DNA from: Sipunculus nudus
Taxonomy: Eukaryota > Annelida > Sipuncula > Golfingiida > Sipunculidae
Assembly: GCA_026874595.1 (NCBI GenBank)
Contig: CM049310.1
Span: 30,381,558 to 30,445,557, forward strand
DNA: 64,000 bases
Direction of reading: 5' to 3'
Made by a program: the position numbers and the translations under genes. The notes under the pieces are model-generated. The model made no database searches. It had not been told where the DNA came from and worked only from the letters and a program-made list of their open reading frames with translations. Shown piece by piece: positions 1 to 64,000 of the stretch; the stretch's first letter is position 1, and every line of letters starts with the position of its first letter.

Positions 1-1460
1 CTCGGGAACCGTTTGACCGATCAGGAAAATTTTTTTGCACAAATGTAGCCCTCGGAGAGCTTTATAACATACACCAAAAATGGTGGCGCCACCTGCAACC
101 ATGTTTGCACAGTGTCCATCTGTTCGTCTGCCTTGGGTTAAAATCACTCATATCTCTGCAGTGACTTGACTAATTCACCTGAAATTCGGCATGCGCAAAC
201 ATCCTGGATAGCTTTTCTGATTTTATGACAGGTGGCGCCACCTACATTCACGTTGACGCTGCAGACATCCAAGCTCATATCTCGGGAACCGTTTGACCGA
301 TCAGGAAAATTCTTTTGCACAAATGTAGCCCTTGGAGAGCTTTATAACATACACCAAAAATGGTGGCGCCACCTGCAACCATGTTTGCACAGTGTCCATC
401 TGTTCGTCTGCCTTGGGTTAAAATCACTCATATCTCTGCAGTGACTTGACTAATTCACCTGAAATTTGGCATGCGTATACATCCTGGATAGCTTATCTGA
501 TTTTATGACAGGTGGCGCCACCTACATTCACGTTTACGCTGCAGACATCCAAGCTCATATCTCGGGAACCGTTTGACCGATCAGGAAAATTCTTTTGCAC
601 AAATGTAGCCCTTGGAGAGCTTTATAACATACACCAAAAATGGTGCCGCTACCTGCAACCATGTTTGTACAGTGTCCATCTGTTTGTCTGCCTTGGGTTA
701 AAATCACTCATATCTCTGCAGTGACTTGACTAATTCACCTGAAATTTGGCATGCGTATACATCCTGGATAGCTTTTCTGATTTTATGACAGGTGGCGCCA
801 CCTACATTCATGTTTACGCTGCAGACATCCAAGCTCATATCTCAGGAACCGTTTGATTGATCAGGAAAATTTTTTTGCACAAATGTAGCCCTTGGAGAGC
901 TTTATAACATACACAAAAAATGGTGGCGCCACCTGCAACCATGTTTGCACAGTGTCCAGCTGTTCGTCTGCCTTGGGTTAAAATCACTCATATCTCTGCA
1001 GTGGTTTGACTAATTCACCTGAAATTCTGCATGCTTATACATCCTGGATAGCTTTTCTGATTTTATGACAGGTGGCGCCACCTACAATCAAGTTTACGCT
1101 GCAGACATCCAAGCTCATATCTAGGGAACCGTTTGACCAATTGGGCCAAAATTTTGCATGTGTATAGTTCTCACAAAGCTCTTTATCATACGCTAAACTG
1201 GTGGCGCCACCTGCAACCCTTTTTTGCACAGCGTCCATCTGTTTGTCTGCCAAGGGCAAAAATCACTCATATACAATATAGTGGTTTGACTTATCTGCCT
1301 TAAATTTTGCATATGTATACAACTTGGACGGCTTTCTGGATTTTTTGGTAGGTAGCGCAACCTACATACACAATTTGGCTGCAGACATCCATGCTGATAT
1401 GCAACACTTCACCCGTTCCACTCTGATTTAGGCGGATACAAGTAGTCGCTTGTCGACTAC
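1..1460 (+). repeat. 280-bp tandem array ending in a hairpin (family E)
   Basis: The phrase CTCGGGAACCGTTTGACC recurs at 1, 281, 561, 841 and 1121 (the last two diverged), an exact 280-bp period. Each unit carries two copies of the palindromic core GGTGGCGCCACC (for example near 82, 230 and 362). The array runs off the left edge of the window. It decays after about 1,260 and is followed by a hairpin at 1,442-1,460 (GTAGTCG, 5-nt loop, CGACTAC) and CCGTATTCTAG. A reverse-oriented relative sits at about 51,477-52,420. The 70-residue open frames in the array are repeat shadows. Probably the tail of a non-autonomous element with internal tandem repeats. Confidence 0.85.
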
Positions 1461-1925
1461 CCGTATTCTAGTTTATTACTGGAATTAATAGATAATTTCA
1501 CACCTGGTGAAGTTTTTACTCTTCTGAATTAAGGAATTACTTATCTGATGAACATCCACACTTTTATAGCAATACACCACTTTTTGGACACAATTAAATG
1601 TGCACTTTAATTATTGTAACCCTGGTGGAACAATACAAAATCTAAAATGTAGCACAGAATGAATCAAATACAGAAAATTATAACATTCATCTAGTTTATG
1701 CACCAGCTGGGTTGGGGGGGGGGGGAGGCAGGGCAGAGATGAAGCCTGCTAGTAGTGGCCAAGCTGAGCCAAGGCAAGCTGCCTGAGTGGGTTATGTGAC
1801 ACACGTGAAGGCTGTATTACGAGGTGGACTTGATATATACAATACTTGACATAGTGTATGAAAACTTGAATAAAAGCTTCTCTTTTCAATCAATTCCTTT
1901 GAAATTTCAGATTTTCAAAGATTAA
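1461..1925. other. Intergenic, no gene seen
   Basis: AT-rich sequence without a supportable gene. It holds a 12-base G run at about 1,714-1,725. Confidence 0.5.
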
Positions 1926-2565
1926 ATCCGTATGTATATATGCTGTGAAAATTAAATCAACAGTGCTTACAGGGAATAAACAAGCCGTAGCCAAAGTTGG
2001 ACAAAGTTTAAGGTATCGATTTTTTATTAATGCTATGACTTAAAAAATTGCAAAATTTAGATAAAATGTTGGGTAAACAAATGAATCTTGATAAGATAAA
2101 GTTATATCCCTGAAAAAAAAGTCTCCAGCTTCAGCAATTCTCATGTTAAGTGAGTAAATACATTTCCTGATTTTTAAAAAATTGCATTATATTTGGGCCC
2201 ATAACTCCAAAATAATACGCAATACTGACCAAATATTTGGTATGTTAGTATATGTATGGAAGTATATGAATACTAAATATGATCAAAAACTGATCAGTGG
2301 TTTTGATATAAGGCAGCCTGGAAGTGTAACAAAGGCTTTTTTATGGAAAACAGAGATTTTTCCTTAATATTTTGAAGGAACAAAGTCCTAGTGACCCAAA
2401 TTTCAGTACGGTAGAAGAATTTGGGGACATCTAACTGTATGCAACATTTTGGATTCATAGGTCCAATGGTTTCAAAACGTGCCCTGTTAACGGACGGATG
2501 GACATACGGACGGACAAGGACCACGACTATAGCTCAGATGACTTACAGTCAGCTGAGCTAAAAAT
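1926..2565 (+). mobile_element. Non-autonomous hairpin-ended element, family A, copy 1
   Basis: About 640 bp repeated with moderate divergence at 27,458-28,100. Shared phrases run from GTATATATGCTGTGAAAATT to the end. The 3' end is a GGAC-rich stretch (ACGGACGG/GGACAAGGAC), then an imperfect hairpin at 2,530-2,560: TAGCTCAGATGAC, 5-nt loop, GTCAGCTGAGCTA, one mismatch, followed by AAAA. The same terminus closes the 336-bp array at 54,680-54,710. No protein is encoded. Architecture resembles bivalve pearl or Helitron-associated interspersed elements (inference). Confidence 0.7.
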
Positions 2566-4400
2566 TGAACTCATAGGTTTCTCAGGTAAACTGTCAGTAC
2601 GGTATTAAGATTCTCAAGTTTAGAGTGGCATATCATGCAATAGTAGAATCCACTTTTCCTACTGATTACACATCCATTTGATGGATAAGAATCAACCTGT
2701 GTCCTTATTAAGAATACATCCTTATGATTAGAAGAACAAATCACCTTACTTCTAGAGCACACTTACCTGCTGGTTAAGAAAACATGCATTTGCTTATTTA
2801 GAAGATGCCCAATTGCCAATTGAACTCACCACCAGAGCCCTTATGCCCTGCCCTTTTGACCTAATTATTTTAATGAGCCCCAAAAATGCTCCTACACAGA
2901 AGACAACAATGGTTTCACAAAGGTCGATGATGTAGAAATCGCATTAACTGACGTCATCAACTAGAATCTCTGCACTGATGAATATATCGCAGTCATTGTG
3001 AACTGTCTTGCAATATTTTGGATTATTTGTTTCATACAAATTACGTGCCATGAAGGAAACACATTATTATTTACTCAGTAGTTGGAAGAATGGCTCCTGC
3101 AACCCAAATATGTCCAGGAAAACATGCCGACATGAGTACTGGTACAGACTTCACGTGTTCTGATTGGGAGAACTCTCGAAAATTATGCAAATTTTATTAT
3201 TGTCAGGTGACTGACGGTTTACAGTAATATCAGCAATCTGATGGCTGCACCGAACAGTTATGCTCATGATTATTCATTAAATGAATATGCTATTAAGGTC
3301 ACGTAAAGTTCATGGTGAGGTCAATTAAGAACATGTTACACATACATTTGCCAATTAAACCACATCTGTTAAAAGATCTACTTCTCATAAGAACATCAAC
3401 TTTTGTATTTTTAACATATCCACTTGTCAACAAAGAACAAATCCACCAGCCTACACAGAACACAATGTACCAGAACACATCTATGCTGAAATTGGTGTTT
3501 ATTACATCAGATTTTATTGGGAGATTAATCACTGTCCATACTGAATCAATATAACCAAATCAAACACTACTTATCCTAAACAGGGTTCATACACTCCATG
3601 CATATCAATACTGCAGGCTTTTTAAGGACTTTAAAAAATATTACAGAATTTACTGAACAACTTACACGCCAGGCATGTCATTTTGCAGGTAAATAAATTC
3701 CACAACTTCTCAAATATGTAAATTTGACTCTCAAAATTTCACAATCACTTTAGGATTTTAAGGATGTATGAACCCTGTACACAAAATAAGAACAATTAAC
3801 TCTGTCCCTGTTAATTGTTACACTGATCACAATACTACAGTTAACAAAAGGTTAATTAGTACTTACTCTCCTTCGTCACTGCAAGCAAACAAAAGCAAAT
3901 TAGTGCTGATACAAGCTGCCATGCATGACACTTGCGTGTTTCCTTCCCTGTTTCCACGAATGGATTCTTCCACATTTGTACACTGAAGCACTTTAAGCAG
4001 GTGAATCCATTATAGCAAATTTGGTGATACAGCATCATATGATGCAGTTGGCCCTGCTATCCACAAATTTATAATGGATTCTTCCATACATGTATAATAT
4101 ATAATGTAATGCAATGAACCGATTATATCATACAGGGGGTAACAATCTGACAATGCAGAATATAGAAAATGCTGTAGACTGTTACATGTTACTGTTACAT
4201 GTCCCATCTCATCGCAGTAACTCATCATTATGTGTATAATCTTTGCTGGATTATGTTGTATAATTTTAACATAAACATGCACAATATGACACAGGAAGAA
4301 ATGCAAATTTAAAATTTGATCATACACAAAATTACCTGATTTTATAAGTATTATAATTTATATACAGTTTATACAAGCTTATACTGCCCCTTACAGAGCA
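2566..4400. other. Intergenic, no gene seen
   Basis: AT-rich sequence with only short unrelated open frames on both strands (for example 3,312-3,554 and 4,010-4,327), none recognisable and none with convincing splice context. The missing C-terminal exon of the ZC2HC1A-like gene could lie here, but no C-x2-C zinc-ribbon coding was found. Confidence 0.4.
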
Positions 4401-4524
4401 GTGTTCAAAGCTGTCAAGATTATCCTAGAAAACATCTACAATTATAGTGTTGGTTTATTTATGTATGAAATTAATTATTAAATGTTACCTTTAATTGTAT
4501 CTGAATTATTTTGTTTAAACTTAG

Positions 4525-4975
4525 ATGTACATCATTACAGCACAAGAAGAATGCATTTTTTTCCATGTGCGAGTATGCAAAACTGCAGCCTACAGTAAAA
4601 CTTTACAATTCAAAGGGGTTGGAATTTGGAACAATATAATTAAAGATATTGATCCTTGTAGTGCAATATCAACATTTAAACGTCATTTGAAAGAATATTT
4701 TTTCCTCCACTTAAGAATCATATTAATTGTATTTAACCTCATTTCATAATCAAATGTTGATTAGTTTGTTTTCTCTGTATTGCAAAAATAATTAATTTTA
4801 GTTTTCTTACTGCACAGTGCCTGAATCATATAACCTACTATATTTAGTGTTAATACTGAGAGGACAAGTACTCTGTGAGTCAGTCCTCTTTGTCACAGGA
4901 ATAACTATATACAAATAAATTGTTTCAGGTATAATGTGATATATATTCTTGTGGCAATAAATGAAATGAAATTGA
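4525..4975 (+). mobile_element. 3' remnant of a non-LTR retrotransposon (LINE)
   Basis: An open frame at 4,525-4,749 contains KGVGIWNNIIKDIDPCSAI followed by STFKRHLKEYFF. This matches the usual C-terminal tail of LINE ORF2 proteins of the CR1/L2/jockey kind (pattern: x-x-WN-x-(L/I)-x-x-x-I-x-x-...-FK-x-x-L-K-x-Y-FF). Downstream, GGACAAGTACTCTGTGAGTC, a cytosine/thymine-rich stretch and a terminal AATAAATGAAATGAAATTGA resemble a LINE 3' UTR and simple-repeat tail. The 5' portion (reverse transcriptase, endonuclease) is absent, as expected of 5'-truncated copies. Clade assignment is uncertain. Confidence 0.65.
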
Positions 4976-4979
4976 ATTG

Positions 4980-5834
4980 ATGTGTTAAGTTTTCATTGCC
5001 ATGTGTATTCAGAGCCACTTCTGCAGCATCCATGCAGCCTTGTATTAAGTAGGTATATCAGATTCCACTAGAGGGCATCATGATTCGTGCGTGGACAGAT
5101 TTTGCCCCATTTCCTGTGACCACCCATGGCTTTCCCTCTGTGAATCATCAACTTATTTTGAATCGTCAACCATATGCATGTTGGCTTTGGGATTCCCCTT
5201 GTCATGTGATCAGATCGGACAATGGTCTCTCAAATATTAATTCTGTGCGGTTCTATCATGCACTGAAGCCATTTTAGATGGAGAAAACTTAAAGCAAATG
5301 TGCAGCATGACTTTGGACGCCATTTAGAAGGCAAGTAGCTTGTGACAGTTTATCTCATCCTTATAAATAAGCTGTTTGATTTATATAAAAGACCCATATA
5401 TGAGCTGATATATCCATCAAAATAAAGTACCGTCATATACTTCATGTATTCATTTGTTTAAATATAATTTTAACTAATTTTGATAGAATTATTTAAGAAT
5501 AATAATTGTAATTTATTTAATAATTAAATTAATTGAGGTATCCAGCTTTCCATTTATATATTCAGCATATATCGAGAGCTTTTCACCTTTTCATGAGTGA
5601 ATTTTAAGGAACAACAAGGAGTTAACAAGGCCAGATTTATGTTTTAAAGGATCTCAACAATATCTGACCATTCTAATATCATGAGGACATGTAAGGACAT
5701 GGGGTTCTGACAGCTCATATGTCATGATCTCCTCAAATGAGAAAAGAACCTACCAAAATATGCAGATTTTTTTTTTATTTCTCTTATTCATTAAATGAAT
5801 ATTTACATATTAATAGAGGTATTCAGCACAATAT
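4980..5834. other. Intergenic, no gene seen
   Basis: AT-rich unique sequence; a 65-residue open frame at 5,080-5,277 has no recognisable family and no coding support. Confidence 0.4.
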
Positions 5835-7706
5835 ATTAAAATACTAGATGTGGTCGGACAATGGTCCTCAGAGGGCCCAGTGTTTCTGCTAGTGCTGGAC
5901 TAGTTTACATATGGGTGAAAAATCAAGTCAAATTTGAAAAATATCACAAACAGAAACAGGTTTTTATCAATATGCATGAAGGAAAAAATCATACTGGATT
6001 AAAGAAGACATGTCTGAAAAGATGTGTGCAATAGAAAATCACCAAATGTAGTATGTAAGCCATATTTGATTTTTAGAAAGTCTGTAATTCAATAGGTCTG
6101 GAGCCCTCCTGGGGACCAATGATTCCTGTAAATTTGGAAAAGCTGAAGTATGTTGTTGTTAAGTTATCACGCACGAAAGAAAATCAGCAACTGGGCAGTG
6201 GCGGCCATATTTGGATTCCAACAGGTCTGTAATTCAAAAGGTCTGGAGCCCTTACAGGTACCAATCATCCCTGTGAATTTGAGAAAGCTGCAGTAGGTTG
6301 TTGTTGAATTATTGTGCTTAAAAGAAAATCAGCGATCGGGCTGTGGTGGCCATATTTGAATTCCGACAGGTCTGTAATTCAATAGGCCTGGAGCCCTCAT
6401 AGGTACCAACCATCCCTGTGAATTTGGGAAAGCTACAGTATGTTGTTGTTGAGTTATCGCGTGCAAAAGGAAATCAGCAATTGGGCTGTGGCAGCCATAT
6501 TTGAATTCCGACAGGTCTGTAATTCAATAGGTCTGGAGCCGTCATAGGTACCAATCATCCCTGCAGTATGTTGTTGTTGAGTTATTGCGTGCGAAAGAGA
6601 ATCAGCGATTGAGCTGTGGCGGCCATATTTGAATTCCGACAAGTCTGTAATTCAATAGGTCTGGAGCCCTCATAGGTACCAACCATCCCTGTGAATTTGG
6701 GAAAGCTGCAGTATGTTGTTGTTGAGTTATTGCGTGCGAAAGGAAATCAGCGATTGGGCTGTGGAGGCCATATTTGAATTCAGACAAGTCTGTAATTCAA
6801 TAGGTCTGGAGCCCTTATAGGTACCAATCATCCCTGTGAATTTGGGAAAGCTGCAGTATGATGTTGTTGAGTTATTGCGTGCAAAAGAAAATCAGCGATT
6901 GGGCTGTGGCAGCCATGTTTGAATTCCGACAAGTCTGTAATTCGATAGGTCTGGAGCCCTCATAAATACAATCATCCCTGTGAATTTGGGAAAGCTGCAG
7001 TATGTTGTTGTTGAGTTACTGTGTGCGAAAGAAAATCAGCGATTGAGCTGTGGCGGCCATGTTTGAATTCCGACAAGTCTGTAATTCAATAGGTCTGGAG
7101 CCCTCATAGGTACCAACCATCCCTGTGAATTTGGGAAAGCTGCAGTATGTTGTTGTTGAGTTATTGCGTGCGAAAGGAAATCAGCGATTGGGCTGTGGAG
7201 GCCATATTTGAATTCAGACAAGTCTGTAATTCAATAGGTCTGGAGCCCTTATAGGTACCAATCATCCCTGTGAATTTGGGAAAGCTGCAGTATGATGTTG
7301 TTGAGTTATTGCGTGCAAAAGAAAATCAGCGATTGGGCTGTGGCGGCCATGTTTGAATTCCGACAAGTCTGTAATTCGATAGGTCTGGAGCCCTCATAAG
7401 TACAATCATCCCTGTGAATTTGGGAAAGCTGCAGTATGTTGTTGTTGAGTTACTGCGTGCGAAAGAAAATCAGCGATTGGGCTGTGGCGGCCATATTTAA
7501 ATTCTGACAAGTCTGTAATTCGATAGGTCTGGAGCCATCATAGGTACCAATCATCCCTGTGAATTTGGGAAAGCTGCAGTATGTTGTTGTTGAGTTATAG
7601 CGTGCGAAAGAAAGTGTCACTGTCGGAAGGACGGATGGACGGAAGGAAGGATGGACGGACTGACATTGTGATCACTATAGGGCACCGCTTGTCAAGCAGG
7701 GCCCTA
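5835..7706 (+). mobile_element. Pearl/Helitron-associated-like element with 145-bp tandem array (family B)
   Basis: The left end near 5,847 reads CTAGATGTGGTCGGACAATG and then GGTCC and GGGCCC, giving short inverted motifs. From about 6,080 the phrase GTCTGTAATTC recurs at 6080, 6225, 6370, 6515, 6643, 6788, 6933, 7077, 7222, 7367 and 7511: a 145-bp period with one 17-bp-shorter unit, eleven copies. The block 6,643-7,076 is duplicated as 7,077-7,510, a three-unit higher-order repeat. A GGAC/GGAA microsatellite follows (7,625-7,660), then a hairpin at 7,678-7,706 (TAGGGCACCGCTTG / CAAGCAGGGCCCTA, 12 of 14 paired) and TAA. Minus-strand frames of about 61 residues are shadows. Confidence 0.75.
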
Positions 7707-7899
7707 ATAATGATGTTATATGTTTGTAGGCTGTAGGTTCACTGTATGTTCACTGTAGGCTGTTTATTAAAAATATATGGCAGGCATTTGTAAAGCACCA
7801 GGAAAAATTGTGTCTCATTCTTTAAAATGTCAAGGAATTTTAAAAACTTAAAAGATAAAAGTGTAGTCTTGTTGATATACAAGTTTATTGCTGACCTAC

Positions 7900-7935
7900 C
7901 TGTAAGCGTCTGAAGCAGGACTGTACTGAAGCCGT
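7900..7935 (-). CDS. Candidate 36-nt exon of the ZC2HC1A-like gene
   Basis: On the minus strand a polypyrimidine acceptor ending TTCTTTCAG precedes 36 nt and an excellent donor CAG|GTAGGT follows. The preceding gene exon (9,660-9,808) ends with two bases of a codon. Joining gives an open frame (R)LQYSPASDAY(R) that again ends in phase 2. The polar, Ser/Tyr-rich content suits the linker before the C-terminal zinc ribbon in ZC2HC1 proteins. Only splice-site quality and phase support it; transcript data would decide. Confidence 0.35.
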
Positions 7936-7969
7936 CTGAAAGAAGCCAAATGAAAATACAACAGAGAGG

Positions 7970-8345
7970 CAAAGCATAGGCACAGAGCACATGTTGACAG
8001 AGCAGAGGCACAGAGCACATGCTAACAGAAGCAGAGGCACAGAGCTCATGCTAACAGAAGCAGAGGCACAGAGCTCATGCTAACAGAAGCAGGAGCACAG
8101 AGCACACGCTGACAGAAGCAGAAACTCAGGGTACATGCTTACAGGAGAGGCACAGAGCACATGATGACAGGAGAGGCACAGAGCGCATGATGACAGGGGA
8201 GGCAGAGAGCGCATGTTGACAAGAGAGGCACAGAGTGCATGCTGCCTGAAGGAGAGGCACAGAGCACATGCATGCTTACAGAAGCAGAGACAGAGCATAC
8301 ACTGACAGAAACAGAGGCATAGAGCACATGCAGGAACAGAGAAAA
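7970..8345. repeat. 26-29-bp minisatellite
   Basis: Tandem GCAGAGGCACAGAGCTCATG-type units, first about 29 bp, then about 26 bp, roughly 13 degenerate copies. Cys/Leu-rich frames on the minus strand (8,080-8,439 and 8,139-8,477) are produced by the repeat and are not genes. Confidence 0.8.
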
Positions 8346-8549
8346 TTGCTGACAGAAGGGGAGAAAGACAGTAATACAAATATAAATATACAGCCGGACC
8401 TGCAAAACTAAATCTAAGACCATATACATTGATGTACATGGACTGGGTAAAATTCTGATTCTAGTTTGCCCTGACACTGGTTTCCCATGAACCTGACATT
8501 CACTTCATCTAGAATTTCTCGACTTACTGGTACCCTTATCCATTCCTGA

Positions 8550-9280
8550 TCCTTCCCTTTATCCTCCATTTGGTTTTTCTTCTAACCCTGGATTTTCTGG
8601 TCTTTCTTCTAACCCTGGATTTCCTTGTCCTTCCCCTGACTCTGGATTTCTGGTACCTCCACATCCCCTGGATGTCCTTGTCCTTGCCCTAACCCTGGAT
8701 TTTCCTTGTCCTTACCCTAACTATGGATTTCCTTGTCCTCCCCCTAACCATTGATTTCCTTGTCCTTCCCCTAACCATGGATTTCCTTGTCCTTCCCCTA
8801 GCCCTGGATTTTCTGGTAATTCCCCATCCCCTTGATTTCTGGTACCTCCCCATCCCCTGGACTTCCTGGTCTTTCCCCTAGTCCTGGACTTCCTGGTCTT
8901 TCCCCAAGTCCTGGATTTTCTGGCTCTTAACTCAAAACTGGATTTCCTGGTCCATCTACTTTTCCTAGACTTTCTGATCCTTGACCTTTTTCCTGGATTT
9001 CCTTGGTCTTCCCCTGACTCTGGATTTCCCAGTACTTCCTCTAACCCTGGACTTTCTAATCCTTCCCATAACCCTGGATATTTTGACACTTCCCCTTACC
9101 CTGGATTTCCTGGTCCTTCCCCTAACCTTGGATTGCCTGGTCCTTCCCCTAGCCCTGGATATTTTGGGATTTCTCCTAACCCTGGATATCCTGGTCCTTC
9201 ATCAAGAATCCTGGCCCTTCTCCTCATCCTTGATTTCCTGGCCCTTCCCCAGTATTTCACAGAATATCTTAAATTTCCTC
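8550..9280. repeat. 27-bp minisatellite, open in frame on both strands
   Basis: About 26 degenerate copies of a CCTGGATTTCCTGGTCCTTC-type unit of about 27 bp. Because the period is a multiple of three, it leaves open frames on both strands (plus 8,981-9,289; minus 8,721-9,089 and 9,096-9,284) with a 9-residue Gly/Pro/Asn or Leu/Pro periodicity. It lies downstream of the last confident ZC2HC1A-like exon, so is probably intronic or 3' flanking. Confidence 0.8.
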
Positions 9281-9659
9281 TCAATCTGAATTCCCTTGCT
9301 TTTCCTCAACCTGATTTCCTGATTTGATTTTGAATTTCTTAAACTGTGGCCAAACTTTATGTTTCTTGCCTCCTCTGACCCTGAATGTAACTGATTTTCC
9401 CTGACTGTGAACTGCTTTTACATTCCTGTGAATTTCAATGTCCAAAACTTTTCCTACCTGGCTGCAAAGTAGCCTGCTAATGAAATCTTGCAAAGTTCTA
9501 CTGGAACCACAGTACGGAAATGCGAAGGAGCTTTTTATACAAAGCAAGAGACCAGAAGATATACAATTAAAATTAAATAAAAGCTGTAGATCCATATAGT
9601 GATATACACCATACATGTTAATCATTAGGACCAGTGACCATAGTCCATGACCATTTTAC

Positions 9660-12600
9660 CTGCCATATCCTTGGTTCTGGCCAGCTCTTGTGGGGATCTG
9701 AGCTCGCTGATTAGCGCTTAGCTGACGAGCTTCTGTGTATGTCTCAGGTGTTCTACCAGTCCTCAGGGCTCGACCGGATGGACTTCTCTCTTCAGAGTAG
9801 TTGCTAGCCTTTAATTACAATTGATTTGTATCATCAAAAAGACACTTTCATTATCACAACTCTTCCATATTAAAGACTTGTGAAATGCTAAATGTTCTTC
9901 CACTGAATCTGAATTAACTTCATCTTCTAACATTCATGTGTATTTAGCCCTACTGTCTTAAAGGAGTTTAACAGTGACTGATCTGAACTAAAGACAAAAT
10001 GTTCAACCCTGTGCACATAATATTAAGGAGGTTCTGGCTAGGAATGATCTGGGCACAGATACTGAGTAAAACTACTAATATATGGAACCAAATTGAGTGA
10101 TTAGCACCACTGTTTATGATAATGGATGCTTATTGATAGTTAATATCAGTGGTCATGCTGACCTAGTTTCAAGTTAGAAAAAGGTACTTCTGTGTGAGAA
10201 ACTGAAGTCCATGGCCAGAGTAGTTATAAAATATGCCATACACAGCTTACAGATCTATGGGTGATCATTACAGCTCACCTGACTTGAGGGAAAAGGCCTG
10301 ACTGAGTCTACTCAAAGTTAATAGAGCTACAAAACTGAGACATTACAGAAATGAAAAAGTCGACCAACCTGGTATCCCCTGTTGTTCCCTGTAGTTCCGT
10401 TCATGCCCCTTGAACCTGATGCAGTTGAACCTACTATAAAAAAAAAAAAAGAAAAGCATTATTTAAGTCTGGGAAATAAGAATATATTTGTTGTTAAAAT
10501 GGTAAGTGTAGGGTGAAATCTAAGATACACCATTAGGATATATTATACAGCATTAAAAATAACTAATAAACTGCACAATACTGCAACATTTTGCAGGACT
10601 AATTTACTCATTCTTATTTTTATGAAGACTGATTATCACCTGTAGATGTAATAGTGAAAGAATTTACTAATAACATAGGATATGACAAAATTAATGGAAA
10701 TATATTACTATGCACACTATTTTTGTTTAATTTTGCTGCAAAAAATTACTGTTACTGATATTGTGAAAATTGTAACCCTTACATTTACAATGCTTCATGA
10801 TATCAGTACAGAAATTTCTGGATGGCTACAATATGTCAATATAATTTGTTCTTTGTATAATCATTCAATGTCATACTTACTGTATTTATTTTTAGAAATC
10901 ATTTTATTATCATTTATGACTAGGGTATTAATAATGATTCTGTAATACCTGACTTAATTGATGATTAGGGTATTAACATTGATTCTCTAATACCTGATTT
11001 ACTTGATGATGGAGACCTGTGTGAACCATTCATGGTGGGAGCACCATAGCCTGATGATACAGCACTGGTGGACGCACTCCCCCTGCCCTTGGGTTTAGGA
11101 ACACGGTACTACAGTGTAAAAACACACCTATAACAACATTCAGCCATGTTGGATTTATTATCTAAGCCACTGGAGAGGCTGAGGTGAATATAGATCACAA
11201 TGCTCCAGTACAGTTACCAACATATCTTTCAGAGTTTGTTCGTAGTTAAGTGAAGCAACCATTTGATTATTCATTATTATATCAAATTTAAAACTCATCT
11301 ACCAGGGCTAATATTGAGATAATGATGGAGGGTTTCAGGTCCTGTATCTCAGAGAGACCAGTCTTAACTACTGAAAGTTCCTCAAGTTTTCTCAGCTGTC
11401 AGGGCACCATACAAACTGAGCAATCTGTGTGAGCCCTACTGTGTTTATTCACTCATGAATGAAGAGAGCATACTTATGTGGTAAGACCTATGGCCAATGG
11501 TTTTAGTGGAAAATAACAATTTTTCTCTTCCCCTTAACAACAGAGATACCTTGACATCAAGATGGTTTAAAATACAAGTTATACTGATGAAGAGTGTTAG
11601 TAACTAAGTATACAACAAGAGAAGCAGTATAATTAAGTAAGTGGACAGAAATTTTCTCCTGTCAAGAAAATGTGTTACATTTCAAAATAACATAAGATTT
11701 CAGTTTAAAAATAAAGTTTCAAAATACAGGCAACAAAGCTTGTGTTTTTCCCCGGTAAGCAGTGTCCAGTTACTTGGTTACAAGTGTTTTGTGACATATG
11801 CCTAATATAGTTGGTGCACTATACGGATTCATGAGGACCTATGAAAATATTGATGGCTGGGACAATAAACAATACAATTACTGATGGCTCTGACAAGGAT
11901 CAATACAAAAACAGGTAACACCCTTCATAAACTGGTTCAACAGATAGAACATTGGATTATTCTTAATCTGTATCACACAGAAAACAATGCAATGACGACA
12001 GTTAAAATGTATCAGAATATTAAAAGGTGAAGTTAGGGCAGCTGAATGTGGCTACGGTATTTTGTTGACTTGATGAAGACTACATGCTGCACTCTGATAT
12101 TACTCAGCTGCAGCTGATTGCTCTTTTCATAATAATACAGACATCTTGTTGATAAAACAATGGCCAATATTCTAGCACACAGCACACAGTTCACAGCACA
12201 CAGCACACAGTACACAGGCTGGTGGTTAAAGCATTGGATTATGGAGAAGAATGTCCAAGGTTAAAACCCACCAGTGCCTTAAAGGCAAACTTGGCAAAAT
12301 CTTGATAGAACATTTGAGATTGGCTGTGATTGACAGATTAAAACACTTCCTGATTATTCCTGATTATATACTAATAAAACCTGAAATATCATATCATTCT
12401 TATCACATCATCATGTAACACATCATGCCTACACAAAGCCAAACCTTTGCTGATAATGGATATATACATTCCTCTTGATACCTATAAAAAATCTTATCAA
12501 TAATTGATTGCCAAACAAACCACTATCAACATCTACTATTAACAGTTCTCAAATAGGCACCTCTAATGTCCAGCATGATAAAACTGTTATATTTAGACCA

Positions 12601-15600
12601 CAATACAAAGTGTTCAATTATTCAGTGCTATCTGATGATCAAGTATTTAATATCTAATTGTCCATCCCACCTAGGGTGCAGATTTTCCCTCTTTATGTTA
12701 GATACCAGCCAGAAGTTTTGACAAGTAGCTCTCCTTTAAAAATAAGGTGTTTTTTATTCTGGTATCATTTGTAATATGAATTGGTACCATTTATAAAATG
12801 CAAGCAAAATCAAGGAATTCATGTCCCCCCCCCCCCCCTTCCGCCTTCAAGTCCAGGATGATTTCAAAGTGTGTGATGACAAGGTACAAATAGTTTTAAC
12901 CATGCTCAAAGATGGCAGTACCTCGCAGTAAATGCCAAAAAATTCAAGTATTTTATGTCCACTGCTAGTGACACCTGTTGGTGATTAGTGAAATTTAATG
13001 TGCTGATTCATCATATAAAAAAATGTAATATCATATTGTATTATATCTTGTACCACAAACACTCAAAAAACCATTCCAAACCAAGGTAAGCATGAGAGCA
13101 ATCACTGACCCGAATTTGAATGTAATCAGATAAAATTTAGGAAAGTTATCGCACGGACACGAAAACCTGACGGAGGGACAGACAGACAGATGGAGGGACA
13201 GACAGACAAACCCAAATCAATGTCCCCCGTTCCTTCCAAGGAAGTGGAGGACACTAAAATATGACTCTCTTGCTTTATTTATTGGACCTGAACATCAAGC
13301 ACCAATCATCACTGACAGAAGTTGTTATTGTCATGGGAAAATTCTATTTCATCAAAAATAAGTTTCCAGGAAATTCACAAATTAAATTTACATCCTATTT
13401 TCCCTGCATGTCAGTATACACAGAGAGTGCTAGACACTAGACTGACCTTCTGCCTGGCATCCCACTTGGCCTTGGCAGAAGCATCTGCCTTCTTCCCTGG
13501 AAGTCTGGAATGCTGTTCTTTACAGAAGTTGATGTGACGCTGGGCGGCTGTTTCATTGAACCTTCTACCACAGTACTCACACTGGACGTAATCTGAATTA
13601 CAAACAAAATGTCCAGATTAATGAAAACCCAGCATCCATTCTTTATTTTACCTGATCCAACATGCCTGGTCTGGAGGTATCCATATACAAAAGGGTAGAG
13701 ATTAGAGGCAAATTTGACAGGAAATGTATGCAAATCAGCCACTGCATGTGACAACTCCAAACTCACCTTTATACAGGGCTATCTTTTTTAGATTATGAAC
13801 CTTTTAAGTCATCTTGGAAATACAAAAAATCCTGGAATACTTTAATATTAGGCTCCACTGAAAATTAATGTTCAGAAGATTTCATGATTAAATTATTTTT
13901 TAACTATAAATGTATCATTACCTCGGTAAAATGGAAAGAACTTTTTCTCCAAGTAAATAGAAAATAATTTTAATCTACCCAAGGAATTTCCATGAATATC
14001 TAGTTCACCTGGATTAATAGTTGGTGGCGGTGGTGGAGGTAAAGGTCCGCCGGTTTCCACAGCTTTCTTGTAGCCCCTCGCAGCACGGATAGTGTTGACA
14101 AACTCTTCATGTTTCTGCCTCCAGTTGTGCTTCTTGTTCTCAGCCGCAGCAATCTTTGCGGACTGAAGGAATAAGGAGACTACATATTTATGTTTTGGAA
14201 ATCCATTTTGTGTAAGCTTATTTACATCTCCATATACAAGGAAAAATTCAATGTGGTATTTAAATAACTTGATGTGTCGGAACGACACGAATGCCCCTGC
14301 CTTGGGCAAATTAGAAACATTCGTTAAATTTTGTAAATTTTTTTTAAGTTCGTGAGGTGTCATATGGTCAAAAGTAGGTCAACAAGGGCAATCAGGCCAG
14401 TATCTGCCGGCATTGTGAAAAAAAGTCCATACATGTGCATTTTTCATAAAAATTTCTGTCTTTCATGAAATTTTCTATGTTCAGGATCTCTATCATATGG
14501 TAAAAAATAGGTCAACTAGGATGAAACACGAACTCGATCTGTAACTAGTCATTATCTGCCCACACACCAAAAATCAGGCCAATATCTGCAGGCATTGCGA
14601 AAAAAAGTCTGTAAATGTGTATTTGTCATGAAAATTTCTATTTTTCATGAAATTTTCTAAGTTTAGGAGCCATAAACTTACAAAAGTAGGTCAACCGGGA
14701 CAAAACGCGAACTTGATCTGTAACTGATCATTATCTGCCCACACACCAAAAATCAGGGTGGTATATGCAGGCATTGCGAAAAAAAATCTGTACATGTGTA
14801 TTTGTCATGAACATTTACATTTTTCATGAAATTTTCTAAGTTAAGGAGCCGTAAAACAGTCAAAAGTAGGTCAACCGGGACGAAACGCGAACTCGATCTG
14901 TAACTGGTCAATATATCTGCCCACACACCAAAAATCAGGCCAATATCTGCAGGCATTGCAAAAAAAAAATCTGTACATGTGTATTTGTCATGAAAATTTA
15001 TATTTTTCATGAAATATTATAAGTTAAGGAGCCGTAAACAGTCAAAAGTAGATCAATCAGGACGAAACGCGAACTCGATCTGTAACTGGTCATTATCTGC
15101 CTACACACCAAAAATCAGGCCAATATCTGCAGGCATTGCAAAAAAAAGTCCGTACATGTGTGTTTGTCATGAAAATTTCTATTTTTCATGAAATTTTCTA
15201 AGTTTAGGAGCCGTAAAACGGCCAAAAGTAGGTCAACCGGGATGAAACGCGAACTCGATCTGTAACTGGTCATTATCTGCCCACACACCAAAAATCAGGC
15301 CAATATCTGCAGGGGTTGCGAAAAAAAGTCCGTACAACTGTTTGATTTCGGAATGACGGAATGACGGACATGGGTAAAACTATATGCCCCGGCCACTTTG
15401 TGGCGGGGGCATAAAAATATTTTATATATGTATCATATCCTGATTCAAAGCATGGGCAAAGTATCCTGATATATATTGTATCGTGAGATATTGTATAACT
15501 ACCATCCCAGTTCTTAATGTATAAGAAGGCTTATCAAAATATAAAAGGAGATACTTCATGATACTTCTAGAAAGTTTGTATCTTGCATAACTTTGTAGAG

Positions 15601-18600
15601 AACTGCTCTTGACAATGTCCATTGCACATGGGAGTAACATTATCTGACAACTATACCTTATCAGGCTGCTGTCTCTGAAAGCTCTTGCCAGAATTTTTTG
15701 CAGTGCCGATATCTGAGCCCTCTGCTCTCTGTTTTGATGTATCAAAGACTTTGCGTTTTTTCTGGGATGACTTCTGACAGATGGGCACATGCCTGGTCTG
15801 AAAAAAGAAGGAAGGAACAAAGTAATAAATATGGGTAAACCCTCATCTTGAAATCTCACTGTGAATATATATGGTTTTCAGAAAGGAACATAGTAATAAA
15901 CATGGGTAAATCCTCATTTTGAAATCTCATTGTGAATACCCTTATCAACGTAATGAGTGCCCCTACCATAATGAGCGGCTACCATGGATTTTTTAGGATT
16001 CTCTATGAGAAAACAGAAGGAATGAGCCATTCTCACCTAAAAAGCTATGGCAGTACTTATGGTCACCATCATTTTTCCACCTCGCTTGATGATTTTGATG
16101 GCTTGAAATTATGTCAGGGTTTCTCAAGCAATTAAATATATGGCTAGCAGAGGGAAGTTTTCCCTAAATTAGCACGTAAAAGTTTTCCCAGAAACCTCCA
16201 AAAAGTTCATACCTTAGCCCCGAACAGCACCACACTGGTATGAAAGAATCAGCAATACTGTATTCACTACTTACACCATCACTTTCTGTCTTTAATTTAT
16301 CTAAATGATCTGTACCGTGGAAGGGAATTTCATTTTTCTCGCACAGACATATCAGTGTTATGGCCAGTTGCATTAATTTTTCAGGAAAATTACAACCTTA
16401 AGGTCACGCCAGTTCACTGATTTTTGCTGAGTGTTTCATAAATATTGTCACACATATAAAACTGTGTTGGTTCAACATTTGTGGAAAATCAATTTTGAGA
16501 GCCCACAGGGTGCTCTTTATGTCAAATACGGTATACAAAATTTATATTCATGAACTATAAGCATGCTGAATGATAACTATATGTCACACCACACACGCAG
16601 CGGACATATATTCCCGAGTTCTTTCACACAGAAAAGTCCAAAATACCACTCGTTGTCTGAACTGAAAAACACGGTTTATTCCGGTAACATCCAACAATTG
16701 GCCACTGTCGTCGTTGACTGGCTCCAATCTCACAATAACAACGTCTTCAACAAATACAAATCACGTATATCTTCTTACGCCCTGATCGGCTACAAATATT
16801 TATATTCTCTCCAGGACTGATACTGTCCTCGCGGAATTTATAACACACCCCGCTCGGTGTTCAACTAATCCGTCGTTGACATAAAACGACCTGTCACCAG
16901 TTGACGGTAACTTCCAAATTCATTCACTTCTCCTCTGACCGGCCTTGACACCGCCCTATTTATACCTGGGTAACCGAAACTTCTAGAAGTCTCTAGAATA
17001 ATCAAGTCGTTTCTTGTCAAGCCTAGCACCTACGGGATTTCTAGAATTTACCTATTGGAAATTACACATTACCTGAATTCACCAAGCTGTATGTTAACAG
17101 TGCCTCACTAACACCCATCACCAAACTGTATGTTAACAGTGCCTTACTAACACCTATCACCATACTGTATGTTAACAGTGCCTCAATAACAACTATCACC
17201 AAGCTGAATGTTAACAGAGCCTCACTAACACCCATCACCAAGCTGTATATTAAAAGTGTCTCACTAACATCCCCACACCATATTGTATGCTAACAGTGCC
17301 TCACTAACATCTATCATCAAGCTGTATGTTAACAGTGACTCAGTAACACCCATCACCATGTATTTAACAGTGCCTCACCAACACTTAACACCATGCATTT
17401 TAATAGTGCCTCATTACCACCCACTATCATGCTGTATGATTACAGTACCACACTTACACCAATCACCATGCATTTTAAGACTGCCTCACGGACACCCACT
17501 TCCATGATGTATGTGAACAGTGCCTCCTTACTACCTGCTCTCAGGCTCAATCAAATTAAGAGGACTAATAATCAACAACACCATTTCTCCCTGTAATGAT
17601 ACCTGGCGTTAATACACTGGCATAATAAGGCATTAATTATCAGACCCTTTTTTCAAATATACATAATCTTATATATATTTCCTATATTTCTACCTGCACA
17701 CCTGAGGCACAGAATATTAACACACAGTGTTTAATACATTACAGTCGTCCAAAAGATGTAGAACAACTATAATTAGGTAGCACAATTTATATTTCCCTGA
17801 TAAAACATACAAGACATATATCTTGCATATACCTGTATATGATGGTGGTTATGGGCTTATCAAAGCAAAGTTCTGAATGACTTTGATCAATATCACAAAT
17901 GTGATCACAGGCAGGTGAACAAGCTATTCATGCCACATGCCACCACATATATGATATACAACATTGTGACTATTGTATATTAACAACACAGGTAGGTGTA
18001 ACTATATTAGTTGTATCCCTTTATCTTTTCCCAATTTTTGCTAAGAATTTATAATTTCATCTTTGTGGGGTAGTGTTTTTTATGGTTGTAGAAGCAGTCT
18101 GGAGTTATACATTAAGTCCCTGATCTTGTTTGTACGACTGTCTTACAATTTAGCTGACTAACTCATGAATGTGTTTTAAAATTACTGATCCAGTTAGAAA
18201 TCAACTGCAGGGCTCATATTATATCTAAATACATCATCATAGATAATTATAATGATAAGAATAATATTATTGCCAGTATCATTATTTAATATATTATTTT
18301 TTCAACTACTTTTAAATTTAAAAAAGTTAAATTTAATTCATAAAATACTATTTTAACAATTAACAATTACTAAAATATTATTTCCTTTCTTCTTATTATT
18401 ATTATCATTAATATTATAATTATTATTAATATTATTATTGTTGTTATTTATTATTATTATTATATTATTATTATTATTATTATTATTACTATTATTATCA
18501 CATACTAACAGCACTATAATTATTAAAATTCCTGGTGTTTAGATACAAATTATAATGATATTTATATATTAACAAAGTAAAAAAATCTGTAGTTCTTTTA

Positions 18601-21600
18601 TTTTAATAAATTTTGTTAAATGTACCAACTTTATTTAATTCTGAAACTTTTATTTAATGATATGGAGAAAATTATCTGTCTTGATAATGAAAATAACAAT
18701 TTAATATTTACAAAAAGAATACTAAATTTAAAAAATTAATCATCATTAATAAAAAAATTAAATGTTTAAGAAACTAAAATAAACATTTGAAAGTAATGGG
18801 GCAAAATAATCAAGGATTAAGAGGGCCTTAATTTGACATGTTAAGATTGTTAAGGTGATACTTTATAACTCGCTACATGTTTCGACATTCACTGTTACAG
18901 CCCTGGATCTGAACGGAAATGCTTTGCTGTTTCTTCATGAGTAAGTAACAGAGTGGTGAGACTGTATGTACAAACAAAGCAATCAAGAAACAATATACCA
19001 CAGTGTTCTGTAAGGAACCCAAAATAAAATCAATGCCCTGAGGCCTGACACAGCTGGTGTTCATAATAGAGTTCACGAATAACAAGTCTGTATAATGTCA
19101 GACCGATCAATACAGTCACTAGTTAACTACACACTAAGGCCACATGAATTATTTGTTTAATGTTCAGCTATAACAGTGTGTGGTGGTAACGTCAGAATAC
19201 TGAGGCCATGCAACAGCTTCTGTGTACATAAGGCTAACTTTAAGCTCAATATAGAAATTAATTTGAAGGCAGATTCTAATCTATGTACAACATTATTTTT
19301 AAGACATCTGAATCTTTGGATAACCTGAAATCATGGGCAATTTTGACATAAATTTTTTTTATCAATTTAGGGCGATGATATCACAATACAACATATTTCT
19401 ATGATGAATATTATGTGGATACTATTATAACTTATTGTTTTATTATTTATAATGCATATAGTTATGAAAATATATTTTGGTAATCAATTCATGTTTTTGA
19501 TGTGTAAAGGTAATTATCAGCTAGAATACCACAATTATACATGCTGATAAGAAAATATGTAAACAAGAGTACATAAGTTTTGCAAAAGGCAGCAGCAATT
19601 AACTGGTTTGTATTTTAATATAATGAAAATAATATATATATATTTATTCATTTAAAGGAATAGTTTGAATCATTTTATGTAATATGCTATTCTTCATATT
19701 TTGATGCAGTGAACTGAACATTTGATTGTTTTGGCCTAAGTTTTTTTTAATCAATAGTGTGAGTAAGCTGAGTATGTAGAAAATGTTGCAGCTGAGAGTT
19801 TAGGTGATGGAGATGAGTTGAGTGGAGGGATGTCTGAAGTTGACGAGGATCTTGGTACCACGGCAACAGACCAAGACGTGAAGCTGGCTCATATATGCAA
19901 GGTGAACCACTACACATAAACACCATGTGAACATGAAAGGGTTGTAACAATACATCAGTTACGGTAACCAGTGCACTGATACACAGTGATACATCGAATT
20001 CATCATCTCCTTTCTCTGACCAGATACTTCACAATATCTGAACATGTCAAACATTTAATATTAGTCTCTGAGCACCATATAAGGCAGAAACAAATCTCTA
20101 AACAACAGGTAAAGCATAAAAGGTGAAGTGTCATTTGTAATAAAATAGTGGCATCTGATTGGCTAATGGTCAGACAGTTAAACCAATAGGGGCAGCTTAT
20201 CAGGTGTAGTACTCATTATTCTTGACCTGTCTGGCCAATAGCATGACAAATATTGATTTTTATTTATGGTTTGAAATTTCTGTTTATGAGGTTCAGTTTA
20301 GTTATGAATCAGTGAATGAAGAAGAATATGAGCTTGGAATCTTGAACTATGATATATCCTTATTTACTATGCCTGCATCACACTATGTATCAGTGTTCTA
20401 TCCGGATATCTATCTTGTTGAGAGATAATGTATTGTAACAGTCCCAAAGTGATTGTAAAATGTTTGACTCATTATTAGTTTTGTTGCTTTTTAAGTTGAA
20501 TGAAAACTATTCATCAAGAAGAAATTTTAGCAACTGATTCATACAGGGTTCAGCATTTTTTACAAAACCAAACCTTTTAAATTGTCCATGATTTTTTTAA
20601 AATTTTTCCCAAAAGTAAACATATAGCTCACTGAAGGAAGAGAAAACATTATCAGAAATTATATGCTATACAGGTCATTTGTGATCACGAAAACAAAATA
20701 AACACAAGTGAAAACATAACCCTCCTTGGTGGTAGTAATGATCCAAGTTGGATCAGTAAGTGTCAGAGTAACTTTAAACTAAACCATTCTGAAAATCAAA
20801 ACACTGTTTTTCACTTCAAAACATGACAATGCTGCACAAGGTTGCCAGTATAAACTCAAGTTTGTTTACTTCTGCCAAAATATAGCCCTAGGTTGGTATA
20901 TAAAACATCATACTGTTTAAAAATGTTTACACCTGTTGCTCTCTTTGAGACCTTGTATGTATTATGTATAAGAGTCCTGTTTCTATGCAGCATGGGCCAT
21001 GTGCCAATTGCACTGGTTGCTGCAATCCTAAACTGTTTACTTTTGGATTATTAGGTACTAGATATAAATCCAGCGAAACACTAGGGTCCCACCTTGTGCA
21101 TGCTATACATTACACTCCAAACAGATTGTTCTCGCTGGTTTATATGTTTGCTTTGGTGTGGTCATACGTATCTACACAATGCACCACATGTTGTGCTGAA
21201 GAACTCAGCACTGATGGCATTGTCCATGCTTTATCCACTTACAAATATAGTTTCAATGCATTGTTTAATTTTTTTAATTGATACACATGACCTAGTTTTT
21301 AATGACTGTCAGAACAACAATATAACCAGTGCAGCAGCTTGCATTTCATGATAAAGTCTGTGTGTCAAGATTAGTATGTCTGTAAAGAGATACAGTTTTC
21401 ATGAAGGCCTAAGAGTGCTCATATTTTATGACACTTATTCACAGAATGCTTTTTGTATTATTAATGAAGAGACCTGAAGATTAAAGAACACAGTTTGAGA
21501 AAAATTTTGAAATTTTCACTGACTCATCAATTTTCAAACTTTCCTTGATGTTTAGTTGAATGTGGGATAGCTCTATTCCCTGTTTTGATTTATGAGGCAA

Positions 21601-21777
21601 TGTTTTCAGATGAACAAGTTCTGGCAACACAAGGTACTGCTGTTAATTATTTAGAAGATATTAAAAATAAAACAGTTGAAACTGGTCATGCATACAGACT
21701 TACCAGAGCATCAGGATTGAACTTCCTGCCACATACTGAACATGGTGATAAATCCTGGGCTGCCGGACTGCTGAATG
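9660..21777 (-). CDS. ZC2HC1A: C2HC zinc-finger protein, ZC2HC1A/B-like (partial, seven exons)
   Basis: Exons in transcript order: 21,777-21,704; 15,797-15,657; 14,162-14,009; 13,592-13,447; 11,108-10,994; 10,433-10,369; 9,808-9,660. All junctions are AG/GT and phases match throughout (about 281 residues). Exons 1-2 form the first finger, CSVCGRKFNPDAL + TRHVPIC (C-x2-C-x11-H-x3-C), then KKRKVFDTSKQRAEGSD. Exon 3 holds NWRQKHEEFVNTIRAARG and a run of six prolines. Exon 4 holds the second finger, CEYCGRRFNETAAQRHINFC. The remaining exons are the Ser/Gly-rich linker. Order and motifs match vertebrate ZC2HC1A (about 325 residues), a poorly characterised putative zinc-binding protein; A versus B cannot be settled. 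Missing: the start exon (upstream of 21,777, ending in phase 1) and the C-terminal zinc-ribbon exon. Introns carry LTR, hairpin-element and SINE insertions. Confidence 0.88.
12218..12278 (+). repeat. tRNA-like SINE head (degenerate)
   Basis: GGTGGTTAAAGCATTGGATT resembles a polymerase III A box in its D-arm context, and AAGGTTAAAACCC resembles a decayed B box (GGTTCGAACCC). The 5' GGCTGGT and 3' ACCAGTGCC could form an acceptor-like pairing. The unpaired anticodon region and decayed T loop argue against a working tRNA; a SINE relic of a Leu/Ser-like tRNA is more likely. The non-tRNA body after about 12,280 has no clear end. Confidence 0.4.
13150..13253 (+). mobile_element. 3' terminus of a hairpin-ended repeat element (family D)
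   Basis: A GGGACAGACAGACAG-type microsatellite (13,172-13,208) is followed by an imperfect hairpin at 13,221-13,253: TGTCCCCCGTTCCTT, 2-nt loop, AAGGAAGTGGAGGACA, then CTAAAA. The order microsatellite, hairpin, CTAA matches families A and B. The 5' boundary cannot be placed. Confidence 0.5.
14268..15415 (+). mobile_element. Pearl/Helitron-associated-like element with 180-bp tandem units (family C), copy 1
   Basis: The left end reads TTGATGTGTCGGAACGACAC then GAATGCCCC...GGGCA, two small hairpins. Six tandem units follow with period 179-182 bp (TATCTGC at 14401, 14583, 14762, 14944, 15124, 15304). The right end has GGAATGACGGAATGACGGAC, then a hairpin at 15,384-15,412 (ATGCCCCGGCCAC, TTT, GTGGCGGGGGCAT) and AAAA. 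A reverse-oriented copy with the same two ends lies at 56,326-57,500, so the element boundaries are supported by two copies. Open frames within it are shadows. It sits in the ZC2HC1A-like intron between the 15.7-kb and 14.0-kb exons. Confidence 0.8.
15798..16581 (-). other. Intronic sequence, no gene seen
   Basis: Contains a short local duplication: an AAAGGAACAAAGTAATAAAT-like phrase and ATGGGTAAACCCTCATCTTG recur about 65 bp apart (15,808-15,925). No coding signal. Confidence 0.4.
16582..17068 (-). mobile_element. Probable solo LTR, minus orientation
   Basis: Read on the minus strand, the 487-bp segment starts TGTGTAATTTCC, has a TATA box (GGTATAAATAGGGCGG, about 16,950-16,975), then a polyadenylation signal GGAATAAACCG about 290 bp downstream, and ends GTGGTGTGACA. 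TG...CA ends, TATA-to-AATAAA order and length suit an LTR. Base composition is richer in CG than the flanks. No clear target-site duplication and no internal region are seen, so this is a solo or truncated copy. It could alternatively be a captured promoter. Confidence 0.5.
17086..17535. repeat. 39-bp minisatellite
   Basis: About 12 copies of an AGCTGTATGTTAACAGTGCC + TCACTAACACCCATCACCA unit (39 bp), directly next to the solo LTR. The wording resembles the 42-bp array at 24.4-27.0 kb (TGTTAACAGT / TGTTCACAGT), suggesting a distant common origin. Confidence 0.85.
17540..21703 (-). other. Long intron of the ZC2HC1A-like gene
   Basis: AT-rich intron without identifiable exons. It includes an extremely AT-rich stretch at about 18,200-18,800 with a TTA/ATT microsatellite (18,391-18,497). 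Open frames at 20,222-20,428 and 20,964-21,281 are not recognisable. Confidence 0.5.
20158..20239. promoter_or_regulatory. Cluster of three CCAAT-type boxes
   Basis: Within about 80 bp there are GATTGGCTAATGG (20,156), AACCAATAGG (20,181) and GGCCAATAGCATGAC (20,233), the NF-Y core with good flanks in both orientations. No initiator or exon is evident nearby, and the local gene reads through on the minus strand. Possible intronic enhancer or alternative promoter; sequence-only evidence is weak. Confidence 0.25.
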
Positions 21778-22792
21778 CTGAAATAAATACAAAAATTCAT
21801 TACACAAAAACACAATGTTCTCTAATCACAGGATCTGATTTACAAACCTTGGGCAGCTGTGCTTGATTTTAAATATTTGATTTTCTTTCTGAAGCAGGGC
21901 ATATCCTAGCGACAAAGGTATAGCACCTAGCACACAACAGTTCAAGCCCTAGAAAAACTAATACTAGTAACAGGGCCTAAGATTTATAGAGAAAAGTGTT
22001 TATATTGTCACTCACTGCATTATCAATTTAGGGCACTGCTAGATGGAACAGTGATGGTTAACTGTGCGAAAGCAGTTAAAATGAACTGGATCTTGTATTG
22101 TGAGAGAGCAAGGTTCCTTTGATGAATTTTGGTTACACTGATGTCAAAAGCATGCCCAATAACACTTTGCTCTCTAGATTAATTCAAGTTTTCTAGAAAT
22201 AATTCTATTTCTATTAAGATGACAGGGGATGTGTTAATGTAAATGTTGGCCAAAAAATAGAAAACTTAAAACAGCCCCAGCAATTCTACCTAATTCATTA
22301 AAAACTGGCTACTATGTCTGGATTAGTCAGAAGTTAATGTAATGTAATGTAAATTCATATGAGGAAAAACCACTGTAAGGAAGTTTAAACATTTGTACAC
22401 ATGTAACATTATGCTATTTAAGCATCAACACATTTGTGTGTATCTACTTATAACAAATGAAAATAAAATAAGAAATACAATAATCATAAAACCGCAGTGC
22501 CGTGAAAAAATGTGCAACAATGTGTTAGGAGATACAAGATTATGTATACAATTTACATCTGAATGGGACTGCATCTGTACTGGTTTATTTCATATCCACT
22601 GAAATAAGACATGCCAACAAAAATACCCATGAATGAGCCTAGAAAAGTAAAACATGGACAAAGTAAATATTTATTGCTATATCAACAATAATAAATGGAA
22701 ATGAGTGTGATAATTCTGTTTTCTCCTTCTGTTGTCTTCACATGTCATGATTACTAGGTTGATACAGCTTAATGTAACAGAACATATTTGTA
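21778..22792. other. Upstream of the first ZC2HC1A-like exon found; no gene seen
   Basis: The start exon of the zinc-finger gene must lie here or further right, ending in phase 1 on the minus strand, but no convincing ATG-to-donor segment was found. A 17-base G run lies at 22,793-22,809. Confidence 0.3.
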
Positions 22793-22838
22793 GGGGGGGG
22801 GGGGGGGGGTTCAAGACTTTCCAACAAAATGAAAGCAA

Positions 22839-23640
22839 ATGTATTATAAGTTTCTCCAAGCTGTTGTATCAAAACAGATGCCCCAGGGGTGTGTTTGGTC
22901 ACCTGTATTACTTATTATGTACACAGATTCTGTTGTGTCTACTAGGGCAGAATGTGAGGTTTTTAAATACCTGAATGACATGATTATCCCTGGATTTATG
23001 AATCTCACAACTGCCATGAAACTGCAAACTCTGTCACATACAGTGATAATCATCATTTTGTACTTCGTGTTCGTAAGACTAAGGAACTTGTAATTGGACC
23101 TAGAAATACATTCTACTTTACTTTATTCATTGATGGTGATGTTGCAGAGATTGTATCATAGTATCATTATAAAAGTATAAATACCTTTTTCTATTATCAA
23201 AGATATAATCTTATGGTATTATACCACAGACGTTTTGTGTAATAAAGAAAATAAAAAGGATGCACTTTTTTACAAAACTGAACTACTTTCTTATGGATAA
23301 GAAGATACTAATTTTGTTTTATACATCTGTTGTACAAAGTGTTAAACCTTCAGTATTATTTGCTAGTGGAATAATTTGAATGTAACTAACACAGTTAGAT
23401 TAGATAAATAAGGAAAACAATAGAACGTGTTACTGCATAGTACAAAATTGGAAAACTTTGAAACTATGCACAGTCAAAAGGTACTAATGATGTTTTAAAC
23501 CATGATGAGGAAATTAACATGGACTTCATGGAGCAATCAAATGGTAAAACCTGAAAAGAGAGAGCAGTCAATTATTTGAAAAACTGATCACTCCAGAGAC
23601 TCACTTAAGTCCAGTGCAGTAACTCTTGTTCAATAAACCT
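22839..23640 (+). pseudogene. Decayed LINE reverse transcriptase
   Basis: The frame from 22,839 reads MPQGCVWSPVLLIMYTDSV followed by CEVFKYLNDMIIPG. This matches the reverse-transcriptase pattern (x-PQGCVLSP-x-L-x-x-x-YTNDC ... KFADDxxxxG) of CR1/Rex1-type LINEs, with the catalytic (A)DD replaced by ND. After a frameshift near 23,040 it resumes as SDNHHFVLRVRKTKELVIGP, a typical conserved block. Further blocks follow (LILFYTSVVQSV near 23,310). Frameshifts, stops and the mutated catalytic residues show it is dead. Confidence 0.75.
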
Positions 23641-24409
23641 ATGTAATGTATTTATATTAATTTTCTGGTCATTAACCATATGTTTATTTACACAGTATTT
23701 TTATTCTTAGTTGTGCCACACATCAGCTGTATGACACCTTAATTCCTGATAAGCAGAAGAAGATATCTTATCTCTTATATTATCCCAGAGGTCTGCAAGC
23801 ATGCTGAAAAATTGCCTTACTAACACATGTACCATACATCCTTCTTACAGATCAACTGAATAAGTAAAAGAATAATTTTGAGAGTAAGTTTTGCTTAAAT
23901 AATGACTTTTAGGACAAGCAAAAAGAGGTTGTGTCAATAAGGAGGTAATTATAAACATGCTTTTGTGTCCTCATGTTCTGGAGATAATAAAATAAAAGTA
24001 TGTGTCGATCTGTGATAACAGGGTGACTGTAAAAGCAGACTGGTTGTGTTACTGGGGTGGTACAGATGCTGGGCAATCAATGTGTACATGTAATGAAATC
24101 CAAAATGTTCCAACAGCGGAACAGTGGTGAACAGATGTCACAAACGGCAGATATCACCACATTACATGAAACAAATGACCAGTGATATACAATAACAACA
24201 GTCAGGTAAAACAATATAAAATTTCAACCATATATAAATGATACCAGAGAGGAAGCGTCCTGCAGCAGGCATACAAACAGAATAGAAATACAAAGTCTGG
24301 AATATAGATATATTTTTACTAATTTTTGAAAAATAATAATTTTTTTTTAACCATGGAGCCACCTCTTTTTCTAGCTTTAAAAATCAGCTATGTGCCAGCA
24401 TAATCATCC

Positions 24410-26985
24410 CTGGTTTAACACATTGGTATGTTCACAGTTCCACTAGAGAACCCTTGTTAACACACTGGTATGTTCACAGTCACACCAGTGAACCCTTGTT
24501 AACACACTGGTATGTTCACAGTCACACCAGTGAACCCTTATTAACACACTGGTATGTTAACAGTCCCACTCGTGAACCCTGGATAAACACACTGGTATGT
24601 TCACAGTCCCACTAGTCAACCCTTGTTAACACACTGGTATGTTCACAGTCACACCAGTGAACCCTTATTAACACACTGGTATGTTCAAAGTCCCACTAGT
24701 GAACCCTGGATAAACACACTGGTATGTTCACAGTCCCACTAGTCAACCCTTGTTAACACACTGGTATGTTCACAGTCCCACCAGTGAACCCTTGTTAACA
24801 CACTGGTATGTTCAAAGTCCCACTAGTCATCCCTGGTTTAACACACTGGTATGTTAACAGTCCCACTAGTCAACCCTGGTTAACACACTGGTATGTAAAC
24901 AGTCCCACTAGTCAACCCTCGTTAACACACAGGAATGTTCACAGTCCCACTAGTTAACACTTGTTAACACACTGGTATTTTCACAGTCCCACTAGTCAAC
25001 CCTTGTTAACACACAGGTATGTTCAGAGTCCAAATAGTCAACACTTGTTAACACACTGGTATTTTCACAGTCCCACTAGTCAACCCTTGTTAACACAAAG
25101 GTATGTTCACAGTCCCACTAGTCAACCCTTGTTAACACATTGGTATGTTCAGAGTCCAACTTGTCAACCCTTGTTAACACAATGGTATGTTCACAGTCCC
25201 ACTAGTCAACCCTTGTTAACACACGGGGTTGTTCACAGTCCCACTAGTGTGAAAAATTTGTTAACACACTGGTATATTCACAGTCCCACTAGTCAAGCCT
25301 TGTTAACACACTGGTATGTTCACTGTCCCACTAGTGAACCCTTGTTAACACACTGGTATATTCACAGTCCCACTAGTCAACCCTAGTTAACACACTGGGT
25401 TGTTAACAGTCCCACTAGTCAACCCTTGTTAACACATTGGTATGTTCAGAGTCCCACTAGTCAAGCCTTGTTAACACAATGGTATGTTCATAGTCCCACT
25501 AGTCAACCCTTGTTAACACACTGGTATGTTCACAGTCACACCAGTGAACCCTTGTTAACACACTGGTATGTTCACAGTCACACCAGTGAACCCTTATTAA
25601 CACACTGGTATGTTAACAGTCCCACTCGTGAACCCTGGATAAACACACTGGTATGTTCACAGTCCCACTAGTCAACCCTTGTTAACACACTGGTATGTTC
25701 ACAGTCACACCAGTGAACCCTTATTAACACACTGGTATGTTCAAAGTCCCACTAGTGAACCCTGGATAAACACACTGGTATGTTCACAGTCCCACTAGTC
25801 AACCCTTGTTAACACACTGGTATGTTCACAGTCCCACCAGTGAACCCTTGTTAACACACTGGTATGTTCAAAGTCCCACTAGTCAGCCCTGGTTTAACAC
25901 ACTGGTATGTTAACAGTCCCACTAGTCAACCCTGGTTAACACACTGGTATGTAAACAGTCCCACTAGTCAACCCTCGTTAACACACAGGAATGTTCACAG
26001 TCCCACTAGTTAACACTTGTTAACACACTGGTATTTTCACAGTCCCACTAGTCAACCCTTGTTAACACACAGGTATGTTCAGAGTCCAAATAGTCAACAC
26101 TTGTTAACACACTGGTATTTTCACAGTCCCACTAGTCAACCCTTGTTAACACAAAGGTATGTTCACAGTCCCACTAGTCAACCCTTGTTAACACATTGGT
26201 ATGTTCAGAGTCCAACTTGTCAACCCTTGTTAACACAATGGTATGTTCACAGTCCCACTAGTCAACCCTTGTTAACACACGGGGTTGTTCACAGTCCCAC
26301 TAGTGTGAAAAATTTGTTAACACACTGGTATATTCACAGTCCCACTAGTCAACCCTTGTTAACACACTGGTATGTTCACTGTCCCACTAGTGAACCCTTG
26401 TTAACACACTGGTATATTCACAGTCCCACTAGTCAACCCTAGTTAACACACTGGGTTGTTCACAGTCCCACTAGTCAACCCTTGTTAACACATTGGTATG
26501 TTCAGAGTCCCACTAGTCAAGCCTTGTTAACACAATGGTATGTTCATAGTCCCACTAGTCAACCCTTGTTAACACACTGGGTTGTTCACAGTCCCACTAG
26601 TGAACCCTTGTTGACACACTGGTATATTCACAGTCCCACTAGTCAACCCTTGTTAACACACCGGTATGTTCACAGTCCCACTAGTCAACCCTTGTTAACA
26701 CACTGGTATATTCACAGTCCCATTAGTGAACCCTTGTTAACACACTGGTATGTTCACAGTCCCACTAGTGAACCCTTGTTAACACACAGGTATGTTCACA
26801 GTCCCACTAGTGAACCCTTGTTAACACACTGGTATATTCATAGTCCCACTAGTCAACCCTTGTTAACACACTGGTATGTCACAGTCCTATTAGTGAACCC
26901 TGGTTATCACAATGATATGTTCACAGTCCCACTAGTGAACCCTTGTTAACACACTGGTATGTTCACAGTCCTACTAGTCAACCCT
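24410..26985. repeat. 42-bp tandem array with 1,056-bp higher-order duplication
   Basis: About 60 copies of a 42-bp unit (CACACTGGTATGTTCACAGT + CCCACTAGTGAACCCTTGTTAA). The block from about 24,456 to 25,510 is repeated at +1,056 bp with only a few substitutions, keeping the same variant units in the same order. Since 42 is a multiple of three, frames of 141-155 residues stay open with a 14-residue period (LLTHWYVHSPTSQP). They have no start context, splice support or recognisable domain. Confidence 0.92.
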
Positions 26986-27457
26986 GAATAACCTTGGTTT
27001 TCTGTCCGGCTGCTATCAGCCATTCATAGCTAAATACAGCGGTTACTGTAGCATGGGCTACCAGTCTAGATTATGTTATGCGCTATCCAAGTTGTCTGCT
27101 CGATAAGGATATTTGTAATACAGTTTCACAGGAAACAACATGGCATGCATGCTGTGTACAGTTGTTAAACCTTATTCCCTCAGTTTTAAACATACAGTAT
27201 ATAAAAGAAATATCTTCTTAATCTGAACACCATTAATATTTCCATTATATCATCATCTTATTTAGGCCTGCTATTACAAAATGACACCGTAAATAAATCC
27301 AGGTTTCCCATCCCCCGTCTGTGTCTCCATATCCAAGTTTCAAGGTTAAATGATGATGGCTACATTAGCAAAACTGGGCTTTTTCAAATTAAATATTGCA
27401 AACAAATGAACAAAGAAAACTGCCTGTCAAACTTATTTGCTGCCTGTCAAGTTAAAA

Positions 27458-28100
27458 TTTGTATATATGCTGTGAAAATTAAATCAACAGTGCTTACAGG
27501 GAAAAAACGTGCCATTGCCAAAGTTGGACAAAATTTAAGGTATTGATTTTTTATTTATGCTAATAACTTGAAAAATTTCCAAAATTCAGATCTAATTTTG
27601 GGTAAACAATTGAATCTTGATTAAATAAAGTTATATTCCTTAAAAAAGTCTCTAGCTTCAGGAATTCTAATGTTAGGTGAGTAAATATAATTCCTGATTT
27701 AAAAAAAAATGCATTATATTTTGGCCCATAACTTCAAAATAATACCTAACACTGATCTAATTTTTGGTATGTTTATAGAAAATGTATGGAAGAATATGAA
27801 TACTAAATATGATGAAAAACAGATCAGTGGTTTTGATATTAGGCAGCCTTGAAGTGTAACAATGGCTTTTTTATGGAAAACGGAGGTTTTTCCTAAATAT
27901 CTTGAAGGAACGAAGTCCTAATGACCCAATTTTCGGTATGGTAGGAGATTTTTGGGACATCTAATGGTATGCAAAATTTTGGAATCATAGGTCCAACGGT
28001 TTCAAAACGTGCCCTGTTAACGGACAGCCGGCCGGACGGACGACGGACAATGGACCCAATTATAGCTCAGATGACTTATAGTCAGCTGAGCTAAAAATTG
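27458..28100 (+). mobile_element. Non-autonomous hairpin-ended element, family A, copy 2
   Basis: Homologous along its length to 1,926-2,565 in the same orientation, with scattered substitutions and small indels. It ends with GGACGGACGACGGACAATGG and the hairpin at 28,063-28,093 (TAGCTCAGATGAC ... GTCAGCTGAGCTA) followed by AAAA. Confidence 0.75.
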
Positions 28101-28481
28101 ATGTTATGAATTTCATGTTCACCTGAAGGAATTTGTCAAACATGTTGACTAATCCTCTTGTTACTACAGTTCTGAGCCTATGTGTGAAAACCCAATAACA
28201 CAAAGAGGCCAAGTTGGGTCTTATGTGAGTGGGAGTTTACAGATGCATTCAAGCTGAAAGTAATACACACATGAGAATTCTGGATGGCAGTCAATCAAAA
28301 CCTCATAATTTTGTTTTGTGTCACACCAATAAGTAGGTATATGTACTGATTGTAAAGTCATATCAGCTGGCTTTATCTGTAATTCCTTTTTTCAAGTTTT
28401 CTCTTATGGAACATCTATTTTAAATACAACCATATCTTCAGTGCAAACATGGTCCTAAACTTATTTCACTTCAAACAATTC

Positions 28482-28898
28482 TTAAGCTGCATGTCCACTT
28501 GTGCAGATATGGACACAGATGGGGCTAAAATCGTGCACAAGGAAATAAGAAAAACTGTCTATTTATGCGGTACGGAGTGTAGTGTGGTGTGCAGCTGGGG
28601 ACACGTTTTTGTCAACTGGACCATACAGCCACACAAGCGGAAACTCATGCAGAAACGTATGTGGAAACACACAAGTGGACACAGAATCTTGCTTGCCATA
28701 CGGACATTTCCCCTCTGATGAAATCAGCTCACATTTCATTCTGGATATACTGAGGGCCATTTTGAAGAGGTGAAAGACCGAAAACCGCACTGACAAATGT
28801 ATATAATGGAAACAAAGAAAAACGTATCCACATCTATATCCGCATACGTATCAGCACTGCACATGCACTGTATCCATACAAGTGGACACGCAGCTTAA
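28482..28898. mobile_element. 409-bp MITE flanked by TTAA
   Basis: Left end TTAA|GCTGCATGTCCACTTGTG; right end, reverse-complemented, TTAA|GCTGCGTGTCCACTTGTATG. The terminal inverted repeats (28,486 onward and up to 28,894) match over about 16 bp with one mismatch. TTAA at both sides is the target duplication typical of piggyBac-type elements, though TIRs starting GCTGC are not classical for that group, and a 3-bp TWA duplication as in PIF/Harbinger cannot be excluded. The interior repeats TGGACAC and has no transposase. Confidence 0.65.
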
Positions 28899-29009
28899 GA
28901 GTGTGGTCAGAATGAGGGTCGACATCCTGGATGGTGAAAAATTATGGAAACTTTCTCCGTTTATTTTCTTGTATTCAGCCCCAATGTATCAGCCTTTGCT
29001 GCAATCATA

Positions 29010-29013
<4 letters not shown>

Positions 29014-29050
<37 letters not shown>
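29014..29050. repeat. (TA)n microsatellite
   Basis: Uninterrupted TA dinucleotide run of about 17 units. Confidence 0.9.
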
Positions 29051-29054
<4 letters not shown>

Positions 29055-29934
29055 CAAACACACCAAGATGAAATACCAAAGAATACCACAGGTCGTCTCA
29101 GTCAGATTTCAAATACTTGTACCAGTAGGTCTGTTATATCATGATCAGGAGTCAAACACACTTGTAACAGAGTTACAAGATGAGGCAATTGGTTAATTTA
29201 TAGCTAGCAGGCCCCATCTACCAAGCCATCACGCAACCATTTGTATAAAAACATGGAGTTTAAGTGCAGCTGAGGGCTGCCTTCAACCAATGCCTGCTCA
29301 GATGGGAAACCAAGGTCCCTAGGGCTGCTCAATCTGTAATCGAACATACTCCTGCTGTTTGCAAAATCCATATGAGGGATTTCTCGGGTATGGTTTGTTC
29401 CATAATCCCTGTTGACCACTGTTTAACAATTATTTTTTTGGAAAAGCAAACAAACCCAAAATATTTGGCACCAAGCAAAGAATGAAGAAAATGCATTTAG
29501 TCAACTGTTCAGAAAACTATCACTCACTTGATTTGTTATATTTGTAAGCAATTGAAAAAGGAATATAAGAAACAAGGTCTATACTTAGCAACATTTTTCC
29601 ACAATCCACCTGAAATGGACATGGCATTGAACAAACAGGGTTACAGTGGCAGGGATGATGTTATAACAGACATTATGTACAAAGCAGGCAACCATAACTA
29701 AGAAACCTATGGTCAAGAGCTACTGACTTTATAAGGTTAAGCCTGCACTCACCTCAAACATGCACTCATTATATGCATGTCATGATTTTTCCCTTAATGA
29801 CAAACAGTGGTCATTCAGCAAGGACATGAGTCACAGATATAAACAAACAAGTCAGGCCATAAAGTGAACAATATCTATATTAGGAGCAGGTTTTTGTCCA
29901 GTCATTTTGTCTCATAAAAAAATCATCACAGAAA

Positions 29935-30680
29935 ACATGGGGATAGAGGTAGTGGAAAACACAAGTTTTTCCATTCTTGAGGAAACAACAACTAATGTGA
30001 CACTCATATCAGACACCTCTAGACCATTCATAGATGTGTAGTCAGTGAGAGTTAAGTTTAGCCCTAACAATTATGTATTTAAAGACAGTCTGACAGTCCC
30101 AAATACCTGTTCTTTTTTCTGCAGCACCAGTTTTCATGAGAAAATTGATTGTTATTTACAACTGCCACTATTGTGGTATCACAGACTAGTCCTCATTTTT
30201 GTTGAAAAATAATAAAATCAAATGGCTTGCTGTACTTTTTGCAAAGAAAGGCGCTGCCTTTCAGGCAGATTTGTAGTTATAATCATACAAACTAGTACTT
30301 AGCACTAACATGGGGATAGAGGTAGTGGAAAACACAAGTTTTTTCATTCTTGAGGAAGCAACAACTTATGTGACACTCATATCAGACACCTCTAGACCAT
30401 TCATAGATGTGTAGTCAGTGAGAGTTAAGTTTAGCCCTAACAATTATGTATTTAAAGACAGTCTGACAGTCCCAAATACCTGTTCTTTTTTCTGCAGCAC
30501 CAGTTTTCATGAGAAAATTGATTGTTATTTACAACTGCCACTATTGTGGTATCACAGACTAGTCCTCATGTTTTGTTGAAAAATTATAAAATCAAATGGC
30601 TTGTTGTACTTTTTGCAAAGAAAGGCGCTGCCTTTCAGGCAGATTTGTAGTTATAATCATACAAACTAGTACTTAGCACT
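29935..30680. repeat. 373-bp tandem duplication
   Basis: Segment 29,935-30,307 (starting ACATGGGGATAGAGGTAGTG) is repeated immediately as 30,308-30,680 with a handful of substitutions and 1-base indels. Two copies only; the sequence does not occur elsewhere in the window. No gene is recognised in it. Confidence 0.9.
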
Positions 30681-32670
30681 AATACTGACTCTTCAATCTC
30701 CATCAATCATTCATTACCTTAAAGGTGCCTAATATTCTATAAAGCATTGGGAAATTAATACACGAATAAAGCTTTTTTCCATAAAAATATGTGAACCTGC
30801 CAAAATATTGCCCTGAAACCCTTTGCTTACTCTTGTAAACTAGAGTAAAAAACAGTGGACCGGGCGCAATCACAGGTGTCAACATAAACACAGCACGTGC
30901 ATTGCCCAAGCCACAACATGTGTCAATCAGGGGATGCATTGGCTGACTTGGCCAAAAAATGTAATTCATGTTCCCACTGGCTTAACCGTCTTGCACTGCA
31001 GCTCACACTCAGACCTCTATGTCTAAAGGCTAATGTTTTTTTTTTCTTTTCAGTTAAGTGTATCATAATTAATTGTCATGGAACCTGATGTTGAATTACA
31101 TTAACGTCAAGGAAACTTGTTGCTCAAAATAGATCTAGCAAGCCCTCTAGAATGAAAAAAAAAAAGGGCAAATAACTGATACTGTACATCAATTATGCTC
31201 ACAAATGGTTTATGGATGTTTATTTCAACAGTTTCAGACAAAAATGTTGTTTAATTGACTTAATTCTATCTAAACTCACTATATTATTATCCGTTTGTCG
31301 ACTGAGAGCTTTCAACTTTGGGTTGTAAAATTAGACTGTGAAGTGTTTCAGATACTGTGACAAGTATTATATACTACCCAAACGTGATATAAAATACCCA
31401 CATAAGAAAAATTATATATCATTTATACCCAGTTGTCACTTTTTCATCAGGTATTTAGGTCACGCAAAATTATTTTGCAGGATGCATATTCTGCACCATG
31501 AAAAATGAAAGCTTTTTCAAAGACTGAAGTAGCCTAGCACTAGACAGGCTAGAGGTAGTAGATTGAGACTACATAATTAATAGCTTTACGTGTGAAGTAT
31601 TATATATCAGACACAGATCTTGATATTATTTTATATTAACAATATAAAAAGCAGATAATCATATTTACCACTGCATATAATCATATTCAATTTCAAATTG
31701 ACATATTGCCCATAAAACCTTTAAAACCCAGCTTTACCCAGAAAACCCCCACTGGGCTGGGATTAATGCTTAAAACCTGGGTTTCACCCAACCCTGTTTG
31801 ATAGGCAGACTAAAATGCCAGACCACAGACAAAAATGGCACATACATCTGCTTAACGTAAAACTGATCACAACCTGATGGGTTGTTCTCCCACAAAAACG
31901 TCTGCAAAACAGCAGTATCAAAGTTTGGTTGACAGTCACTGCACTCGGACACCAACATCTGGGGATCATCCTAATCACTTTCTTTAAGTTACCAATCTCC
32001 CTAAACACGGACAAGCACGGACCACCAATAAAAATTTTACAATACAGACAATTTTTGTGTAATCTGAAAGCTTGTAAACTGCAATTGCTTTTTTATTCAA
32101 TCAATTTTTAACATTAATTAGATGTTATACAATAATAATTATTTTAATGATTTAGGATTTAAGAGCAAGTTCTTGAAATAGTTATATTGTGTAAATTAAG
32201 CTAGGTGTCAAAGTAATTGATGGACGCGTCCGTTATAAAATATATGCAGTTATTATTCCTACTTTCTTTTCTGTTACAGAAAGTTTTGGGAAAATTAAAT
32301 AATTTTACATGTTGTTGTGGTTGTTTTAATTAAAGTGAAAGGTACTAGTCCGCATACAGTAGCGAATCCTGGGGTTATATGGGGTTCAGTACTTCAGAGG
32401 GTCTGGATATACCTGTTTCAGCAGCTGCATCCTGTTTTAGAGATCCAGTTGAATTATGGTGTTCAGGTCTGGAACCATATTCAGGTTTTCAGGACCATCC
32501 CCGGGTTAAATTTCTAGTTGGACTTGCCCCTAGCATACCTGTGTTTGCAGGCCAGTAACGCAGACTTTCTCATAGCTTTCAGTGGAAAAACGTGGACCAA
32601 TGTCCAGTAACCCTGACTTATTTATATCCCTTTTAAACAAATTAATTGCAAATTCCATTTAACTGAAATA
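30681..32670. other. Intergenic, no confident gene
   Basis: AT-rich. Around 32,410-32,600 the plus frame reads HPVLEIQLNYGVQVWNHIQV and, frameshifted, FLVGLAPSIPVFAGQ, faintly like the C-terminal part of a LINE ORF2. Too degraded to call. Confidence 0.3.
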
Positions 32671-34053
32671 CTGTAAAATCTCCACTTAAAACCGCACTTC
32701 CGATTAAAACGGCACCCAGACTTTGCCGAAATTCCAGGTGAGACACCGCAAGGAGCTCAAATACTAAGAACCCCCCTTTCGCTACGGAATGATTTGACAA
32801 AAGACACAATCAAGCTATCATCTAGAAATGAACACGCGTAGGTTGCAACTTGGCCATTCCTGTCCACTTTTAAAATTCCTTGTGCATTGTATTTAAACAC
32901 ATCATAATACTTTTTTGCAGGGTCAGTCAAGCATGAAGTTTAGGAAGACGTAAGGGCCGATGAACCTCTGCCTGTTTATACAGATATTATATTCCGTGCC
33001 GTATTCTTGTTTGCTACTGATTTCTCATTATATTTTGGAAAAAATATTCTGCTGATCCTTTTCAAGTCCCTGTATATTTTAATTCTAAAAGTAATATTTT
33101 GAAATCTTAATTTTTGATGAAAATTCTATTTTCTGGAAATACTCGGAAGATTCAAATCATTTTCATACCGGTTACTTCGGTATTATCATCGTCACATCGT
33201 ATGTTGACATCCCTCGATGTCACAATTTGCTGGTACGTTTGAATACATCGCTGGTAAACTTAACTAAATATCAAAGTAACTGAAGTTACCTTGTCGAGAT
33301 ACGCACGTATAGGAAACATGACGAGTGATTTTAAGGTAAAATTAAAGTGGCCAGTCGGGGTAAGCAAGTTTTTTTCCTGAAGAAAGTTTCCATATGGGGA
33401 GCCATTTTGTCAAGGCAGCGTTCACGCAAGGCACGCTGGGATGAAATAGGTGGCTGTTCTGTTTACCACCCACCGCGTACAGCCGTTCAAAATATTCTTA
33501 GCAGAATACCGGGGCATTTCAGCACATGGCGGCACTCAAACTTGATTTTAAAACGATCGTCTGCCATTGTGTGACTCTTTACGATGTCAGCTTTTTATTC
33601 ATTTTACTTTTTAAACAAATCATAGCTAAATGATGCCGCAAATGGGTTTAAAGTAGGCTTTTATATTAATTTTGCTTGACCATGCCCAACGAAGTGGGCC
33701 GCTGTGTGTTACAGCAGGGTTGTTGTAAACGTATTATTTGGTGAAAATTACCAAGATTTTATAACAAGTTATATATCACACGAAAACTAATCAGTAGTAT
33801 TTAATTTATAAATAACAAATAATCGTTAGTAATACATTTACACACAGCTCCAATGCCTGCGAGACTGCTGCTGAGAACGGCCTTCGAAAGTTGCAATATT
33901 ATCGCCCACTCGCCGGCCCAAAAACGATGTCAGTCAGGAAGATATTCAGGAAACCCTTCTAGTATAAACCGCACAGTGCTTTCAGGAAATCAACCTGATT
34001 TCAAGATTTTGAATTTCTTGATTAAACCGCGGTTATAAGTGGAGATTTTACGG
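32671..34053. mobile_element. 1.4-kb TA-flanked DNA element with pogo-like inverted ends
   Basis: Left end TA|CTGTAAAATCTCCACTTA then AAACCGC; right end, reverse-complemented, TA|CCGTAAAATCTCCACTTA then TAACCGCGG. The inverted repeats match over about 25 bp with two mismatches, with TA on both outer sides. This suits a Tc1-mariner/pogo-like non-autonomous element. No transposase frame remains. The interior is unusually CpG-rich around 33,300-33,570 and contains start codons in good context on both strands (minus ACAATGGCAGACG; plus CACATGGCGGCAC), possibly captured host sequence. Confidence 0.65.
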
Positions 34054-35716
34054 TAACAAAACTGTTTAGGTAATAAAAAAATAAGACTGAAATTAGAAAA
34101 AAAACATGGACGCAGTATAGAATTCTGTCTACATGGACGAGGTTATGGGTATATACGGACGTATGTAATGATGTTTAGGTGTGATGTAACAGAGAAGTTG
34201 GGTCTGTCTAAAACACAGAGAGATGGAGAATTCGTGAAGAATTCATTGAGAATTTGTGCGGAGTTTTTATATGTATTGATACTTTTAAATACACATTGGA
34301 ATCACTTAAAATTTCCAACTCTTTTACTCTCAACATATTTACACACTGTTATATGAGCGAAATAATTTTTAAAAGCTGTACATGATTTAGCATTTTAACA
34401 ATGTAGACTCACGGCCGAGTGAATGCTTTAAGCAAAATCTCACACCCGTCTGAGTCACCAGCTGACACTGACAGATCTTTAGATGAAACTGCAAAACACC
34501 TAATATTTCAACATTTTGTTGTGCAAACCATAACAAAACCATGCACGTGTATTAAATATCAAAAAGTGGTGAATGAATATACTAGTATAATATAATAAAT
34601 AAATCATAATTTCACCTTCATTAATCGATAGATAAAACTCTATAATCATTTATAAAGTATAGACCCAATTTACATGCACAAATAAAAGTTGAAACACAAA
34701 CATTCGACATTACAAACTTTATACGCAAACAAAGATTGCACCTTTAAGCTAGTGAATCAACTTCGCGGTAGAATTGAATAAAATAAAAGAAAAAGTAAAT
34801 ATATATTGTGATAACAGTTAAAGAATTAAATTTTGGTGTAAATTAAAAAAGGTGTAAATAAATACACCACACCTCTTTCTGACCATAATAATACAGAGTA
34901 TTATAATAATTAAAAAAAAAGAAAAATATAGCACAATGTACACATACATACAGCAATAGTACAAAAACTTATTTGTACAATCTTAACAAAATTTCATTAA
35001 TTGTTTTAATTATTTTAAAGACAAATGCACATTTAAAATGAAATGACTTATTACTATTTTTTTTTTTTTCTTTTTTTTTTATCACACCCAATCATATCTT
35101 TAAATACATCTCCTGACCAACATTCATTCAATCCCTATTGTTACAGTTGCATTAAAATTACGTCTTGGTATTCAAGGAAAAAGTTTTGTTTTAAATGATG
35201 TAAAAATGCCTGACTGAAACAAAAAAATAAGTTTTTATACATAAATCTCTGGTTTAAATGTTCAATTTGTTTAATTTCTGGATTGAAACAAAAATCAGTT
35301 GCATTTGCAATCGCAAATAGCCCCCAGTCTCCTGATGCTCTTCGTTGTCTCTAGAGTGGCACAAATAAAATCTCAAGAGAAAAAGCTGCTTGCCCAAACA
35401 ACTGAGAGCCAAATTTTACTTGAATGTACAGATTTTTAATTATTTCGGTCATTTAACAGTGAACAAATATGTTAAGAATAATACAGTATGAGATTTTAAG
35501 TGATTTTAATGTGTAGTTGAAAGTATCATTGCATGTAAGAAATCTCCGCAAATACTCCATGAATTCTCCATCTCTCCACGGATTCTCCACGTTTTAGACA
35601 GAACCAGAGAAGTTAGAGGCATGTAGATGTCATATCATCAGGCATGTTATGGCTTATGTGCGGATTACTACTTATATGAGACGGTCCAGTCAGTTAATAC
35701 CCATCTTGTTAATGAA
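34054..35716. other. Intergenic, no gene seen
   Basis: Very AT-rich sequence with A and T homopolymers (for example around 35,058-35,080); no coding or structural signal recognised. Confidence 0.5.
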
Positions 35717-35742
35717 GACCGGTAGAGCCAATGATTTTCCGT
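35717..35742 (+). repeat. Left member of a distant inverted pair
   Basis: TAGAGCCAATGATTTTCCGT here recurs inverted and perfect (20 bp) at 41,746-41,765, preceded by CCGG at both sites with a 2-bp indel. The pair brackets about 6 kb including the young LTR element. Could be ends of an older element or two scattered copies of one repeat. Confidence 0.45.
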
Positions 35743-36279
35743 GATCGCGGGAAACAAACGGAATTCGAGGAAAACGCATTTTGAAACGGAATTTGCAACT
35801 TGACACGGAGTCTGGGCAACCTGGAAAAAATTTAAGACTGTTCTTCTCCAAGTCACATGATATCGGCATTTTCAATTCCTCAGAGCTCACAGAATTCCAG
35901 AATAGTTTAATATCAGTTTGCAATGGTGACCTGCACCACATTTACTGTCAAATAGAGGCCCCTGCGTTGGCCATCAAACATCGTAGCTCGCATGACTGTA
36001 TGTAGTGACCCATGGCTTAACACAACAGGTGTCAGGTGTGACCCGCGAGTCGACCCTAAAAACATGCAATGTGCCTGACCTGTAGGCCGATTAATATTCA
36101 GACACGCGACCCCTTACGATTCAGGGGAATCCCCTGCTTTCAAACGGCAATGCCCAGAGCGCAGTGCGCCCGACTTTGTATTGCATGCAAAATGTCAAAG
36201 GTCTGCCTTTTTGGGAAAATAATCACGCTGAATGCAAATTTTTTACTCAGTTTAATATAAAACTAAAGCTGTATTCTAA

Positions 36280-36600
36280 CTCATCTATACGCTCACGTCA
36301 TAACTGGTCAAAAGGAATTGCACGGGCGGCATTCTTCAAAGCCTTCACCGCTGGAAAGCGATGGAGTCACGTGAACTTTTGTCAAAAATAGGAGTAGGTA
36401 CTTTGCATAATTTATGCGTTGACCTTAATTAATATGCCCAAGAACAAGCTGTCCCCGTTTTCTTGACAGCGCATTCACTTGTGCTCGTTTTAAAAGTTAG
36501 CTCGCTTGAGTATCATATCGCTGCGCGCAGTGAATCTCTTATATGCCCGCGCTTGACATGTCACGGAGGAACCGGCACTTTCTTTTCACAGAAATATAAC
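36280..36600. promoter_or_regulatory. CpG-retaining region with CRE- and E-box-like sites
   Basis: Unlike its AT-rich surroundings this stretch keeps CpGs and holds CTCACGTCATAAC (CRE-like, about 36,292), GGAGTCACGTGAAC (CACGTG E-box, about 36,362) and clustered GCGCGC. It lies in the interval between the two divergent genes. A regulatory role is inference; no transcription start can be assigned. Confidence 0.22.
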
Positions 36601-37029
36601 GCCAGTTCTTGCGAAATCGTATTTAATTGAATGAAACCTGGGTTTTGATCACTTTGCAACAATTTTTATATAAATTGATTCCACAGAACGATGTCGTGCC
36701 TATGTTAGTTAATATACTTTGACAGTTATAAACAGTCAATAAGATCGTCGATCGTGAAGTTTTATGATTCAGATTGGAACGGTGTTAATGCAAATGTCCA
36801 ATAAAGATATACAGAAGCCTAGCTGAAATTATGAGAGTAAATATATAAAATAGGATTATGTTGTTTTATTTTTTCTATGGTAATTTTATTTTACTTTACA
36901 CACAACTTGTTAAAAGATGTGCCACCACAAATTTCATTAAGAACTGTTATAATAATTAATTTTTTAAATATGACCTGTAAATTCAGAGGGTCAGAATTGG
37001 AAAACTAAATTAGCATCTGAATACACTTA

Positions 37030-37603
37030 TGTTACACAAATGCCCTACCCCTGGTATTACCGGGGGAACACCCGATGACATCATGGCTACCAGGGGAGAT
37101 TCCCTTGGGGTTAATGCCACCTGATGCAGATCTCTTGGGTTGACCAATGACCACTGAGCTGGCGATGCAGGGCTGGAAAGACTGATACATGAGCCATGTA
37201 CCAGCCCAGCCCAGTCTCTTAGGCCCGGGACTTGTGAACACTGCAGATGTGCGGGTGTTTGTCCCACAGGGCTTTGAGCCTCTCTGGTCCATCTTAGCAG
37301 AAGCTGAGATTATAGGGACCAGGGAAACCTGGACAGCCACATTCTGGTTCGTATTTGTATATAATTGTTATGTAATATCAGTCAAGGGCATGATTTTTTA
37401 TGTACCGGTAATCATGTAGTTTCTTTTGTAATAAATTCTTGTGGCCACTAATTGACTTTTATCTGCCTTAGTCAATATTGTCTGTTGGATGCATGGAGCA
37501 GTATTTGTAAATTCAGCCACGCTACCCAAACTAATAAATTACAAAAACCCCATCCCTGTAATACTGTTTATCAGAATTAGGGGTGGGGCCCATTTTTGTT
37601 TCA
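37030..37603 (+). repeat. Left LTR of the non-coding retroelement
   Basis: Matches 40,715-41,288 at an offset of 3,685 bp. Contains an AATAAA at 37,430-37,435. Short open frames on both strands (for example minus 37,032-37,340) are shadows present in both LTRs. Confidence 0.85.
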
Positions 37604-39119
37604 TTGGCGGCAGCGGTTTTTCGGCCCATGCTTTCATTCTTTTATGTTAGCTTTTATGTCGGTTTAGCTTAGATGAGTTGCTGATTTTAATATATTCTTG
37701 TTGCACTGTTGACAGTTAATTTAACTGTATAAAACTGCTATTCTTTGGTTTTACTTAAAGTATCTTCCCTAACAGGCTAGTCTGCTCCTATGCTTTTGTT
37801 CTTTAAGGCCACACCAATCAAGTTTTCTTAGCACAGATCTGCCTTGATTGGCCACCTTGCTATGCATGTTTCACTATAGTAATTTAAAAATCAGGATCAC
37901 TTTTGCATCTCTTTAAACTTCATACCGTTCTGTTTGTGGCTTCACATTTTCTGTGATTCATTTTGGCCTCCTCCATTTTCACTCGGTGTAAAATTTCTGT
38001 TTTTGTTCCTTCAACCATGCATGGTTTTCCTTGCTTGGCCTTATTTTCATCAGTTACTTGTTGCTTTCTGCCAGTGGCTTGTCTCACGGGATCTTGTTTC
38101 ATCTCCTGGTGATACAGCCTCGGGCTCCGTCCACACGGGGTCATATGGCCATTGGTTTCTGGTTACATTCTCTGCTTAGTTCAACCCCTTGACATTGTCT
38201 TTCCTGATTACTAAGACACTTCACAGTAATTTAGTCTTGCTGGTCTGTGGCATGTCCTTTTGTGAAACTAAACCAGGGAGGTATCCTTGGGTTGTTAGGT
38301 CAGCTCTAGGGAGAGCTGTATTTTCAAAGGGAGGGGGTAAGGGCCATACACTTTGCAGATGGCATCGTCACATGGCTTTGGGGTGTTTCCCACCTCATTA
38401 AGTAGCAGGAATGCTGCTGAGACATTTGTGGACAGACAAGCAGCTGTCCCTGTGTCCTCTCCCCCATGATCAGGGGGGGTCTGCCGTGCAGTGCCCACTG
38501 GCTGTCATGGGATCAAGTGACACCATGTGTGATACACGTGTAGTCTTTGTCACCCAGCCTCTATACCTGGTAATGTTTCTACTCTGTATGGAATAATCCA
38601 TAACACAGAAATGTGCTACCTGGTGGACAGAGATGCTGACAAGAACCTGTTGTTGTTGTGAAACAGGAAAAAGTAAAAGTAATATAAATTTGTGTAATAT
38701 TTTAGTTGTAAGTTATGGGTTAGTAAATATTATTTAGAATTAAAGTTGTCAGAAACAAACATTTTACACTTTCGATATATAAGAAGTTATATACCATGGA
38801 CTTGTTATCTTTCAAATGTTCTATGTATGTTGGTCATTATATACCTTGAAGTATAAATAAATATCTTTATCTGCTAGTATGCCTAATATCATGTATGACT
38901 TGCTTCAGGGATTACTATTGCTTTCTTATTTGTAATGTAAACATATAATTTGTCAATGTAATGCATGCTGGTCATTCTTCTTTTAGTGCTGTAAATGTTA
39001 TGTTAGTATTTTATATACCTGTGTTGAACTCAAAGAAATTCCTTGAGTTAACTGTAGAATAATGTTATTTTATGGTAGCATCGTATGTTCATATATGTAT
39101 GTATACGTGATAATGAAAG

Positions 39120-39140
39120 TATATATATATATATATATAA
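39120..39140. repeat. (TA)n tract inside the LTR element
   Basis: First of three TA runs in the interior; the longer ones are at 39,275-39,326 and 40,019-40,058. They separate copies of the hairpin motif. Confidence 0.85.
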
Positions 39141-39152
39141 TAAAGGAAACAG

Positions 39153-39271
39153 AGCTGCACGAACCATGTAATTTAGCCTGGGGGCATGACCTATAAACCC
39201 CCCTTGCACTGACTTGGGCGTGACGGCAATGTATATATATATAAATTTGAATGAATGGAATAGCTATACAC

Positions 39272-39328
<57 letters not shown>

Positions 39329-39980
39329 TTTATGTTCATGTTAAGGTATATATACATGTATATCACTGAAGATCTATAGTAAAATGGGGCTGCTCACAAC
39401 GGTCTGTTCTAAGGGCATGCAAAATTTTAAAACCCCTCCCAGAACTGAAGCAGCAGATCCTTACATGATGTTATAGTATCAATGAGCTACTGCTTGCACT
39501 GGCCTATGAAAGGGCATGCTGAAAATTAAACCCCTTTCAGACCCGGTGCAGCAGTAGCTTCTACATGTGTGCATGTGTATGTGTATCTGTACATGTATAT
39601 ATATATTGAATATATTTATGTATGCTATTTGATCAGGGCATAACCAAAGTCCTCATTGACAATTTTGAGTGCTGTGCTTGCGACCTCATTGTTTTTAATG
39701 TTTATAGTGGAACTATTTAGAAATGAACTCTCTAGTTGCATTTATTACAGATATTTTGTTTTTAGAATTTTGATTATATCTTAATATGTATGTGTATGTG
39801 CATTTAGATTTAGGAGCAGGGCTGCGCGCATCGGTCTGTACAGGGCATGACGGATTTAAACCCCTAGCAGGCTTGGTGCGGTGGCGCCTTTAAACATTTA
39901 AATTAAGAGTTGCTGTTTGTATCGGCCATACTGAGGGCATGAAAATAATACCCCTCCCAGAGCCGATACAGCAGTAACTC
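39153..39980 (+). ncRNA. Five copies of a structured hairpin motif inside the LTR element
   Basis: GGGCATG followed 10-17 nt later by an AAACCCCT-like string occurs at 39182, 39413, 39512, 39843 and 39934. In copy 3 the outer arms 39,486-39,502 (GCTACTGCTTGCACTGG) and 39,543-39,558 (CCGGTGCAGCAGTAGC) pair over 16 bp with one bulged T. The inner arms TGAAAGGG (39,507) and CCCTTTCA (39,532) pair perfectly. Copy 5 pairs GTTGCTGTTTGTATCGGC (39,909) with GCCGATACAGCAGTAAC (39,962), with the bulged T in the same place. At least five stem positions differ between the two copies by pair-preserving changes. Copies 2 and 4 fold less well; copy 1 is diverged. The covariation suggests selection on RNA or single-stranded structure; function unknown. 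Confidence 0.5.
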
Positions 39981-40011
39981 GTATGTGTATGCATATGTGT
40001 GTATGTGTATG

Positions 40012-40061
<50 letters not shown>

Positions 40062-40714
40062 CATATATTTCAATTTTATGTACTTATCAGGTATAAATAT
40101 GTACATGATAAGATCCTTAACTATGTGCTGTAGACTTGTATTAGTTCTTAGCGGTAATCTGATGGTTAATCATAAGTCCGGTGACTCTGTGTCACAAGTG
40201 TGCCAGTGATCCGGGAAATTTATTATTCATCAGATTAAATTTCATGTTTTATACTCTAGGGTGTTACCCCATCATTTATATTACCAGCTTATTTAAGTAT
40301 GTTTATCCTTGTATAGGATAATGTAAACCTTTGTAGTTTTTGTTGTGTTTGAGTATTATGACTTTATTAGCTTTATCATCTGTGTGGTGAAGATATATTG
40401 ATATTAGGCTGATCTTAATCCTCTTATTTTTTGTATATGTGACCAATGTATTTTTATCAAATTGTAACTCGTGCATGCCTTATGATTAAACTTGTTCCTG
40501 TATTTTGTATTTCCGCCACTGTAAACATGTGTTTATTGTGGATATTGGCACTTTACAAATATAGGTAGTAAATAAATAATGATATTTTTTTATGTTTAAC
40601 TGAGCCATAGGTTGATGGCCTGTTGGCCCCGAATAGACTAGATGTGGTTAAATTTTATTAATGGTTATTAATAAGGTGAGCTCGCGAGGACGCATCGCTC
40701 TAGGGTGGGGATAG

Positions 40715-41288
40715 TGTTACACAAATGCCCTACCCCTGGTATTACCGGGGGAACACCCGATGACATCATGGCTACCAGGGGAGATTCCCTTGGGGTTAAT
40801 GCCACCTGATGCAGATCTCTTGGGTTGACCAATGACCACTGAGCTGGCGATGCAGGGCTGGAAAGACTGATACATGAGCCATGTACCAGCCCAGCCCAGT
40901 CTCTTAGGCCCGGGACTTGTGAACACTGCAGATGTGCGGGTGTTTGTCCCACAGGGCTTTGAGCCTCTCTGGTCCATCTTAGCAGAAGCTGAGATTATAG
41001 GGACCAGGGAAACCTGGACAGCCACATTCTGGTTCGTATTTGTATATAATTGTTATGTAATATCAGTCAAGGGCATGATTTTTTATGTACCGGTAATCAT
41101 GTAGTTTCTTTTGTAATAAATTCTTGTGGCCACTAATTGACTTTTATCTGCCTTAGTCAATATTGTCTGTTGGATGCATGGAGCAGTATTTGTAAATTCA
41201 GCCACGCTACCCAAACTAATAAATTACAAAAACCCCATCCCTGTAATACTGTTTATCAGAATTAGGGGTGGGGCCCATTTTTGTTTCA
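40715..41288 (+). repeat. Right LTR of the non-coding retroelement
   Basis: Matches the left LTR. Immediately preceded by the purine-rich tract AGGGTGGGGATAG expected to prime plus-strand synthesis. Confidence 0.85.
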
Positions 41289-41292
41289 CTTA

Positions 41293-44200
41293 ACAGTAGG
41301 GCCTATATATAACTTGAATATCGCATTCTTGTCATAATGTAACATGTCACATTTAAAGTTTATATATGAACTGTTTTTTTCCTTCTTTATTTTTAATAAG
41401 AATTATGAATGATCAGACTATACAATAAATGTTCCTGTTACAGTCTCAGCTATGGTACTGGTAATAAAATCTGCATTTGGCTTGAACTGAATTTTTCAGC
41501 AATGAATGAAATTTTACACACACAACATTTTTCCCATTCCATTAGATCTGTATACACAGTAGTATAAAAATGTACATTACAAGTTACATTAAGACTTGAC
41601 ATATATTTATATCTTTTTATATGATTTAAAAACAGTAAATTAAACTATCTTGTCAGCTTAAATAATGGATCTGGCTCCCAGGAATACGAAACGGAATTGA
41701 AACGGAATTTGGTGATGAATGAAACGGAAAAGCCTTGTTTTTGAAACGGAAAATCATTGGCTCTAGACCGGATTCTATACCTGGGCCAAAAACATTTATT
41801 AGGGGTCCACCCTGGTCCGCGTATAGGTAGATTGATAATTTGTGGAAAGCTGCGTATCCGCGTGCGGATCCGCGTTTAGGGAGATCCCGACAACTGGGTT
41901 GTTAGCGAGCATTGTCATGTGAAATGTGGAACATTTTCCAAATAACATTTAGAAAAATTGCATTAAATCACTACAAGATGCTGTTTTATTTCGATTAAAA
42001 ATATATTCAATCAATACCTGTGCACTGGACCTCATTTACTGCTTAAATGGTTTCATGCCACTTACCATCAAACTCCATTTTGTTTTCTGTAGCAACCGGA
42101 GATCCGCAGTGAATAATAAATCAGCAGAAAATAAAAAAAAATATGCCCTTAGTTTCGAACAGCTCTAAAATATCAAATCCTTAAATATAATCCACCTCAG
42201 ATAAATAATATTTAAACATTAATTTTGTGAAAGACTGGAATTAGAATGTTTGATTGTTTGATGGGAGGGTGCCCACATGAAGGTCAAGGCTACTCCTGTC
42301 ACTGGCTGCCAAAAGGAGGGGGAAGCCAGAAGATAATTATATTGATCTGTATAGACCGTTGTGTCAGGTGCTGTCAGAGGATATATCCACGAAAACCAGC
42401 TATTATTAAATAAGGTATGGTACGAAGCGAACAGAAGTCATATATTGATTTTCAGAAATATTTAAAGATGTTTATAAATTTACACTGTGATAAGGTTGAA
42501 TGACTGAGCCAGTCTCACCAGACAGTCTCTGGGGTAAATCTCTAAAAGAAGTCACTGTGACTCTGTACACTCATGATTTCTCAAATATTGTAGTTTGGTG
42601 TCTACAACCTTAGTAGCTAGTGTTTAATTATTTTGGATCTGTTCAATCTGATTGTATCTGGCATTGTGGATCACAGTGTCTACATTTTTCATATCATACC
42701 TTTATTTACATTATTCAGTCCGTCAAACAGTATTACTTATATTTATTCACTCCAGCAAATTCAGGGGCAAGACTATAGAATACTTCACACATCTCCCTGA
42801 GTGTGAGATCAGAAAAAAGTTTTTATACCTAGCTGCTTGAAAAGTTGTCTCTTGACTTCAATACCACTTATTATTATCTGCCTCTAATTTCTTCATTACA
42901 TTAGTTATAATCATCATATCATCTGTCTGGATACACACATACCATGTCAAGACAGTACATGAGTGATTCTATGTTTGCTCAAATTCAGGTTATTCTTTGC
43001 ACAATAATAAGATGTTATAATAATGATATTATCAAGTATTTGCCTCGTAGGTTGCTGCAGTCTTGCAGCGCTGACATATATAGTAAACAATACAAGCGCT
43101 GCAGCCTCTGGCGGGGAGAGTCTATACTATCTAAGTTTGTACAGATCCATACAGACCCTCAGACACGTATATGCCTTGTGAAGCGTGAGGACACCAAACA
43201 AACCCCACATATTATAATTGTTACAGATGCTTAGACTCCGTTGGGACCAAAACTTTTGCTGGATGATCAGCATTAATAAAGTATGGGCACTTACTCTGGA
43301 TGAAGTCAGATATTGCATCGTCTCCGTCTCGCCGATGGCGCTTTTCGGTTGGAACAACCAATAGGAATCATTGACAACAAGCGATGTATGATGGGAAGGA
43401 TGCTTATGAAAATATGGTCTATCCTAGTGCACGGCACTGGCATTCCTGGGAAAAGCCCCCCTGAATTCATCTTTTGCATAGATTGCCCACCTAATTTGCA
43501 TGGGATTCCTTTTCCGGCGGTGTCCAGTTGGCATGCAACATCTGAACCCCGGCAGTTCAAAGGATAAAAAAACATTTACAGGCGCACATAAAAGTGATAT
43601 ATCGATTTAATTTGATACATAAAAAGTTTATTTCTATATATAAATACAAGATTGTTTCTCTATCGCACAACAAGCAGTGGTAAGTCATGTTACAGGTCCT
43701 TCCATGAACGGCAGGGTGAACTCTCACGGCCAGACGGTCGGACTCCATATCACAGATAAATGGAGTCCGTACGTGGCGGACTACCTCTTAGGTAGCCCAA
43801 TTTAATCAGACCCAATATTATTAGGCCCTGCCATATACTGAGTATGATAGCCATATGGTTTCTACAATATAAGCCATAGATTATGCATTGGATCCATTGC
43901 ATCTTCTGTTACTGCCGGTTTACTGCCTAACAACAAGCCACAGGATTACACTATTTTAACACTATTAAGTATGTGTTTCATGGTTTTGATAGCAACTAAA
44001 ATTAAACTTGGATCAGCATTTTTAAACATTTACTGACCTTTAAACTAGAGCCATATCAGCGAGTTTACTAGGGACGGAGAAGAACAGTCGTATGGGCGCA
44101 CTTGAATACCTCACTGGGAGCCTTGCTGACTCGAGGGACGGGGAGCCAGAGTTTTGTTCATTTTGTTTAAAGGAAGTGTGATGTGCTGGCATGGGGTTAT

Positions 44201-45014
44201 ACTTATAGACACCTGCTTACACTGGGTACAAGGGGTCTGGGTAGTGTGTAGGCTGAGGCTAAAACTAAGAAGTACATGTAGTCTGTTTCTCTGATCATAG
44301 TAATGGCAGAATTTAGAGGATATCTTACTAAGATGACTGAACTCATTAGAGCATCTTTTATTGTGTCATTTGATCAGTCAGAGGTCATATTTATCTCAAA
44401 CTATTTATATTATGAAACCTTATTATCTTTTGTGGTAAACCATAACCGTATTTGTGTGGGTAACACACTAGGTATAAACCATGATTAAACCTCTTACCTT
44501 AAAGTAAACCATAATGTATCTGTCAGGCAAAGTAAAAACTCCAATTTCAAGATATTCCAAAGGCATGCCAGACTGTGAAAATGAAATTGGGAAAATACTT
44601 TTTTGATGATGATGTTACTATAATCCTGATGTGAGGAATAATACTAGATTTATATACTGCATACAGTATTTTTCAACATCAGTACTAGTTGTTGTGTCAC
44701 ATTTGATGTATAATAACTCCAGACTAAGGCAGTGATGAATCATATTGTGGTAAAAATTACTTGATACATATATCTAGCAGACAGTTTTGTCACAAAGGGA
44801 TGCCACAACAGGTTTGAAAATTCAACATAGTCTGCCAACAGGGCAAATATTGTCTGGTGAGCACCAGGTTTTGAGAATATCCAACCTCTGTCTTCTTCTT
44901 TGCAGTGTAAATATTAACAAAAATGGATTAGAATATAATCATTAGTGGATTTTGAAAATCTGAATATATCAGTGCTGCTCAAATCAAACTATTGTTTTGT
45001 CTTAACAGCTGGCC
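41293..45014. other. Intergenic region upstream of MTMR9
   Basis: No coding exon recognised. CpG-richer sequence at 43,305-43,560 with GTTGGAACAACCAATAGG (CCAAT box near 43,359) is a candidate promoter for MTMR9, whose coding exon 1 is preceded by an acceptor (TTGTCTTAACAG, ending 45,008) implying an upstream 5' UTR exon. The frame at 42,944-43,234 is not recognisable. A compact hairpin lies at 43,739-43,769. Confidence 0.35.
43739..43769. repeat. Perfect 10-bp hairpin
   Basis: CGGACTCCAT, 11-nt loop, ATGGAGTCCG. A second hairpin (CTACCT, CTT, AGGTAG) follows within 25 bp. Paired short hairpins recall the ends of the other elements in this window, but no element body was defined. Confidence 0.5.
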
Positions 45015-48000
45015 ATGGAGTTTGCAGAGTTCATCCAGGCACCCAAGGTGGATGGAGTGAAGCTTCTGAGGCCGAACAAACCTTCAGTAGAAGGAACGCT
45101 GTGTATAACGGGACACCACCTAATACTCTCGTCAAGGCAGGACAACAAGGAGGAGCTATGGGTAGGTACCATAGTAACATCAAGCATGTATTTTCTCCCT
45201 CTGTTTGGTTGTCAGTTTTTCTCCTTTTTGTTAAATAAGAAATTTTTACGGAAGACTTTTACAAATCCACCGTTCATAACTTTTAAATGACAGGTAATAC
45301 TTGTGTAGTGTTCAGTTCTAGATTCATGGAAACAATTCATTAATGGCTTAGGACTGTAACTAATCCTGAAACTCATCATGAGTTCAGCTAGTTTATGACT
45401 TATCAGATCATGAACATTGAATATAGGCCTATTATGTTATGATCAGTATCTCCTCATATTTCTTGCTCAACAGCTGGTACTGTTTTCTTCCATTGCATAT
45501 TGTTTCAATCTAAATATTGTCCATCTTTTAAGGATCAAGATATCAGAATAAAATTGATTATACAGTAAAACCTTGCCTAACGAACATCACAGTTTAGTGA
45601 CCACCTGTGGTGTCTTAAAATATAATAATTATACATTGTGATATTGTAAGTTACTTTTCAGTCCAGGTTACCAGAATGTGATGCCAGCTAGGATGTCATG
45701 AAATGATGATGTTGATTGCAGATGTTACATAAAAACATTGATAGTGTAGAGAAGAAACTGAGTGGTTCTAGTGGTGTTGTGACACTGAAGTGTAAAGACT
45801 TCATGACATTACAACTAGAAATACCTACAGCAGAGGACTGTCTCAAAGTGTCTGTGTCTCTGGAACAACTCTCTAATATTGGTGAGTAGTTAGGAGTTCA
45901 AAGAGCCACCTCTGCTGGTTTTGTGAATGAACATGACAGTTTATCATTTAAAAAGTAAGTTTCTGTATAAAAACTCAGAAAACAACTTAATTACTAACAA
46001 ATTGGAGACAAACAGTCAAAATCTTGAGGTATAATTTACAAAATAATATATGAAAAAAAGATATGCCATAAATTGAACCTGCTTCTGAAAGTCAAGTAGA
46101 TTGATCCCGTGTAAACAGAATGATGGGAACTCATGCAAAAGTAAATTCAACCAGTCAGTTAAAAAAGAAAAGGTCTAGAAGTTCGAAACATTTAATCTTG
46201 GGAGTTCATAATTTGATCATTCATGAGATATATTATATGTTATTATCTAAACATTATGTTCACTTTACTAAGATAAGCTCTGAGTAGACTTTTGAAAAAA
46301 AAACAGTTGCCAGAGATGAAAAAGCACATTGGAAAACATGAGACTTTATAGTCAGCTCATAATAGATCTTTAACAGATAATTCTAGAGAGCAAGATGGTA
46401 TTTTGGATAATTTTTTTTCTTGTCATTATTTACCTAAAATGTATGAATTAAAATTAAAATCATTTAATAGAGTAACATTAGAGTGAATATATGATTCCAG
46501 TTAACTATAACCAGCAGTACATATGCTTTTACCCATGTTATCTGCTGTTGATACAGATAGTGTCAGTCTGGCCTACCCGTTTTTCCACCGACCAATGTTT
46601 GACATTCTGGAGGATGGCTGGCAAGCATTTGTACCAGAGACAGAGTTTAGCAGACTACTAAGTCAGTCAGAAGACTGGAGGATCTCACATGTCAATAAAA
46701 ACTTTGAGGTGAATATTAACAGTTTATCATCATATAAATAAGTTTGGTTTCCTCATCAAGATTTTTGTCATATTTTTTACATGAATTGCTCTGCCACTCT
46801 GACACGGTAGGTAGACCCTTTAATCATTGGAGGGGCAAAACTGCTGCCAGACTCGGCAGCCTTTCCAGGTGTTGCTCACAAAATCCATCAAGGTAATGGT
46901 CTGATGGCAGAGACCCTTTGATTCCATAAGTATTTAATTCACATAAAATTTATTTAAATGGGTGTTTAATGTGAAGTGATGACTATGACATAAGAGAGAC
47001 CATTTAGAGCAGAAAACAGTAATCATAGATCTACAGCTTAATTATTGTCAACACCAAACAAAGAAATGGACCTTGAAAGGTTAAAACCTGATACAGAATA
47101 TAAAGGTGCTTTTATTTTTATGTCTTATTCCAGGTCTGTCCAAGTTACCCACAGACCATTGTGGTGCCAAAGTCAGTTGATGATGAAACAATAAGACGAG
47201 TTGCAGAGTTCAGATATTTGGGAAGATTCCCTGTTTTGAGCTATTTCCATAAAATGAATGGGGTAAATGAACTTAAGGTTGTGACATATTATATAGGAAG
47301 GTTGCTATTACATGGTATCATAATGAACATTATTTTTTAAATGTTGATTTTAATTATTGTCGTTTTTTATGAATAGGTCAGAGAATATTTTATCATAGGG
47401 CAATTCATTTTATAATCTGAGATAGTTACTGGTAAATTAAACATGGTTATCATGATATCTCATGCTGGATATTGTATAAAAATGAGTTGTTTTTTTTAAT
47501 TTGAATTTTTTTATTTCATAAAGCTGTATAGTTAACCCCCCCAAAAAATGTTCATACATTTATGCTATTCATTAGGTCTTTGTGGATAAAAATTAAGGAT
47601 TGTTTCAAAATGTCTTCTTATGACTGAAGATCTTCACAGATTTGTTGTTTAATAGAGTTTTTTTAGATAATAGTGTTTTAAGTTTTCAGTTAAACATAAA
47701 AGTCTCAAAGATAAATAGGTAATGACTATTTTCATTCTGTAAATATGAAAGATAATTTCAGATTATATATAATACTGGAATTGTAATTTTTTATCTCAGT
47801 TAATATCTGAGATTTTTTCATGAAATGTTCTCAGAAATGTTTGTCTTGTTATACAGTTCATGATTTTCTGCTCTTTCAGACTGTAATGTTGCGTAGCAGT
47901 CAGCCAATGACAGGTCCCAGTGGAAAACGATGCAAAGATGATGAACGCCTGATAAATGCTGTGCTGGGTATCGGGAAGAGGGGGTACATTGTAGATACAA

Positions 48001-51000
48001 GAACTCAAAATCAAGCCAAGCTAGCTGCAACCAAAGGCAAGCAAAAACAAAGTTTAGGTTCATGATCAATACTGGCAAGCATAATCTACAAAATTTAAAT
48101 TGAAAAAGTGTTGTGATTCTATTTATGACGATTATTGTATCCACCAAAACAAAATCCCACTCATAACAAACACTTGTTGCACCACATGCAATCCTTTTTG
48201 TGCAGTATGAATCTGGGTGTCTTGATGATAACAGCCGGTACCTAAGGAGTGGTTCAATATATTCAGATGAAATTGTGCATGTCCATAAATCTTGGATCTC
48301 TCCATCTCGTACTCAAGGCTGGTGGTGCCACCTACAATTATTTTTGCATGGCGTCGATCCATGCATTTGCATCATTCATCTTAGTGATTGGTTCAGTGTA
48401 TTGGTCTGATATCTGGCATGTCCATCCATTTTGGAGAGTTTTCTCATAGACCAGACAGGTGACGTCACCTTCTTTCCTGTTTTTGATGCCCTTTTTTCAG
48501 GAATGGTTTGCAGTATTGGCCTGAAATCATGCATGTCCATAGATCTTAGATGCCTCCATATCGTACTCAAGAATGTTGTGGCCATCTGCATTCATTTTAA
48601 TCCATCTTTTCAGTAATTTTGACATGCAGGTAATTTTTGCAAAGGGTCATTTTCATAGAGAATTTATGAATAATCCATGCATAACAATTTTTACTCTTAT
48701 CCTGCTTTTCAGGTTCTTGGATAAGAGTCACAGTGTTGCTACTTTCTTACTCTGTGATTAATGTACCATATGATTTTTGGTTTCAGGTGGTGGAGTTGAG
48801 CCTGAAGTACACTACCCCCAGTGGCGTCGAATTCATCAGGCCATCGAACGACACCACGTGTTCCATGAATCTTTAATTAAACTCATCGAAGGTGCGTTGT
48901 TCTATTTTAACAGATCTGAATGTATTTTTGTACTTCATATGAAATTAGTCTTGTTTAGGCTTCATCAGTGGTTATGGGCAATGAAGTGTTGCATGTAGGT
49001 TTAATTACACATTAATAGGTGAGATCTGAGGTAGCATTAGGCTTTTAAACCTGAGAAATAAGAGGTGATCCACAGAGAAATTATCATCCAGGATCAACTT
49101 TGGGACCTAGATCAGTGGAATTAAACAAGTTCTTCCTGGTACCAAGATAAATCAATTCACTTCGATTTAACTGTCAACATTTGTCCCTATTTATTTCAGT
49201 AATATAGGCAAACATTAAAAAACCTGGAGATGTAGGCTATGAACTGTGAAATATCACTTTTCCTGCCTATAGAAAAGCTTCAGTTCATATTGTCCTGTTT
49301 TATCACATGACATTCATATCACATGATTGTCTTCATCTTTCAAAAGACAGTCTCATCTGCATGTCTCTGACCTTCATTTGTTTTATATGGAACTTTTCAT
49401 CTGATTTTAAAGTTTTATAAAACACTTCCAAAAGGTTTTAAGTGAAATGGCTAAGAGAGCAAGAGGATTACCATTGTGTATCTGTTGTTTTTTTACAGCG
49501 TGCTATGACACCATGGCCACGATGGATAAATGGTTGTCTAAACTAGAGTCCAGTAACTGGCTGGGACACGTCAAGGACGTACTAACATGTGCATGTGTTG
49601 CTGCCCAGTGCATTGACAAAGAAGGTAAGCAGTTTGTATATTTATGTTGTATATTTAATGGTAGTATCTCTAATTATTCTATTTAATAATATAATGTTTC
49701 AAATTCTGCTTGACTTGTGGTAATGTTGTAGGTGCTTCTGTGCTGGTACATGGAGCGGAGGGGCTGGACACGACCCTACAGGTGACCTCCCTCGCTCAGC
49801 TGATCCTGGATCCAGACTGCAGGACAGTCAGAGGGTAGGTCTAAGCATTTAAAAATACATGAAATGCAGTAATTATAAAAAAAAATAAAATATAAAATAT
49901 ACACAAAGGTTTCATGAAAGGAAAAGCTTCCACAACTCATTCTAAACTTTACAGATGTGCTAGGTAAATTATCTGCCAATGTAAGATTGTAAGACAGTTA
50001 AGATTAAACCTCAGATTGGGTTCATCAGAAATCGTTGGTCATGTCTCTGATGTTAAGGATCACAAGTCATTGGTTTTGTCTCTGATGTTAATGATCACAA
50101 GTCATTAGTTATGTTTCTGGTGATTGGAAATGTCTCTGGTGTTAAGGATCACAAGTCACCAGTCATGTCTCTGATGTTAAGAAGTGTCTCTGATGTTAAG
50201 AAATGTCTCAGATGTTAACAAATTTCTTTGGTGTTAAGAATCACAAGTCATCAGTCATGTCTCTGGTTTTAAGGATCACAAGTTATTAGTCATGTCTCTG
50301 GTTTTAAGGATCACAAGTCATTAGTCATGTCCCTGATGTAAAGGATCACAAGTCATTAGTCATGTCTCTGGTTTTAAGGATTACAAGTCATTAGTCATGT
50401 CTCTGGTTTTCAGGATCATAGGTCATTAGTCATGTCCCTGATGTTAAGGATCACAAGTCAATAGTCATGTCTCTGGTTTTAAGGATCACAAGTCATTAGT
50501 CATGTCTCTGGTTTTAAGGGGGAACATGACACTTTACTGGCGCCCCCTACTGATGACACTGCAAATTAAAAATATCTGGTTTAATGATATTATCAAGAGG
50601 CTACATATTTTGCCGTTTGTGACTTTTGTTGTCATGAACAACGTCATCGCTTCAGGGCATCATTTGAGAAAAGTAACTACGATGAACAATAATTGTAGGA
50701 ATGCTCAGTGTAACAGCTTTATTTAATTATTTTTTAAATGGTACCAAAGTTTTACAAAGAAATTTTCACCAGAATATCACCAGAAGAGGCTCAAGTACAG
50801 GAATATACCAACGGCTATGTTGTCAACTCAGTTGACAACTGTCAGTTTTGGCAGTTGCAAGTAGATGACAAAAAAGAGCATAAATATCACTATATGATTG
50901 TAAGTGACACTGATGGTGTAATTCTGAAGAGATAATTAGTATATACCTATAGTTCTTTAGTGCTGATATTTATATTTCTTTTTATATGGGCATCTTAAAA

Positions 51001-54000
51001 GCTGATCATATATTGTTGACGCCAGAAGCCATTTATGTGTAGACTTGCTCTCTGTCTCACAACCACCAGGGCCACCTTTTGGGTTTTTTCTAAACTATAA
51101 TGTCCAAAATTTTCATATTTTTGCCCAATATTTTAAAATTTAACCCATTGACATACACTTTTTTGTCTATCAATAAGATTGATATTTTATTCTGCATGTT
51201 TTTTAGAATATTATGAAAAATACAATGGTCAGTTTTCTAAAATATGTAATTTTTGTTTCCCCCTTAGTTATAATATCATATAACAAGTGACCCATGGGTC
51301 ATGACGCTCAGCTGACTGGGAAGAGATTCGCAAAAGGAAATTTTATCATTAGAATGGTAGTATATACCCATTCAACTGAAGCATCAAACAGATTAACCAA
51401 CAGGCCAAGATTTAGTCTGTATTTATATATCTCAAAAATAGAGAAAAATGTGTAAACTTTTAAAACTAGAATACGGGTAACCGACAAGTGACTACATGTA
51501 TCTGCCAAAATCGGATAGTGAGGCATGGATTGAGTGGCAAGGGGAAATAGAGTGAGGTATGTTGCATATTAGCATGGATGTCTGCAGCCTAAATGTGTAT
51601 GTAGGTTGTGCCACCTACCACAAATCCAGAAAGCTGTTCAAGTTGTATACACCTGCAAAATTTTAGGCAGAAAAGTCAAACCACTACATGTATATGAGCG
51701 ATTTTTGCCCATGGCAGACAAACAGAGAAACACTGTGCAAAAATCTTTGCAGGTAACCCCTCCAGTTTTGTGTATGATAAAGACCTATGTGAGATCTAAA
51801 CATATGCACAATTTTGGCCCAATCGGTCAAATGGTTCCTGAGATATGAGCTTGGATGTGTGCAGCGTTAACTAGAATGTAAGTGGCGCCACCTGTCATAA
51901 AATCAAGAAAGCTGTCCACGATGTATAAACCTGCAAAATTTTAGGCAGTTATGTCGAACCACTACAGAGAAATGAGTGATTTTAGGCCACGGCAGACTAA
52001 CAGACAGACGCTGTGCAAACATTGTTACAGGTGGCGCCACCATTTTTTGTGTTTGTTACAGAGCTATCAAAGGGCTACATTTGTATAAATTTTATTTCCT
52101 GATCGGTCAAACGGTTCCCAAGATATAAGCTTGGATGTCATCAGCGTGAACGTGAACGTAGGTGGCGCCACCTATCATAAAAAAATCAAGAAAGCTATCC
52201 TGGATGTATACGCATGACGAATTTCAGGTGAATTAGTCAATTCACTGCAGAGATATGAGTGATTTTAACCCAAGGCAGATGAACAGATGGACACTGTGCA
52301 AACATGGTTACAGGTGGCGCCACCATTTTTTGTGTATGTTATAAAGCAATCCAAGGGCTACATTTGTATCAATTTAATTCCTGATCGGTCAAATGGTTCC
52401 CGAGATATGAGGGTTTATGAGTGGAAACAGACCCACAAATGGACACTGGAGAGTGAAAGAGAGGAAAGGTCAGAGGTCAACGCAAATTGGTTAGGCACCA
52501 GTTCACATGTGACCCGATAATAGGTGTAAGTTTGGGAAAAATCGGTCCATTAGTCTCCGAGGAGCTCTCTGGAAACGAACGCCGCCGCGGTGGAGGAACT
52601 CGGTCGAAAAAAAAAAACATAGTATCCGCAAAACTTCGTTTTGGCGGATACAAAAATACAGGTGGCTCCACCAGTCTGCAGAAACTAATAAAAACACTTA
52701 ATGGTCAATATCCATGCAAAAAATCATGGTGATCTCTGCATTAGTTGTTCAGATACTTCAGTTTTTGTATCAAATTGTCCATTATTCTGAGGGATACTTC
52801 GGAGTCCTATAGCTTGAAGGATATGGGTAACAGAGACCTAATTTCAAGTTTCCACAGGCACCTTTCATGGGCCTCCTTGCATGACAAGAATGAAGATTCT
52901 AGGTCCAGTTGTTGCGATTTGTACCCTGTTGACAGATAACCACATCTTTAAAGGTCTCAAAAAAAAAGAAAAAAAATTCGTAAATATTTGAAAAAAAATA
53001 GAGGTGGCACACCCAGTCTGCAGAAACTGATGGAACAGGTCATGATCAATATGTATGCCGAAAATCATGACCATCAGTGTTGTAGTTATTGAAATACTGC
53101 AGTTTTTGTATCAAATTTTCCATTATTCTGGCTGGGGGGGGGGGGGGTATTTTGGACCCATACAGCTTAAAGAATATGGGTAACAGAGACCTAATTTCAA
53201 GTTTCCATGGAGACTTTTCATGGGTCTCCCGTGTGTCAAGAATGAAGATTCTTGGTCCAGTTTTTATGATTTGTGCCCTGTTAACAGATGTTCATATCTT
53301 TAAAGGTCTCAAAAATACAGAAAAATTTCGTAAAAAAAAACGAACAAATACAGGTGGTGCCACCAGTCTGCAGAAACTTGTGAAACACTCCATGATCAAT
53401 ATCCATGCAAACAATTATGGTTATCTCTGCATTAGTTGTTCAGATACTTTAGCTTTTGTATCAAATTTTCCATTATTCTGAGCTGTACTTTGGAGTGCCA
53501 TAGCTCAAAGGATATGGGTAACAGAGACCAAATTTCAGGTTTCCATGGAGACTTATCATGGGTCTCCCTGTGTGTCAAGAACGAAGATTCTAGGTCCAGT
53601 CGTTACGATTTGTACCCTGTTGACAGATAACTACATCCTTAAAGGTCTCAAAAATGGAGAAAACAATTCCTGAACATTGAAAAAGTCAGGTGGCGCCACC
53701 AGTCTGCACAAACTGATGAAACATCTCATGATCAATATGTATGTCAAAAATCATGACCATCAGTGATGTAGTTAATGAGATATTGAAGTTTTTGTATGAA
53801 ATTTTTGACTATTCTGGGGGGTAATTTTGGGCCCCATAGCTCGAAGGATATGGGTAACAGAGACCTAATTTCTGGTTTCCATGGAGACTTTTCATAGGTC
53901 TCTCCGTGTGTCGAAAATGAAGATTCTAGGTCCAGTCGTTACGATTTGTGCCACGCTAACAGATGACAGCATCCTCAAAGGTCTCAAAAATAGAGGAAAA

Positions 54001-57000
54001 AATCGTAAAAAATCAAACAGTACAGGTGGCGCCACCAGTCTGCAGGAACTGATCGAACATCTCATGATCAATATGTATGCCAAAAATGAAGACCATCAGT
54101 GATGTAGTTATTGAAATATTGAAGTTTTTGTATGAAATTTTTTACTATTCTGGGGGGTACTTTGGGGCCCCATAGCTCGAAGGATATGGGTAACAGAGAC
54201 CTAATTTCTGGTTTCCAAGGTGATTTTTCATGGACCTCTCAGTGTGTCAAGAATTAAGATTCTAAGTCCAGTCTTTATGATTTGTGCCTTGTTAACAGAT
54301 GTTCACATTTTTAAAGGTCTCAAAAATAGAGAAAAAAATTCGTAAAAAATCGAAAAATACAGGTGGCGCCACCAGTCTGCAGGAAGTGATGTAACATCTC
54401 ATGATCAATATGTATGCCAAAAATCATGACCATCAGTCAAGTAGTTAATGAGATATTGAAGTTTTTGTATGAAATTTTTGACTTTTCTGGGGGGTACTTT
54501 GGGGCCACATAGCTCGAAGGATATGGGTAACAGAGACCTAATTTCTGGTTTCCAAGGAGATTTTTTATGGACCTCTCAGAATCCCAAGTTACAAGGTTCT
54601 AGGTCCAGCGGTTACGATTTGTGCCTGGTTAACGGACGGACAGACGGACAGACGGACAACGGACAAAGAGTGATCGCTATAGCTCAGATGACTTTCAGTC
54701 AGCTGAGCTAAAAACCCACGACAAGTGTCAATTTTCAGCCCCATATACTGCAAAAATAAGCACATTGACCCCCAAATTTCATTTCATAATTTTACAAAGT
54801 ATGTCTTGTAGATATCATGTGCAAACTATCTAAGAAATTCCATTGGTTTTAAGGATCACAAGTCATTAGTCATGTCTCTGATGTTAAGGATCACAAGTCA
54901 TAAGTCATGTCTCTGGTTTTAAGGATCACAAGTCATAAGTCATGTCTCTGATGTTAAGGATCACAAGCCATTAGTCATGTCTCTGATGTTAAGGATCACA
55001 AGTCATTAGTCATGTCTCTGGTTTTAAGGATCACAAGTCATTAGTCATGTCCCTGATGTTAAGGATCACAAGTCATTAGTCATGTCTCTGGTTTTAAGGA
55101 TCACAAGTCATTAGTCATGTCTCTGGTTTTAAGGATCACAGGTCATTAGTCATGTCCCTGATGTTAAGGATCACAAGTCATTAGTCATGTCTCTGGTTTT
55201 AAGGATCACAAGTCATTAGTCATGTCTCTGCTTTTAAGGATCACAAGTTATTAGTCATGTCTCTGGTTTTAAGGATCACAGGTCATTAGTCATGTCCCTG
55301 ATGTTAAGGATCACAAGTCATTAGTCATGTCTCTGGTTTTAAGGATCACAAGTCATTAGTCATGTCTCTGCTTTTAAGGATCACAAGTCATTTGTCATGT
55401 CTCTGATGTAAAGGATCACAAGCCATTAGTCATGTCTCTGATGTAAAGGATCACAAGGCATTAGTCATGTCTCTGATGTTAAGGATCACAAGTCATTAGT
55501 CATGTTGTAATGTTAACCTTTTGCCTTCTTTTGCAGGTTTGAAGCATTGGTTGAACGAGAGTGGCTGCAGGCTGGTCATCAATTTGCAGATAGATGTGCT
55601 AAATCAGCGTTTGCAATAACACGTAGCCGTAGAGAGGCTCCGGTTTTCCTGTTGTTTCTTGACTGTGTATGGCAGGTATGCACTGATTCCTCAAAATATT
55701 TTAATTTTGAAATCCTAATGTCTTATGGATATAAAAAAGTGGTAACATTCCAAACTTCATTTGCTTGAAATATATTATGACCAGATTTTAAATATGCTGA
55801 GTAAGTGTCTTGATTTTTTATACATAACTCAGACTTTTAAACCAGAAAACAACAGTTGTTACTTTAAAACTGTAATATATTGTAATTGACATATATAACT
55901 AATTATGCTTCAGCTATAAAATTCTTAATTTAATTTGATGATCACATATCTGAACAAAATCAGTTATCTTTAGTCCTGAGACAGAGTTTTGATATAAACC
56001 TTATCTTTTGTAGATCTGGCAGCAGTTTCCTTGTTCCTTTGAATTTAATGAAGAATTCCTCATACTCTTTGTGAAACATGCTTATGCATCCCAGTTTGGT
56101 AAATATGTTTCTTAATTTCTATCTTCTTTACCACAATGATGCATGACACATGTTTTGTGTCTGTACATTTATCCTTTCCCAAACTTGTATAACTGTCAGA
56201 TGATCAGCAACCCAAGTAACTAGTTGTCATGCACTGAAGATGTCAACACAAATCGGTTTGTTGAATCAGATTGAGACAAAGAAAATAGTCCATGAATGTT
56301 GGCTCATAAATGTGTGCACATTTTTATGCCCCCGCCACAAAGTGGCTGGGGCATATAATTTTACCCATGTCCGTCCTTCCGTCCTTCCGAAATCAAACAG
56401 TTGTACAGACTTTTTTTCGCAATGCCTGCAGATATTGGCCTGATTTTTGGTGTGTGGGCAGATAATGACCAGTTACAGATCGAGTTCACGTTTCGTCCAA
56501 GTTGACCTACTTTTGACTGTTTTACGGCTCCTAAACGTAGAAAATTTCATGAAAAATAGAAATTTTCATGACAAATACACATGTACAGACTTTTTTTCGC
56601 AATGCCTGCAGATATTGGCCTGATTTTTAGTGTGTGGGCGGATAATGACCAGTTACAGATCGAATTTGTGTATTGTCCTGGTTGACCTACTTTTGACCAT
56701 TTCACCGCTCTTTAACTTAGAAAATTTCACGAAAAATAGAAATTTTTATGACAAATACACATGTACAGACTTTTTTTCGCAATGCCTATAGATATTGGCC
56801 TGATTTTTGGTGTGTATGCAGATGTTGACTAGTTACAGATTGAGTTGGCATTTCGTCTCCATTGACCTACTTTTGACCGTTTTACGGCTCCTAAACTTAG
56901 AAAATTTCATGAAAAATAGAAATTTTCATGACAAATACACATGTACAGACTTCTTTTTGCAATGCCAGCAGATATTGGCCTGATTTTGTGAGTGTGGGCA

Positions 57001-59941
57001 GATAATGACCTGTTACAGATTGAGTTGGCATTTCGTCCCGATTGACCTACTTTTGACATTTTTACGGCTCCTTAACTTAGAATATTTCATGAAAAATAGA
57101 AATTTTGATGACAAATACACATGTATGGATTTTTTTTCCCAATGCCTGCAGATATTGGCATGATTTTTGGTGTGTATGCAGATATTGACTAGTTACAGGT
57201 CAGTTGACCTACTTTTGACCGTTTAACAGCTCCTAAACATAGAAAATTTCATGAAAAATATAAATTTTTATGAAAAATGCACATATATGGATTTTTTTTC
57301 ACAATGCCTGCAGACACTGGCCTGATTTTTGGTGTGTTGCTTGATAATGACCCGTTACAGATCAAGTTTGCATTTTGCCCTTGTTGACCTACTTTTGACC
57401 ATACAACACCTCCTGAACTTAAAAATTTTTACAAAATTTAACTTATGTTTCTAATTTGCCCCAGGCGGGGGCATTCGTGTCGTTATGACACATCTAGTTA
57501 AATATGATTTAATAAATGTTTAAACATATGCAGCACCTTACATACACTGAAAGATTTTTCTTAACTAGATTTTCAGTAATATGGGTTGTTAAAGGGATAC
57601 ATAACAGTAAGAAAAACCATGTGAGACTTTCAGGAAATTATATACCAATTTTTTATCCTGTTCATTTTAATTAATACAGATATTGCTTTTACATAATCAT
57701 GTGTATTTATTTTATTGTAAGGTACTTTCATTTGTAATAATGAGATGGAGAGGAGGAAACTTGGGGTAGAAAAGAAGACCATTTCCCTCTGGTGGGTATG
57801 AATGAGTTACCACATTGATGGTATCCATAGTAACAGTTAATACAACAAAAAGAACAATTGCTGCAATTTAAGTTCAAGATGTTGAATGAAAACTGAAATT
57901 AAAATCAAATTTTGTAAGAGGTGAAAGTTACTGTGATTTAAATGAGTTTTAAAAAGGTTTTAAGTGAATTAAGAACCTACCCCCTGATAAAACTAGGTAA
58001 GCTTTTCCGTAAAGCTGAAGAAACTTGTATTTCAGCCAAATGCTACTGTCCTTTCAATCAATTTTGATAAAAAAACACTTGTTCAGTGTTTGCAGTTTTA
58101 ATGAGAGATAATGTTAAAAACATATTTTTATGGACATACATTGTTAGCAGTACGATTAAAATATGTATATAAAGAAGTTCCATTAAGACTACCAGTGAAC
58201 ACTAATACCAGTACATGAAACCATATCTGTCTCTCACTGAAAATCCCGCCAGTGTTGGAGGAATATTTCATTCTTTCTTTTCTTTGGAATTGGTGTTTTA
58301 CTTGTGTGTATTTAGGGATGATATCAAATTCACCCCAATGTGTGTGTATTCCATAGGTCATACATCAATAGGCCTGATGTTCTTGGGCAGTACCTGAACC
58401 CTCTTTATGAACCAAACCCCACCGTCATTTGGCCGTCAGTGGCTCCACAGAGTTTGGTAAGCATTAGCACTACCCAAAGATAATTATCATAATTATCTAG
58501 TCTCTACTCAATGTGTACATCTGTAGATGATGTAGATTGTACTGTTCACAGCTGTAGATTATGTAGATTGTACTGTGTACATCTGTAGATGATGGAGATT
58601 GTATTGTTTAGATCTGTAGATGATGTTGATTGTATTGTTTACATCTGTAGATGCTGTGGACAGGGCTGTACCAGCAGTGGCAGCAGCACCAGCGAGGTCA
58701 GGATGAGATCTGGGAGCAGCTGGTCCATATCAAACAGACAGACAACCAGCTCAAGTCAAGGGTGGTCAAACTCAGACGGTTAGTACACTATAATATGTGC
58801 ACTATAATATAATCCAAAATATGGCAAGACACTTCAGAATGACTGCGATATATCCATCACTGAAGAACAGAGATATAGCAGTTCCATCTGATGACGTCAG
58901 TCAATGCGACGTCATATATCATCATTCTTTGTTACATGACTATTGTCTTGTAAATAGCTTTCCCAACCATGGGCTTGGAAGGCCTTCTGTGTAGGACCGT
59001 TTTGGGGCCTCATTATCATAATTAGGTTGAAAAGCAGAGCATATGGGCTGTTGTAGTATGTTCAATTATGACCACTTTTGGCCGGTCCCACGGATGGTCT
59101 TATTACACAGGTTTCTCTGTAATTGTTACCATATCAAGCACCAAATGTTGTTTATTATGGGGGAAGGTGAAGGTCACAAAGTCTGACCTACAGAAAGTTA
59201 ACATGTGCTGCTTCATGCCTGTGATCCAACCTAGAATTTAATTCTGTCTAAGTGGAAGGTCCAAATTGAGTTACACTGATAACAAAATTGTCCCTCTGTC
59301 AAGACCCATTTCTGCTAGTTCAAGGAGACAGACCAAGAGGCACAGATATGTTAAGGGTATATATAGACTGATAATGATATTGCTTATCTGGCAGGTGTCA
59401 TTGAAATTATTTTGAAATATTTCCTGTTAATAAAAATTGATTCTTATAACATATAAACAATGACAACAAAACCCTTATCATCTGCATTTGTATCTCCTCT
59501 TGGCCAGGGTGGTTCATCAAGTAATCAGCCTTTACGGTCTGTCTGTCTCTCATCCTGTCTGTCTGTCTCTCATCCTGTCTGTCTGTCTCTCAGCTATTTA
59601 TATGCCAAAGATATCACAGAAACTGTTTCTCAAATTGACTTCTAATTAAGAAGGCAGGTATACCTTATGAGTTTCTTCACCCATATTTTACGTTAAAACT
59701 TTTTAAATTTTTATTTTTAGTTTTGTCATTTGAAAAATGGTGTGTTTGATAAAATTTTTATCAATGCACCAACTGATATAACTGGTTTCAAATTGAATTA
59801 TGTGCGCCAGATATTTAATTGTTGTGGCTTAAACATGTCTACCTGTATTTCAGGCAACTGGTTACCCTAGAGAAAGAAGCGATAGAGAAGGGGTTGATAC
59901 CACTAGCACAGAACCCAGCACAGCAGCAGCCAGGAGTGTAA
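45015..59941 (+). CDS. MTMR9: Myotubularin-related protein 9 (catalytically inactive), complete, 14 coding exons
   Basis: Exons: 45,015-45,161; 45,722-45,881; 46,557-46,708; 47,134-47,262; 47,880-48,036; 48,787-48,891; 49,499-49,624; 49,732-49,834; 55,537-55,675; 56,014-56,098; 57,722-57,791; 58,357-58,456; 58,651-58,778; 59,854-59,941. Phases agree at every junction, giving 562 residues (human about 549). It starts MEFAEFIQAPKVDGVKLLRP (PH-GRAM, about 1-100). The inactive phosphatase fold follows (about 120-495), with RFPVLSYFHK, SQPMTGPSGKRCKDDERLIN and HYPQWRRIH. The signature loop, residues 332-340, is HGAEGLDTT: the catalytic Cys and Arg of HC-x5-R are gone, as in all MTMR9. A Gln-rich helical C-terminus (about 500-550) fits the coiled coil by which MTMR9 binds MTMR6/7/8 and raises their activity on PI3P and PI(3,5)P2. 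Introns are GT-AG except possibly intron 5 (GC-AG). Confidence 0.96.
45566..45590 (+). repeat. Solo pogo-like terminal inverted repeat
   Basis: TA followed by CAGTAAAACCTTGCCTAACG and AACA in MTMR9 intron 1 resembles the end of pogo/Tigger elements. The partner end was not found. Confidence 0.35.
48200..48600 (-). repeat. Diverged relic of the 280-bp family in MTMR9 intron 5
   Basis: GGTGGTGCCACCTAC, CAGGTGACGTCACC and phrases such as CATGTCCATAAATCTTGGAT recall the unit wording and spacing of the arrays at 1-1,430 and 51.5-52.4 kb, but strongly decayed. Confidence 0.4.
50025..50519. repeat. 35-bp minisatellite, left half
   Basis: Units of GGATCACAAGTCATTAGTCA + TGTCTCTGGTTTTAA (35 bp), degenerate at the left and regular at the right. 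Continues in phase at 54,842-55,505. Confidence 0.9.
51477..52420 (-). repeat. 280-bp array, family E, reverse copy
   Basis: On the minus strand this reproduces the 1-1,460 array. GTGGCGCCACC cores lie near 51,881, 52,032, 52,161 and 52,314, giving a period of about 281 bp with two cores per unit. The right-end wording TACCCGTATTCTAG and a decayed hairpin are at 51,465-51,495. About three units. Confidence 0.8.
52622..52651. repeat. Terminal-type hairpin F
   Basis: GTATCCGCAAAAC, TTC, GTTTTGGCGGATAC: a 13-bp stem with one bulged G, followed by AAAAATA. It sits exactly between the family-E array and the 336-bp array, as expected of an element end. Confidence 0.6.
52655..54715 (+). mobile_element. 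336-350-bp tandem array ending in the family A hairpin
   Basis: GGTGGCGCCACCAGTCTGCA-type starts lie at 52661, 53003, 53353, 53689, 54025 and 54362 (periods 342, 350, 336, 336, 337). The units end with a GGACAGACGGACAGACGGAC microsatellite and the hairpin at 54,680-54,710 (TAGCTCAGATGAC ... GTCAGCTGAGCTA). A 14-base G run is at 53,134-53,147. Open frames of up to 130 residues are shadows. Probably a non-autonomous element sharing its 3' terminus with family A. Confidence 0.8.
54842..55505. repeat. 35-bp minisatellite, right half
   Basis: About 19 units of the same 35-bp repeat as at 50,025-50,519. Ends 31 bp before exon 9 of MTMR9. Confidence 0.92.
56326..57500 (-). mobile_element. Family C element, copy 2, in MTMR9 intron 10
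   Basis: Reverse orientation relative to 14,268-15,415. The hairpin end is at 56,326-56,354 (ATGCCCCCGCCAC, AAA, GTGGCTGGGGCAT), followed by CCGTCCTTCCGTCCTTCCG. Five or six 180-bp units follow (GCAGATA near 56427, 56607, 56787, 56967, 57147). The opposite end at 57,460-57,500 reads, on the minus strand, ACTAGATGTGTCATAACGAC and GAATGCCCCCGCCTGGGGCA. Confidence 0.82.
58521..58650 (+). repeat. 31-bp repeat that multiplies the exon-13 splice acceptor
   Basis: CTGTAG occurs at 58521, 58552, 58583, 58614 and 58645, exactly every 31 bp. The fifth copy is the acceptor of MTMR9 exon 13 (ACATCTGTAG|ATGCTG). The sequence after each upstream AG (ATGATGTAGATTGTACTGT-like) resembles the exon start ATGCTGTGGACAGGGCTGT, so the unit seems derived from the intron-exon junction. 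Use of an upstream AG would shift the frame by 31 nt per unit. Confidence 0.85.
59537..59593. repeat. 20-bp pyrimidine-rich tandem repeat
   Basis: About 2.7 copies of CTGTCTGTCTGTCTCTCATC in MTMR9 intron 13, ending CTCTCAG, a decoy-like acceptor well upstream of the true one at 59,853. Confidence 0.8.
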
Positions 59942-60584
59942 TACAGCAGTATACAGAATGTTCAGTATTCACAAACAGCAAACAGTAACTTAAAATCTAA
60001 GTGTCTCGAAACTACAGTTTCAATATCTCCAATTTTAACATATATATACCTAACCTCTTTATTCCATTCAAGTGGAGAGCTCGATTAGAGATTAAATACA
60101 ATCCCATTTATGTAATATTGTGATATGTGTAACTGAAAACTGATGTTACTCACACAGGGGTAAGGTGGAAGATTCCTATTATTGTCACCAAAATTGTACA
60201 CCAAATCTTCTTACGCTAGTCATTTTGATTATACTTATATTATACAACATATAAAATTGTTGGTGCCGTCACTTGGCAATGATGTTCCCTGTTATATAAA
60301 AGAAGCAGCGGTTTTTAGCACTCGGAAAGATATTTCCTCAAATGGAAGAAAATGAATACTCAACTCTTTGGGGGGAGAAAAGTGAAGGAAATTGAAAATA
60401 TTGTGTTCTTATGTAGCCTATTTTCTATTAACTAAAGGCACTCTAGTGTATTATGTAAATCATATCATGGTGTTAAAACCACCTAAGAAAAGTTAATTCT
60501 TGTTTCCTAAAAAGTAGAATGTGGTTTTTTAAATAGTTATGCCAACTACTGACATTTGTTAACACTACATACATTTGGTTCATA

Positions 60585-60844
60585 AGGCAAAAAAAAGGTA
60601 TGGTTCTCAGGCACTATTTTTTTCAAATTGGTGCTGGTGGGCGATTTTTTACCTTTTTATGTTTTGAGAAAAATGTCATATAATCAGGGAAAAGCGTGAT
60701 AACATTAGAATAGTTGTGCTTAACAGGTAAATACACTACACAACAAAAGAAAATCTGATCAAAATTGTTTTATCTATAATTTTTTATGCAGGGGGTTAAA
60801 ATTGACACAATAGTTCCTGAGAACCATACCTTTTTTGGGGGCCT
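60585..60844. mobile_element. 260-bp TA-flanked MITE
   Basis: Left AGGCAAAAAAAAGGTATGGT + TCTCAGGCACTAT and right (reverse complement) AGGCCCCCAAAAAAGGTATG + GTTCTCAGGAACTAT form long inverted repeats of about 35 bp with few mismatches. TA dinucleotides flank both ends (60,583-84 and 60,845-46). No coding capacity. Confidence 0.7.
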
Positions 60845-61721
60845 TACTGTACTGTTTCATGTGATAACATATCTGTGTCTAAACAGAACAAGTCCAGGTG
60901 GATACAAAATGTTTAAGGGTCAAATAGTGTAGACATTAACAGAATAATACTCATTGCTGTCAACAAGCTTTTTGATCAGCATCATTGTACATGGCTTGTA
61001 GAATGTTGCCTCCGTACTTCAAACTATGTATTTCTGTGGGGGGAGGTTTTAAAAGGTATATTCCAAAAGAGATTTCATCTAAAGATGTATTCCCAAAGAG
61101 TAGTTTCTTGTCGCTGGAAGGATAATCAGTAAAATTCAAGATTGCTGTTAGTTGCACCCTCACATTTATCTTTTTGTTATATTATAAGCTTATAATTAAT
61201 CATTTTAACTAGATACCTCTTTGTTGCAGGATTAATGTAACATTCCCAGTAGTTAATGGGTTGTGTGCCTGTGTGTGTGTGTAGAGACATCAAACTGAGG
61301 CTGTGAATGTTGTTTAATTAATTGTTTAACCTGTTATGTATGTTACAGTGTATGTGCATCTTGATGAGTAACAAGCGGGAATAGTAAAACGTCAGACGAG
61401 CTGAGACCTGTATCAGTATGTGATCTGATATTTGCCCTCTCCTTCCCGACCTCACTATTCTCTGTTTCTCAACCCTGTTTATAAGTATTTTCTTTGGCGT
61501 TTTTTTTTTTTTTTTTCAACTGGAAATTTCTTATTTTAATTTCACTGGTATACTTTTGGTCCTGGCTAAAATTGTATGCATCTAATACCAAGATAAAACA
61601 TACTTGTCTTTATCAAATATTCATAAGAAAATTACTGCAAAAGGAACAGCCCTTCCCGAACTAATTTAATTTAATGTATGTTGGATCATGTTCCTTGAGA
61701 TTCCATAAGGTTTGTAAAATC

Positions 61722-61905
61722 CTCAACTCAGGGACTTACATTGTAACACATGGGTCACCCTCAGCAGACTGATGTGCTTGTCAAAGACTTAGGGGGTGAT
61801 CACATGACCACAGGGAGTTTTTATCAAGCACACCAGTCTACTGATGATGACCATGTAAAATGGACGGAAGCCACAACTATGAACAATGTAAGTCCCTGAG
61901 TTGAG
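61722..61905. repeat. 184-bp fold-back repeat
   Basis: CTCAACTCAGGGACTTACAT + TGT at 61,722-61,744 is perfectly inverted at 61,883-61,905 (23 bp). A second, imperfect inverted pair lies inside (AGACTGATGTGCTTG / CAAGCACACCAGTCT). Could be a snap-back MITE or a transcribed long hairpin. Confidence 0.7.
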
Positions 61906-61966
61906 AATTTATAATTTAATATAACTGATATAATTAATAGTAAATTAAAATAACTTGGTCAATAAA

Positions 61967-63060
61967 TGGTAATTAAAAGATATGTTGTTTTACAGTTAAT
62001 TAGCCAACCAACACTTCTTGTAAGAGGTACAATTTATAATGGTCTCTAGTCACATACAACCAATAGCTAGCCTCATTTATGTTACGTTTTGCTATTCCTG
62101 TATCTTAATGGTATATTATAATATAATGATCATAACAGAAGTTACTAAATATAAATAAGGAATTATATTTGTAATTAAAAAAACTGTCTCATATATCTTG
62201 TTGTATTTAATAATTAGATTTCTATGCATGTATATAAATGTACTGTACATAGGGTATAACATGGTAATCTGTGGATAACACCACAGCTAGTAGACCAAGT
62301 GATCTGATTTGTATGTACAGTAATATCAAGTCACCTCCTAATCAGAAGTACATGCTTGTTATTGTCTAGTAAGGTTGTTACTTAGGTATGACATATATAT
62401 GAAGGTGCCTTTGTTGATTCTGTGTGGGGGTACAGGCATGTTGTCATGTTGTTACACTAAGTGGGTGTGCCCCTTGTTTTCAGCATATTCTTAATGGTTA
62501 TACCAAATGAACTGTGGAGTCCACAGTCATGTACCAAGTAGATCTCACAGAGCCAGGCAATGCTAGTTCAGCTGAGGATTTTTTGTGACTAACAAAGTAC
62601 TATGGAGACTTTTAATGACAATGATAGAGCCCAGAGCCATTTTATTCACCAAACTGACCTTCTTGGGAACAATGTGACTGAATTTTAGCTGCAAGCTTGC
62701 TTGGGTGGCTTGACTTCACTCTACAAAAAGTCATCTTGATTCAAGTGCGATGATGCAGAGGTTGTGTTAATAATTTGACTTTATGAAGTACATATTTTAG
62801 ATGTGGAAAGACCTATTACCTGTCCTTAGTTATTTGAATTATAATACATTGTATTTATCATATTTATAATGAGACATCTATTTTGTATTGAGATAGTCAT
62901 CTTGGCAGGCAATGTGATATGGTTGGCTCATTGCAGCATTTATTGTTGTCTTTTAAGGACACATTTTGGTATCGGACATTACTAGGGAGATATGGCTGAG
63001 GCAGTTTGATTACAGACAGGTAATTCAAGGTATCTGATGGACCATATGCTCATATGCTTT
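61967..63060. other. Intergenic, no gene seen
   Basis: AT-rich sequence without recognisable genes or repeats. Confidence 0.4.
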
Positions 63061-64000
63061 CTGTGACTATGAAGGTGGGAGGTGAAGCTTGGAGGAAAGC
63101 TTTCTGTGACTATGAAGGTGGGAAGTGAAGCTTGGAGGAAAGCTTTCTGTGACTATGAAGGTAAGGGTGAAGCTTGGAGGAAGGCTTCCTGTGACTATGA
63201 AGATGGGAGGTGAAGCTTGGAGGAAGGCTTCCTGTGACTATGAAGATGGAAGGTGAAGCTTGGAGGAAAGCTTTCTGTGACTATGAAGGTAAGGGTGAAG
63301 CTTGGAGGAAGGCTTTCTGTGATTATGAAGGTAAGGGTGAAGCTTGGAGGAAGGCTTCCTGTGACTATGAAGATGGGAGGTGAAGCTTGGAGGAAGGCTT
63401 CCTGTGACTATGAAGATGGGAGGGGAAGCTTGGAGGAAAGCTTTCTGTGACTATGAAGGTAAGGGTGAAGCTTGGAGGAAGGCTTTCTGTGATTATGAAG
63501 GTAAGGGTGAAGCTTGGAGGAAGGCTTCCTGTGACTATGAAGATGGGAGGTGAAGCTTGGAGGAAGGCTTCCTGTGACTATGAAGATGGGAGGTGAAGCT
63601 TGAAGGAAAGCTTTCTGTGACTATGAAGATAAGGATGAAGCTTGGAGGAAGGCTTTCTGTGACTATGAAGGTGGGAGGTGAAGCTTGGAGGAAGGCTTTC
63701 TGTGACTATGAAGGTAAGGGTGAAGCTTGGAGGAAGGCTTTCTGTGATTATGAAGGTAAGGGTGAAGCTTGGAGGAAGGCTTCCTGTGACTATGAAGATG
63801 GGAGGTGAAGCTTGGAGGAAGGCTTCCTGTGACTATGAAGATGGGAGGTGAAGCTTGGAGGAAAGCTTTCTGTGACTATGAAGGTAAGGGTGAAGCTTGG
63901 AGGAAGGCTTCCTGTGACTATGAAGATGGGAGGTGAAGCTTGGAGGAAGGCTTCCTGTGACTATGAAGATGGGAGGTGAAGCTTGGAGGAAAGCTTTCTG
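63060..64000. repeat. 42/43-bp minisatellite running off the window end
   Basis: About 22 copies of GTGACTATGAAGGTGGGAGG + TGAAGCTTGGAGGAAAGCTTTCT. Three unit types differ at GGTGGGAGGT (43 bp), GATGGGAGGT (43 bp) and GGTAAGGGT (42 bp) and recur in ordered blocks, a higher-order pattern. Each unit contains the short inverted AAGCTT...AAGCTT pair. Short plus-strand frames are shadows. Confidence 0.92.

Follow-up and report, generated by a model that had tools for sequence, protein, structure and literature searches.

The 64,000-nucleotide stretch of the Sipunculus nudus genome analyzed here (contig CM049310.1, positions 30,381,558 to 30,445,557; hereafter the window, from whose first letter all positions are counted) contains a short motif that recurs five times inside a long terminal repeat (LTR) element. 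The copies were originally predicted to be hairpins that keep their pairing while their sequence changes. This raises the question of whether the structure is under selection, whether such selection acts on RNA or on a DNA hairpin, and what the structure would do for an element that encodes no protein. To our knowledge, the RNA requirements of protein-less LTR elements for mobilization have been studied mainly in yeast and plants. The reading that we favor, and hold to be fairly probable on the evidence of sequence, is that the hairpins are redundant repeats of a single structured RNA module, carried in an array by the sense transcript of a LARD-like LTR retrotransposon that encodes no protein.

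The setting is an LTR retrotransposon of 4259 bp (4.26 kb) at 37030-41288, the non-coding interior of which encloses all five motif copies. Its 5′ LTR (37030..37603, + strand) and 3′ LTR (40715..41288, + strand) are each 574 bp long, read TGTTAC...GTTTCA, and are 100% identical to one another. They are flanked by a CTTA target-site duplication at 37026..37029 on the left and 41289..41292 on the right, to which no strand applies. The position of the primer-binding site (PBS), immediately 3′ of the 5′ LTR, is occupied by TTGGCGGCAGCGGTT (37604..37618, + strand), a candidate to which no tRNA match was assigned; a TTGGCGGCAGCGGTT-like sequence is found behind the 5′ LTR in five other copies of the element, in two of them with a single base change. 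A polypurine tract (PPT), AGGGTGGGGATAG (40702..40714, + strand), adjoins the 3′ LTR. The element contains no stop-to-stop open reading frame of 120 amino acids or longer, and its six-frame scan against Pfam returned no match at an E value of 1. Together with the identical LTRs, these results uphold the non-coding LTR element that the original prediction had given as the setting of the motif.

The element is most likely a LARD-like, non-autonomous, protein-less LTR retrotransposon. It combines an LTR pair and a target-site duplication with a lack of coding capacity and with a core of conserved RNA secondary structure, the signal for which is weak inside copy lineages. The barley LARD Sukkula is described in similar terms, as an LTR element without gene products that has a core domain; Sukkula belongs to the grasses, whereas the present element resides in an animal genome, has 574-bp LTRs, and carries a discrete hairpin five times. 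Known LARD LTRs are longer. Because plant LARDs and TRIMs are reported to specify well-conserved RNA structures (PMC7215508), we regard the element as a variant of a kind already known. Protein-less LTR elements described from animals include biv-TRIM, reported to have no clear PBS and to contain inverted repeats within its inner domain (PMC6934838), and the animal Helenus TRIMs, reported to have 4-bp target-site duplications (PMC10886601). TRIMs are described as shorter than 1 kb (PMC6934838), and identity with them was rejected because the 4259-bp element exceeds this limit of about 1 kb. Identity with TRIMp3 elements (Helenus, Ajax), which have a tRNA- or 5S-like LTR sequence, was likewise rejected: neither tRNA nor 5S rRNA was detected in the window (0 tRNA genes by ARAGORN, 0 Rfam families at gathering score). 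The element was not classified as a retrozyme either, since no hammerhead was found at the Rfam gathering score or among the 23 matches listed to E 10 in 38400-41500.

The heptamer GGGCATG is located at 39182, 39413, 39512, 39843, and 39935, in all five cases on the + strand, which agrees with the number of copies predicted. The pattern GGGCATGN{3,20}AACCCC, which represents the GGGCATG...AACCCC motif, has four exact matches in the window, compared with 0.02 expected from shuffles. The fifth copy (c5) reads AATACCCCT, has AATACCCC, and hence lies outside these matches. Two copies, c3 (39480..39561, + strand) and c5 (39903..39981, + strand), had been proposed to form long outer arms that share the location of a bulged T, and both possess an 18-bp outer stem (about 18 to 19 bp in all) with the bulged T at the equivalent position. 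Their z scores of -8.1 and -7.7 are the two lowest among 696 windows of 85 nt covering the whole element on both strands, and both fall on the + strand. Taken alone, the other three copies fold weakly better or no better than shuffles: c1 (39154..39227, + strand, z -2.0) is diverged and has an outer stem of its own, with the GGGCATG...AAACCCC loop in common; c2 (39380..39463, + strand, z -0.1) has the weakest, mismatched stem; and the stem of c4 (39812..39891, + strand, z -1.3) is rich in G-U. The proposed five-hairpin motif is thus striking by itself in two copies and not in the remaining three. The arrangement in two dimers about 425 to 430 bp apart was recovered, with spacings of 430 bp from c2 to c4 and 423 bp from c3 to c5, and the array is placed 0.7 to 1.5 kb upstream of the 3′ LTR.

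In the predicted module, a long, bulged outer stem is followed by a UCUG/CAGA helix of 4 bp; an asymmetric internal loop separates this helix from an AGGG/CCCU stem, which is capped by the apical loop CAUG(N)AAAC. The apical loops are about 17 nt long, and CAUG, present in those of c1 to c5, is extended to GCAUGC in c2 and c3. It is the arms that vary, the loop and the internal loop being conserved. In one genomic copy of c1 (locus L034), about 17 consecutive C residues enlarge the loop.

The original prediction named no described family for this motif, and the Rfam search of the window left it unmatched at the gathering score; a limited literature survey found no published description of the hairpin. 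In an Rfam scan of 38400-41500 by E value, every match fell below its gathering score; most were miRNA models on TA/TG microsatellites, the rest included other sub-threshold matches, and one miRNA model, mir-BART9, fell on c3 with 18.8 bits where 50 would be required (E 3.9). Hairpins of about 80 nt, including two whose stems are very strong and one with this sub-threshold miRNA match, could be imagined as a small-RNA source, either pre-miRNA-like or as a trigger of siRNA or piRNA. We consider such a role quite improbable, given that conserved loops and variable arms are the reverse of the miRNA pattern, that a conserved mature arm, as required of a pre-miRNA, was not seen, and that the other miRNA matches sit on microsatellites. 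SECIS, hammerhead, twister, and H/ACA structures were considered and dropped for want of Rfam support and of a common core. A pattern scan of IMG/VR produced 28 loci, which were attributed to chance because none had flanks judged to form matching arms, and a 22-mer of the LTR had 0 matches in IMG/VR. An apparent sixth copy, made up of GGGCATG and AAACCCCATCCC in the LTRs of the window, was also treated as chance because a scan of nine other loci, some of them with incomplete LTRs, recovered AAGGGCATGA in just one. The same applies to a covariance-model match at 21064 (E 0.047), in which many pairs are broken.

A search of the window's own assembly (1.43 Gb, 153 contigs) matched the motif region at 12 genomic places, a count that includes two partial ones (C15, C3) and excludes rows consisting of microsatellite only. 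A covariance model built from c2 to c5 (R1) identified 44 hairpins at 12 loci at E 1e-5; the match of c1 to this model is confined to the loop (E 4.1). The set of 49 matches termed A3 includes four antisense and one partial, and the remaining 44 form set A4. The pattern GGGCATGN{3,15}AAACCCCTNNCAG has 27 exact matches genome-wide and 0 for its reversed control; 25 of the matches fall within copies of this element, and the other 2 belong to a related family. At least 42 rows with 86 to 100% identity were obtained with the LTR as the query (40 of 164 candidates scored). Pairs of LTRs diverge by 0 (window), 0.5, 1.6, 0.2, 0.3, and 14.3%, indicating insertions both young and old, with the five copies at 0 to 1.6% being young; 4-bp target duplications accompany four of the five other LTR pairs. 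Of the 30 LTR loci fetched, 16 show nothing but an LTR, and a 4-bp duplication accompanies 13 of the 16, as expected of solo LTRs. Two such LTR-only loci (C7:10470189 and C7:10473577) lie 3.4 kb apart and have the same flanks, which resembles a local solo-LTR duplication. At locus L070 (C5:80340325), an open reading frame read by eye as CCHC-zinc-knuckle-like is situated upstream of the 5′ LTR and may be part of another element.

Comparison of these copies demonstrates that structure is kept while sequence drifts, from one repeat copy to another as well as from one element family to the other. We assembled an alignment of six hand-chosen representatives (A6), one row per position and aligned on sequence only (c2 of L034, c3 of L029, c4 and c5 of L039, and the hairpins B4 and B5 of L088 from the second family), leaving out c1, L087, L090, and L091. 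In this alignment 139 of 155 stem cells are paired and 8 of the 26 pairs are altered on both sides. Its covariation score is 0.346 versus 0.228 after shuffling, with 0 of 500 shuffles reaching it and slid controls at or below 0.133. A larger alignment to the model (A5; 24 rows from 8 loci) has 36 cells changed on both sides versus 15.5 when shuffled. Three pairs occur in three states each, passing through G-U: UA/UG/CG (columns 24-69), GC/GU/AU (columns 22-72), and CG/UG/UA (columns 18-76). Between c3 and c5, 28 of 79 aligned sites differ, and none of 2000 random placements of these changes folds as well; starting from c3, the corresponding numbers are 145 of 2000 for c4 and 735 of 2000 for c2. 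The changes from c2 to c4 do no better than random placement (1548 of 5000).

The second family is represented by L087 and L088, which are 88.7% identical to each other and 66 to 69% identical to the window in this region, and by a third place, L090, which is 94% identical to L087 and also has the hairpin dimer. In L087 and L088, the dimer (B4, B5) precedes the polypurine tract and the start of the 3′ LTR. The 4.6 kb examined of a copy of this family on C7 forms alignments of more than 60 bp with the window element only at 39827-40241, which comprises most of c4, c5, and the fold d1 described below, and at 40648-40731, the PPT region; the 9.6 kb upstream of this copy (L089, L094) yielded no Pfam match in sense frames at E 0.1. 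The still more diverged L091 has two weaker hairpins, with E values of 3e-9 (partial) and 4e-5. Hairpin B4 was kept out of the building of the model and of the outer-stem structure, and it retains 24 of the 26 pairs. When its 12 stem changes are placed randomly on c4, 0 of 5000 placements equal it, and from c5 13 of 5000 do so. B5 is weaker, at 243 of 5000 from c5 and 559 of 5000 from c3.

A second conserved fold, d1 (40155..40237, + strand), has an 11-bp outer stem enclosing a highly conserved core, which is near-identical between the families and has 11 genomic occurrences versus 0 for the reversed control. In a stem table that scored 14 of 17 copies (L035, L038, and L040 being unscorable), all nine scored copies of this element have G-C at one pair, where L091 and L092 have G-U and L087, L088, and L093 have A-U. 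The sense fold of d1 is the lower in energy; its z scores are -3.1 on the + strand and -4.2 on the - strand, and a strand preference is not supported by z because the antisense value is lower. A second d1 is present upstream of the hairpins at the second-family places, at 1.3 to 1.5 kb in two of them and at about 10 kb in the third.

Inside copy lineages the signal is weak, and to that extent the predicted combination of kept structure and drifting sequence applies to comparisons between copies and families. The lineage tallies, which omit the c4 of L040 and those rows of A3 that are antisense or partial, contain 50 stem events versus 39.3 expected, such that stems are not slower than background. 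A conservation test was negative, in that change in the motif regions was not clearly slower than elsewhere in the element, with c3 alone being unchanged (in 5 of the 10 other copies compared): its 82 nt are identical in six element copies including that of the window, and the background of the five others differs from the window by 0.7 to 6.2%. Pair-keeping events amount to 23 of 50 within lineages versus 27% expected (p 0.004), an excess that is not significant for transitions alone (23 of 32, p 0.07); among events found in two or more copies, 5 of 12 keep the pair. The count of compensatory double changes in the c2 to c5 lineages, with the c4 of L040 left out, was zero; the alignment displaces the left arm of that copy, and a literal reading of it would yield two double changes, at columns 10-84 and at columns 12-82. 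Most stem changes within lineages probably arose after insertion, without selection. L050 (C5:67097400-67102300) and L052 (C10:8261500-8266300), the same insertions as L031 and L033, lack the same 13 nt of the c3 stem; they have LTR divergences of 1.6% and 0.3% and different target duplications. The element has thus been mobile with a broken c3, so that this single hairpin is dispensable for mobility, and the array, if functional, must be redundant.

Stem sites near the background rate and a c3 broken in two young insertions would also fit a relic, that is, an old duplicated palindrome that is now neutral, with gene conversion or template switching between its arms keeping them similar. We regard this explanation as unlikely. 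Conversion between arms would be predicted to produce perfect palindromes without a G-U bias, yet G-U outnumbers A-C among stem departures in the six representatives by 23 to 4 (p 0.00016 against one half), where the outer stem was derived from c3 with G-U allowed, a choice that favors G-U in c3 (2 of the 23 G-U and 2 of the 4 A-C cells). Further points against a relic are the pairs retained by B4 in a family of only 66 to 69% identity here and the d1 pair seen as G-C, G-U, and A-U.

The same excess bears on the choice between RNA and DNA, which the original prediction had left undivided. G-U also exceeds A-C in the window copies (12:2). Background transitions per site are nearly strand-symmetric (C>T 0.154, G>A 0.111, A>G 0.065, T>C 0.067). 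The sense fold is more stable than the antisense fold in five of the six representatives, c2 being the exception. The G-U excess and the stability of the sense folds together indicate that the likely target of selection is sense RNA, as opposed to a DNA hairpin or arm conversion. A DNA hairpin or cruciform serving recombination or replication could draw on the near-perfect inverted repeats formed by the arms of c3 and c5; the preferred departure would in that case be G-T, a mismatch in DNA, and with the antisense folds weaker in five of six representatives we judge this explanation very improbable.

If sense RNA is the target, these comparisons suggest that the hairpins may be handles by which proteins of the cell or of another element act on it. 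The element would be transcribed into sense RNA, in which the module is a candidate docking site where host or partner proteins would handle a coding-free, presumably intronless molecule; an array of such sites would serve the RNA of an element that borrows every protein. Our first choice, tentative and resting on analogy, is that the array may promote nuclear export or stabilization of this RNA in the manner of the CTE of SRV-1/MPMV and the RTE of IAP. These are likewise structured RNAs acting in cis, and the reporters described placed them between gag and the 3′ LTR (PMC1363727); the analogy is drawn because the location near the 3′ end and the repetition of our hairpins resemble those reporters. 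The array differs from CTE and RTE in having several small hairpins in place of one large fold, and it has no Rfam match at threshold.

Ranked slightly below export or stabilization is a possible, somewhat doubtful role in packaging or dimerization within the Gag particles of a partner, in which CAUG loops would kiss between two genomic RNAs and the partner's Gag would bind them. Packaging in trans is required for a protein-less element, and the palindrome CAUG is available in c1 to c5 of the window; of the three second-family copies read, two have it in B4. The analogy here is to the kissing-loop and packaging domain of Ty1, whose stem-loops with complementary loop motifs serve RNA handling and whose RNA is modeled as dimerizing via complementary hairpin loops (PMC5454406). 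That domain occupies the first 326 nt of Ty1 RNA, whereas the present array is near the 3′ end, 0.7 to 1.5 kb upstream of the 3′ LTR and not in a 5′ leader. The palindrome is moreover absent from B5 (GGGCCTG in all three copies) and from the B4 of L090 (GGGCAGG), the loops measure about 17 nt, and the stretches examined yielded no autonomous partner element.

A bolder and rather unlikely proposal is that the array and d1 together would be a portable mobilization signal, a new RNA family that recruits export or Gag proteins by itself. If this were true, any RNA carrying the signal between a PBS and a PPT would become a substrate for reverse transcription, and the long persistence of gene-less LARD-type elements in animals would be explained. 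Apart from that proposal, a discrete repeated module that has retained its pairing in two families and is present in young insertions offers a concrete, mutable candidate for the RNA signal that a protein-less element needs in order to be moved by others, and the hairpin model is ready for finding relatives in other genomes.

The window contains several other repeats. Satellite arrays at 1-1400, 51566-52408, and 52652-54633 have units of 280, 283, and 336 bp, and their consensus units have in common the palindrome GGTGGCGCCACC or its core, TGGCGCCACC. At 14390-15336 and 56402-57428, about 42 kb apart, lie two arrays with a unit length of about 180 bp that, judged by eye, resemble mutual reverse complements with a common TTTCATGAAA-type core. 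A 42-bp satellite at 24415-26985 comprises 61 copies and contains repeated open reading frames.
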